A DNA stretch of 64,000 nt from Liolophura sinensis (Eukaryota > Mollusca > Polyplacophora > Chitonida > Chitonidae), in contig NC_088302.1 in assembly GCF_032854445.1 (NCBI RefSeq), forward strand, positions 7,621,338-7,685,337, given 5' to 3'. The notes under the pieces were generated by a model. The model saw only the letters and a program-made list of their open reading frames with translations, had not been told where the DNA came from and did not search any database. This document shows positions 1 to 64,000 of the stretch, one piece after another (the stretch's first letter is position 1; every line of letters begins with the position of its first letter). A program made the position numbers and the translations under genes.

Positions 1-120
1 AACTGCCTGCACCCAAATACAGTTCATGAAGTCTATCAAATTGAATAGCTTATTGAATTTTACGGAAAATACTCTATATTCGTATTCTGGACTTGAAACC
101 CCTTTCTTTTCCTTATGTAG

Positions 121-245
121 AGATTCAGTCATTGTTGCTGTCACGGACACAGTTACGGCTATATTCTGTGGCGCAGTCGTGTTTGCGGGTGTCGGCTGTA
201 TCGCACATCAGTCGGGATCTCACGTGGCTGAGGTCATCACTACAG
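121..245 (+). CDS. SLC6 exon: TM7 and start of EL4
   Basis: The acceptor ends at 120 and the donor is ACAG|GTACTG. The exon opens with the last base of an Arg codon and reads RDSVIVAV...GCIAHQSG. This is TM7 through the conserved GFMAHE-like segment. It ends one base into a Gly codon. Confidence 0.9.
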
Positions 246-3200
246 GTACTGATGACGTCAGTGGGATGAAATACAACATTAATGACGCCCTAGCGAGGTC
301 TGATCGTACATCGGATTTCATTGTATTTGGGGAAACTTTTGTCTGTGAACTTTTTCAGCACCTGCAGATTGTTACAAGGGGAAAATGTTATTGTCAAATT
401 TATACAGCTACTCAAATGTATCTAATAATGTTTTAATTATTCTTGATTGTATTGTTACACTTCAACACTTTTGATTGAGGTACAGCTTACCTTAGTTGAT
501 TTATGGCCGTATAAAAAATTGTTAAATAATTTACACTTCAGTTGTTGTATGTCCACTTAACAAACTTTTGATTAATTTATATATGTGGCCTTGCAGGTCC
601 TGGATTATCGTTCGTGACCTACCCTCAAGTGATCGCCTCCATGCCTGTGCCACATTTATGGGCAGTCTTATTTTTCCTCCTCATTCTGTTTCTTGGCCTG
701 GACAGCCAGGTAAGATTTGTCTATGTACATTAAGGGACATGAATTACTGGTGGCCACAAATCAGAAAGATTTTAGAAAATGTTTTTACTAATAGTTTCAC
801 TTTTAAAAGTGAAAACAAAATGCATTTTAAAATCTGAGAGTAATATGAAAACACCTGGCATGGTAAAGGCCTACACCTGGCATGTTCAGATAGTCGTCAA
901 TGCCTTGTTGAGTTGAACAAAAAACAAAGCCTTCACTTGAACAACATAGCAATAAAATTTCCATCGTAGAAAGTACAAACTTTTTGTTTTTCGAACCTCT
1001 ATCCAATGCAATCGCTGTGAGTTCAGTTCAAACCGGCTTCCTCTCCTGTTGAGCGTGGGAAGGTATGCAGCAGCTTGCGGATGGTCACGGATTTCACCAC
1101 GCTCTGTCTACTTTCCTCCTACCATGGCGTAAAACACCAGTAAAATAAATAAACGAATCTGTTACTTCTGGTTAAAAATATCCACTTTATTGAGCTAACA
1201 ACAATGGTTTCCCATTCCAGTTTGCGAATGTGAAGACAATTACTACAGGGCTCACCGACTTGTTCCCAGAAGTACTCTCTAACAGAAAGCCTCTGCTGGT
1301 TTTGGGATTCCTTGCGCTGTGTTTTATACTCTCTTTCCCTCTGGTAACACAGGTTAGAATGATGTTATTGTAATTATCAGTTGACTCCTACCAGACTGTT
1401 GGGGCGAGTTTGACTGGGGTCCTCGACATGTACAAGTCGTCACCTTATGCGGTATACGGCAGATGGTCTGTTATTGAACTTGACAATTTAGGAGTTTAGG
1501 ACAAAATGGAGGAATAGTTTTGTTATTTTAACAACAAAAAAGGCAATTTGATTTAAATTTTCTGTGTTTGACAAATTTTTTTTTATTTGATAATTAACAG
1601 TATGGACTGACCTCCATCGTGCATTCCCCTCCAACCGTACGTGGGAAGGTCAGCAGCAACCTGCGGATGGCCATGGGTTTTCGCCGGGTTCTACCCGGTT
1701 TCCTCCCACCATATTGCTGGCCGCCGTCGTAATCAGTGAAATTTTCTTGAGTATGTAAAACATCAGTCAAATTAATAAATAAATAAATCCATCGTGTAGT
1801 ACAGCACAAACGACACCATACCAAGGGAGGTCACTCTTCTGCTACCAGCAGAAAACTGACGGATTTTATGTCGGGGTGACACTGGCGTAAAAAATTTCTT
1901 ACATGACCTCAGAATTATTCGTATATTCCTATAAATTTCAATCGTCAAGTATTATTCAGTTGTTTTCGTTTCGCAGGGATGAGCCAATTATTCAGCTGAC
2001 TGCATAAATACTCCGGCACAAGTACTGCGGTAGAAGCGATGTTCCAGAATCGATGTTGTGACAGAAAGAAGCAATTTGTTATCTGCTCTTCAAAAACATC
2101 GTTCAAATCAACATATCTGACACAAACTAAGAGACTGGCAATATGATTTGAACTATTAAGCTTATACTGATATTACTTTATGTTTTCCTACTCTAGGGTG
2201 GCATTTATATTTTTCAAATCGTGGATTGGTACGCGTCTTTCTTCACCATTTTGTTGATAGCTGCCTGTGAGAGCGTGGTCATCACATGGATCTATGGTAA
2301 GAGGATACGTGAGACCTTTTTTAGAGTACTATTTTTTTTCAGGCCAAGTTTTTCAGCAATGGCGTAAGGATATGTTACCAAAACACTGTGGTAGAAGCCA
2401 TGTCGATTGCCAGACGAAATTCTTCGCCAAGAATACAACGTTGGCAGCTGCAGTAGATCAGCAAACCAAAAGTCGTAAGGATAAAGTTTAACTTTCTTAC
2501 CTATTATTCTAATCAATAAACTGATTGATATTTTGCAAGGTGCGGACCGGTTTCTGTCCAACATCAAGGAAATGGGATCCTTCGCTCCGGAATGGTTTCT
2601 TAGGTTTATGAAATTCTCCTGGATGGTTCTGGTGCCCTTGTCAATGATGGTAAGTGGAACATATGGTAAGTTTTGTATGCGATTGTTGTCATCGATTGTT
2701 TTATTTTATATGATCCTCGTGCACCACTAAATAATTTTGTCAAGGTAACATTCCACATTGAAACTGTGCATGAAATTCTACCGGTTGGTTTTGGTACCTC
2801 GTTTGAATTATTGTACGTAAGTCCGACATTCCCTTTTTAGTATTACTCTGCCAAAAATTATCTCTTAAATTTAACAGAAAGTCTGTTCTGTGAGTGATGC
2901 TAGAATCTATTCTCTTCTTGCAACAGGTTATTCTGCTAAAAATAGCACACATTTTCTATCAATTCAACATTGTTTTAGACTAACAGAGGGGGCCTCCGTG
3001 GCTCAGTTGGTTAGCGCACTAACGCAACGCAATGACACAGGAACCTCTCACCAATGCGGTCGCTGTGAGTTTAAGTCCAGCCTTGCAGCAACCTGCGGAT
3101 GGCCGTGGGTTTCCCCCGGGCTGTGTCCGGTTTCCTCTCACCATAATGCTGGCCGCCGACGTATAAGTGAAATATTCTTGAGTACGACGTAAAACACCAA

Positions 3201-5014
3201 TCAAAATAAATAAACATAAAATCAAATAAATCAAATACACTAACAGATATTGTCTTGAACAAAACAGAATATTATATTATAATAACAGTATACATTCTAG
3301 CATCACTCAGACAAGAGTTAGAATTAAGAGATTACTTTTTTTAGTGTATATGTCAGGAAATTGAGATTTTGGTTCTTGAATTGGTTCCTGAGGGTTTAAA
3401 AGTTCTCTCAATGGCTCTGGTGCCTTTGATAAGAATAGTGAATCTGGAGTCCTGTTTAAGTCTAACCAGATATTGTTAGCCAGATCAGAGTCCTGTAGGA
3501 TACCCAGGACATCAAGCAGGCATACAGCAGTCTGAGAAATCATTCAGGATTGAGTTCCACCATCACCGCGTTTGATTTTTCTAGATTATCCATAATGTAG
3601 TTCACCCAGGCGAAAATCAGCAAGCCAACAACATTGGTAAGTTGTTTGAACTCTGACTGACTAGGAATGATCTATTTTTGTGGTGTATATATATGTGTCC
3701 CCAGACAGCGCTGACGTTCGCCATGGCAACGTTTCGTTCGCCAAAGTACGGAGATTATGTATATCCCGATTGGACAAACGTGTTTGGTTGGATTCTGGCC
3801 ATTAGTAGCTCCCTGCCCATCCCTGGCTTTATGATCTATGCACTAGCCAAGGAAAGAGGAACGCTGCGTCAGGTATGTAGTTAGGTTTTGTGATTCTTCG
3901 ATGCAGATTTATTTATCTCTTTATTTATTTAATTGTTGTTCATCGCCATTTCCCAAGTTTTTCACTTATATGATAGTAAATAGTTTTATGGGAGGAAACC
4001 GCAGTGTCCGGGTTAAACCACCGACCTTTGGAAAGTACCTGGCGAACTTTCCATATGAGATGTACAGATATGTACACCGCTTAATGTCACAAAAGCGCCC
4101 AAAGGGTGGGAACCGGGAAATCTACAAATTCCATGACCAAGGCCGGTTTTAAACCCGCTTTTAGTCGTTGAAAAGGAGGCATCACTGCAATACAGATGAA
4201 CTGTAAAATAGAAGTACTTTAATAATTGTACCGATAGACCTACATTGTGTTGTCCTTAAGTTAGAAACCGTAACACAACAGTATACTAGGCTGGATGTGA
4301 ATTTATTCCAATCTCCCCCAGGTGATTTTTTATAATTCATCGTGGTTGGTTGATTTACTTATCTGATTGATGTTTAACGCCTTACTCAAAACTATTTCCC
4401 TTACACGATGGCGGCCAGTTTTATTTGTGAAAACCTCCAACCTTAGCAGATTACTTATAAACTTTCCCAAGCGTGACGTACAGATATGGTTTTTAACGAA
4501 CGTGTGTCCATCGATTGGGATCATCGTGGTTTGTGTCCATTCCTTTTCTAGTACCGGTATCTATTCATTTATTTGATTGCATTTAACGTCATGCTGAAGA
4601 ATTTTATCCTATACTATTTTTATGGGTGGAGGAAACTGGAGTGCCTTCACTGAACTACGTGCTCTGTTTGTGTTACAGTCGAATTGTTCTACAACTGAAA
4701 TGTAATATTTGCGGAAGGCATGTTACGAAATAGGGTTTGTCCTATTTCCAGTCAATTTTAATCAAATTCGACGATACAAATCGCAATGAGTGAACTCAGT
4801 TTAATGTGTTTCGATGTATACGTAGATAGCAGGAACGTTGTATTTGTATGCTACGTGCTATAGATAGTTAAATATCATTAAACGGGATGATTTTTTTCCT
4901 TATCTTTAGCGGTTAAAATCCTCGATTAAACCTGCTATCGGCAAAGGCGGTGTACGGATACCTGTGAGAGACGGTCCTGAGGTGGAGATGATGATGAAGA
5001 GTCCAAGTATTTAA
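121..5014 (+). CDS. SLC6-family Na+-coupled transporter, 3' part (7 exons, 5'-partial)
   Basis: Exons 121-245, 597-709, 1221-1352, 2197-2296, 2540-2649, 3705-3872 and 4910-5014 join in consistent phase (853 nt) into about 283 residues from TM7 to the stop. Family hallmarks are visible: an RD-initiated TM7, GPGLSF before TM8, the LGLDSQ motif of the Na2 site (Asp and Ser present), GGIY..Q at the start of TM10, and YVYPDW before TM12. SLC6 proteins are plasma-membrane symporters moving amino acids or neurotransmitters with Na+ and usually Cl-. The substrate cannot be told from this half. Unusual: in TM7 the Asn and Ser that bind Na+/Cl- in chloride-dependent members are Asp (146-148) and Ala (158-160). 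The family call is firm; the subfamily is unresolved. The first 120 bases are intron ending in a pyrimidine-rich acceptor. Confidence 0.93.
597..709 (+). CDS. SLC6 exon: EL4b and TM8
   Basis: Acceptor TTGCAG|GT, donor CAG|GTAAGA. It encodes GPGLSFVTYPQ, then TM8 ending LGLDSQ. The Asp-Ser pair is the conserved Na2 site of the family. Confidence 0.93.
1000..1158 (+). mobile_element. SINE family A, 5'-truncated and internally deleted
   Basis: Starts in the B-box region (ATCGCTGTGAGTTCAG) and ends GGCGTAAAACACCAGT plus AAATAAATAAA. In SLC6 intron 2 of those visible. Confidence 0.8.
1221..1352 (+). CDS. SLC6 exon: IL4 and TM9
   Basis: Exactly 44 codons between CCATTCCAG and CAG|GTTAGA. It reads FANVKTITTGLTDLFPE, then a hydrophobic TM9 ending PLVTQ, as expected just before the GG of TM10. 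Confidence 0.93.
1600..1792 (+). mobile_element. SINE family A, 5'-truncated
   Basis: Body GTACGTGGGAAGGTCAGCAG, GCTGGCCGCCGTCGTAATCA and tail TTAATAAATAAATAAAT. Confidence 0.85.
2197..2296 (+). CDS. SLC6 exon: TM10
   Basis: Acceptor CTCTAG, donor TATG|GTAAGA. It encodes GGIYIFQIVDWYASFF..ITWIYG, the TM10 signature, ending one base into the next codon. Confidence 0.93.
2540..2649 (+). CDS. SLC6 exon: IL5 and first half of TM11
   Basis: Acceptor TGCAAG|GT, donor ATG|GTAAGT. It reads GADRFLSNIKEMG...WMVLVPLSMM, matching the family pattern G.xRF..NI..M(I)G, and ends in phase 0. Confidence 0.92.
2989..3226 (+). mobile_element. SINE family A, full length (tRNA-derived)
   Basis: tRNA-like head GGCCTCCGTGGCTCAGTTGG TTAGCGC (A box) and GGTCGCTGTGAGTTTAAGTCC (B box), then the family body, GGCGTAAAACACC-like end and AATAAATAAA tail. 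Inside an SLC6 intron. Confidence 0.9.
3705..3872 (+). CDS. SLC6 exon: TM11 end, EL6, TM12
   Basis: Acceptor CCCCAG, donor CAG|GTATGT, 56 codons. It contains YGDYVYPDW followed by TM12 (GWILAISSSLPIPGF) and the basic juxtamembrane stretch. It joins directly to the preceding exon in phase 0 with the family spacing. Confidence 0.92.
3905..4100 (-). mobile_element. SINE family B, diverged
   Basis: A second, older repeat family sharing the family A tail. On the plus strand it shows TTATTTATTTAATTGTTGTTC, then ACCACCGACCTTTGGAAAGT and CTGGCGAACTTTCC. In the last SLC6 intron. Confidence 0.65.
4345..4640 (-). mobile_element. Two SINE family B remnants
   Basis: 4345-4500 (CTTATCTGATTGATGTTTAACGCC, GATGGCGGCCAG, AACCTCCAACCTTAGCAG) and 4556-4640 (TTTATTTGATTGCATTTAACG, GGGTGGAGGAAAC), both in the last SLC6 intron. 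Confidence 0.6.
4910..5014 (+). CDS. SLC6 terminal exon: cytosolic C-terminus
   Basis: Acceptor TATCTTTAG. Thirty-four codons and TAA (RLKSSIKPAIGKGG...KSPSI). Phase and the basic start fit the post-TM12 tail of the family. The acidic EVEMMM stretch near the end has no function I can assign. Confidence 0.85.
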   Translation, partial: RLKSSIKPAIGKGGVRIPVRDGPEVEMMMKSPSI

Positions 5015-5246
5015 CCTGGACTATGTTATCCTCATATAGGGCGGATTGCACTGGCCACAAAACAGCTGCTCAGATATGCATCTTGTCATTGTTCGAAAGT
5101 AAGAAAGCGACATGACAGAAAACAGTCCATCACTTAGTCTTCTATCTTCATAAAGACGAGACCAGTTACTCGCTAAATCGATGTCGCATTTCGTGCATTC
5201 ACGAAACATAAACCAATCTTCACGCTCTGTAAATCTCATTATTTGA

Positions 5247-5252
5247 AATAAA
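5247..5252 (+). terminator. Polyadenylation signal AATAAA, SLC6 gene
   Basis: A canonical hexamer lies about 230 bases after the SLC6 stop codon and is the first one downstream. Other AATAAA strings in the window mostly belong to SINE tails. Confidence 0.55.
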
Positions 5253-5473
5253 TATTGGATTGTTAAAAACTGATCTCAATGAATTGGGATTTAACATTAA
5301 TGGTTGTTTGCCTTCTGACCTGAATCCTGGCATAAGCTTAATGCATAGTATTGCGATGCTGGTTGATTATTCCTGTACAACGACAACATGTAACCAGTGT
5401 TCTCAATGCTCTCACTAAGTAGCAGTATATGATTCTTACCATTGGTGTTTAGTGCATATCTAAAGAATACCTC

Positions 5474-5595
5474 TCATCCATCTTGACTTTAATAAATCTC
5501 TCTTCCATCGTGACTTTAATAAATCTCTCTTCCTTAGTGACTTTAATAAATTTATTTTTTCCATCATGGCTTTAATAAATCTCTCTTCCTTCGAG
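5474..5595 (+). repeat. Short tandem repeat, about 28-bp unit, four copies
   Basis: Units of GACTTTAATAAATCTCTCTT plus CC(A/T)TCGT. Just downstream of the SLC6 gene; the embedded AATAAA strings are repeat-borne. Confidence 0.8.
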
Positions 5596-5614
5596 TAAAA
5601 GACCTCTAAAATGG

Positions 5615-6060
5615 ATGTAAGCATCACTAAATAGACCACTTAAAACTATGCATTAATACACTTTCATTTATTTTATTTTTTTAGGTTTTTGTGAAAAGAG
5701 CTAAAGGCGCTCAAACATTTGGATTCTAAGATGGGCTTTATGGACCATACTATCAGCGTTTAGGGACTCTGACGTCAAAGGAAGCTTTTCCAACTCTAAT
5801 CACGACACTGAATGTTGGAATTTTTCTTTCTACCCGTGAGTAAAAGATTGTTGAAATGAAATTCCCAAAAATTCTTTCCTTCTGGTGAACATCAGAAAGA
5901 AAGGTGACGTGACGTCAGAGTTCCTAGATACCGTCAGTATGGCTCATAAAGCCCACCATAGTATTCATATATTTGAATACCTTTAAATACTCTTTAAAAA
6001 ATCTGAAAAAATGAATAAAAGTATTTTTATGCATAGTTTTCATCTGTCGACGTGATGAAT
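5615..6060. mobile_element. Foldback/MITE-like element with long inverted repeats, copy 1
   Basis: The left arm (CATCACTAAATAGACCACTT ... GGGCTTTATGGACCATACTAT ... GACTCTGACGTCA) is mirrored by the right arm (GACGTCAGAGTTCCTAG ... CATACTG/CATAAAGCCC ... GCATAGTTTTCATC). Arms are roughly 170 bases around a centre of about 100 bases. No transposase frame, so non-autonomous. A second copy is at 32465-32905. Confidence 0.8.
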
Positions 6061-7749
6061 CTTAGTTCGTATTTTAGCTTTTTTGACTAATATTGGGAAG
6101 CCGAACCCTTGGCAGAAGCCTAATCAGATACCTGACAAGCTGTTTTCTCAAAGAAGTCAGCGCCCTCAAGAACTTCCTCTCAGGCTGTCTTGATATATAG
6201 TGCTCACGTTTGTCTTAAATCTAACATGCCAGTCATTGCTTAATTATTACAATTATCATTTTTGTCATGGCACACAAATAGTGATAAATCTGTTAATATA
6301 TAACACAAGTTTTGAGAATTTCATAGGGCATTATCTTTGGACGACCAACGTTTTTAATTTGGACACTTCTTCTAATACAACCTAATTTTGTGCAAGTTAC
6401 AAAGTGTGAAGCAAGCTTACACGAGTATTATTTATCTAATACTATAAAGAAGGCTTTCCTTATTTTTGTTTTTGGCTTTTATGTAAAGGTGGGTTGTTTT
6501 AGTGAAAACCAAAACGGTTTTGAGCAAAATTTATAATTCGATTCCTAACAAAGAAAATGCATAAACATTATTCTTTATACTATATACAGTGTTTTTTCTT
6601 TTAAACACAGTGTATATATATTCTTTGGAACTTCAATATTTAAGTCAACTCTATACATCTATGCAGGGTATATTAATAACAAGCTCATCATTTCACCGTT
6701 ACACAGTACATGTCTGTTAGTGCTTACTGAGTGCTCATTTATCACTGTACACAATTATAATAGGTATGCAAAATGAGAATTTAGTCATATTCTACCATAA
6801 AACACTTCTGTAAAATGGACGATTAAAATTACCAGTAATAACTATGACCTTCAAAAAAGATAACAAAAATACATGTATATTCGTGTAAAAAGGACTTGAA
6901 AAGGGAGCATTTCCCAAAATACTCATGTGGCACGGTGCTAAAAAGTGTTTTACCCACAGACCGTTTTCTCGGCACCTTGTCAGAAGGACGATGTTATTTC
7001 TACTAGAATATACCATATTAGAGTTTCAAAACATTGGAGTTTCGAAGAGGCTACAAGAATATTTCTGATAAACATGTATTTCATAATGAGTTTTATGACT
7101 GTTTAAAGACTAATGGTTTTAAATACTTACATGAACTTGAAAATTCAAGTTTGGTGAAAGTGGTATCATCATATATTTATATACCCGGTATTTCACTTGT
7201 TATTTGCCAAAGAATATTTTACCTGTAAGACAGCTGTAAATCGATTACTGTACACCGGGTAGACATTTGAGTACATCACCGCACCTCGTCAGGTGTCTGA
7301 CAAACCTCCTGACCTAAAGCCATAGGTTTACAACGGGTGAAAGGTTAAATAGCATTCAATGTGGTTCTAAATGAGACCGTATAGACTGAATGTCCAGTGA
7401 GAGTCTATTAGCTTGACTTAACAAGTCTACAGTCAAAATATTAGTATAGCAATAATACATAAAAATGAAGAATCAATGGGAATAAACAGCTGCCGAATGA
7501 AACGTCTTTCCTTTGTATATGTCCACTTGACCATTTTACAGATCTCGGACCATGAGATCTCGAACCCGTCTTATAAAGTTGTCGCAAGGCTACGCCAAGC
7601 CCATTTATCATGGGGACCTATCTCTTCAATGTAGTTACCATGGACGTTAAAATGGAGGTAGTACCAAGCGCATGTTGCGACTAATACAGAACACTGGCCT
7701 TGGTAAGCCCTAGGCCGTCGCGACAAAGGGGCTATTCCCAGTGTCGATC
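6061..7749. other. Intergenic between SLC6 and Roco 3' ends
   Basis: AT-rich sequence between two convergent genes. I see no exon with homology and no clear polyadenylation hexamer for the Roco gene on the minus strand. Confidence 0.5.
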
Positions 7750-7937
7750 TCATGACCTGAGCAATTTCCTGTCCTGTAAATAAGTGACTAGATCTTGTCT
7801 CTGGATTTCCTCTAACTTCCTTATCAGTGTAGCGAGGGTAGCGGATCCTGACGCTGACCACTCCTTGAACAGCTCATTACATGGGTCTGGTTTGTCCGAC
7901 ATCAGTTCTACTTCACGGTGAGAGAAACCCAAAGCTC
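7750..7937 (-). CDS. Roco terminal exon: Death domain helices 3-6
   Basis: Acceptor TTGTATTTCAG. It reads GALGFSHREVELM..., then ELFKEWSASGSATLATLI and RKLEEIQRQDLVTYLQ, the typical second half of a Death domain, and stops with TGA at 7752-7750. Confidence 0.87.
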
Positions 7938-10900
7938 CTGAAATACAAAGTGAAATATCTGTGTAATAAGTTCTGTATAATACCGGTACCAATTAGAAAA
8001 ACCATGATTTGGCACATATTCAGAATGCTTGGATCCTGATCGAAAGTATGACTTTTGTTGAATCATTTTGTGGGTGTTTTTTGAATGCCTTTCCAGGTAC
8101 CTGACAAAACGACCTGGTTTCGAAAAAATGACACGACTGCGTCATAAAGGATCAGTCCCAAGATTTTGCGACTGGTTCTAATAATAAAGGTTATAACCTG
8201 TTAAAACAGTATATTACCGGGAGCGCCCTCCTAGAAACGAAAAAATGATTTTAAATCCATCGAAACAACCGATTTAATGTCCTAGCCGATCTCCAGCTGG
8301 TAGCCCGGTACGGCACAGCGGATCACGTCACAGATGACCAACCGCATGCTCTCTAGGCTGTATAACCTAGGAATTCGTATCAAAACAATGCCGTTTTTAA
8401 GATGGATTCTACCTACACAGAAGCAAATATACTGCCGGATCAATTTGGATCCCTAGTGGAAGACGGTGAAGTTCCGATTTTTAACACTGACATCTGTTGG
8501 CAGACTTTCGATTCTGAGCTTTCAGACGCTGAATTTGATCGTCGTCCAGGCATTTCCCCCCGCACAAGCAATAGGCACTGGTAAGTGTTATCCTGTGTTA
8601 CACTGTACATATTTTGTGCGTCTATCAAAATTTATCACTTATTTACCCTATTATTCTTTCCCTCTGTCCGCTTCACAACGATTATCATTCTATTCCGGGA
8701 GTACATATATGTATATGTGAGGACAATTCAGTGAATGTTTATTGTCGGCCTTGCGTATAGCCTATGCCTATTTAGTCGTGTACAACATAAATGCACCCAC
8801 GGCTTGGCATAAGTGTGCAAAGATTTGCTATCTTTTAGTTTTCAGTTCAGTTAAGTTTCAAGTTTTTACCGACTGTGACTCCCCCCACCCTCTTCATAGT
8901 AGCCAAATTCTTCGAATTCAGCTGTATTTCTCTCGTAGCTTTCAGTTGTAAAATGACAAGAGTAGACAGCTTTTGTGTGGGTACAACATTCTTCAGTCTT
9001 TTGTCCTGTAAATCCGCGTCTTCCTGAGGGTCAAATCGTTTGGAAACTTGAAAAAACTAACTCCTAACTCCTTCGACGACTCGTTTTTACAACCGTATGC
9101 AAAATAGCAAGACACTTCGAGGAGAAATTCGATATTCTTGTAGTCACTTTTGTTGCTTTTTAACACTAAACTAAATAGCGAAGTTCTGACAGCTCACAAA
9201 GGTTGGACTCGTATGACGTAACTCGGCGGAGACTACCGATTGTTGACGGAAAAAATGCATAGAACTAATCTCATTTTTGAGACTTTAAGTACAATATTAC
9301 TCCCATTAATGTGCCCTTTTTTAACATTTTGGGCACTCAGTTTAGCAATATATACAGGGGATAGTAATTATGAATAAAAAATAGCACTAATCCTTTAATG
9401 AGTAGTGGTATGACTAATGGTACCGGTCGTTAACTCATGTTTCCTCCACCCATAAAACAGTCCTGTTAGTGAAATATTTTTCCGAATGGCGTTAAACACG
9501 ATTGGAATATGTGCCCTAATCAGTATGCACCGATTAATCCAGAATATTTATTAATATTATTAGTTCTTTCTTTAACATGCTAAATCGCCCAATCAAATCA
9601 ACTCACCAGCTAACCCTTTCCAGTCGTTGGCGAGAACGAGTTCTCTGTTCAGAGAAGAACACAGATGCCTGTACACATTCTCTTGAAGATCAAGGACGTT
9701 GGTTTGTAGGTCAAGTTCCTCAAGATTACTCACATTTGTGTACCTTTTACGGCCTGGTCGGTCAATTCGTACCTGAAAACCCGAGATATTATAAATCAGC
9801 CATGGGTGTATGACTTATGGGTGTTTGATTAATCGGTCTTTGATTCATGGGTCTATGACTTATGGGTCTATGACACTTATGGGTCTATGACTCATGGGTC
9901 TATGACTTATGGGTGTATGACTTATGAGAGTTTGATTAATGGGTCTGTGACTCATGGGTGCATGGCTTATTGGTCTATGGGATTTATGGGTTTATGACTC
10001 ACGGGTCTATGACTTATGGTTCTATGACTCATGGGCGCATGTCTTATTGGTCTATGACTCTTGGTCCATGACTTATGGGTCCATTACATGTTCATAAAGT
10101 CAAGGGTCTATGACTTGCGGGCCTAAGACTCATGGGTCCGTGACTCATGGGTGCACAGCTTATTGGTCTATGACTTATGGGTCTATGACTCTTTGTCTGT
10201 GACTCATGTGTCTATGACTCATGGGTCTATGACTAATGGTGCATGACTTGGTGTATGACTTATGGGTCTATGACTCTTGGTGTATGACTCATTGGTCTAG
10301 GACTCATGGGCCTGTGACTCATGGGTCTAGGACTTGTGGGTCTATGACTCATGATGCATGACATGGTCTATGATTTATGGGTCTATGACTTGTGGGTCTA
10401 TGACTCATGGGTCTATGACTCATGGTGCATGACTTGTAGGTCTATGACTTGTGGATCTATGACTCTTGGTCTGTGACTCATGGGTCTATGACTTATGGGT
10501 TTATGACTCATGGCTCTATAACAATATGTACTTTGCTACTTTTAGGCATATACATAAACAGGCCTAATAAAGCCTTGAGTGCGGTTAATTGACAGGAGGC
10601 CGGATTTAACCAGTAATACGTGTGACCGTTTGCCAACTATTACACTGTCATCACAGCTCTGTTTTTACTCTCTCTGCTTTAGCTTTTGTACTATTTTTCT
10701 CATAGCTGATCTTAGATACAGTTTTTGTATGACAGCTTAATTTTCCCAGTCTACGACCGTGTTTCCGTGGTTGCCAACATCACTCGGTATCTAACAGAAT
10801 ACAACATCCTAACCTCTTTTAACTTAACGGGCTAAAATGTCAAGAATGAACGGATTTTTAAATCATTATTCGTTATTGCCTTGAGGCAGCAAAACTGGTC

Positions 10901-13900
10901 ACTACATATCGTTTTGGGATGACCGGAAGAAACATATGATAAAGCAATGTGAATAGCTGAGACTTTGGCCGATGGGATTGAAGACATAGGCTCAAGATAG
11001 ACGACGAAGAGAAGTGACTAAGAAAGTAGCGGTCGCAACGATACCATCCTGATAGTTAGCATTAATCTCAGTATTTTATAACAAGAGATGTTCTGCTTCC
11101 GGAGATGTTTCGAGTGACCGAAGTTAGGAGTTATGGGCACTGCATAAAAAGTAAGGCATTGCTAAACGGGTATATAAAGATAAAGTTTGAATCAAAGCAA
11201 TGAACAAATGCTGAGGGCGGAAGTTGTGACCACTATTACTAGTTACCCGACAGGATAATTTTTAATTACATAATTGAATAAAAATTAAGCGCCGGGAATT
11301 ACACATGTATGAAACAGTAACATTTCCTGTATGAGGTGGCCTGAACCACATACCTTTCCAGACTCGACAACCACTTTCCTTCCGCAGCACACAAATTCCT
11401 TCCGATCAGGAAATAGCTCTGAATCTTTTGAGACACTGCAGGTCAGACGTAGAAGGGCGGGTTTCTGTAACATGAGAAATGGGCATATCTTATAAATCAC
11501 TCTTCAACAACTGTCAAAAGTTACAAAGGAATTGGTACAATGTTAGTATGGAGGGCGGAAATTTCACGTTCAAGCAAAATTCTCACATGTGATTCATAAA
11601 GGTAATATCAAAAGGACACAGAATTTAATGCCGTGATGTAAGGTTAAGTGAAACAAAACTGAAGCAGATTTTGGTAGTGCGGGATGAGTTATGTCAGTGT
11701 AAAGGAAGATAATCATATGCAATGTCTATATCTTGGACAAGACCACGGCGGCCCTAATTTAACAGATAAAATAATATATAAAAACTGATCGCTGTGAGTT
11801 CAAGTCCAGCTCATGCTGGCTTCCTCTCCGGCCGTACGTGTGAAGGTATGTCAGCATCCTACGTATGATGGAGGGTTTCCCCAGGGCTCTCCCGCTGTTG
11901 CATAAGTGTAATATTCTTGAGAACGGCGTAAAATACCAAATCAAATAAATAAATGCCCACCCTGGAGCCATTAATTGATGTTTATCCAAGTTTTGGCCGT
12001 TTAGACCATGTGTGAGATGCCGGAAGTTAATCCAGTTATTATTCCACCCAGCATTTGATAGACCTTGCCACAAAAACATAGAAAGCCAGCTTCAGCAAGA
12101 TGTATCCATCTAATTATGCTTATAAATGCTTTGCGCCGTATTCAGAAAGAACCAAGAAACGACCGCACGACCGCCAGGTAATCACCAATCTTCCTGACCT
12201 AAAGCCGCACATGAACTAACAAGATTTGAACACGCCACTTCCTTTGTCAAGGTTTAGTGGTCATCAGATTTGAATTTTGAATTTGTAAATTATAAGTTAC
12301 ACAATCAAATTACATTAACTATGTCATTTATATATATAAAATGACAATATTGTGTTGTCAGCAATGTGAGTTTGGTTATATGACTCTATGAAGTGTTAGA
12401 GTTTCAAAAAGAGATATGCACAGAGGTGCAAAAGTAACAAGAATTAGACTTCAGCAGTCAAGTTTGTTCTGTTTCATTGTCCATGTTTACATCACACTTT
12501 CCAAATGTCTGTCATTTCTGTGTTTTAGTTACCTGGTATCAAATTACACGTGGTGAGAGGTGAAAATTTGTTGGCACATATATGTCTAACATAAAACCAC
12601 CCCAAATCAAGCCATTGCTATGTTGGCTGTCATCGTTAAAGTGAAAACTTCTTGACTATTGGGTTAAACATACAAGGAAAAAGTGAGTCGTTTTGTAACT
12701 ACTTACACAACAATCTTACCTTTCCTTCTGACAAGTTATGTGGCGCCTCACATGGACACTGCACTCGTAAACTGTAACAGCATTTGTCAAAATTTGAGTG
12801 TACTATAGTCATCAGCCTGGAGTTAAGTTCTTTAATCAGTGGCAAACAGCCGACATGAGACCATGATCGGACTGTAATCCTGAGAAGCTCCCGACAACCG
12901 CTGGATTCCACGTAACCTTTGCATAATTCAAGTTTATAACTGTGCGTTTCTCCAAAATTAAAGAGTGCACAATGTTGATCAATGTTAAATAGTTCCATGC
13001 CGTCGGTAGTAACACTGACGTCGTGGTTGGCGCTACACTGACAGACCAGTCTCAGATAGATAGGGGATACGTTTTGCAGACCAAAGTCCGCGTAAAACAC
13101 ATCATCGTCTTCCTGCGTTTGCCAAACAGTTTGCGCAAGCCTTGGACTGAAGGTCAAACAGGCGGGGATCAGATAATGCTCTCCTGGCAGTAGTCTCTGA
13201 ACGCGGGGTGGTAGACTTACTTTGCACAAAAGATCGTATTTTTCAAATAATAAAGCTATTTTTCTGGGTCCAATGGTGTTGTAAATGTTTGGCGCTACTT
13301 CCTTGAGGACATGACTGAAGAGCTTCTCTGAGCTTACCCCTGATTCCGCGAGTCTGGTCCAGTCGTTGAACACTTCCCTGGATCTTTGGTGTCTTTGTGG
13401 AATTGTTACTATGGCTCCCATGATCTGAACAATCACCCTGGGATCAAACACCACGAGATCTTTCAAGCGATTGTCTTTCACGTTATACATGATCTCGCCG
13501 ACAGAACTAAAGTAAAGCAAGAGATCTTCCAAATCCGAAAGAGTGTGCACTTCGCATTCGGACTTTTTGGTTTTATCAAATACAGCGGAGATATCTTGAA
13601 TGACATCTCCTTGATTTCTGAAACTTTCTATCACATCATAAAATGCCAAGTATCTGACGGGCCACTTTTTCTTCCTGAAAGACGCATTTTTAGCGATGTC
13701 TATAAGAGTTTCTCGTAAGACCTTATGATCAGCGTCCGTTTCGTCGCGTAGGGAGTTCTCCACGGCGAAGAGCGGAACGTCGTTCTTATTCCAGACAAGC
13801 ATTTTGTGGAACACATGTGGGATATCTTCGCGGAGTTGTTTCCCGATGACATGGCGATCCTCGAGTGCAAGTCTTTTGCTATCTCTGTGTGTGCCCACCA

Positions 13901-15401
13901 GTAATACAGGCACCTCTGCAAAGTGTGCATGGGTATAGATGGATTGTATCCAGCCAATAAGCTGGCTTAATACTGCTTTGTAATCGGCTTTTGCATCAAG
14001 CAGGCTGAAGACGCATAAGTACACAGCGTGCCCGCCCATATAGATATGGTGAGTGCAGTGATATAGGGGATGACCCGCAAAGTCCTTTATTATCAACTTC
14101 ACGCATGGCATCTGCAATCTTGTCACTAGTATGTCACTAGCCTTGTTAGATTTCGTACTGGAACTTTCACCGCTGGATTTGGCCAGCATTTTGTTGATAA
14201 AATGTATCGAAGCCACAAAGAATAGGCCGCTGAATAAATGACTAAGAGAAAAGTAGTAGCACAAATCCCAACCGAATACCATCATTGCTAACACACCTGG
14301 AAAAATACCTACGATGTCAACCAAGAGACGCCTCTGCCATCTACACGGAAGAAATCGTTTGAGCCAGGTATTGACAGCCAGGTAACAGTTTTGGCCTGTT
14401 CGTAGAAAAAGCATATGGCTCTGACCACAGCCCAGGCCACTAAACACAGTGCACAAGTATTCCTGAGGAAGGAGAGTTACTAAAACAGCAGTGGAAGGAA
14501 GTAGGACGAAGTATTTGAACCGCCTGAAGTTGTAGGTTGCGATCCCCACCAAAGTAAAAATGGCAAAAATATGTATATGTGGGTTGTACAGTCCACTCAG
14601 ATTGGAAGATTCCTTTGGTGGAGGCGGTCTGGATAAACACAACACAAACAGTAATCCTTTCCCGAGGGAAGCTCCAAGAGGTAATGCTAGTGGCAAATCT
14701 AACACACAGTAAACTATGTACGCTTGAAGGTAAGGAACGAACATCATCGTTGAATCGTGCGAGGATTTGAAATACGAGTCCAGCGTTGGTTTCCATCTCT
14801 GCAGAGCGTCACAGTGCAGTATTAAAGCTACTATGCCAACAGCTATACCTAGTCCATCTTTGACGTCGAATGTCATTGCTGAAACGCTGAAGGTCATGAC
14901 AAGCAACCCTGCTATCCAAGGTGTCGCAGTGAGGGCGTCAGAATATAGTAACGTAAAATAAAGCCACAGTGTCAGGTAGGAAACACCTGCAATTTTCAGG
15001 AACAGTATCACATGGGTGAGATAGAAGGAACCGGAGCCCTTTGGGTTTCCAGTCAGTCTTTGACGCACGCATTGGCCTAGCACTAGGTTGTACTCGTTCA
15101 GATTCGTGTCCTTGATACTAACTGACGCCCACGATTCGGTGACACCCTTCGTGTCCACCATTTCGTGTTCGATCCCCACGGTACTCTCCTCGTGAATGTT
15201 AAATGGCTCATAAGTGAGGAGTCTTCGTAAACTAGTTTTCCCTTGTCTTTCCTTGCCCACAATATTAATGACGACTCTGTAGGAGACATCTTCATCCTTC
15301 TCAAGCGCTTCCCGACGGGCTGCCTGACCCTCTGGACCTGAAATAAGACCGATGCCCGGAGTAATGCCCGCCTTGTATATAGCCTGTTGTTCTGTGCTCA
15401 T
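7750..15401 (-). CDS. Roco-like (Roc-COR) GTPase with internal multi-pass membrane block and C-terminal Death domain
   Basis: Four exons (15401-12720, 11464-11354, 9772-9607, 7937-7750) join in phase to 1048 residues. Seen in order: P-loop GKERQGKT (residues 49-56), a switch-I-like STVGIE (73-78), about eight hydrophobic segments between residues 125 and 402, DFAGH (440-444, G3), GTHRDS (503-508, G4-like THRD), a COR-like region about 580-760 (LLLYFSSVGEIMY..VVFDPR), an unassigned region, then a Death domain about 960-1045 with the DW..LA..LGFS and EEW-like pattern. Roc-COR proteins bind GTP and usually act as signalling switches; Death domains recruit partners in apoptosis and immunity. No kinase, ankyrin or leucine-rich repeats are seen in the gene as modelled. 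An in-frame TAG at 15407-15405 fixes the start. Inference: a membrane-embedded signalling GTPase. No clear polyadenylation signal was found. Confidence 0.85.
9418..9512 (+). mobile_element. SINE family B 3' end
   Basis: TGTTTCCTCCACCCATAAAA, GTGAAATATTTTTCCGAATG GCGTTAAACACGATTGG; in the last Roco intron. Confidence 0.6.
9607..9772 (-). CDS. Roco exon 3: Death domain helices 1-2
   Basis: Acceptor GGGTTTTCAG, donor GCTG|GTGAGT, 55 codons plus one base. It ends ...LANDWKGLA, the conserved DW..LA of Death domains, and splices in phase to the LGFS motif of the next exon. A reading frame on the opposite strand here is a shadow. Confidence 0.85.
9800..10525 (+). repeat. Minisatellite, about 15-bp unit, Roco intron 2
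   Basis: About 48 degenerate copies of TATGACTCATGGGTC and variants. It begins about 30 bases from the acceptor of the Death-domain exon (exon starts 9772), inside the intron upstream of that exon. Confidence 0.9.
11354..11464 (-). CDS. Roco exon 2: linker
   Basis: Thirty-seven codons in phase 0 between acceptor ATGTTACAG and donor GGAAAG|GTATGTG. It reads KPALLRLTCSVSKDSELFPD... and has two neighbouring Cys (CC). No domain was recognised. It is included because both splice sites are strong and its phase fits the flanking exons exactly. Confidence 0.7.
11788..11956 (+). mobile_element. SINE family A, 5'-truncated
   Basis: Starts at the B box (CGCTGTGAGTTCAAGTCCAG) and ends AAATCAAATAAATAAAT. 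In Roco intron 1. Confidence 0.87.
12720..15401 (-). CDS. Roco exon 1 (coding): Roc, membrane block, COR
   Basis: A single uninterrupted 894-codon exon starting at ATG 15401 and ending at donor AAAG|GTAAGA. The preceding bases look like a splice acceptor (TTCTGTTGTAG at 15411), so a 5' UTR intron is likely. All GTPase motifs and the membrane segments lie in this one exon, so the insertion is not an unspliced intron. Confidence 0.92.
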
Positions 15402-15510
15402 TGCCTATCTCTACAACAGAACAAAGAACAGGATGTTAATAAGGTATACCTTAATTTCCACCTGTCTCATTCTCCATAAGATTTTATTTTGGGCAAGGCA
15501 TTGCTGATTT

Positions 15511-15722
15511 AAGATTTATTTATTTATTTGATTGGTGTTTTTCGCCTTATTTAGGAATATTTCACTTACAGGACACCGGCCAGTGGGAGGAAACCTTCCC
15601 ACGTACAGCCAGAGAGAAAGTCACCATGAGCTGAACTTGAACTCACAGTGACCGCATATCTGAGAGGCTCCTGAGTCATTGCGCCGCGCTGGCGTGCTAA
15701 CCATCGTGACCATGAAGGCCCC
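15511..15722 (-). mobile_element. SINE family A, near full length
   Basis: Plus strand begins with the ATTTATTTATTTGATTGGTG tail complement and ends with the tRNA-like head complement (GCGTGCTAACCATCGTGACCATGAAGGCCC). It lies about 100 bases upstream of the Roco 5' end. Confidence 0.88.
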
Positions 15723-18700
15723 TGATTTAAGATGCCAAGGGCATATCTTAAAGACTAATTATGACTGTGTGGTATTTAGTGTATGGACATGTTTATGCTT
15801 CCTCCATTTTACCGTGTCCATAAATCCCTACAATGCTGATGTCGAATTCCTTGCGTTGCATATTTTTGTATCAAATCTACGCGCTACATGAGTCTTTAAC
15901 TGTTACTGGATCAAATCTGAATGTCCGCGGATCACGCAATCAGCTTTCTATCATGAAAATGCCACACTAGCTGAAACCACAATAAAACAGACAAAATTGA
16001 AAAGAGTTTTACTTATTTTGATCCAATTTAACCTATATCTTTCATAGACACTAAAACAATCCTTTTTTTTTGCCTGTGCAGGTTTAGTGGTAGAGTTTAT
16101 TAGATTTTGGCGCTAAACATGTAAGCGATGCGGCTCAGAGTGCCGGTAGGTTAAATTGCCCTTCTCGTAATCCTGAGTTCAGTCCCAAGGCAGGTTATAT
16201 CGGAGATGTTAAATTCGACAATCTTGGAACGTCTTTGATCAAATGTTAATCATATGATAATAGGTCAAGAACAATTTCGGGATTTTAGCATAACGTTCCA
16301 TTATAGGTATTACTATGAAAAGGCTGTTGACTGAGCAGGACTGGTTTTCTCCTTGGTGATACAATTAAACCCATATGACTGCCCAAGAAAACATTTTAAC
16401 CACTGGCAATCATTCACAGTTCAGCAATTTTGTGCATTTCCTGTGAGAAATAAAGTTTTACATTCAATTGAGCGCAGTTTGAAGTAGAAAACTTAATGTT
16501 GGTCTACTGTGTTGTATTTATTTATTTATTTCAATGTTTTAAATGACGTACTCAAGAATATTTCATTTATACGACAGCGGCAAGCATTGTGCTGGGAGGA
16601 AACCGGGCAATGCGCGAGGGAAACCAACAACCGTCCGCCGATTGCTGCAAGACCTTCCCACTTTTGTACAATGTTGTGGTATAGACATGATTAGCCATGT
16701 GGGTTTGCTTGTTTCACGCACGCTCCGTCCTTCGCATGCCATACAGAAACCGCTATCTGCATGGCTCTACCTGTTGCGAGCGGACAGAGCGTTCTCCTTA
16801 CAGCCCACTGCCGCAGAGCCTTGATAGGCTCCAAATGTCCAGCCTTAGGCTTTGCCTCACCACTCGTGTCCTCGCGCGGAACTATTTAATCAGCATTCGT
16901 CAATGAAATTGTTTCAGGTTTGAATCATGTTGTACATGTTTTAGATGAAGAGAATGCATGCATATGAAGTACTATCAGAAACAAAGATTTAGACGTATTA
17001 TTTGTGTTTTCTGACATCACTTCCTGTCTCATCACTGTGACCCCACTGACATCGGCGTTGTTCAAGATTTCTGTACAAAATTTCCTACAGGTGGCTAGTA
17101 ATGTAAAGCGAAGGGTAGAGAGAGACGCATGCACTGTAAGGAGTATGGGGACACTGTCCTAATATGACCGACAACCTTGCTAAATCCAAAGCAAACAAGC
17201 CTGCGTCTAAAGCCAGCTCAGGTTATTCAGGGAGTGACCCAGTATGTAAGACGCTTTTACACCTCGATCACAGCCAGTACTAAATCATATCTCTTTTTTT
17301 AAAGAATGAGAAAATATTTACTCGTTTGTTATCCTTATATTATATTCACCTTAACAGTGCTTTCACTCCAATTCGATTTACTGTGCTCTCTACGTATTAG
17401 TAACTCCGCTAGTCTTTTGTCTTCTTATCTCCTGGGCCAACTTTCTCACTTAGTAAAACGTCGAACCAGATTGTCTTAACCTTTTTCACATATCCCATCA
17501 CCTGACAATATTATACCTCTTTCACGTTGTCTAAGGTAACATCGATGTGCAAATTGCTTTTTGAACTCCGAGTTTCAGCATTTTTCTTAACTTTTCCTAA
17601 TCAGTTTATCATGTTTTCGTGACCAAATCAAAGCCTTCGTGGATTTTCGACAGCGTTCTGTACAAAAGCACAACACAACACTTAAACCTGATCACAGAAA
17701 CCATGCCGGTATCTGTTGGAACGTTCAGGTAAATAATACTGTGATTATAATTATCTTTTCTTATTTAAACATTAAATTTTGATATGAAATTGGATTATTT
17801 AAGAAATACCGTAATGTAATATTTTTTTTTATGTTTTAAAATATCATAGGTAGGCCTAAATGCTTAACAGTGTCAATATCGTTAAACTGATTATTCCGTT
17901 TTACATACACAGTTTGTAGTCGTTTACTCTTAAAGGTTACAGTTATAACCAATATCATTCACCTTGATACTGAAATTGATACAGAACTGATTTTGATTGA
18001 CTGGAGTGAGAGATAAGTCCAAACTATGCCAAGTCTAAGCTGAATGTTATGTCCACCGTCAGCCAGTCATTGTCGATACTGTGCCCCTTTAGATTGCGTG
18101 GGAATATGAAACATTTCACTTCATCTAAGATAATAAATACATTATGTGGTCTGTCTTGTCCACATTTAGAGCTTTTCTGTCCAATGCCTTCGTTGTAAAC
18201 TATATTCAGTTGACAAAAAAAACGAATAAATGGCTAATAATTCCTTATTTCACTTTCAAGCGTTTGTTGGACTAGATTATTTTCATTCTGCTCGCTGGGA
18301 CGATTGAGGTCTCGCAAGTCCGTGTATTGTATTGTTCAGGAATCTAACTGTAATCTTTCTCGTACTTTGTGGTCGCCTTATATTTTACATCAGCTTGGTT
18401 AACACATGAATGTATGTGAAGTTTACAAACCAACCCATCCGAAGATTTGAATTTAAAACAAATGACAAATTATTTTTGTCTTCACACAAATTTCCCGATA
18501 TAAATCACTAATATGTGTACTCAGATGTTATCAATGAATAAAAGATCAAATGTTGGTGAGCGCAAGATTTGGTTGTATACACAACGCATATTTCAATGAC
18601 TGTAAAGTTACTAAATTGACCGTAGCGATTATGTAAAACTAAGAAATGTTCATAAAACATTATATTGGGACCACAAATGAAATAGAAATGAATGTATTAT

Positions 18701-18835
18701 TGAACAGAAAAACAATATCACACCCACAGCAACATTTTTACATCATTTAGTAATATATTTCATTCACTAATATCTTTGGGCATATGGGGCAGCTCAGCCA
18801 ACTGCACCAAAAGTTCGACCTAATTTCTTACTCAG
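15723..18835. other. Upstream region of the Roco gene, no gene seen
   Basis: Apart from the SINE at 16513-16665 I find no coding exon. The Roco promoter and probably a 5' UTR exon should lie here or further right on the minus strand; no TATA box is convincing. Confidence 0.4.
16513..16665 (-). mobile_element. SINE family A, truncated
   Basis: Tail complement TTTATTTATTTATTT, GTACTCAAGAATATTTCATT, ending in CTTCCCA. Confidence 0.83.
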
Positions 18836-19108
18836 AGCTCTTAGCCCAGCGAGGGCTGACTAACATGAACTCTAGCTCAGGGCTCTTAGCCGAGTGAGGG
18901 CTGACTAGCATATCTTGCTCAGAGCTCTTAGCCCAGCGAGGGCTGACTAACATGAACTCTAGCTCAGAGCTCTTAGCCCAGTGAGCCGCTGATCTATTAT
19001 GAACTCTAGCTCAGAGCCCTTAGCCCAGCGAGCGCTGACTAGCATAAGCTTCGGCTCAGAGCTCTAAGCCCAGCGAGGGCTATCCTAGCATAAGCTCTAG
19101 CTCAGCGA
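18836..19108 (+). repeat. Tandem repeat, about 45-bp unit, six copies
   Basis: Units read AGCTCTTAGCCCAGCGAGGG then CTGACTAACATGAACTCTAGCTCAG, 43-47 bases each. Intergenic, no coding signal. Confidence 0.88.
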
Positions 19109-19295
19109 AGAACCAGTAAAAATTAAACAATGTGAAGAAGTTAAATGTATTCAAAGTGTGGGTTTCAAAAATACCGATGAAGACAAAAGGCTGAGTCACC
19201 CAGGAGGGCGTGTATAACATACTCGTGGTATTTATTCTGATATTATAATATACATATATGGTTAGCATAAAAGTGAGTTTTATTTATAATTTACA

Positions 19296-19872
19296 ACCAA
19301 TAATTTGGTTGGTATATAAATGCGTGTGAACTGTGTTTTAACTGTTACAACGTGATAATATGTACTGCTCGCCTTTGTTTTTGTACAATAATTTGGTTGG
19401 TATTATGTACTGGTCGCCTTTGTTTTGGTACAATAATATTTGGTTGGCATATAAATGTGTGTGAATTATATTTTAACTGTTACATCGCAATAATATGTAC
19501 TGGTCACATTGTTTTGGAACAAAAATTTGGTTGGCATATAAATGTGTGTGAATTGTTTATCAACAGTTACGTCGTGATAATATGTTTTGGTACAATAATT
19601 CGTTGGCATATAAATGTGTGTGAATTATGTTTTAAGTGTTACATCGTGATAATATGTACTGGTTGCATTTGTTTTGGTACAATAATATTTGGTTGGCATA
19701 TAAATGTGTGTGAATTGTGTTTCAACAGTTACATCGTGATAATATCTACTGGTCGCATTTGTTTTGGTACAGTAATTTGGTTAGCTCAAAAATGTGTGTT
19801 ACATCGTGACAATATGTACTCGTCGCGTTTATTTTGGTACAGTTATTGGGTTAGCATGAGAATGTGCAAATT
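19296..19872 (+). repeat. Tandem repeat, about 88-bp unit, about seven copies
   Basis: Units carry ATAATATGTACTGGTCGCAT, TTTGGTACAATAATTTGGTTG and GCATATAAATGTGTGTGAATT. A 200-codon open frame across it is a repeat artefact. Confidence 0.86.
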
Positions 19873-22800
19873 TGTAACTGTTAATTTGTACCAATGGTTG
19901 CATATGCAAACTGAAATTATCCGACTAATAATTATTAGCATATTTGCAATATAATTACACCAGTATTTCTTTATTAAGTATAGGCTGTAGGATTACAAAG
20001 TTTTATATAGGTTACTGAGCTACAAAATAAAAACACTAAATGGGTTAAAACCATACTCATTTTCCAGAAGAACAGTTGGCCAGTTATCACATCCGGGTCA
20101 TTATAAACACAAACATGCCACAGAGAACAGACAAGATCCTGATTATTTAGGGGATAATAGATAATCAACGATTATCATATACCACTGTTATTATTCTGTT
20201 AAAAAGTGCATGTATATGTGAGAAATATTATCTCCAACATGTTTATAAATAGCAGTACCAACAAATTCTTCAAATTCATCGGAATTAATTGGCCTAATTA
20301 GCCTATAACTTCAGACACATTTTTTGTCTCTGTTATTTTATCAATTCCTGAACGTTACTACTTTTATTAAATTACTTATAATTTCTTAAAACTTACTACT
20401 CGACAATATATGAATTAATAAACTACCCCGTAAGACAAAGTTTTGACGGACATGGTGCTATTTGGGTGCACTGGTAGAATGTACAAGAATAAATGAATGA
20501 ATATGGCTTCTCAGCCATATCGTGGCGAGAACAAGGTGAAACCACGAGGCGGTCCAGGTTTTAGATATGGTAGTGAAAACATCATACATGAAACAAAATG
20601 TTTGGACAGATTTAAAATCTGATAAGAAACACCATGTCAAAACTCGAAAACTATCATATTTTTAAAAATAGTTTATCTAGAAAAAGTCTTGTGTATCTTT
20701 TATCTATATTTATATATTAATAATAATTAAAATTTAAAAAATAATTTAAGCCGTTCTCAGTTGCCCATTTCTCGAGTTTATTAAAACAAAGGTGAAAGTG
20801 ACGCTCGATATCATTCATAGTTTTTAGCACAGTAGCATATGAGGAAATAATCAATATAAAGAGAAGCCTCTGTGCCCCATGTCAGCATTAAGGAACACCC
20901 ATTTCTTCTCATTAGAGTCCGAAAGAGTGGACCTCACATGTACCTTAAAATGGTGATAAGATAAAAATTCAGATGTAAATAGTGTTGAACGACCTTAAAG
21001 CCCAATATCTGGCAGGTCTTTCAAAATACCATATTTCCATGTGGTGTCGTAGGCCTTTTAAAGGTCAAAAGATATTGACACCACATGTCCATTATTAATG
21101 AAGCCACCATGTATAAAGGTTTCAAATCGAACAAGGTGATACACAGTGGAACTACCTTAACAAAAACCACATTGTATGTTAGACAGTAACTTGGTTTCTT
21201 AAACAAGCCTATCATTTATCATCCGTTCCATAGTCTTACAGACACAGCTACTATGGGACGGTAGTTAGATGGATCAGTATGATCCTTACCCGGTTTGGGA
21301 ACCGGGATGATACTTACCTCCCTCCATGAGCGTAGAAATTAACCAGTAATCCAAATATCATTGAGCAAGTCCAAGAGAGTCTCGAGTGACTCAAGCGGTT
21401 AGAATCGATGAGAGAGACATATTTACGAAAGTTACAACGTGCCTTTAAATATGAAATAAAAAAATAAATAAAATAAAACAGTAAAATTAAATACAATGTG
21501 CCTTGAACAAATGTCCCAGTGCCTTAATTATTGCAAATATTTTCTGTATTCCCATTGTGGTGCGGATTTTGATATTTGTATGGTTTTATTATTGCTTATG
21601 TGTCATTATTAAATAAATATATTAGGATTTTCACGGTTGTTACTGCATACTGGAAAGATCCTGTTTGTAACAGGGATAACCAGAATAAATCAGTAGCCTC
21701 TTAATTCGCGTGCTGTATCTTCATCGCGTAAGGTTAAAATAAAGAATGAGCACGTGCAAATTAGTTATACACAGTAAAATGGCGTCTCAAGAAGACAAAT
21801 ACAAATCGTGAAAAAGGTACTTTAAGCACGTATTAAGTCATGTTACCTGAACGTTTACTATTCTGGACTTGTTTCTGCAAAGTTTATTTCCGCCTGTATA
21901 GATCCGCATCAGTTTAAAAAGTATACGATATTTATATTTATACGAAAAGTATATACGAAAAAGCCTACCTGACTACCGTCGTCCATGAGAAATGCCGTGG
22001 AGACTGTAGTCTCGTACAATCTCAGATCATCTAACCTTATCTCGCATGTGGTGGATAGTCTGGTACCGGCGCCGCGAAAATATGTAATGGACAACACTGT
22101 GACTCTTTGAGAAAGCCAATTGCAGAAGTGTATGCTGATCGAGGTGTCTTGGTGCAGGTCAAGGTTTTGTATAATAAGCCAATGAAAATTCACTGACACT
22201 GATATTGCATTTTAACCTCATTATCTTTCTGTGGACAAGTTTTCCCTTACACGTTCAATTGAGTTATCGCGAGAAACCGTGAGGCTCTGTGCTCAGACTG
22301 TCGCTCTGTTCTTATATTTAGCAACGTCTATAAGGGAGGAAAATGTAGGGAGATCCCCGTTACTCCACGCCCATTGTTCCGTAGCTCGTGGAGCCTTTTA
22401 GTTTTAACGAGAAAAACACACACACTCACAGCTCGCATCCTAACAATTACAGCTAACGGGCATATTACTCGTCATACATGGTTTAAAGAACATCCAACTA
22501 ACGGTAGTCATGAAACAACGCTGTACGACCTACATCTAAAGTCAGTCTGAAGCTTGTCATGTAACAGACCGGAAAGGTGCATGTTTTCCTCCAGATTATG
22601 CCTAGTTTCCTTCAGGTTGTGTCCGGTTTCCCCTACACTCAGTTTCTTTTCCTCTACCCAAACTGTGTATACATTATACATTAACTGGTGAAAATAAAAC
22701 GATTACGACATCATAGGTTACGAGATTACACAAACATTTACATGCATATATGTAAATCCAAAAAGACATCTGATATAATCTAATGACTTCTTATGACAAG

Positions 22801-23524
22801 TTTTTCATTTCACCAAGCCGAATTCTTAAAGGCAAACAAAACACTAAAATTAAGTATGCATCATATGAAAGACCATTAAAAAAACTGCCCAGGAAAATAG
22901 TTGGATTTATTTTTCTTTACAATTTGTTTAACCTAGTAAAATGCATTTGAATATTTTATTTTATGGTGAACTTTTCTGGCCACAATGGAACCAGTGACGT
23001 CACATAAGGTTTTTGCTACATCGCACACATTAGACTGCTACATTTTATCATTTAAAATGCATATACATAAAAAGTTCTATGAATGCATTCGCTGATTTGA
23101 CTTTGAAACGAATTATTTCAGGCAAAAAGTATAGATGTGAAGTAATTGATGCCTTCTGGGTCACGACAGAACACCGTAGAATCTGATCTTTAAAAAACAA
23201 TTTACTGGATCAGAAAAATTCGAAAAAAAAAATAAATCCAACTATTTTCTTGGTCTCTTAGCAAAGCCTGTATATGTGTGTGTGCATACATATGCAAACG
23301 CAAGTGATGATGATGAGGGGTTTTTCGGTGGTGGGAATTGGGGTGGTAGTGTTTTAAGAGAAAATGAATCGTTTGAGCGTTTTTTCCAACAAGGACCAAG
23401 TATTTTTATTCTTGAGTACGACAAGATAATAACACGCTGAAAACTGACCAGATTACTGCCCTAATGGCTTTCTCTGTTGAAGCACACGATACCGAGGCAC
23501 AAAATACAATTCTGTCAGCCAGTT
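19873..23524. other. Intergenic, no supported gene apart from the doubtful exon at 21971-22199
   Basis: AT-rich single-copy-looking sequence. 22850-23175 contains a GTGACGTCAC palindrome and a piece resembling element D, perhaps an old transposon remnant. Confidence 0.4.
21971..22199 (-). other. Possible unassigned coding exon
   Basis: An open stretch on the minus strand (VNFHWLIIQNLDLHQDTS...TTCEIRLDDLRLYE...LMDDGSQ) ends at a good donor CAG|GTAGGC (exon edge near 21971). It has a beta-strand-like composition but no family I can name, and no partner exon was found nearby. Confidence 0.2.
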
Positions 23525-23835
23525 ATAGCACGCAAGAGTTTGGCACAAAGATTAATAGCGACATATCGCCAAACAACAACCTGACACAAAGATAAATAGC
23601 GACATATCGCCAAGCAACAACATGACACAAAGATACATAGCGACATATCGCCAAGCAACAACCTGACACAAAGATGCATAGTGACATATCGCCAAACAAC
23701 AACGTGACACAAAGATACATAGCGACATATCGCCAAGCAACAACCTGACACAAAGATATATAGCGACATATCGCCAAGCAACAACCTGACACAAAGATAA
23801 ATTGCTAAGCAACAACCTGACACAAAGTAAAAGGG
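23525..23835 (+). repeat. Tandem repeat, 41-bp unit, about 7.5 copies
   Basis: Unit AACAACCTGACACAAAGATA then CATAGCGACATATCGCCAAGC. Because 41 is not a multiple of three, three minus-strand frames are open at once and give the same repeated peptide. Not coding. Confidence 0.92.
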
Positions 23836-25039
23836 CAACATATTGGTAGATTGCAACAAACTGAAGTGGAAAAACGTCGGAGTACAGCAATTCTGCATAT
23901 GCAAATATTTTTGATAAACAGAAACCTTTCTTATCAATATGCTGCTTAGATTAAAAAACGTTCACCATTCAAACATCACCAATAATCAAAGCATTATACC
24001 GTGGTTGTTATGTCGATAAAATATTTCAAAAGAGAAAGACTGTGGTGATTCTATCCTGGTGGTTATTGAAATAAATCAGGACATTTTCATATAACAGGGA
24101 ACATTACATCTGCATTTAGTCAGAAATTCTCATTATGGCTTAGCTTTTGATCAGTAAAACTAACAATTGTAATATACCAGGACAGTTTGTTGTATTTTTC
24201 ATTATGTATGCTGGTATGTTAGCGGGTGTTAATCATTTAAAAATATTCCCCAGGAATGAAAGGGAAACCGGTACTTTACACTAAAACATATCTTCCTCGT
24301 CAGTGATAAACAGTTCAGGGTATACTTATGCTAACAGATAATTACAGTGTTCAGTTCGTTCAAGGCCGTAATTAATATATAATTAATATAATTATAGGTT
24401 TACAGAGCTGAATGGGCGTCTCACATTATGTTTGTGAGCACAACAATATGGGCCTACCACAGTCAACTCTAAAATCTTGTTGACATGGATAAACATCGTG
24501 TGCCAAAATCTCGCGGTGCCAATATTTCGCATTCGCAAATGTTTTGTTAGTTTGTAAACTGTACATCGCCTATAGATTATAGGTTGAAAGATCAGAGTGA
24601 CTTCAGAAGCCCCACTGATTCATACTTAGTCCTCTACAGCATATGACCCACGCAATGCTGCATGCTCTTACTGACATGACCCAGCCTTTCAACGTTCGCC
24701 GTAGTTTTAATCAACATCACAGACCTGGTAGGTGTATGCGCTAACGACAGTACAGGTAGGTATCCGCGCCACAGTGAGTACAATCGCAAGTATACAAATA
24801 GTAAGATGACTGACTCAGTTAACACCTGTGACACAGTTGCTTATATACGAACTATGTACACACTGTAAACACTATGAATTGTTACATTCAAAATAATATA
24901 ATGCCTTCTGTGGGGTGGTAGAATAGATTATGTTACTGCTATATAATTTGTGTGTTACTAAGACCACAACAGACCTATTCCATTAGACCAACAAAACTAT
25001 TCTGTTGGATATACAAAACAAGCCTGTTATATTATATAT

Positions 25040-25048
25040 AATATATAA

Positions 25049-25139
<91 letters not shown>

Positions 25140-25165
25140 TCATTATATATCATTATATATTATAT
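25040..25165 (+). repeat. (AT)n microsatellite
   Basis: About 100 bases of almost pure AT dinucleotide, flanked by short ATTATATAAT palindromes. Confidence 0.95.
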
Positions 25166-25312
25166 CATTATAGTTTGTAGCAATAACAACTTAAAACGTT
25201 CTGTCAGTGTAACACCTTAATTATTTTTAGAGTGCAACTGTGGGTCGACGAAACAAATGGAGTGTACGTCATACTGTCACCGGCGCTTAATAACACCGGG
25301 TCGAAGTGAAGA

Positions 25313-25960
25313 CGCAGTGTGTAATAGCTAAGTGTAACTGTTGACAAACAGTATCATTATCCATGAAGCAGTGTGTAGTTACTAAGTGTGACTGTTGACA
25401 AACAATATCATTATCCACGATACAGTGTGTAATAGCTAAGAGTAACTGTTGACAAACAGTATCATTATCCACGATACAGTGTGTAATAGCTAAGAGTAAC
25501 TGTTGACAAACAGTATCATTATCCATGAAGCAATGTGTAGTTACTAAGTGTAACTGTTGACAAACAGTATCATTATCCACGACACAGTGTGTAATAGCTA
25601 AGAGTAACTGTTGACAAACAGTTTCCTTATCCATGAAGCACTGTGTAGTTACTAAGTGTAACTGTTGACAAACACTATCATTATCCATGACGCAGTGTGT
25701 AATAGCTGAGTGTAACTGTTGACAAACAGTATCCTTATCCATGAAGTAATGTGTAGTAGCTAAGTGTGACTGCTCACATATATCATTATCCATGACGCAA
25801 TGTGTAGTAGCTAAGTGTAACTGTTGACAAACAGTATCATTATCCATGACACAATGTGTAATAGCTAAGTGTAACTGCTGACAAACAGTATCATTATCCT
25901 TGATGCAGTGTGTAATAGCTAAGTGTAACTGTTCAAAAAATTCATGAAGTAACATTTTTA
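25313..25960 (+). repeat. Tandem repeat, 54-bp unit, about 12 copies
   Basis: Unit CAGTGTGTAATAGCTAAGTG then TAACTGTTGACAAACAGTATCATTATCCATGAAG. The period is 18 codons, so the minus strand stays open for 252 codons (VCQQLHLAITHC repeated). There is no ATG context, signal peptide or flanking exon to support translation. Confidence 0.9.
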
Positions 25961-27627
25961 ATAGTGATGTGTAACTGTTGACACTGACTAGTGAACCTTT
26001 GGCAGCAACGATGCAGAAATAAATGCACAGAGCAAATTCCGTCACACCTTTTTACCTGTGTGGTAATCAATAGCTTACCTGAGTGATTGAGCCAATAATT
26101 TCGCTTTCTTATCGCACGACATGTATTAGATTCAGTCCACTTGGTCAGCAACCAGCGGCTATTTCCACAATACCATAATCATAACTGCAAACAGTGGTGA
26201 ACCACCAACGGCCGCAGACTGATACATCATTCACGAATATGTCACTTTCAACCGTCGTATGATCTCGTCAGCCAAAGCGCAACCTGGCGAATAACACAAC
26301 ACATCTGCGCAGTAATTGTTTCGCCGGTTGGCCGACAAGTCCACGTATATAGCCTGTGCATTCCCTCTTAACACAACGAACATAGGCCTACGTCAGGTCC
26401 GGTAACCGCGCCCCGAGCCATCCGATCACCGTACAATGTGTAACATCCGCCATACAAGTATGCAGTTTCACATGGGTAATCCAAAACACAAACCTAACAT
26501 ACATATCTGTTCGTATTCAGGACAATCTACCGAGAGGGTCGTCTTAGATAGCCTGTTAGCTTAAAACAGTCATCTCTAAACCTACATCCTGCACTATACG
26601 CACGATATCTGGTGAAGTTGTTGGTGACGGTGCCTGCTCTGCATAAATCCGGGACTTCACCGCGGAAATTTGTGGACAGGGTATTTTATATATATAACCA
26701 AGTCTCGGTAGTGTAGACGCTGTGTTTCAGAAATGTTTATATATAGCCTGTGTTAGTGATTGTCGCGCACGAACATAATATTTCAATGCTTACCAAAACA
26801 TGAAAACGTGAGGCGCCATCTGAATTTCTTCGTGTCGTACGAACACACGAGATCAGCCTTAGTCTCGCGTTCTTACGCTATGTGCTAAATATTGTTAATT
26901 ATTGGAGTAAAGCCATGAATTACAATCTCGCTTATAAATGGACTTAAGTTTGAGATTTTTTGTTTAATTTCGTTTAATTTATCTCTAAACTTACCTGGAA
27001 ATCTTAATAAAAATGTGGATGAATTTTAAGTCCTTAAGTCCTACAGTCCTATACCAATACAACAACGACGTGTCCCGTCAGTCAGAAAATCTTATAGTCA
27101 TCTACAGTAGGCCTACCATGTAAGATACGCTCGCCATCGGGTCACAAGATTAGTAATTGATCACGCAGAAAACGTTGTTTTATAAAAATTATTTAAAAAA
27201 ATTCTCCACATAGCATGATTTCTTTTGTCTCAGCTTCTTGCGATCAGTCTGAAAATTTTCATTGTAAAGTGATGGTGTATACAGCTTTACAAACAACAAC
27301 AACGTGCGCGTGCACAAATCGGGAAAACATTTCTGTAAAGGGAGAATGTTACGAAGAACATTGGCGTCATTTGTCTTACCGTCAGAATGAATTGAGCTTT
27401 CTGTGAGAGGACAAATACCAAAGCGTCACGTAGCTTAGGTTAATGTGCTCTCCACGGAACTGTACTCCATACAATAATAAATATATCCGGGTTTAATGGA
27501 AAGCCTGCCGTGCTAACATCCGCACAATAGGTGACACTGGTCAAATATAGCTAATGTCATTCACGCTTCAAAATAGTCCTTGTCTTACTTTAAATATACA
27601 TAATGTACAGCTGATATATCAGCTCTA
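25961..27627. other. Intergenic, nothing supported
   Basis: No splice-consistent exon or repeat was recognised in either strand. Confidence 0.4.
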
Positions 27628-27764
27628 TTAAGGTCTGTCAGCAGCCTGTGGATGGTCTTAGGGTTTCCTGCGGGTTTCGTCCCTTTTTCTCTCACGTATA
27701 AATGACATATTCTCGAGTACGGCGTAAAACACCAATGAAATAAATTAATAAATAAATAAATCAG
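27628..27764 (+). mobile_element. SINE family A, truncated
   Basis: GTCTGTCAGCAGCCTGTGGA through GTACGGCGTAAAACACCAAT and (AATA)n tail. Confidence 0.83.
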
Positions 27765-28696
27765 CTCCACTAAACCCGGACTAGGTTGCATAGCCAGTTA
27801 TGGTCAATATTGGTTGTTAGCCGGATAACCACGATAAGTGACTGTAACAAGTATAAACAGACTGGTTGGTACATTCAGCTGTACTACTGCTTCAATCCGC
27901 ACAAACACATCTGTCATGTGTGACGATATCAGGACTGGAGCAAAGGGCAAGTGGTTGGGAAAGTCGGATAAAGCCGGATCTTCAGTAAGAATCGTCACGT
28001 GTCATTTAAAACCACTGATATTGTCACGTACACGCTTTGAAATAGCGTTCACACAATCTTGTCGTGTCGTCTTGGTCCCTGTCTAAACAATAGCGTTATA
28101 ATCTGCTGGGAAAGTACAGAGTGATAAGAAACGTAAAATCACTGGACGTTCAATCCTTTGCGATACACACCTTTGAACCTGGAAACATCGAAAAACTTGG
28201 ATTCCTTTAGCAATAATCTGACAAATAAGTACTCACTTAGTTTTATCAGTTTATATAGTCAGGGAATAATTTTCAGCATCCTATGAATATACCTGTATTT
28301 AAACACTTGTGTCTGTATGAAAACAACTAGAACTGCCTGCAGTTTTACAAATTCCAAGCAGTCTTCGCGAACGGTTTTCAGCTTTTGGCTCAGTATGGAG
28401 AAGTTTGGTTGGCAAATGGCAAAATTATATTACGAAACAAAGCCCGCAGTGCGAAATCATGTGGATAGTTAACAAGGCGGTTAAAAAACATATAACCGCC
28501 CAGTTACACCCAATATGACTACATTAAACGAATGGGCTTAAATTTCTATTTCTGGTGTTTAAAGCCGTATACCGAGGAAACTATTAATCGTCGCTAAAAT
28601 ATGTCCATAACTTTGGCTACACTTTGATGCAAGTTTCTAACTCGCATATTTCCCGATTTACAGGCCACTCAAAAGGCTGTCTCAATAACATACAGG

Positions 28697-28966
28697 GGCC
28701 CTCCATGGCCGAGGTGGTTAGCGTGTCAGGGTGCCAAAATGACCCAGGAGCCTCTCACCAACGCGGATGCTGTGATTTCAAGTACAACTCATGCTGACTT
28801 CCCCTCCGGCTTTCCGTGGGAAGGTATGGCACAACCTGCGGATGGTCGTGAGTTTCCTCCGGACTCTGCCCGGTTTCCTCCCATCATAATGCTGGCCGCC
28901 GTCGTATAAGTGAATAAGTGTATTCTTGAGTGCGGCGTAAAAAATCGACCGAATAAATAAATAATT
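28697..28966 (+). mobile_element. SINE family A, full length
   Basis: Head GGCCCTCCATGGCCGAGGTG GTTAGCGTG, a B-box-like GATTTCAAGTAC, full body, tail AATAAATAAATAA. Confidence 0.88.
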
Positions 28967-29814
28967 ACCACTAAACAAAAAGTTACAAAGGAAAAAAATT
29001 ATGGCAGGGAATACTTGAATACAAACAAGTCGATTCATCAAAATGATTCATATGCCCGGCCAATGTCGAGTTTCTAAAGATTTCAAAAGATTTGAATGAC
29101 TTTTTCAAATTTTATGTAACTAGTTTTATCCTACATGAATATTAAATTTTAGTTCATTGGTTCTTGAAAAGATGACGTTTAAAGATTTTGCATCAAATTC
29201 AATATAGCCGCCAAATGAATTGCCATAGAAAAGCTAATTTCAAAACTCTAAAACATAATGTCGCAGAGAAATTGCTGCCACAGGACCTGATACGGTAAGC
29301 CGGAGAATCGACCTCAAAGACGTACGATAATAAATTGCAAAGGACGTGGTACGGTAAGGAACGGAATCGGTCAAAGACAGGAACGATAATAAATACTTGG
29401 AGCGCCCATAAAAGTTAAACCACCATTGAAGGGACGGTTGCTTAGTAATAACACACCAAAAATGTACTTCGATCAAAAACACCATTTTATGGTTGAGTTC
29501 AGGCAATGTATTTACAATTTACTGTAATTTTGGTTAACGTTTTTTTTTTCATATGTGAAACATATACATTATAATACGATTTTGTCGTTCTATGGCAAGT
29601 TTAAATCCGTATTCCTGCCGATGTCGGTCAGGCATGCTTCGTAGTACAGTGAATTATAAATATCACTGTAGAGAACAGGTAAATTTTGAGAAATAGTTCG
29701 AATCCTAGCACTTTTTATTGCTTTGGAATCATTCTTTTGTGTGAGTACATATACAGGCCAAATTGTATTAAATAAGTAAATTGTTTTAAATAAGACTGGA
29801 AGTTATGTTTGTTG

Positions 29815-29900
29815 TGTATTTATTTATCTGACAGGTGTTTAACACCTTGCTCAAGAATGTTTGATGAAATTACATTTGTGGTACAGTGACTTTCCCCACT
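29815..29900 (-). mobile_element. SINE 3' fragment, diverged
   Basis: GTATTTATTTATCTGACAGG TGTTTAACACCTTGCTCAAGAATG; the body is not recognisable. Confidence 0.5.
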
Positions 29901-30266
29901 CGACAGTGTCTAATACAGACAAAATATTTCCGTGTGATTGGTCAGAAATAGGATCCTCTTTTTCGATTTTAAGACCTATACATCACTAACACTCGATTCA
30001 GTGCCTATTTTGAGCTATGCCATACTTGTCAGGTGTAACAGGTTCAGAGGAGTAAAACATAATTGAAAATAAAGTGACCTAACGAAGGTGTCAGCAGCTG
30101 TCAATCTCATTTACAGTCTCTTTGCTCTGGGGCCAATTTCCCGCCATACCATACCAGATCCTTTTTGCAATTTTCTAGAAAATACAAAAAAGCACAGGCC
30201 AAACAAAAAAATTTATTCGTTCCAAACAAAACAATAGGCTTCCAGCGTTAAAAGCCTATAAAGTGA

Positions 30267-30590
30267 GTGAGTGAGTACTTGGAGTTTAACGTCGTACTTA
30301 ACAATTTGACTTAACAATTTTCTCGTCATATGACGAGAAAAGAATTCTTAGAGTGCATGTAATGTGCCTCCTTGTTGCAGAACGGATTCCCCCCGTTCTT
30401 TTATCTAGTGCTACTTCGCTGAGACGCCTTACCGAAGGCAAATATGCAGCCCCCCCTGAGCCATTACACTGATACGGGTCAACCAGTCGTTGCACTATCC
30501 CCTTCATGCTGAACGCCAAGCGATGGAGTTACAACTTCCTCTTTTAAAGTCTTAGGTGTGACTCGATTCAGGTGTGTTTGAAGGAGCTTC
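30267..30590 (+). mobile_element. Molluscan SINE-like element starting with (GTGA)n
   Basis: Starts GTGAGTGAGTGAGTACTTGG plus AGTTTAACGTCGTACT, continues with CATATGACGAG, CTTTTATCTAGTGCTACTTC, GAGACGCCTTACCGAAGGCA, GGGTCAACCAGTCGTTGCAC and CAACTTCCTCTTTTAAAGTC. I recognise this layout as a common dispersed repeat of bivalve genomes. Family name not given. Confidence 0.7.
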
Positions 30591-30889
30591 AACCGAATTA
30601 GTGGGAATCAGTGACGGATACATCGTTTAGACCTTTGATGTGAATCCGTGTGATGTGTGTGGGAAGTACGTGCAGCCGAATTGTGTGAATCGGAGCACGC
30701 ACGTCATGTGGACCTGTGATGTGAATGTATGTGAAATGGGGTATATCAAGAAACGGCAGCCGAATTGTGTGAAACTGATTTGAATCCGTTCAAGGTGCTT
30801 CATGTGGACTCATGTGAGTATGTTAATGTATTTGGTGCACCACGTGGACTTGTGACGTATATCCGCGTCATGCCTGTAATAGATACGCC

Positions 30890-31720
30890 ATGTGGACTCA
30901 AGATGTGAGTCTGTAACAGGTACACCATGTGGACTCAAGATGTGAGTCTGTAAAAGGTACACCATGTGGACTCAGGATGTGAGTCTTTGATAGGTACACC
31001 ATGTGGACTCAGGATGTGGGCCTTTAACAGGTACAGCATGTGGACTCAAGATGTGAGTCTGTAACAGGTACATAATGTGGACTCAGGATGTGAGTCTGTA
31101 ACAAGTACACCATGTGGACTCAGGATGTGAGTCTGTAACAGGTACACCATGTGGACTCAAGATGTGGACCTTTAACAGGTACACCACGTGGGCTCAGGAT
31201 GTGAGTCTGTAACAGGTACAGCATGTGGACTCATGATGTGAGTCTGTAACAGGTACAGCATGTGGACTCAGGATGTGGGCCTTTAACAGGTACAGCATGT
31301 GGACTCAAGATGTGAGTCTGTAACAGGTACATAATGTGGACTCATGATGTGAGTCTGTAACAAGTACACCATGTGGACTCAGGATGCGAGTCTGTAGCAG
31401 GTACACCATGTGGACTCAGGATGTGGACCTTTAACAGGTACACCACGTGGGCTCAGGATGTGAGTCTGTAACAGGTACACAATGTGGACTCAGGATGTGA
31501 GTCTGTAAAAGGTACACAATGTGGACTCAGGATGTGAGTCTGTAACAGGTACACCATGTGGACTCAGGATGTTAGTCTGTAACAGGTACACCACGTGGGC
31601 TCAGGATGTGAGTCTGTAACAGGTACAGCATGTGGACTCATGATGTGAGTCTGTAACAGGTACAGCATGTGGACTCAGGATGTGGGCCTTTAACAGGTAC
31701 ACCATGTGGACCCAGGAATA
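30890..31720 (+). repeat. Minisatellite, 37-bp unit, about 22 copies
   Basis: Unit GGACTCAGGATGTGAGTCTG then TAACAGGTACACCATGT. The preceding 250 bases (30640-30890) contain looser related pieces (GTGAATCC, ATGTGGACTC), probably older units. Confidence 0.92.
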
Positions 31721-32133
31721 TGAATCTGTATCAGGTATACCACGAGGGCTGGACCTAGGATGTTCAATGATACAACATACATGTAGGCCTACACCACAAG
31801 GAATGTAGGCTTTATCAGGGGGAAATGGGTTCAAAACGTGTATGTAAACATTTAATTAAAAAAATAAACTCATAAGATTGGATAGGCAGACAGTTGAACG
31901 ACTTTACTGAATAACGTGAATATGGTTATCATATAGAGTGACATTACTGATGAGCAGCCAGGCATGTATCATTAATTACGTTGTACTGTTCATAACGCGT
32001 CCATGTTAACCGACCGATGAACCACTGCGATAACATCGAACTCACTTTATATAAAGAAAAACAACTTTGAGCAGTTGCGTCACGGTTCCTGTGTATTTAT
32101 AACATATAATTGTTTCATGTTTGAACGACAGAT

Positions 32134-32344
32134 TTTATTTATTTATTTGTTTGATTCGTGTTTTACGCTGTACTCAAGAATATTTCACTTAATTACATTA
32201 TATGGTTAACATGTCTATCTTTAATCGCTGCACCCTGCCCGTTTTCCTCCCACCATAGTGCTGACCGCCGTCATAGAAGTGAAATATTCTAAAGTACATG
32301 CGTAAAACACCAATCAAATAAATAAATAAATAAATAAATAAATT
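32134..32344. mobile_element. Two SINE family A fragments in opposite orientation
   Basis: 32134-32196 is the 3' end on the minus strand; 32226-32344 is a 3' half on the plus strand with a long (AATA)n tail. Together they form an inverted pair with a 30-base gap. Confidence 0.8.
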
Positions 32345-32464
32345 TAATCGCTTCAAGACACAGGCGGTACGTGTCCAGTCAAATGATTCGATTCGTGATT
32401 TCCCAAATTCTGTGGCCGCCACTTCTCAAGGTTTTTAAAGTAAAAGAAAGCTTAAATATGAAGT

Positions 32465-32905
32465 AAATTTCCTCATACACATAACTGAAACATAGCGTAA
32501 AAATACTTGTAATTATTTTTTCAGATTTGTTTTGAAAAGCTTTCAAATAGTTGAATCCTATGGTGGGATTTATGAGCCATATTGAAGGTATTTAGAAACT
32601 CTGACGTCACATCACCTTTTTCCTGATGTTCAACAGAAGAGACGAATTCTTGGGAACATTATTTCAGTAATCTTTCACCCATGGGTAAAAAGAATTATTC
32701 CAACATTCAGTGTCGTGATCGGAGTTGGAAAAACTTCCCGTGACATCTGAGTTCCTAAACTCTGATAGTATGATCCACAAAACCCGCCATAGAATTCATA
32801 TGATTGGACGCCTTTAACTCTTTTCACAAAACCCTAAAAAATAAATAAATGACAGTATATCCATGCATCGTTTTAAGTGGTCTATTTGGTGATGCCTACT
32901 TCGCC
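32465..32905. mobile_element. Foldback/MITE-like element, copy 2
   Basis: Same element as 5615-6060: arms with GGATTTATGAGCCATATTGAAGG..ACTCTGACGTCAC on the left and TGAGTTCCTAAACTCTGATAG..AAACCCGCCATAG on the right, and the shared outer part TTTTAAGTGGTCTATTTGGTG. Confidence 0.8.
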
Positions 32906-33559
32906 TTTCAGATACATTTGCCTTTAAGGACGGTAAGTGCGGTCGTCAGTGCCCCTAGATGCTCTTTCATTGAGCTGGTTGGAGATCGTTTTATCTTCGA
33001 ATATTAACAGAGCCTTCCGACAGACAAGCCGGCAGAACGAAAATATCTGTAAAAACTTACGTGTCATGAGCAAAAGTAGCCTAAGCTCATATTTTTAGAT
33101 GATGTCCATTTCACAACATGATTGACATACCAAGTGGTCAACCATTTAGACATTGCGTCAGCTAAAAACAGAGTATATTTTTGAGTTTCGTCGACATTTT
33201 CTGGGGAATTATCGATGTATGCTCCGAAACAGATATTCGTATATCATACAAAGGTCTGGAACGTCCATTCCGGTTTGCGAGTGATATACGAATGTTTGTT
33301 TCGACACATAGATTCAATGGTTGCAAAGCGTGCGGAACTGATTATACCTACAGAATGATCATGTGTTAACTGGATTTAAGTATTATGTATCGCATGTAGG
33401 CAGCGAACTTTGTTGATTCGTTGATTTAAACCCTGATGGCATGTGATAATCCGGCGCACAAGTCGTCCGAGCTAAGAATGGCTGCGGTCTCCGCGTAAAT
33501 ATAAGCATCCGTAAGCAGGGGTTTTGGGCTGGATTCCTTCGTTATAGTGAAAGACAGCA

Positions 33560-33886
33560 CCTGACTAATGTTTATTTCCACTGAAAGACTACCATTCAAA
33601 GTATCTTAAACCGGCATTAAATATGTTTTTAGATTTTTTTTCAATCCACTTAAAGTCTAGTGAAACTTTGTCTTGGCGAAGCTTCAGCACGTCTTCATTA
33701 TCGAGAGAAAAGTGACGTCACATTCACTCTATAATAGTCTAAGCAGTAGCCCATGGCCGACAATTTGTCATGGACTTCGACGATGAAGTCCCAAGTAATA
33801 AATACAGTTTTCTCGGAAACTGGACATACTGGAAGAATATTTCTTCCATTGCTTGAACTGTTGATACAGTAGGCCTACTATATCAT
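33560..33886 (-). mobile_element. Dispersed non-autonomous element C, minus orientation
   Basis: Reverse-complement match to 40320-40611 over about 300 bases, ending CTGTTGATACAGTAGGCCTAC. No open frame. Contains TGACGTCAC in its middle. Confidence 0.8.
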
Positions 33887-34244
33887 ATACAACGAACTTC
33901 AGTGACCCTGTTTAAAAATCATAGCCTCAGATGGGGCATTCCTAGTTCAGGTCGTAACCTCCGGAGGGGTTGTGCTGGTGATTTTTACCCCTCGTAAATG
34001 TTTACAAAATTACAATAGGATTGTTGTACAACTAGGTTCATGCTCAGTTTTGAAACAAAGCAAATAAATCAAAGCACCACTGAGGCTGATCTAGGTATTC
34101 GATTGTCGCTGGATTTTATGCTTCAGTTTTGTAGCAGCGGCTTCTAAGATGAGAGCAGTGCTGATCTAGTTTTCGCGGACGTCAGAGAAAGCAATTCACG
34201 TTGAACACGGTGTTTCAATTATTTTACTGTATTTTATAAAAGAA

Positions 34245-34720
34245 AACAGAAAAAAAACATACTTGTATGCAAGAAAGACGAAGGAGCAAAAATGAAATTC
34301 TTAATTTGTAATAAATTCAGAGAAAAAGACTTGTATCAAAAGATTTAATTAATTTTAAAGCGTTGTCCGGTGAGACGCCTTCTTCTCATTCCATTAAACC
34401 TTAGTTTAATCCAGTGAATTTTGCACTGACTCTAATATTTGTTGTTTAGAAACTGCTGATACGACAAAAAATGTGTTGGGAGAGAGGGATGCCTTTTGGG
34501 CCGAGACGGTATACTGCTGCCTGACATAATTTGTGATACCGTCAATATTACATGCCTTGTAAATCAACCGAATTTACGTCTGTGGTGGCCCGTAAATGAT
34601 AGACCTGCTTCACAACACTTTGTGAAATGGCCCTTCGGCTTCAGGTAACTGAATCAGTTTAAACGGTCTCAAAATATATAGGCCTATTTTTGGAATTTTA
34701 CTTCTGGTAATATAATTTCA
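34245..34720 (+). mobile_element. Dispersed element D, copy 1
   Basis: Matches the reverse complement of 63470-63970, with landmarks GAATTTTGCACTGACTCTAAT, GATGCCTTTTGGGCCGAGAC, TGACATAATTTGTGATACCGTC and CTGCTTCACAACACTTTGTG. No coding capacity. A fainter relative of its middle occurs at 23150-23175. Confidence 0.78.
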
Positions 34721-34857
34721 AAAGGTCATGTTTTGCTTGACTCTTGATTGCGTGTTACATTTGTATACAAGAAAAATGTAACTTTAATGTGTAGCATACT
34801 TTTAGACGAGAAAAACGTCGAAATCAGTTGCAGGAATTAAACAGGCGCCTGAAGTAC

Positions 34858-34935
34858 ATTCATTTATTTGTTTGTTATGTATTGCCATACTCAGTGATTG
34901 ATTATTCACTTATACGATGGCAGTCACCTTAGGCA
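34858..34935 (-). mobile_element. SINE 3' fragment, degenerate
   Basis: ATTTATTTGTTTGTTATGTA, then a CACTTATACGATGGCAG remnant. Confidence 0.55.
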
Positions 34936-35274
34936 TATGAAAGGAGGAAAGGAACTACTACCTTTAAACATATATTTAAATCATCATGTCTCTACACAAG
35001 GTAAGTAATATATAACATCAATATAATTATCAAATTATCGAAATGGAAAAACATGGAAGCTGCATACAGTATTTACCAAAAGGTACGCGGACATATGCTC
35101 AGGAAATGTTCCGGTTGTAATCAATTACTAGGTTACTTAAGTGATATTTTATAAAGCATAATATAACCAATGCCCCACTCACGTAAATGAGCACTAATTT
35201 CCTTTGTAGTACTCGACCAGACAGAACAGTATAAGAAAATTCAGCTCAGCTGGGTGGAATGAGTGTGTGGCGGT

Positions 35275-35328
35275 GGTGAGGTGGGGGGTTGGGACGGAGG
35301 GGGGCGGTGGGTTGGGGGGGGGGGAGGC
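35275..35328 (+). other. G-rich tract with G-quadruplex potential
   Basis: Several runs of three or more G, including a run of about ten, within 50 bases, just left of the FATP duplication. The right duplicate has a C-run at 57785-57810 in a different relative place. Confidence 0.7.
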
Positions 35329-35936
35329 ATTATGGCGCCAAGTTTTACAGCCAAAGCTTTAAATTTTGCTTAAATTTTAAATTTGCTTGGCAAATTAAAC
35401 ACGCTTTTTAAATGCTGGGAATGTTCACAGCTGTGTATACGAGAATGGATTTCACTATAACTAGCGCCTGGCGGATAAGAACACAGTGAAGAATCCACCA
35501 TAACTATTGATGTATCCCACTATATCTGAATTCTGTTATGCTAAATCAAGTGATAAGTGTGTAAATACATTTAAATTGCATGGTTCAGCTGGAGCACGGG
35601 CGGAGATGGTAATAATACCCACGAACACCTGTAAATAGCGCACAATTCAACGGTTCGGACCTTCACCATCACGTGCATTTTCTTTACATAAGACCAGGTG
35701 ACGTAATGCAAGAGCCTCGCTTTAGACGTCGCTGTTGTAACAAGCATGGTGCCCATGTCTATATTATTAGAGATGTAATCTCATCTGAGGAGGTAGGTAT
35801 ATTACTTTTTTAGAATGGAGTTATATTACCCGATTTTGCCTATTACAAAAATTTGCCAGTGCGGTGGCACAGACACACCACCCCACCATCCGTTTCCTGC
35901 GGCACTGTACCAGTCAGTGTACGCGAACTATATATT

Positions 35937-36075
35937 TTTTTATTTTCTTATTTGTCGTGTAACACCAAACTCAAGAGCTTTTCGCGGTAAGTTCTAAGAG
36001 TGTCCAGGGTGAACCAAAGACCTTTGGAAAATTACTGACAAGCCTTTCGCCATGATGTGTACCGCTTTCTCTGGT
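35937..36075 (-). mobile_element. SINE family B, in FATP copy 1 flank
   Basis: GTCGTGTAACACCAAACTCAAG, GTGTCCAGGGTGAACCAAAG ACCTTTGG. The same insertion is at 57885-58040, so it predates the duplication. Confidence 0.65.
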
Positions 36076-36322
36076 TTCCACGTCTAACCTACCGCCTGCA
36101 TGAACTCTTCACGGCTCAGCACCTGTGTTAGCAGCCGTAAACAGACAACACGTAATGATGCTCCTGTTGCATTGTGTAGTCCGATCCAGCTCCAGGTGAT
36201 CATGGTAAAAAGGAGGTTGTCTAACAAGAACACCTGACCGACCTTCATAATTACAGTCATCAAACATCGACCAAGAAATAGGTCACACGTTTTTATTTTT
36301 GTTCGTCTCAAGCGAAGTGGAA

Positions 36323-36437
36323 ATGGGTCAGACTGCATACATATCTAGTTCGTACTTGGCCTGGGCTGCGCTACAGCCTTACGGGTACGGATTAGACATA
36401 CAGGCTTGCAGCTGTGGAAGTAGATTCGAGCTTGAAG
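36323..36437 (+). other. Small conserved ORF with splice donor, upstream of FATP copy 1
   Basis: ATG-initiated 38 codons (MGQTAYISSSYLAWAALQPY..., ending FELE) running into GAAG|GTAAAA. The paralogous stretch at 58267-58381 keeps ATG, frame, length and donor. Of four base differences in it, three are synonymous and one changes Gly to Ala. It could be a first exon of the FATP transcript carrying an upstream ORF, or a tiny separate coding exon. No family was recognised. Confidence 0.35.
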
Positions 36438-36877
36438 GTAAAATATGTTGACACAAGTATACAGGTGTCAGTACTTTGAGTTCCAAATTATTGACAGAAA
36501 AACTGCTTCTGAGAAGCTGGGAAGGATTTTAGTTGTTTTATTCTCCACATTCCTAACGTGAATCATTACGTATATTTATAGAAAAAGTTGCGCAGGGATA
36601 TAGCATATGTATGTACACTTGTAAGGCTACACATTGATTGAAGGCGTGTAAGTAGTCTGTGGGCAGCATTAATGTTTAGTGATGAGCAGCTGTGTGTTGG
36701 GAGATTTGCTGCGATGTGAAGTTACGTGTATACTGTGCGTGACTAAGAACCACCTCATTCTGCTCTTGTTCTCTCAAGCTTGTATGCGGAGTCAGAATCT
36801 AGGTCATATCAGAATCTCATAACATACAGTGTAAATAGAGGATTCAGTCCCCTTAAAGAGTAGACCTACATTAAGAG

Positions 36878-37126
36878 ATTAACGCCGTAGTCAAGAATAT
36901 TTCACTTACACGACGGCGGCCAGCATTATTACCGGGCAGAACCTGTGGGAAACCCACGACCATCCGCAGGTTGCTGAAAGACCTTCTCACGTACGGCCGG
37001 AGAGGAAGTCAGCTGGACTCAAGCTGCAAGGGTGCTGGACTTGAACTCAAAGCGACCTCATTGGTGAGAGGCTCCTGGGTCATTAAGCTATGCTAGAGCG
37101 TTAACCAACTGAACCACGGAGGCCCC
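36878..37126 (-). mobile_element. SINE family A, nearly full length, private to FATP copy 1 flank
   Basis: Complete body and head complement (GAACCACGGAGGCCCC at the right end). Absent from the duplicate at 58800. Lies about 350 bases upstream of FATP copy 1 exon 1. Confidence 0.88.
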
Positions 37127-37478
37127 AAAATGGCATTGAAAGTTAACTACATGAATACTCGGATTTTGTATCTATAGCTACAGACGGTAATGATGTGATT
37201 TTCATCATCATTCTATAAGCAGACGAGGCTATTTTCCTTACTGACTCTATATGCGTCACCAGCCAACCTGATCTCCGTAATGCTTCAGACACATGCTCTA
37301 ATCATTGTATACGTTCAAAATTGTAATATTTATGTTGTAGCACCAAGGCTTAAGCAGAATTGGGTAAAAAATTAGGTAATGCAGTGAAGTTAACTCCTAT
37401 GCCTCACAGCACAGTGGTCTAGAATTACTCAAAATGAAAGTACGGAGCATGCGCTTGATTTCCATTTTCACCAGGGCA

Positions 37479-37845
37479 ATGTCGACGTACCAGAAAGCAG
37501 TGATTGGCGCCCTCGGGGCGGTGGGCACTTCATACGCCGCCTATAAGCTGATGTTCCCGTGGCTAGCTCTAGATTCCAAGGACATTGCCATAAAGGAAAA
37601 GTTAATGGAACTTTTCACCAAAGGCGTGGAAAACAAGTTGTTCATCATAGAGAGGTTTGAGCGTCATGTTGCTGAGAACCCAGACAAGTACTTCGTTATT
37701 TTCGAAGACAGATTATACACATATCAGCAGGTGGATGAAGAGGCCAATAAAATGGCACGAGTTGTAAAGACGTGGAATCTTCAGAAAGGAGACGTTGTGG
37801 CCTTGTATATGAGAAATGAGCCAGCATTTCTGTGGACATTTCTGG
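37479..37845 (+). CDS. FATP copy 1 exon 1: membrane anchor and N-domain
   Basis: Donor CTGG|GTGAGTAC. It encodes [16 protein letters not shown]..., a single hydrophobic helix, then the AMP-synthetase N-domain ([29 protein letters not shown]). ATG 37479 is preferred because indels between the two paralogues shift the frame upstream of it but not downstream. Confidence 0.88.
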
Positions 37846-40800
37846 GTGAGTACGTCACGGACAAAAAGGATACCTCTGGACACCTCTGGGTGAGTTTGTG
37901 ACGGACAAGTATATGTCTGGACACATGGGTGAGTACATCACGGACAAGTATATGTCTGGACATATGGGTGAGTACATCACGGACAAGTATATGTCTGGAC
38001 ACATGGGTGAGTACATCACGGACAAGTATATGTCTGGACACTTCTGGGTGAGTTTATGACGGACAAGTATATGTCTGGACACATGGGTAAGCACTTCACG
38101 GATAAGTATATATTTGGACATCTGGGTGAGTACATCATGGACAAGTATATGTCTGGACACATAGGTGAGTACGTCACGGACAAGTATATGTCTGGACACT
38201 TTTGGATGAGCACATCACGGTCAAGTATACGTCTGAACACTTCTGGAAGAGAACGTCAAGGACAAAAAGAATATGTCTGGACACATAGGTGAGTACATCA
38301 CGGGCAAGTATATGACTGCACACTTCTGGGTGGGTATGTCGCGGACAAAACGTATACCTCTGGACACACAGGTGAGTACACCACGGACAAGTATATGTCT
38401 GGACACGTCTGGGTGAATACGTCACGGACAAAAAGTATATGTCTGGACACCTGAGTGAGTACATCACGGACAAGTATCCGTCCAGACACATATGTGAGTA
38501 CATCACGGACAAAGATATGAGTGGACACTTTTGGGTTACACGTCATGGACAAAAAGTATATGTCTAGACACATGGGTGAGTACATCACGGACAAGTATAT
38601 ATTTGCACACTTCTAGATGAGTACATGACAGAGTATATCAGATATATGTCTAGACACCTCTGTGAGTATACAGACGTGTACCTATATTGGCACACTTCTG
38701 TGTGCGTATATATCTGTACAGATAAGTATACATCTATAAAGGCATAGACATAGGTGTACATATTTTGAGTTGTGCGCAGTACAAAATGGAATAAAATATC
38801 TAAAATCCTACAGATTTTCTGTGCTGGTCACATGCTCGAATCTAGCTCCCGCTTGATCTCCTTCGGCCTTTAGGGACGGATAATCTCAAGTTTTGTACGT
38901 GCATAAATCTGACCTCAGTCTGTTGTGTACAGGTGAAGTTTTCATGCGCAACGCACCAATGAGAACACCACCAACCAGATTTTCCCGATTTGATCTATTT
39001 CGGTGATTGGAGTGCATCAGGATTTGGGTCAGGGTTAAGCTGGGTCATTTCTGAACTAGAACACAATAAGAAGACATAAACTGAACTGTCAGTTGATCAG
39101 TATTTTACAGAACTAGCTATGCAAAGATGACCATTGCTTTTTTGTGTACTTTGTATCAAAAGTTTCCAAACAATGTGTCTGTAGGACTGTTATAAGAAGC
39201 GGTAATCTTCTGGTTTTACCTTATTCGCACATAATTTTGTTTGAGCGGTACAGCTAACATTAATTTATTTGTTACACTTGCAGTTTATCGATTAAAATTA
39301 AACTTTGCGTAAGAAGGTCTGCCAACAGCTTGTGGACGGTCGTTTTCCCCCGGGCTACTCTCAGTTTCCTCCCACCATGATGCTCGCCTCCATCATGTAA
39401 ATGAAATATTCTTGAGCACGGCGTAAAACACTAATCAAATAAATAAATACATGAACAACCATATGTACATAATAAGTATACATTTAACGCAGACGAAATT
39501 TTCGGTATTCAATGTAATACGAGGGATCAGATCGAAATCAATTGGTTATGTTGTCTTCCTTTCAGTAGCTATAACGCACGAGGTGCGAGTTCGAACCCAG
39601 CCTTGGAGGGTATATTTGCTGATACTTCCTCTCTCACCATTCCTGGTAACAATATGCGTTCCGCGACACAAGTGAGACTGTTTGCGCAGTTTAAAGTTTT
39701 ATGACGTTCTCTTGTCTTCCACAAATATGGTGCACAGAGATGTATCTGTACGAGACATGTTTTTTTTTTTGGATTTATTTGATTGATGCTTTACTCAACG
39801 GTATTTCTTTTATGCGACAGCGGCCAATATTAAGGTTGGAGCAATCCGTACAGAGTCTAGGGGAAACCCACGAGGTTGCACACTTTCCTATGCACGTACG
39901 ACCGGATAAAAATGTAAAATGTCGCCATTAACTTGCTTAATGTAGTTTAGTGCTGTCACTCTGGTTTCCTCACACCGTAAAACTAACCACCATTGTATCA
40001 ATGAAACATTATTATTTCTACATCACCGTCTTCTCTTCATTTCAGGTTTTCAGAAGTTGGGTATTCCTGTCAGTCTTCTCAATTGCAACTTGACGCATAC
40101 GCCCTTGGCTCACAGTATAAATGTGTGCGACGCTAAAGCTATTGTCTGTAGTGGAGGTATGTGGTGTGATATCAAGGACAGAATGGTATGAGGAACAATT
40201 CTTGAAATTTCGTTTACAATTTTGATGTGATTTCTTCGGAAATCATTTTGATCATAGTGGGTTATTATGCACGCATTTTTAATACTTTGGCGACAGTTTA
40301 AATAGACGTAGAACGTTTTTAGGCCTACTGTATCAACAGTTCAAGCAGTAGAAGAAATATTCTTCCAGATTTATCACTTCAGACTTCATCGCCGAAGTCC
40401 ACGACTTTTATTGGCCATAGGCTACTGCTTACAATATGCTGGAATAAACGTGACTTAACTTTTTTTCTCGATAATGCAAAAGTGCTGAAGCTGCGTAAAG
40501 ACGAAGTTTCACTAAACTTTACTGGGTTGAAAAAAATTTTAAAATATATTTAATGTCGATTTCAGATACTTTGAATGGTAGTCTTCAAGTGGACATGAAC
40601 ACTAGTCAGGTTGTTGTTTTTTACTTTAAAGGAACTTCTACCTTCAGTATGGGTTAATACTGCCCCCTCCGACTCTGTCAAACTCTGTGTCGACCATAGA
40701 AATAAACCTTACCTGTACATGTACGCCATTGTTCCCATTTTCAGACCCAGACTTGATAAACGCCTTAGGAGAGATCCGGTCGTCTATATCTGGGATTCCA

Positions 40801-43800
40801 GTTTACGTTCACGGGACAGACAGCAGTTCTCTCCCCTCGTCCTTCACCTCGCTGTCGGAACTTGTGGCCACAGTGCCTGGAGACCAAACACCCAAGGAAT
40901 GGCGGACACAAATTCAAAACTACGATCCTCTTGCTTACATCTACACATCAGGGACTACAGGTATATGTATATATACGATGTTTATTTCTTTGCTTGCTTG
41001 GAATTTAACAGCTGGGTTATTACCTGAATACAGTACCAACATATTAATGTTAAAAACGGTATCTCAGATTAGCGATTTCTTTTTTAATAATAATGACTCC
41101 AGCGGAGGCCATCATGTTTTGGCCTCCAAGACAAGTTTGTATGGTGTTGAATATTATGAAACTTTATAACTTTTGCGGTAATGTGGATGTCTGACATATC
41201 GATGTGTAGAGCCTGCACTGTTTATACGTTTCACTAACAAAAAACAAATTTAGGTATTGTGTTTGAGAGATTGTACAGATAGCTGAATTGGGCCTCAGGT
41301 GGAAAGAAAAACACTACAGGTTTCACAATCCACCCATCGAACCATATAGGATTCACCACCTGGGCCTTTACCAACCCAACCAGCTAGGTTTCACAACCAC
41401 AACCTGGGTCTTTATCAACCCAACCAGCTAGGTTTCACAACCTTGGCATGTACCAAGCCAAACAGCTAGGTTTCACAGCTTCAGCCTTTTACCTGCTAAA
41501 CAGGCAAGGTTACACAACCTCGGACTTTACCCTGCTAACCAGCATTTCATGACATTCATCCAACTAACCAGTTACGTTTTATGGCCTTTACTTATCCAAG
41601 CAACTAGATTCCATGGCCTTTACCCACGCAACCAGTTAGGTTTCATCACAACGGTGTACACAACAAACCAGCTAGGTTTTACAACCTCAGCCTTTACCCT
41701 GCCAACTAGCTTGGTTTCACAACCTCTGCCCTTTCCCTGCTAACCAGCTAAGTTTCATGGCATCCATCTAACTAACCAGCTACGTTTTATGGCCTTTACC
41801 CACCCAACTCGTTAGGTTTCACCACAACGGTCTACGCGGCTAGCCAGCTAGGTTTCAAAACTCTGATCTTTACCTGTCTCACTAGCCACATGTAGGCATC
41901 ACCAGCCCGGTCTACGCACCTAACCAGCCAGGTTTCACAACCTCGGCCTTTACCCATCGAACGAGCTAGGTTTCACAGCCATGATCTTAACCCTGTCAAC
42001 TGGCAAGGTTTCATGATATTTTCCAGCTGCGTTTTATGCCCTTTACCCGCCTAACCAGCCAGGTTTCCTAGCCTTTACCACCTAACTAGCTATATTTCAC
42101 AACCTAGACCATTACTTACCCAACTAGCTAGGTTTCACAAACTTGGCCTTCCCCACTCAACCAGTTATAGGTTTCACAATCTCGGCTTGTATCCATCCAA
42201 GCTGCCAGGTCTCCTTTCGGTCTTTACTCAACCACCCAGGTAGGTTACACAAACTTGGTCGTTACACACCCAACCAGCTAGGTTTCCTTGGCTCTGTCTT
42301 CACCCAACCAACCGGCTGAAATTCCTCAAGCTGTCGCAAATTGAGCGTATTGGGCCATAAAAGTATGCTTCATATCGAATGGTTACATTTACTCTTCGTT
42401 CAGAATGCTTTTTGGAATGCTTTTTACCTCGCATGTACAAAGCACACGGGTAGTTTATGTCATAACTCCGAAATCGGCGTCGGCCTCCGAAAAGCAGTGT
42501 TAAGGTAAATGGGGTAGGGTTGTATCTTTAAGTGCTGCATGTATTGATCTCAGGTTTTGCATACATGGAGAGGATAATAACACGAAGAGGGTGTTCCATT
42601 GTTGATTCGTTTTGTATATATTAATTACCGTAAATTACAAAATTCACGACTTCGTGTGTTATGTATTAGAATCAATGGTATGGTGAGTAATGCCTGGTAT
42701 CTGAAGAAGTGCTGCATATATTGACCTGAAGTTTTACATGTACACAAATCACAATGGTATGGGTGGGATATTCTGTCGTCAATACGCTTTGGGTATATTA
42801 TTTGCCGTAGATTACCAAATTCACGATTTCAATCATTTACATATTAAATGCGTACAATTCATAACCATCACCTGTCTGTTTTTGCTTTAGAATCCAGGTT
42901 ACGGTGAATGTTCCAGTACTTATGTATGAAGATGAAGAATTGTATTCATGTGCCTCCCACACTGAGACGGGCTCTTTGGTAGTCTTGCCACGAAATCGAA
43001 ATTTCTCTAAACCATCATTCTGTAATCATTTTCTCTGTTATCTCATTCAATGGCAGGTCTGCCGAAACCTGTTCTGCTGACTCAACTGAAGGGTATCGGC
43101 GTGGGCGAAGTTCTGAGGGCACAGGCAAACCTTTCGGATAAAGACATCATGTATACCTGTCTGCCCCTCTACCACTCCTCAGGATTCTTTCTGGGGATAT
43201 TGAACGTGATTACTACAGGTGAGCTATCAAGGCGCTAATTCAACTGATATGATTATTTATTTGTGAAAACGAACGATCATATCGCTTGACGATCAGTACA
43301 AGGCGAGAGGTTTGTCTCCAGTGTCAGTATAATGTGACTGATTGGGGTGTCATATTTGGTATCACTATAATGTGACTCGGTGGCATGTCATGTCTGGTGT
43401 TCGTATAATGTGACTCGATGGCAAGTCTGATGTCAGTATAATGTGACTGGGTGGGGTGTCATGTCTGATTTCAGTATACTGTGACTGGGTGGCATGTCAT
43501 GTCTGATGTCAGTATAGTGTGACTGGGTGGGGTGTCATGTCTGGCGTTAATATAATGTGCCTGGTTGGGGTGTCATGTCTGATGTCAGTATAGTGTGACT
43601 GGGTGGGGTGTCATGTCTGGCGTTAATATAATGTGCCTGGTTGGGGTGTCATGTCTGATTTCAGTATACCGTGACTGGGTGGGGTGTCATGTCTGATTTC
43701 AGTATACCGTGACCTGGTGGCATGTCATGTCTGATGTCAGTATAATGTGACTGGGTGGCATGTCATGTCTGATGTCAGTATAATGTGACTGGGTGGCATG

Positions 43801-46800
43801 TCATTTCTAATGTCAGTATAATGTGACTGGGTGGGGCGTCGTGTCTGATGTCAGTATAATGTGACTGGGTGGAATGTCATGTCTGGTGTTAGTATAATGT
43901 GACTGGGTGGAGCGTCCTTTCTGATGTGAGTATAATGTAACTGGGTGGGGTGTTATGCCTGGTGTCAGTAGAATGTGACTGATGGGGTGTCATGCCTGGT
44001 GTCATTTTATTGTGACTCAGACAGGGTGGAATGTCATATCTGGTATCAGTGTAATGTGACTGGATGGGGTGTCAGAGCTGAGGCCAGTGTAACGTTACTG
44101 AGGTGGGTGTCGTATGATGTTTCATTATCATATGACTGGATGGCGTGTCATATCCAGTGCCAGTATAATGACTGGGTGGAATGTCATATGTGGTATCAGT
44201 GTAATGTGACTGGATGGGGTGTCAGAGCTGAGGCCAGTGTAACGTTACTGAGGTGGGTGTCTTATGATGTTTCAGAATAATATGACTGGATGGCGTGTCA
44301 TATCCAGTGCCAGTGTAATGGCTTGGTGTGTCATATCTGGAGTCAGTGTAATGTGATTGGTTCTGGGTGTCTTATATGGTGTCATTATAAAGTGACTTGA
44401 TGGGTTGTCATTTGTCACGGTAGTGTTGAGTTTGGTGTCGATGTAATGTAACTGGATTGAGTGTGGAGTGTCATGCCTTTGTTAACGGAACAGATATGTA
44501 AATATGGGGGCCTTGAGGCCAGCTTGCTGGGAGGAGACATCGTCGGGATAAGAACAAAATAATGTAGAAAAGGCCTTAAACTGCAAACAAACAAAATAAC
44601 CAGAGAATAATTTAGCGTCGGTAAATCGGTGGAATGTTGACGGTTTACGCTTGTTAGAGTTACCGTGGATAGAACTGTCTGGCTGCTGTTTAACTATTTA
44701 TTTATTTGATTGGTGTTTTACGCCGTATTCAAGAATATTTCACTTATTCGACGGCGGCCAGCATTGTGGTGGGAAGAACCACACCCGGCCGAAACCAACG
44801 ACCATCCGCAGACTTCTGTTTTACCAGTGCTGGATGTGTTTTAGCTGCAGGTGGGAATGTAAGATAAAATATATTGTTCTCGCAGGATTCCACATAATTT
44901 GAAATCTCAGCAGGATGCTAACATTTACCGAGTTTCACAGATTGGTGGTATTTAGGCCTATGCACCTTCAAATCCCCTAAATATGTTTTGAGTTCAGCTC
45001 CTATTTTTAACCGTCAGAGCACGTATTAATTTTATCTCAGTCAGTTAACGTTCTTCCTGTATAATAGAGTGAAATATGCACATACATAAATGATAATCCC
45101 AGTTAGCTTTGTCATACAATGGGGAGTTTCTGACTATTCTAGCACTCTCAAGATTTCTTTTCATTGCCAGGGGGGACTTGCGTTCTCAGACGGACCTTCT
45201 CCGCGTCTCACTTCTGGGAGGATTGTCGTAAACATAAAGTCACCGGTTTCCAGTACATTGGGGAGTTGTGTCGGTTTCTACTTCTCAGACCGCCAGTGAG
45301 TATATCCTTGTTCGAAGCATAGGAGCTAGAACTTATAAAACATTTTTTCTTTGAGCAAATGTAAATTTTCTACATTTCCTTTCCTTGTTCTAAAGCATAT
45401 GTCATTGTTCATTGAAATAAAAAAGGTGGTTGGACAGATACCTGGCGATGGTCGGTGGTTTACTATGAGTACTCCGAAAAAAATCTCGAGCACTGCCTTA
45501 AATACCAAGTTATAAATCAGTCGGCCAAAGAACTAATTTCTTTTTGTCAGTTTGCAGGAGGTATTCATGATTTTCGAGATTCAAGCGTAGAGATAGTGCT
45601 CGTTGGTCGAAAGCACTTTGTTTAAGTGAGGTTCTCGCCTAAATCATTGTTCTCGCCTAAATCATTGTTCTCGCTTAGAACATTCCTCTTATCTAAAGCA
45701 TTTCTGTTGTCTTATTTCTGTTGAAATATAGAATCGGAAAAAGGGTCGAATTGTTTGTCGCTAACAATAAGGGTCATTGTTCTAAACAAGACAGATGTTT
45801 AGGGTTGAAACAGGACACTGGCCCGAAACATTTGGGATAAGTGACCCTAATATTTGGAGTTGGTGATGTCTATACCCTGAATATCAGGGTCACAGGGACC
45901 CTAGTTTTTCTGGTAGTTTTGACCTTTTCTCTTAACAGGGTGAGCCTCCTTCATTCATAAACCAGTCAACTGTCGCAAAAATTCTTACGTTTTAAACATC
46001 AATCAGTTAAATAAATTACCTTTTTTACCGTGGTTTAAGTTGTTCACAAGTATTAATTTTTCTTCAGCATCCGAAAGACGGTGAGCACTGTATCCGATTT
46101 GCCTACGGGAACGGCCTTCGAAAAGATATATGGGAAGAATTCCAGACCAGATTTAAAATTCCACATATTTTTGAATTTTTTGGTGCAACAGAAGGTCCGC
46201 TTGGTTTCGTTAATCTTCACAACAAGAAAGGTGCCGTAGGGCGGTTATCTCCATATATGGTAAATACTCAGTTTGTAGTCCTCCATCTTACGGCTTCATG
46301 CGTCATAAACGCTAATGAAATCAAGTGAAAACATAGTTTAATTTGTGACACAGTCAGAAATGTCGAGATAAGCCTTCCACTCCCAACCCCTACCCCCACT
46401 CCCAACCCACCGGCTGCATGGTATTCGAACCATCGCCTTGGTTGGTCAGGTGTATTATGGTGGGAATCAGCAATAGCATCCAGATATTCGCACTTTTGCT
46501 CGCGCCAACATAACTGACTAGCCCCGAACACGGAAGCGAAAACATTATTTAAATAGCATGGGAGTTAATATAAAACTCTGCTTCACGGCCTCATAAATCC
46601 AAAACTAGCTTTTGTTTACGTTAGCAAATTGCGTAAGGCGAGTAGACAGTTCTGTTATATGTATATAGACTCAGCTTCTTCGTTCACTTCATAACACCAA
46701 CATGTGAAACACTGACAAATTATCGGTCGACCGATTCAGCCCGTCATTTTCAGTTTCGTTTTCAACTCTTGCTGTTATTACCCTGTTTCTTCTAAAATTT

Positions 46801-49800
46801 GGGACACCTGGCCTGCTCATTTAAGCCAGTATATATGTAATTCTCGCAGGAATGTTGATTTTTTTCTCACATAGTTAAACCATCTAATGAACAACACATT
46901 CATGACTTTTCCAAAGGGCTGGTAAAGACAAGTAATATTCTACTTTCAACACTACTAATATCTGTCCCAAATTTTAGAAGAATTAGGGTATTCCGTTATT
47001 TCTAGCGGTATTCAAAGTACCGCGTCCCAAATGACGGGTCAACGGGTTGTAATTGAAGACTAAGGCGGCAATTTCAAATTTTATGGCGTTTACAAAATAA
47101 CAAGTGATGATTTTTACAAGCTGTAAATAAAAACAAATGTGGGACTTACACCGTCTATACAAACGATGGTAACAGAACAGGGTTTAGAACAAGATTTCTT
47201 CTCTTTGTCCAACAGGCCTGGCGGGATAACTTCTCACAGATCCTAGTGAAGTTTGATCTGGCCACGGCGGAACCAATGAGGGACAAAAACGGCAGATGCA
47301 TCCGAGTAAAGACGGGTGAGTCTAACATAGATAGTTTATAGTGGAACCTTGATTAGTGTAAATCCGAAACACGAAGTTTCGTGTAGGCCTATACTTGACA
47401 TTTATAGAAACATTTGCATGTGCTGCACCACCAACAACGTTCAGCTCCAACTGTTAGCAACACGAGCACAAATTCCTTCCACAAATTAATTAATGGATTA
47501 AACCACGTGTCATTAGTAATGAATGCTGCATTCAACCATATTACTGTATAGTCCAGTCGTGATTCCATGATATAAAAACGACGGCTCGACTAGCTTCGAT
47601 CCCAGTAAGCATTCGATCATATTACTGTATAGTCCAGTCGTGATTCCATGATATAAAAACCACGGGCTCGCTATAGCTTCGATCCCAGTAAGCATTCGAT
47701 CATATTACTGTATAGTCCAGTCGTGATTCCATGATATAAAAACGACGGCTCGGCTCTAGCCTCGATCCCAGTAAGCATTCGATCATATTACTGTATAATC
47801 CAGTCCGTGATTCCCATGATATAAAAACGACGGCTTGGCTATAGCTTCGATCCCAGTAAGCATTCGATCATATTACTGTATAATCCAGTCGTGATTCCAT
47901 GATATAAAAACGACAGCTCGGCTCTAGCCTCGATCCCCAGTAAGCATTCGATCATATTACTGTATAGTCCAGTCGTGATTCCATGATATAAAAACCCACG
48001 GCTCGGCTCTAGCCTCGATCCCAGTAAGCATTCAACCATATTATTGTATAATCCAGTCGTGGTTCCATGATATAAAAACGACGGCTCGGCTATAGCTTCG
48101 ATCCCAGCATCAAACAAAAGCTGTCTACTTCAAGCTCGACTTGAAACAATGTACTTTCTCGGGATTGTGGGATTGTGATTATTCTTGTGAGCTAGCGATT
48201 TTGAACTTGTAGGCTTGTTATGGTGAGCCTATGCTTGTTAGCTTATGGTTACGAGCTCGTGATTGTGAGCTTACGCTTGTGAGCTTATGATTTGGCGCTT
48301 AAAATTGTGAGGTTATGGTTATGAGCTATTATCGTAATCTTGGCTTGGTCTGTCATGCACTATATATACACTATATATCGAGAATTTTTTCTCTTCTCCA
48401 AATGTACTCCATGCGTGTTTTATAGCTAAGGATGTGAGATTACCTAGCACATATTGAAATAATCACCTTTCCTTGTTCACCGGGACAATTAACCCTTAAC
48501 CAATATAGTCCCGTGTTCGAATCCAGCTCTCCTCTGTTTCAACTGCGTCAGGAGGTTCTCAAGGTATCTGGCGAAGGTCGGTTACTTAGCCTATCCTGAG
48601 AACTCCCGGTTTTCTTCACCCAAAAGCGTTTACCAGAGATTAGGGGCGTCTATCTTAATCCCACTTTAAATAGCAATCAGGTTAATAAAATAAATACCTA
48701 CTGTACTATTCTCATCTCTAGTGACCATTACCTACTGATACTAGGAGAGCGGGTGGCATGTAGGCAAGCAGGCTTCTGAATGGGTTTGTGGGTACTGACA
48801 CCTGATGTTAAGTTAAAGTTAACTGATGGTGGTCTTCAGTGCACGCTTGAAATGTTCTCATCGAAGGTAGCATGAGAGCATCAGGCAGCCAGTAGTGTTG
48901 CATAGATTTAGAATTATTGATAATTGTATGCATTTAAACGACTATTCAAAAACAAGGATGAAATAAATGCCGTAGATTTGGCTTGTGGTTATAGCCTTAC
49001 ATGACATTCTTGTATATGGTAAGCGCTTATATTGAATTATGAATGTTTCGCTTTGTCTAATTGTATTTTATGTAATTTGTGCAATGAGATGCATCCTTCA
49101 TGTCTTTTATGACACTATCTATATGTACACATCTTTTGGTCAGCTTTACAACTTGAAGCATTTAACTGTGCTTGATGTTCAGTATAAGATCGGACATTGC
49201 TCGGTGGTCGTATACTGTGATTATGGTGCCATGTTCTTGTTTAGTGAGGCAGCACCTTTAAGTTCAGCACACAACTGGTGTGATAGAATCAGTATAAAGT
49301 TGAAAGCAGTGGTAACCACAAGCAACCAGGAGCCTCCATCAATGCGGTCATTGTGAGTTCAAATCCAACTCATGCTTGCTTCCTCTCCGGCCGTACATGG
49401 GAAGGTCCGCGAGCAATCTGCTGACGGTTGTGGTTTTTCCCCTGGCTCTTCCCCATTTGCGACGGCCGGTCGTTGTCGTATAAGCAAAATATTCTTGAGT
49501 ACGGCCTAAAACACCTATCAAATAAATGAATAAATAAGCCACATGCAAGGCACCACCAAACAAACCAAATCTCTCCACATCTTTTCTCTTGGCTTTTCGC
49601 TGAAGGTGAACCAGGCCTGCTGCTTACGGCCTTCCCGCCCTTCGCCCTTCATTAAGCCGGATGATATTTACCTGGGAGATAAGAAGAATGTGGAAAAGAA
49701 GCTGGTCCGTGACGTCATGGTTAAGGGAGACATTTACTTTAACTATGGGGACATTCTCTACCAGGATAAAGATTACTTCGTCTACTTCACTGACCGGATA

Positions 49801-51856
49801 GGGGACACGTTCAGGTCAGTCAGGCATGTCAGAGTGGGTCTGAGCCGTGAATGTCCATGGCTTTTCTTAGCTGTTACTGGGCAAAAATATACCTGATAAA
49901 GGTCACCCAGGTACATCTTCACTACTAAAGACATGTTCCTCATCATACCTTAAAACTAGTTTCCAGACGGTCTATTCCTTTTACCTCACATCCTTTACAG
50001 AAGACCTATTCCTCTTTTTTAATATACATATACAGTTTCCAGAAGACATATTCTCTTATATCGTCGGTGATTTCTACAAGACATATTACCGTTACTCTAT
50101 ACCGTTTACAGAATAACTAATTTCTTACGCCATATAACGTTTCCGGAATACTTTTTCGTTTTACTAAAGGAAGTGTGCAAGTGTGTCGCCTTAAACCCCT
50201 CCTCAAGCGAGTTCTCAGTGTCTAATTCATGATTTGTCAAAATGCGTTCCCCTGCAACTACAAACACATTAATGACTGTGATCATATTTGAATACTGTAA
50301 ATTGTTATGTCTGAATTCACTGAAACGGTATTTTCGTTTACATTTTAACAGATGGAAGGGTGAGAATGTGTCCACATTAGAAGTCGCTAATGTTTTGTCC
50401 ACGCTGGATTTTGTACTGGATGCCAATGTATACGGCGTGACGGTGCAGGTGTGAAAAAACTCGTTAAATTTATTCAATTTATTACACATTATTTTCTGAG
50501 CAAAAATGATGAGTACCAATTTTGAATATTTTGCATTTCATACGATGAGGGATAATACGACGTAAGGAAGATGTTTTACGTTAGTATATGCCTCGTGTAC
50601 ATTTAACCTCACATTCGGATGCGTCTCAACTCTGCGTCAACGACAAAACTGCCACAGCGGAAAGAATAATTCAAAACTAAATCACGAAGCACATCTGTTT
50701 ATTTTTATATTACACACTACATCTATTCATTTTTATATTACAAACTACATCTATTTATTTTTGTATTACAAACTACATTTTTTGTGATTATATTTCAAAC
50801 TACATCTGTTTCATCTTCTTATTTATTTCCAGTTTTTCTCCACACTTCTTTTGAGGTTCACAGTGTTATGTGTCCTGTTGAACATAAACGAGCTGCCACA
50901 ACATTATTTTTATTTATAATGTTTTTGTAGGACGAATCCGTTTAACTACGTTTAGCCCAGTAAAGATAAAATAGAAAAATGAGTAAACGTACCAGTCCTG
51001 TCAGGTCAAGTTTGTTGTATCTATACAGGGAATTTTGTTCATCCTTTTTGTTTCCTTTGCTTTAAACCATATAGCCAATGCCGAGCTTGTCTTGCAGCTA
51101 CATACAGACAGATACATTGCAATGTACGCTTTTTGAATACAGGCAAATGCTAGCAGTGGTAAATTTATTTTATTTAATTCATTTTAACGCCATTTTAAAA
51201 TTTTTTTCAATAATACACGTAAGATGGTGACCGGTTATAAGGGTAGGAAACGGAGGTGCACTACCTAAACCACCGACCTTTGAATAGGTACTAACGAACT
51301 TTGCCAGGTGTGATATAAAAACAATATTAGTGCAAGGCAAGTGGTTTTCATCGCACGTAAGGTTGAGCAAAGTGTCACACGAGCGCCTCTGGCCCTTTAT
51401 TGTCCTCAGAGCCCCATTAACAATGAGATCGGACAATCTGGAAATTCCTTGTACCTATACAGTGATGAAAGGTAAAACTACATGCCGACTGATTGTATTT
51501 CTATCATTTCTCCAATAGGTCATGACGGTAGGGCTGGTATGGCCTGTGTTGTGCTGAAAGACAGAAGTGGCGAATTGAAAGATGACTTACGCAAAGCTGT
51601 CTACCGACATTGTCTTGTCAACTTACCGAAATATGCCAGGCCCCTTTTCCTGAGAATACAAACGGATATGCTGTTGACTTCAACGCACAAACAGAAGAAA
51701 GTCGAGCTTGTAAAGGAAGGATTTGACATACACAAGATTCCACACAGTTTGTATGTCATAGACAAACACTGCCCAGACGTATGTTCCACTAACCGAACCA
51801 TTGTTTCGCAGACTGATGGCGGGAAATTCGAAACTGTAAGCTTTTTATTTTATTAA
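37479..51856 (+). CDS. SLC27/FATP very-long-chain acyl-CoA synthetase, copy 1 (10 exons; frame disrupted)
   Basis: Exons 37479-37845, 40046-40156, 40745-40960, 43057-43218, 45171-45295, 46068-46259, 47216-47315, 49606-49814, 50352-50448 and 51519-51856. The product, near 640 residues, would convert long or very-long-chain fatty acids to acyl-CoA at ER, peroxisome or plasma membrane. Seen: one N-terminal hydrophobic segment (about residues 7-31), the AMP-binding YTSGTTGLPK loop (T227-G232), [14 protein letters not shown], and the FATP signature YFNYGD...[13 protein letters not shown]. The YFNYGD/NVYGV wording is closer to SLC27A2-type enzymes than to SLC27A1/4. An in-frame ATG at 37434 would add 15 residues, but it is not conserved in the paralogue. 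Odd: exon 8 is one base out of frame and the exon 9/10 junction is one base short, so this is either a decaying copy or has assembly indels. The last exon could instead splice at GTAAGC (51837). Confidence 0.88.
37846..38640 (+). repeat. Minisatellite of about 20 units carrying repeated splice-donor sequence, FATP copy 1 intron 1
   Basis: Degenerate units of 39-44 bases, consensus GTGAGTACATCACGGACAAG followed by TATATGTCTGGACACATGG. The unit matches the last about 18 bases of exon 1 plus the start of the intron, so many units contain GG|GTGAGT. Long minus-strand reading frames here ([12 protein letters not shown] repeated) are by-products of a 39-base period. Confidence 0.9.
39312..39450 (+). 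mobile_element. SINE family A, truncated, FATP copy 1 intron 1
   Basis: GAAGGTCTGCCAACAGCTTG to the AATCAAATAAATAAAT tail. Orthologous to 61203-61350, so it was present before the duplication. Confidence 0.85.
39768..39905 (-). mobile_element. SINE family A, truncated, FATP copy 1 intron 1
   Basis: GGATTTATTTGATTGATGCT, then CGACAGCGGCCAATATTAAGG, ending at GTACGACCGGAT. Shared with 61668-61806. Confidence 0.8.
40046..40156 (+). CDS. FATP copy 1 exon 2
   Basis: Acceptor CATTTCAG, donor GGAG|GTATGTG. It encodes [15 protein letters not shown]..., the family's LG(L)xKLG...LN.N segment. Same length (111 nt) and splice phase as exon 2 of copy 2. Confidence 0.93.
40320..40611 (+). mobile_element. 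Dispersed non-autonomous element C, inserted in FATP copy 1 intron 2
   Basis: Begins AGGCCTACTGTATCAACAGT directly after AGAACGTTTTT. FATP copy 2 lacks it and reads AGAACGTTTTTCGTCATG at the same place, so it either inserted after the gene duplication or was lost from copy 2. Confidence 0.8.
40745..40960 (+). CDS. FATP copy 1 exon 3: AMP-binding loop
   Basis: Acceptor CCATTTTCAG, donor ACAG|GTATAT. It runs from [11 protein letters not shown] to YIYTSGTTG, the nucleotide-binding loop of the acyl-adenylate synthetase superfamily. Confidence 0.93.
41325..42335 (+). repeat. Minisatellite, about 38-bp unit, FATP intron 3
   Basis: Highly degenerate units of the form AACCAGCTAGGTTTCACAAC then CTCGGCCTTTACCCACCC, roughly 26 copies. 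No conserved reading frame. Confidence 0.85.
43057..43218 (+). CDS. FATP copy 1 exon 4
   Basis: Acceptor AATGGCAG, donor ACAG|GTGAGC. It continues [12 protein letters not shown] and contains [11 protein letters not shown], the conserved LP(L/F)YHS motif. Confidence 0.93.
43318..44470 (+). repeat. Minisatellite, about 38-bp unit, FATP intron 4
   Basis: Units of the form CAGTATAATGTGACTGGGTG then GGGTGTCATGTCTGATGT, roughly 30 copies, more degenerate to the right. It starts about 100 bases after exon 4. Confidence 0.88.
44692..44816 (-). mobile_element. SINE family A, 3' half, FATP intron 4
   Basis: Tail complement TATTTATTTATTTGATTGGTG and CGACGGCGGCCAGCATTGTG, ending CGACCATCCGCAG. Confidence 0.87.
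45171..45295 (+). CDS. FATP copy 1 exon 5
   Basis: Acceptor CATTGCCAG, donor CCA|GTGAGT. It reads [19 protein letters not shown]..., then [14 protein letters not shown], strongly family-typical (FSAS.FW.DC, QYIGEL). Confidence 0.92.
45425..45512 (+). mobile_element. SINE family B fragment, FATP intron 5
   Basis: TACCTGGCGATGGTCGGTGG TTTACTATGAGTACTCCG, the plus-strand sense of the family B core. Confidence 0.5.
46068..46259 (+). CDS. FATP copy 1 exon 6
   Basis: Sixty-four codons between TTCTTCAG and ATG|GTAAAT. It contains [15 protein letters not shown] and FEFFGATEG, corresponding to the acyl-adenylate-forming Y.x.TEG motif. Confidence 0.92.
47216..47315 (+). CDS. FATP copy 1 exon 7
   Basis: Acceptor GTCCAACAG, donor ACGG|GTGAGT. 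It reads [20 protein letters not shown]...CIRVKTG, matching the LVKFD...EP.R..G.C segment. Confidence 0.9.
47525..48110 (+). repeat. Minisatellite, about 83-bp unit, seven copies, FATP intron 7
   Basis: Near-identical units containing TACTGTATAGTCCAGTCGTG, GATATAAAAACGACGGCTCG and ATCCCAGTAAGCATTCGATC. High similarity suggests recent expansion. Confidence 0.9.
48130..48330 (+). repeat. Degenerate short repeats, FATP intron 7
   Basis: Repeated pieces of GAGCTTATGATTGTGAGCTTA and similar, immediately after the 83-bp array. Confidence 0.55.
48500..48695 (+). mobile_element. SINE family B with tRNA-like B box, FATP intron 7
   Basis: CGTGTTCGAATCCAGCTCTC (B box), TCTGGCGAAGGTCGG, CTCCCGGTTTTCTTCACCC, then GGTTAATAAAATAAAT. 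It shows that family B is also tRNA-derived. Confidence 0.7.
49325..49538 (+). mobile_element. SINE family A, nearly full length, FATP intron 7
   Basis: CCAGGAGCCTCCATCAATGC GGTCATTGTGAGTTCAAATCC (B box) to the AATAAATGAATAAATAA tail. It ends about 65 bases before exon 8. Confidence 0.88.
49606..49814 (+). CDS. FATP copy 1 exon 8 (internal frameshift)
   Basis: Acceptor CGCTGAAG, donor TCAG|GTCAGT. The incoming phase gives [13 protein letters not shown], the conserved GExGLL segment, then hits TAA at about 49653. The rest of the exon ([11 protein letters not shown]...GDIYFNYGD...DRIGDTF) is in the neighbouring frame. The 209-nt length is one base too long for the outgoing phase. The switch falls in a C/T-rich stretch around 49625-49655. 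Confidence 0.85.
50352..50448 (+). CDS. FATP copy 1 exon 9
   Basis: Acceptor TTTTAACAG. It completes the split Arg and reads [15 protein letters not shown]...NVYGVTVQ before GTGTGA. This is the FATP signature and the following loop. Confidence 0.9.
50690..50800 (+). repeat. Short tandem repeat, about 30-bp unit, four copies
   Basis: Repeats of TACAAACTACATCTATTTAT plus TTTTATAT, in FATP intron 9. Confidence 0.75.
51165..51325 (-). mobile_element. SINE family B, FATP intron 9
   Basis: TTATTTTATTTAATTCATTT TAACGCC, GATGGTGACCGG, ACCACCGACCTTTGAATAGG, AACTTTGCCAG. Confidence 0.62.
51519..51856 (+). CDS. FATP copy 1 exon 10: C-terminal lobe
   Basis: The homologous frame reads [15 protein letters not shown]...[10 protein letters not shown]...[17 protein letters not shown]...SLYVIDK and stops at 51856. 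The acceptor CCAATAG leaves this frame one base short of the phase-0 end of exon 9. The usual acyl-CoA-synthetase Lys region (T.KhrK.) is represented by TSTHKQKK. Confidence 0.85.
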
Positions 51857-52595
51857 AGGTATATCCGACAGTCTTGCTCATCTATCAAACAGAACCCTAG
51901 GCAAGATTTTAAGATTTTTGCCCTGGGCTTGTAAATTTGAAATTACCCAGAATCATCAAGAGTATGACTTGCATTATGCATCACACCTTGCACCTGTTTC
52001 ACAAAGCGATTTCGGGTTCAAGTCTGACAAGTTTATACAAATTTAACTCTTAAATATGTGTATCAAGTTTATAAAATTTTGAGTGATTCAAACTCAACAT
52101 TACATTTCCAACAAACTTTCAGCATCCGTGATGAAATATTTTGCTTTGTAAAAAAGATTAATGTTTATGAGATTACCCTTAAATGTCTTCATCAAAGAGA
52201 CTTCTTGATGCACAGCTAGTGTTCTACAAATCTTCTCAATTTGTTTTTATTGAGAGTATGACCGTGTTTCAAAATCACTCAATATAGTTGGGATGTGTAA
52301 AGCGTTAAAACACATATCTATAACAAAGCAACAGTTCCCCATAGACAACCAAGTACAACAAGATAGTTTGTGATGCGTGGCTTCTGCAGAGTCTATATTT
52401 CAGAGAAATGTTATGTAATGAGTGGACTACAAAAATGAACAAATCATGCCTAGTCAGTTCTCTCACGCCAAGCCCTTTAGTGGGGTTTATATTTTTGGTA
52501 TGTATGTGTATTAATAACCAAGGAAAATATGATGAAGATCTATGTGATTTGTGTAACCTGTAACATGGAATCATATTTGTATTTCTCGGCTTTTG

Positions 52596-52861
52596 GGGCC
52601 TCCGTGGCTCAGTCGGTTAAAGCGCTAGTGCAGCGTAATGACCCAGGAGTCTCTCACCAATGCGGTCGCTGTGAGTTCAAGTACAGCTCATGCTGGCTTC
52701 CTCTCCGACCGTATGTGGGAAGGTCTGCCAGCAACCTGCGGATGGTCGTGGATTTCCCCCGGGCTGTGCCCGGTTTCAACCCACCATAATGCTGGCCGCC
52801 GTCGTATAAGTGAAATATTCTTGAGTACGGCGTAAAACACCAATCAAATAAATAAATAAAT
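52596..52861 (+). mobile_element. SINE family A, full length (best-preserved copy)
   Basis: GGGGCCTCCGTGGCTCAGTC GGTTAAAGCGC (A box), GGTCGCTGTGAGTTCAAGTA (B box), intact body and AATCAAATAAATAAATAAAT tail. Lies between the two FATP genes. Confidence 0.92.
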
Positions 52862-55654
52862 CGGCTTTCAGTGGCGGTCAGTCCGCTAAAGGTTCTATGA
52901 TGTAGATTCATACGGAGACGTTGAGTAGAGAGGAAAGTTTCCCGACCTAGTGGTCGTTGCCCAAGACCAGAGCCCTGTTTCACAAAGATGCCGTACATGT
53001 ACGATAATCGCGCATATAGGACAATAGTACGGTAATAGAAACATACAAAATATTGTGCGACAAATGTACAGCAAAAAAATATGGTACGCCGCTTTATGAA
53101 ACCGTGCCCTGAAGTGTTAAACGCAGGGTCACTTATGAAATGTTTAACTAGTTACTCACATTTGCTGTGTGACATTGTGTTTTATTCGCGTGTGTAGAAG
53201 TGGCAGGAATGAAGGGCAGGCCGTTTTAATCCTCTCAAACTACCTTATGCATGTCCCTTGTTGTCTTGAAGATACAGTAATCAAGTAAGACATTAAATAT
53301 ATATATATGTGTATATATGTACATGTTTTCATGCACGGCAGCTGATAAACGTAAAGATATTATGAACATTTTAGCATACGTCGGAGAATCTATTTTAAAT
53401 GGTTTACCAACCTGTGTTTTTGATATCCTGGTGTTGCTACTCGAGAATAAAGCATTTCACAACAAGTAAAATACTGTATGTGAAGTTATTTTGTGTATAC
53501 ATCCATTACATGAATACTTGTGTGTTTGTCTGTTGTCTTGAAAAATATCAACACAAATGTGCCATCGAAAAACAGTATACTTCGTCTGTATTCGAACTTG
53601 ATAGCACTGGGTTGTTTACCTGTCTACACCTGTTTCTGTGGTAAAACGATAAGTAATAAGCTGTGGTATATATAAATGCTTGGACATTTTAATCTGCAGA
53701 GCTTTGGAGGCATTATACTACTGTCTCCACTAACAAAATGTGGCTATACTGTTCAGCTGCACAAGTTTATTTACAAAATATACCACGGCAAGAAGACGCA
53801 TTATATATGTGTTCACTGTCCTTTATACAGGTCACCGTTATACAGTAGATTTTGTCGCTAACGAAATATATAATTGCATTATAATGTCAATAGTATAAGG
53901 AAATCTAACGTCAACAATAGCAACATACTAGCTAGGTCTAAGTGACTCGGAATCAATGGTATTATAGGTGTTTTTACAAATCACTTGAAATATTATTTTC
54001 GGAAGTGTAATATATGAAAAAATATATCGGTCAGAATATGGGTTATATATTACTTAACTTAAAATAATTTCCAACACGGAAACGTTAAGTTTACTATTAT
54101 GTATTGACATGGAATGTACTTTTCCCAGAATTTTACAAGCATATACAGCTAGTACTGAAGCTTTTTCATTTGGTGCACAGAGACTGTACTTTACGCTCCG
54201 TTTAGGGTAAATCCGGTTTCAGTTGGTTACCTGTTTTTCGACTGCATAGTATTGCCAAATCTGATGAATCTAACTTTGTAAGAAAAAAATCGATAATTTT
54301 TCGATATATTACATGTTTTAAACAGACATTTATCTTTTACCTATTTGCCTTTAGATGATGTAGATGAAATTTTATGCCTTCTCTGAAGGTACAATGTACT
54401 TATCAGGCTGCAGATGCTATATATATCTGGAGTACATGTATCCTTGCTGACTTCCACAACCTGCGGATGTGCTTGAGTACGGCGTAAAACACCGTTCAAA
54501 CAAATAAATAAATACATGTATGACCAACGACTGTTACCGCTGCTCTGTAACAACCATGTATGAGATAAACCAAATGTATCAAATGTATATTTTACAAAAT
54601 GTATCTATTCACTACGAAAGTACCGTATCTGTTGTCATATTCGACAATAATACAAATTCAGGTATGAACAAGGTACGATAATTTAGAAGCTTCGTCGTTA
54701 AAAAATCGTGATTTCCAGCTTGGAGATGTTGTGTTCGCATAATGCATGGGTGCGAGAGAGACTGTCTTAATTGGCATATCAACCAAAGTTTGCTCTGTAA
54801 ATCTGACGAAATATGACAGTGCAGTTGGACACTTTATCTGTCAACAAATATCTGTTAGAAAAGCAGTCAAGTGTAAACAATAGTTTCTAGATAGCCATGT
54901 CCTTAGAGTCCACATAGGTGTGGTTTGGTAGTTAAAAGAAATTGCTGATTATTATACTGTTCTAGTGGAATGACCGCTCTGCTCATCCACTAAGCATTTT
55001 TTTCTAATTTCAGTCATACATTGTATGGCATTTTTTCCTATCTGATGTACAACAGATCACAGTTATCTTTAAGTATTATCAGTATTGTTATATTTATATA
55101 GTATAAATGCACGACCTAGCTGTGCCTTGGCCAGTCGTAGTCCTACTTGACACTAACTTCGCACCGATATTTTGATGTCACTACAGTGGAGTCCTATATC
55201 CTTACATTTAGCCTACTTTTCTTGTAGTTTTCTTAACGAGTTCTGTCGCCTTGCACCTCAGGTACTTATCGTGTGTCCCCTGTGAAAGTACAAACCTACA
55301 CGATATGTGCACTACAATGTCGGCGGCCTTACCTTCAGTCCTTAGCAGCTTGTCAGTTTTTTTCAGTCTGGAAACTGCTAACATAACTACTAGTATATGA
55401 GCAAGTATGAATGTCCTTTCCGTTGGGCCTTGCGAATACAAAATTTATTTGAACAAAGTGAGCCTCAGTGTTGTCAACAAAACTTTCACATGAAAATTTT
55501 AAATGACGTTCGCCATCATCGTATAAGTGCAAAAATCTTAGGTTTGTCTTACAACGAGCTCGAATTACTGCTGAAAATCGGTGTGTCATACTGATATATG
55601 TCAATCATCTAAAGTTCAATGATTTACTTCTGGTACATCGTTTGCATACGATGT
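52862..55654. other. Gap between FATP copy 1 and copy 2, no gene seen
   Basis: AT-rich, with one SINE scrap at 54456-54515. No further FATP exon was recognised, so copy 1 appears to end at or near 51856. Confidence 0.4.
54456..54515 (+). mobile_element. SINE family A fragment with internal deletion
   Basis: ACAACCTGCGGATG joined directly to CTTGAGTACGGCGTAAAACA and the tail. Confidence 0.75.
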
Positions 55655-55712
55655 GTTTGTGAGTGAGTGAGTGAGTGAGTGAGTGAGTGAGTGTGTGTGA
55701 GTGAGTGAGTAT
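55655..55712 (+). repeat. (GAGT)n microsatellite
   Basis: About 14 GAGT/GTGT tetranucleotides, forming the left end of the dispersed element at 55655-55930. Confidence 0.9.
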
Positions 55713-55930
55713 GTATGTATGTACACTTGGGGTTTACAATTTCGCAGTCATATGACCACGAGGAGTTATAAGGTGTGTGTGCATATACTGTGTCTTCTTG
55801 TGACAGGAGTCCATGTCTCCAAAGTGCTGCCGCCACTGAAGTATAATGCCGAAGACACCAGACATGACACCCCTTCCAGTCACATAATGCTGACACCCGG
55901 CCAACCTATCATGTTTCCTGGCTCTAGTCT
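55655..55930 (+). mobile_element. Dispersed element E, copy 1
   Basis: From the (GAGT)n run through CTTGGGGTTTACAATTTCGC, CATATGACCACGAGGAGT and TTGTGACAGGAGTCCATGTC to GACACCCGGCC. Partner of 62870-63080 in the opposite orientation. Confidence 0.7.
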
Positions 55931-56892
55931 GTCGTCAAGCGAAGAAGTAGCAAGTATACCATTTCTAAAGCTCTTGTATCATATACAGCCGTACATCCTC
56001 AAGCTTGTGATTAGGTAAACTGCAAATTTTGCACATTTTGGCAAAATTTAATTATTAGCTTACTTGCAAGGTATCTAGATCCGTAGCCAGTGAGACGGAG
56101 AAGTGAGGCGTATAAAAACAAGCGGCACGACAAAACAACAAATGTAGGCGAGGCTTCAGGGGCTACCCAGACGCCAGAAGCTCTTTTCGACTAATTAAAG
56201 TAAATACAAACAGATATACGGAACCTTTGACTTTAAATATATTGGAAATTTGTGAGCTAAAACCGACTGAGCCCACCTAAGGGTGGAGCTAGAGGCATCC
56301 AGAAAATGGCATAAATGATTTCCCATCCAGCAATATGGTAAAAATCTAGGTAAACTCGATATTCTAACGTTCTTTTCGACAGACAACATGCAATTAGGGC
56401 TTCGTAAAACATTAGCTCAGTAAATATTATCGCCTTGCTGAATATGACAGTAGCTACCGCATCGGTGTGCGACGAATGCTGCTGTGAGTTCCCAATGAGG
56501 AAATGACAAGGTCAGTCCATGAGTTGATTACTGCTGCTTTATTAGAACTGTTATTCGTTGTGTAGGTACACCGTTTGAGCAAATTTGCACGCTCCGCAAA
56601 ACTATACATCAATCCAGTTCAAAAAGCTCCTTACACTTGAAACACCATGGATCCTCAAAACGTGAAACACCATGGATCCTCAACACCTCGCAACAACACA
56701 AGTTCTGAGCTGCCGTGACAACCGAAAGACACTCGATGTCTTTTTCATGGCACCTACGCCACACAACGAGGAAGTCGCAAAGGGCTACAACTCCCTATCT
56801 GTATTGACTACAGTAACACCGAAAAATATGCCATAAAAACAGGGCTAATACCGCACTGAGTTTTGCTAGGGCCTGGCGGGTAAGAGGCGAGT

Positions 56893-57033
56893 AGACATAT
56901 ACGTGCAGATGGTCGTGGGTTTCCCCCGGCTCTGCCCGGTTTCCACCCACCATAATGCTGGCCGCCGTCGTATAAGTGAAATATTCTTCAGTACGGTGTA
57001 AAACACCAATCAAATAAATAAATAAATAAATCA
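56893..57033 (+). mobile_element. SINE family A, 3' half
   Basis: GGTCGTGGGTTTCCCCCGGC to the AATAAATAAATAAATAAAT tail, well preserved. Confidence 0.87.
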
Positions 57034-57884
57034 AATTTGGGCATAATTGTTGATAGAGAAATATCAGATATTTGATAAGTTTTTTCCCTTGAGTGTAAAT
57101 CTGTACCAATGGTATAAATATCAAGCATATACCTGTATCTGAATTAATCAAAAACATCCAAAATAAAAATGAACAATTTACTTACGTATTAACTAATGAA
57201 TATTAAGTTATTCAACAACCTTTCTGTAAAGTTAAAGACATAGCAGGTCACCGATCTTCGCGCGGCATATGAGAAAAAAGATGTCATTGCAGTCTATTTG
57301 ACTGGGAATGGTAAAAGTCTTGTATATCAGCTTATGCCTTGGGTCAACCCAGCGCCGAGAACACAGTGAGGAACCCAGGATAACTATTGTTATATCCCCT
57401 CTGAATGCTGTTATGCAAAATCAAGTGATAACTGTGTAAATATATCTAAATTGCTATGGTTCAGCTTGAGCACGAACGGAGATGGTAATATTACCCACGA
57501 ACGCCTGTAAATAGCGCACTGTTCAACAGTCCTGTACGTTCGCCATCGCGTGCAGCTGTTCAGTAATCCTCTCGGATCAGGTGACGTAATGCACGAGCAG
57601 GTCTTTCGACATCGCGGTTGTAACAAGCATGTCGCCCAAGTCTGTTAGAGATGTAATCTCATCGGCGGCAGTAGGTACATTTCTATTTTAGAATGGAGTT
57701 ACATTACCCGATTTTGCTAATAACAAAGTTTGCCAGAACATATGTTGACCCTAAGGTTATGATAGTGCGGGGGCATTGACACACCACCCCTCCCCCCCCC
57801 CACTCCCCCGCCACCACAACCACCACCCGTTTCCTAAGGCACTGTGCTAGTCAGTGTAGGCGAACTATAGATTGTTTTATTTTC

Positions 57885-58040
57885 TTATTTGTCGTGTAAC
57901 ACCAAACACCAAGAGCTTTTCGCGGTCAGTTCTGAGAGTGTCTAGGGTGAACCAAAGACCTTTGGCAAATTACTGACAAACCTTTTACCATGATGTGTAC
58001 CGGTTTCTCTGGTTTCCACGTCTAACCTACCGCCTGCATG
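57885..58040 (-). mobile_element. SINE family B, in FATP copy 2 flank
   Basis: Duplicate of 35937-36075 at the same relative position. Confidence 0.65.
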
Positions 58041-58266
58041 AACTCTTCAGCAGTTAGTTGTCAGTAAATGTTTTAGCAGCCGTAAACAGATGATACGTAA
58101 TAATGTTCCTGTTGCATTGTGTAGTCTGATCCAGCTCCAGGTGATCATGGTAATAAGGAGGTTGTCTAACAAAAACACCTGACCGACCTTCATAGTTACA
58201 GTCATCAAGTATCGACCAAGAAATAGGTCATACGTTTTATTTCTGTTCGTCTCAAGCGAGGTGAAA

Positions 58267-58381
58267 ATGGGTCAGACTGCATACATATCTAGCTCATACT
58301 TGGCCTGGGCTGCGCTACAGCCTTACGGGTACGGATTAGACATACAGGCTTGTAGCTGTGCAAGTAGATTCGAGCTTGAAG
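58267..58381 (+). other. Small conserved ORF with splice donor, upstream of FATP copy 2
   Basis: Partner of 36323-36437, also 115 nt to the donor GAAG|GTAAAG. Same 38-codon frame with one residue change (Gly to Ala in ACSC.SRF). Confidence 0.35.
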
Positions 58382-59261
58382 GTAAAGTATGTTGATACAA
58401 GTATGCAGGTGTCAGTACTTTGAGTTCCAAATTATTGATAGAAAAACTGCTTCTGAGAAGCTGGGAAGAGTTGTGGAATATTCGTCTGTTTTATTCTCCA
58501 CATTCCTAACGTGTATCATTACGTTAGGGAAAACGCATTAGGGATATAGCATATGTGTGTACACATTGATCGATTGAAGGCGTGTGAGTAGTCTGTGGGC
58601 AGCATTAATGTTTAGTGATGAGCAGCTGTGTGTTGGGAGGTTTGCTGCGATGTGAAGTTACGTGTATACTGTGCGTGACTAAGAATTAGGTCATCCTGCT
58701 CTGTTTTGTAGAGTCAGTATGCGGAGTCAGAATCTAGGTCCTATTTCATAATATATAACGTAAATGGAGTCCCCATAAAGTGCAGACCTACATTAAGAGT
58801 ATAAACACCTTGTCAAGATGGGAAAGCACCTTAGATACCTTATTTCTTACCCAAAATCTTACTGACCGAATAGCCGGAAATGATTCCGCGAAGCAATCCA
58901 TTGCCATTAACCAATAAGGTCACGTGTTGGAATCCAACTCTCGTTAAATCGTCAGGGGTCTAACGTCATAAGGTTTTGCTATTAATTATCTATAAGCGAG
59001 ATTTTCCCTTGACTATTGTCCGGTTTCCTCTGCCTACCAACCCGAAATTAATTAATTAATTTAATAAGTATACCATATATTCAGAGTTGTTATCATGTAT
59101 AGCTTGATGACAAAAAAAACAGCGAAATGGCTGAGATATTGTCAGTGTGGCGTTAAGCCATAATCATTTACTCAAGCTCATAAAGGTTATATTCATTTAC
59201 TGCTCCGTTTTGCCGCTAAAAGTGCAAACTGACCTTATAAATCGAGAGAGGCGGTTTGCAC

Positions 59262-59535
59262 GCCTGCGGAGCGTGATGACCCAGGAACCTCCCACCAATG
59301 CAGTTGTTGTGAGTTCAAGCCCAGCTCATGCTGGCTTCCCCTCCGGCCATCATATTCTTGAGTACCTAGTAAAACACCAATCAAAACAATTAATGGATAT
59401 AAATAAATTATAAATGGAGAGAAATTGATGTACGTGAGTCATTCTTGCTGGGCTTGAACTCACAACGACCGCATTGGTGGGAGGCTCCTGGGTCATTGCG
59501 CCTTGTTGGCGTGCTAACCCCTCGGAGACCCCGCA
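59262..59535. mobile_element. Inverted pair of SINE family A fragments, FATP copy 2 flank
   Basis: 59262-59396 is a plus copy with its 3' body deleted; 59437-59535 is a minus copy of the head region. Their B-box segments (TTGTGAGTTCAAGCCCAGC and its complement) can pair across about 130 bases. Confidence 0.82.
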
Positions 59536-59833
59536 TAAAGAGTAAAACCAGAGCAGCGAATTCAGTGTGATAATTGACAAATGGTCACAGGTAACCAGTG
59601 AAATACGGCCTCTTTTCAGTTTATCTCAGTTAGTGTTTTTTTCTGACTATGTATGTAAATGCTTAAATAATGGCAAATTATACGTACCATGGCTTGAGCA
59701 GAATTAGGTAAAAATCAGGTAATGCATTGAAGTTAACTGCTATGCATTAACTCCATTAGAAATCAGCGGTCTACAATCTCTCAAAATGAAAGCACTGAAC
59801 ACACATGCGCTTGATTTCCATTTCACCAGGGTA

Positions 59834-60200
59834 ATGTCGATGTACCAGAAAGCAGCGATTGGCGCCCTCGGGGCGGTGGGTACTTCATACGCAGCCTACA
59901 AGCTGATGTTTCCGTGGCTAGCTCTAGACTCCAAAGACATTGCCATGAGGGAAAAGTTTATGGAGTTTGTCACAAAAAGCGTGGAAAACAAGTTGTTCAT
60001 CATTGAGAGGTTTGAGCGTCATGTTACAGAGAACCCAGACAAGTACTTCGTTATTTTCGAAGACAGATTATACACATATCAACAGGTGGACGAGGAGGCC
60101 AATAAGATCGCACGAGTTGTAAAGACGTGGAATCTTCAGAAAGGAGACTTGGTGGCCTTGTATATGAGCAATGAGCCAGCATTTGTATGGACATTTCTGG
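59834..60200 (+). CDS. FATP copy 2 exon 1
   Basis: It reads [16 protein letters not shown]... to WTFLG with donor CTGG|GTGAGT. A second donor in the same phase (CTGG|GTGAAT) sits exactly 45 bases downstream at 60245, so its use would add 15 residues without a frameshift. Confidence 0.87.
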
Positions 60201-62053
60201 GTGAGTTAATCACGGATAAGTACCTACTTATCAGGACATTTCTGGGTGAATACATCACGGGCAAGTATATGACTGGACACTCCTGGGTGAGTACGTCAAA
60301 GACAAAAAGTATATGTCTGGACACATGGGTGAGTACATCACGCACAAGTATGTCAGGACACTTCTTGATGAGTATCTCACGGACAAGTATAGGTCTGGAC
60401 ACCTCTGGATGAGTACGTCACGGACAAAAAGTACATGTCTGGACACATAGGTGAGTACATCACGGACAAGTATATGTTTGGACACTTCTGGATGAGTACG
60501 TTACGCACAATTATATGTCTGGACACCTGGGTAAGCACTTCACGGACAAGTATATGTCTGGACACATCTGGGTGTGTACACTGACATGTACCTATGTCGA
60601 GACACTTCTGAGTGAGTATATATCTGTATAGACAAGTACATATCTGTTTCGAACAGACATAGGTGTACATATTTTGTTGTGTGCAGTACGAAAGGGAATA
60701 AAATATCTAAAATCCTACAGATTTTCTGTGCTGGTCGCATGCTCGAATCTAGCTCCCGCTTGATCTCCTTCGGCCTTTAGGGACGGATAATCTCAAGTTT
60801 TGTACGTGCATAAATCTGACCTTAGTCTGTTATGTACAGGTGAAGAGTTCTTGTGCAGCGCACCACTGAGACCACCACCAATCAGATTTTCCCGATTTAA
60901 TCTTTTTCGGTGATTGCAGTGCGTCGAGATTTGGGTCAGGGTTAAGCTGAGTCATTTCTGAACTAGAACACAATAAGAAGACATAAATTGAACTGTCAGT
61001 TGACCAGTATTTTACAGAACTAGATATACGAAGATGGCCATTGCTTTTTTGTCCACTTTGTAACACAAAATTCCAAACATTGTGTCTGTAGGACTGTTAT
61101 AAGAAGCGGTAATATTCTGTTTTATCTCATTCGCCAATAATTTTGTCTGAGCAACACAGGTAACATTACTTTGTTACACATGCAGTTTATTTATTAAATT
61201 TTGCGTGGGAAGTCCTGGCAGCAGCTTGCGGGTGGTCGTGAGTTCCCCCGGGCCGTTCTCAGTTTCCTCCCACCATGATGCTGACCGCCATAATATAAGT
61301 CAAATATTCTTGAGCACGGCGTAAAACACTAATCAAACAAATAAATACATGAACAACCATATGTACGTAATAAGTATACATTTAACGCAGACGAAATTTT
61401 CGGTATTCAATGTAATAAGAGGGATCAGATCGAAATCAGTTAGTCATATTGGCTTCCTTTCAGTCGGTATAACTAACGAGGTGCGAGTTAGAACCCAGCC
61501 TTGGAGGGGATATTTGCTGATTCTTCCTCTCTCACCATTCGTGGTAACAATATGCGTTCCGCGACGCAAGTGAGATTGTTTGCGCAGTTTAAAGTTTTAT
61601 GATGTTCTCTTGTCTTCCATAAATATGGTGCACAGAGATGTATCTGTACGATACATGTTTTTTTTTTTGGATTTATTTGATTGATGATTTACTCAACAGT
61701 ATTTGTTTTATGCGGCAACGGCCAATATTAGGGTTGGAGCAATCCGGACAGAGTCTAGGCGAAAGCCACGATGTTGCAGACATTCCTATGCACGTACGAT
61801 CGGATAAAAATGCCACCAGTAACTTGCTTAACGTCGTTGGTATAGTGCTGTCACTCTGGTTTCCTCACACCGTAAAACTAACCACCACCGTATGAGTGAA
61901 ACATTATTATTTCTACATGACCCTGTCTTTTCTTCATTTTAGGTTTTCAGAAGTTGGGTATTCCTGTCAGTCTTCTCAATTGCAACTTGACGCACGCGCC
62001 CTTGGCTCACTGTATAAATGTGTGCGATGCTAAGGCTGTTGTGTGTAGTGGAG
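59834..62053 (+). CDS. SLC27/FATP very-long-chain acyl-CoA synthetase, copy 2 (exons 1-2, 3'-partial)
   Basis: Exons 59834-60200 and 61943-62053 are paralogous to exons 1-2 of the gene at 37479, about 22.4 kb upstream. About a dozen residues differ in exon 1 and three in exon 2, with no stop or frameshift. The hydrophobic N-terminus and [19 protein letters not shown] are intact. Exon 3 is not found before 64000, so the gene continues outside the window. An upstream in-frame ATG (59786) exists, but the stretch between the two ATGs is out of frame relative to copy 1. Same role is expected: ATP-dependent activation of long and very-long-chain fatty acids. Confidence 0.88.
60201..60590 (+). repeat. 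Splice-donor minisatellite, about 9-10 units, FATP copy 2 intron 1
   Basis: Same unit as at 37846-38640 but about half the copy number. It begins immediately at the exon 1 donor, so the array predates the gene duplication and has since changed length. Confidence 0.88.
61203..61350 (+). mobile_element. SINE family A, truncated, FATP copy 2 intron 1
   Basis: Duplicate of 39312-39450 at the equivalent intron position. Confidence 0.84.
61668..61806 (-). mobile_element. SINE family A, truncated, FATP copy 2 intron 1
   Basis: Duplicate of 39768-39905. Confidence 0.8.
61943..62053 (+). CDS. FATP copy 2 exon 2
   Basis: Acceptor TTCATTTTAG, donor GGAG|GTATGTC, 111 nt. It encodes [20 protein letters not shown]... 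and is identical to copy 1 except for three residues. Confidence 0.92.
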
Positions 62054-62215
62054 GTATGTCGTGTGGTATCACGGATAAATTCTTGAAAGTTATTTTACAA
62101 TTTTGATTCCTTTTGATTGATTTGTTCTGAAACCAATTCGTTCGTAGTGGGTTATTATGCACACATTATTAGCTCTTTGGTGACAGTTTTAAAAATGGAG
62201 AACGTTTTTCGTCAT

Positions 62216-62869
62216 GTTCTTCTCACTGTACAACAGTTACTCAAGGAGAGTTAAGTATGACATGATTATCATAAAAATGTGTTGTTAACTTAAGGTTACC
62301 CTTTGTTTGAGAAAGCTCAGTCAGGTTGCAGTCTGATATGTACATGTCCTATAATAATTCTGTATCAGTGATGACTATACATTTCAATTAACATCACTTC
62401 ATTTTTTACCTAATGGTGTGTAATTCATGGTGCCAGGGGGTGGGTAATTTGCTACTGCTCAAGCATTTAAACGAGAGGTTAGAATAAAACCGTATGTGAG
62501 GTAAATTGATAATAAGCTGTTTTTCACCAGTCGTGTGTGACCATTTACCAAGTATCACACTTTCGTGGATGCTCTGGTTTTACTATCTATGTTGTAGTCT
62601 TTTTATATTTACTTAAATGTAATGCAAAGTTTTTCATCTATACATCCTATTTCACTGAATACCGGTAGCTTTTCGAACAATTTGAAATAGCATTTTATCA
62701 CGTTATCCGTGATAACTCAGACTTCAAACAGCGGATGGAATATACCGAAATCCTTCTACAATATGGTAATATAACATCTGGACCCAGTACCGTGTGCAAT
62801 TTTCTTATCTGAATTTATTATATAACGGGACATCCTGTCAACACATTCTGCCCTACGATTGGTTGAATT
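62216..62869 (+). other. FATP copy 2 intron 2 (start)
   Basis: Unlike copy 1, which reaches exon 3 after 590 bases, no exon 3 homologue is present here or further right to 64000. The intron is at least 1.9 kb. Confidence 0.6.
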
Positions 62870-63080
62870 TAGTCCGTCTGTAGGCAGTGGTTGCCACCCT
62901 TTGGATCTGTCACACCAAAGACTTCTTCGGCGGCACTTTGGGGGCGTGGACTCGCCCTGTCACAAGTACGCACGGTATATTTACACACATCTGATGACTC
63001 CTCGTCGCCATACTAGTGTATGTAAAATGTTTAAGTACAAGATAAAACCTAAGCATACATATGTATCTTTGCATTTGATG
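62870..63080 (-). mobile_element. Dispersed element E, copy 2 (FATP copy 2 intron 2)
   Basis: On the minus strand it reads ATGGCGACGAGGAGTCATCA, then CTTGTGACAGGGCGAGTCCA and CCCCAAAGTGCCGCCGAAGA, matching 55740-55900. Confidence 0.7.
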
Positions 63081-63469
63081 AAATACTCTCCTCCACATGA
63101 ATTTTCACCAATCGGTATTAGACTCTCGCTTTGCCAATAAAGTGGCTGTGTCGTTTACATGTGACAGGCCGAATAGAACGTTACACAGTTTAACGTCAAA
63201 AATAATATATCCATTTCCTTAATAATAATATATGTCTAACTGATACGTTAATTCATCTTGATTGTGCCGATGCAGAATTTTGCGGCACCGTCTTAAGGGA
63301 CAAGACATGACCTGGTTGAAACATATTGCAGTCGAAAGTAGGATACTCAAGCTTTCTAAAAAGTATCATACTGTATTATTTTGATGAGATTTCACAGAAT
63401 AACATGTGAAACAAAACGACAATTCTGCAAAATGGCTGGTGTTAATCTAGGCAGCTATCTTGAGAATTT

Positions 63470-63970
63470 TATCCCATCAAAGATCCCATCAGTTGCGCGG
63501 CCCAATCTGTGACGTAGCCTTTACCCATTCACGCCATAAAGTGACATATTATAACACAGGACTACTGCATTTTGAGATCTTTTACAACGATTTAGTTACG
63601 TGTAGTCAAAGGGCTATTTCACAAAGTGTTGTGAAGCAGGTCTGTATCATTTAAGGACCACCACAGTCGTGGAATCAGTTGATTTATAAGCCGTGTAATA
63701 TTCAACGACGGTATCACAAATTATGTCAAACAGTAGCGTACCGCCTCGGCCGAAAAGGCATTCATCTTCCCAAGCACATTTTTGTCGTTCATTTTAGCGT
63801 TCAATCAGCAGTTTCTAAATAAAAAATATCAGAGTGAGTGCAAATTCATTAGGGATGTGGAACTAAAGTTCATGGGAATGAGAAGATCTCATCCCACCAG
63901 ACAACGCTTAAAATTAATGACATTTTTTGATACAATTTTTTTTCTCTTAATTCATTACAAATGAAGAATT
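63470..63970 (-). mobile_element. Dispersed element D, copy 2 (FATP copy 2 intron 2)
   Basis: Minus-strand copy of the element at 34245-34720, in the intron region after FATP copy 2 exon 2. Confidence 0.78.
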
Positions 63971-64000
63971 TAAATTTTGCTCTCTCGTCTTTTTCTCATA

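Follow-up and report, generated by a model that had tools for sequence, protein, structure and literature searches.

Can a GTPase be folded around its own membrane domain? The question is raised by one exon in a 64,000-nucleotide stretch of the genome of the chiton Liolophura sinensis (hereafter the window, to which all coordinates refer unless stated otherwise), where the original prediction had placed a multi-pass membrane block inside the Roc domain of a Roco-type protein. The ORF list contains at this point a 900-aa open frame (12699-15401, minus strand), around which a gene of four coding exons was modelled:

12720-15401, minus strand: coding exon 1 with 894 codons (Roc in two pieces, predicted membrane block and COR-like region); open frame with ATG at 15401 and a donor of 8/9 at 12719
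11354-11464, minus strand: modelled coding exon 2 of 37 aa, in phase 0, with a donor of 8/9 and an acceptor of 0.73
9607-9772, minus strand: modelled coding exon 3 (55 codons and 1 further nt), in which the death domain begins
7750-7937, minus strand: modelled coding exon 4, which completes the death domain and carries the stop; acceptor at 7937 or 7934

The modelled protein has 1048 residues, the same length as the model behind the original prediction, or 1047 if the acceptor at 7934 is used. The phases of exons 2-4 are consistent with exon 1, and the modelled splice sites score 8/9 as donors and 0.60-0.80 as acceptors. Exon 1 most likely spans acceptor 15410 to donor 12719; because this acceptor is followed by an in-frame TAG before the ATG at 15401 is reached, a coding exon upstream of 15401 is not expected. 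An acceptor at 15404, weaker than the one at 15410, would bypass this TAG. Modelled intron 2 carries a 15-bp minisatellite of ~49 copies (9802-10519).

The G motifs that the original prediction had located within a single exon are all exactly where it put them, in order and in the one 900-aa frame, and the Roc profile picks them up as two separate pieces:

15257-15234, minus strand: P-loop (G1) GKERQGKT, aa 49-56
15185-15168, minus strand: switch I (G2) STVGIE, aa 73-78
14084-14070, minus strand: G3 DFAGH, aa 440-444
13892-13881, minus strand: G4 THRD, aa 504-507
15168-15269, minus strand: N-terminal Roc piece, aa 45-78 (P-loop and STVGIE), on Pfam Roc profile positions 2-35
13881-14114, minus strand: C-terminal Roc piece, aa 430-507 (DFAGH to THRD), on Pfam Roc profile positions 52-119 and the LRRK2 Roc alignment

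Taken alone, each piece falls below the Roc cut-off of 27 bits, the N-terminal 79 residues matching profile positions 2-35 at 19 bits (E 0.0018) and the C-terminal half matching positions 56-119 at 25 bits. The intact 900-aa frame rises above it, with 44.6 bits in two stretches, and so does a construct from which the block was removed in silico (residues 89-427 deleted, chain stopped at 640), which gives a single match of 54.8 bits running from position 2 to 119 of a profile of 119. Aligned with the Roc domain of LRRK2, the best solved relative, the block-removed sequence shows only a one-residue gap near the junction; counted on this alignment, 391 residues separate G1 from G3 in the split Roc, against 53 in LRRK2. 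Thus, the idea of a membrane-type block lodged within one Roc domain gains support, as the halves fit complementary parts of the profile and a full match emerges once the block is taken out. Since the match is full-length and the LRRK2 alignment nearly free of gaps after block removal, the insert is placed between beta2 and beta3 (structural names that we take to hold for this point), where it replaces the beta2-beta3 turn of the interswitch, between switch I and G3. Retained in the two halves are K55, T56, T74, D440, G443, T504 and D507, which we take to be nucleotide-site residues. By the profile scores the protein carries the Roc domain with G1-G4 that characterises the Roco family.

The insert itself, ~350 residues long, resolves into a series of hydrophobic segments:

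14115-15167, minus strand: inserted block, aa 79-429, about eight hydrophobic helices (hydropathy and helix calls)
14943-15011, minus strand: predicted TM1, aa 131-153, strict cut-off
14868-14924, minus strand: predicted TM2, aa 160-178, strict cut-off
14802-14858, minus strand: predicted TM3, aa 182-200, strict cut-off
14634-14690, minus strand: predicted TM4, aa 238-256, weak, lax cut-off only
14526-14582, minus strand: predicted TM5, aa 274-292, strict cut-off
14457-14513, minus strand: predicted TM6, aa 297-315, weaker, middle cut-off
14268-14327, minus strand: predicted TM7, aa 359-378, strict cut-off
14196-14258, minus strand: predicted TM8, aa 382-402, strict cut-off

Six strong and two weaker predicted helices between aa 131 and 402 agree with the "eight or so" of the original prediction, the number of segments being 6, 7 or 8 at the strict, middle and lax settings of a predictor that uses a membrane-insertion scale with our own position weights, so that the cut-offs are rough. 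Outside the block the same predictor called nothing at the strict and middle settings and one segment at the lax setting (aa 452-470, inside Roc); in control ORFs from the chiton's own genome the strict, middle and lax calls were 0, 0, 0 (L010), 0, 0, 1 (L011) and 0, 1, 1 (L012). A 19-residue hydropathy scan found one further peak beyond the block, at aa 649-667 in the COR-like region. The block is probably a membrane block. It has no significant match in Pfam, NCBIfam or PDB sequences, and its one match in PHROGs (E 0.13) is not significant.

The 354 codons of the block contain no stop, against a mean of 21.5 and a minimum of 7 in presumed-noncoding DNA (360 overlapping windows, plus strand). 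Codon usage, scored from a training set of two ORFs, is weakly coding-like in the block (-0.05), compared with 0.03 to 0.17 in the rest of the exon and a background of -0.20 (sd 0.09, maximum -0.003). The best donor at its front edge (aa 78-131) scores 6/9, against 8/9 at the modelled sites, and the best acceptor at its rear edge (aa 400-440) 0.47, against 0.60-0.80. A retained intron was rejected on these weak splice signals in the two scored edges together with the absence of stops.

For one nucleotide site to form, both Roc halves should lie on the same side of the membrane, and the original prediction accordingly called for an even number of crossings. Charge bias does not confirm this: the two best-scoring of 16 models (bias 13 and 12) have an odd number of crossings, the next two (11 and 11) an even one, and a model close to the eight-helix arrangement, with both ends inside, has a bias of 7. 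In all 16 models the better orientation assigns the C-terminal side to the cytosol. As the N-terminal part carries the P-loop half, which would be expected in the cytosol, an even number is favoured, and we infer a membrane-spanning block whose two ends are cytosolic. The structure prediction suggested as a check did not help, since single-sequence AlphaFold models, with a mean pLDDT of 37.5 for the 900-aa frame and 40.8 for the block, were too poor to use.

Behind the split Roc lies a possible, divergent counterpart of the region that accompanies Roc in Roco proteins:

13158-13628, minus strand: COR-A-like region, aa 592-748 (Pfam COR-A, E 3.4e-4, 21 bits)

This match lies where COR would be expected, but its 21 bits fall below a curated cut-off of 35.3; it is the weakest of 12 found by a COR-A profile search of the genome. 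Far clearer is the death domain on the joined exon tail (PF00531, E 1e-12, 48.4 bits, cut-off 22.6), whose nearest solved relatives are p75NTR, MyD88 and NRADD. On the modelled exons the protein thus ends, like the DAPK1 group, in a C-terminal death domain, which is an addition to the architecture first described. In the 900-aa frame, to which this search was confined, there was no Pfam match to a kinase, LRR or ankyrin; no TIR match was found in the protein, and the ORF had no match in PADLOC or PHROGs.

Relatives were sought in the chiton's own genome (609 Mb), scoring the best first-look candidates for the C-terminal half, the block and the N-terminal piece (2, 4 and 1, respectively). The block and the N-terminal Roc piece each found only themselves there, and the C-terminal half found itself and a 33% match to a piece of one other Roco-like ORF (E 0.0066). 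In scans of viral and prokaryote contigs, whose reach is limited to close relatives, 0, 11, 18 and 4 stretches fitted the pattern, and none was a relative. As far as these searches show, the gene is single-copy. In three other Roco-like loci that were read (L010, L011 and L039) G1 to G3 is uninterrupted; by eye, L010 and L011 appear to be LRR-bearing and a further locus, L046, DAPK-like. The reading frame of L039 changes after G3, its G1-G3 part and COR part lying in two overlapping frames (G000:C12:9310559 region), and an intron or frameshift therefore separates them. Other split Roc matches in the genome (15 pairs, 30 of 108 matches) were considered as similar inserts and rejected, since by eye they are small GTPases of the ordinary kind, whose reading frame is closed between one piece and the next. 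Elsewhere in the genome and outside the window, 17 partial Roc matches (profile positions 11-84) with nearly equal scores follow one another at ~2.43 kb spacing (G000:C1:37680085-37719079) and probably reflect a GTPase gene repeated in tandem.

How far does this architecture depart from what has been described? With the Roco proteins (LRRK1/2, DAPK1, MFHAS1 and the prokaryotic LRR-Rocos) it shares ordered Roc motifs and a COR-like region behind Roc; it differs in the membrane block within Roc and in a COR-A score below the curated cut-off, and its 900-aa frame matches no LRR, ankyrin or kinase family. The DAPK1 group and other death-domain Rocos of animals share Roc, COR-like region and death domain with it, whereas the chiton protein has no kinase, LRR or TIR match and carries its membrane part inside Roc. 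In the accessible text of one review, DAPK1-type Rocos with a death domain form a separate group beside the LRR-Rocos and the kinase-bearing Rocos (PMC6337361). The available part of another paper mentions death and CARD domains in Roco genes of Trichoplax and, for Ectocarpus, Roco proteins whose C-terminal parts resemble transmembrane proteins (PMC4104024); there the transmembrane-like parts are C-terminal rather than an insertion in Roc. TLR- and MyD88-like genes bearing ROCO domains are noted for Aplysia in the accessible passages of a further study (PMC9334734). A survey that, in its available portion, retained 11,268 of 13,085 database matches as ROCO gives up to forty domain combinations for animal ROCO proteins (PMC11378527); its threshold of 1e-15 might overlook a Roc split so widely. 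The original statement that no Roco of this build is known holds within bounds: none with membrane helices inside Roc appeared among the literature matches listed, in the parts of those texts available and in a coverage consisting mostly of journals other than subscription ones.

The closest precedent in design comes from the KAP P-loop NTPases (Kidins220/ARMS, PifA, Tmn), which have membrane segments inside a P-loop domain. Kidins220 and PifA belong to this family, reportedly treated by Aravind et al. in 2004. KAP members, some of them with four helices and others with two, are not Roc GTPases, whereas the chiton protein has a Roc and about eight predicted helices. Tmn is described, in the available text, as having two unusual transmembrane domains (PMC11846954). 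By prediction the split Roc, too, has helices inside a P-loop domain, a likeness of design and not of membership; no Pfam match to the KAP NTPase profile was found in the 900-aa frame at E <= 1. Two further departures from the standard Ras-like layout invite comparison. Heterotrimeric G-alpha subunits, too, have an insertion between G1 and G3, but theirs is a soluble helical domain ahead of switch I, whereas the split Roc has its membrane block behind it. Another Ras-like GTPase with an altered arrangement, cpRAS, is circularly permuted, with the motif order G3-G4-G5-G1-G2 according to the accessible part of its description (PMC2430557); in the split Roc the motifs are in order and separated by the insert.

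How the parts are ordered, that Roc is complete without the block and that the modelled exons encode a death domain can be read from the sequence, and at that level the architecture is real and unusual. We consider that it may represent a membrane-embedded Roco-type GTPase whose Roc interswitch houses a membrane domain of about eight helices and is followed by a COR-like region and a C-terminal death domain, and give this reading a probability of about 0.5. The two Roc halves would meet at the cytosolic face of the membrane and form one nucleotide site there. A ligand, a lipid or the mechanical state of the membrane domain could then exert a pull on the strands of the interswitch. These run straight into switch I and switch II, and the pull would in this way set GTP binding or hydrolysis; COR-mediated dimerisation would in turn expose the death domain to MyD88- or FADD-like partners. 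The insert is joined without a break to the strand behind switch I at one end and to the strand leading into G3 at the other. A shift of the helix bundle would thus be felt at the nucleotide site, for which the interswitch toggle of Arf offers an analogy. That a membrane signal is coupled to the nucleotide state is plausible, and the full chain from membrane domain through interswitch and COR dimerisation to an exposed death domain is put forward tentatively. With the same reserve, the protein might be called a receptor-like GTPase, a polytopic sensor in the interswitch hairpin that allows a membrane event to set the nucleotide state and trigger death-domain signalling within one polypeptide. 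Membrane receptors normally reach GTPases through separate exchange factors, and we know of no death receptor with a GTPase. If true, the arrangement would link membrane, GTPase and cell-death or immune signalling, in that order, within a single chain. Furthermore, the split Roc would permit a direct test of the interswitch as a lever on the Roc switch, with a bearing on LRRK2.

Several observations count against a membrane-embedded, signalling Roco GTPase: a block-bearing homologue is absent from all sequences searched, the two top-scoring charge models have an odd number of crossings, COR-A and each Roc piece alone stay below their cut-offs, AlphaFold pLDDT is low and the block resembles coding sequence only weakly in its codon usage. 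A first alternative, which we think rather unlikely, makes the block an anchor around which Roc folds, leaving a constitutively membrane-bound death-domain Roco GTPase that senses nothing. The beta2-beta3 turn would plausibly tolerate an insertion without loss of the site, as the full-length match without the block suggests, and in the available text of the survey brown-algal Roc domains likewise contain inserted non-conserved sequence (PMC11378527); yet about eight helices exceed what an anchor would need, and anchors would usually be expected at the ends of proteins. The odd charge models and the divergent COR would suit a protein whose halves cannot meet, or whose crossings are odd in number, so that only a membrane death-domain scaffold with Roc remnants is left. 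We regard such a dead GTPase as improbable, given that the nucleotide-site motifs, whose loss would be expected in a dead domain, are intact in both halves.

Both remaining accounts dispute the block itself. It could have arisen by intron retention, misassembly or the fusion of two genes, to which the lack of a second copy or relative in the sequences searched and the weakly coding-like codon usage lend something; this is very improbable in view of a frame that is the same at both junctions and free of stops over 894 codons, of the weak splice signals in the edge stretches scored and of an insertion at one particular turn of Roc. Least credible of all is a hydrophobic domain that resides outside the membrane. 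The membrane assignment does derive from hydropathy, two of the eight score weakly as helices and the COR-like region has a hydropathy peak too, but at the strict cut-off there are six helices in the block and none either outside it or in the three control ORFs.

The remainder of the window is rich in minisatellites. Arrays with units of 37-83 bp lie at 23544-23802, 25314-25933, 30874-31742, 43322-44411 and 47528-48107. AMP-binding matches (acyl-CoA synthetase/FATP-like) occur in two open frames that resemble each other (37380-37901 and 59723-60412, plus strand), and each frame runs into a minisatellite of ~40 bp, at 37833-38626 (19.5 copies) and 60184-60618 (10.6 copies), respectively. The units of these two arrays often contain GGTGAGTA, a splice-donor-like motif with 9 and 3 exact copies in the arrays against 1 in the other 62,771 bases (plus strand), and it seems that the splice donor itself has been multiplied.
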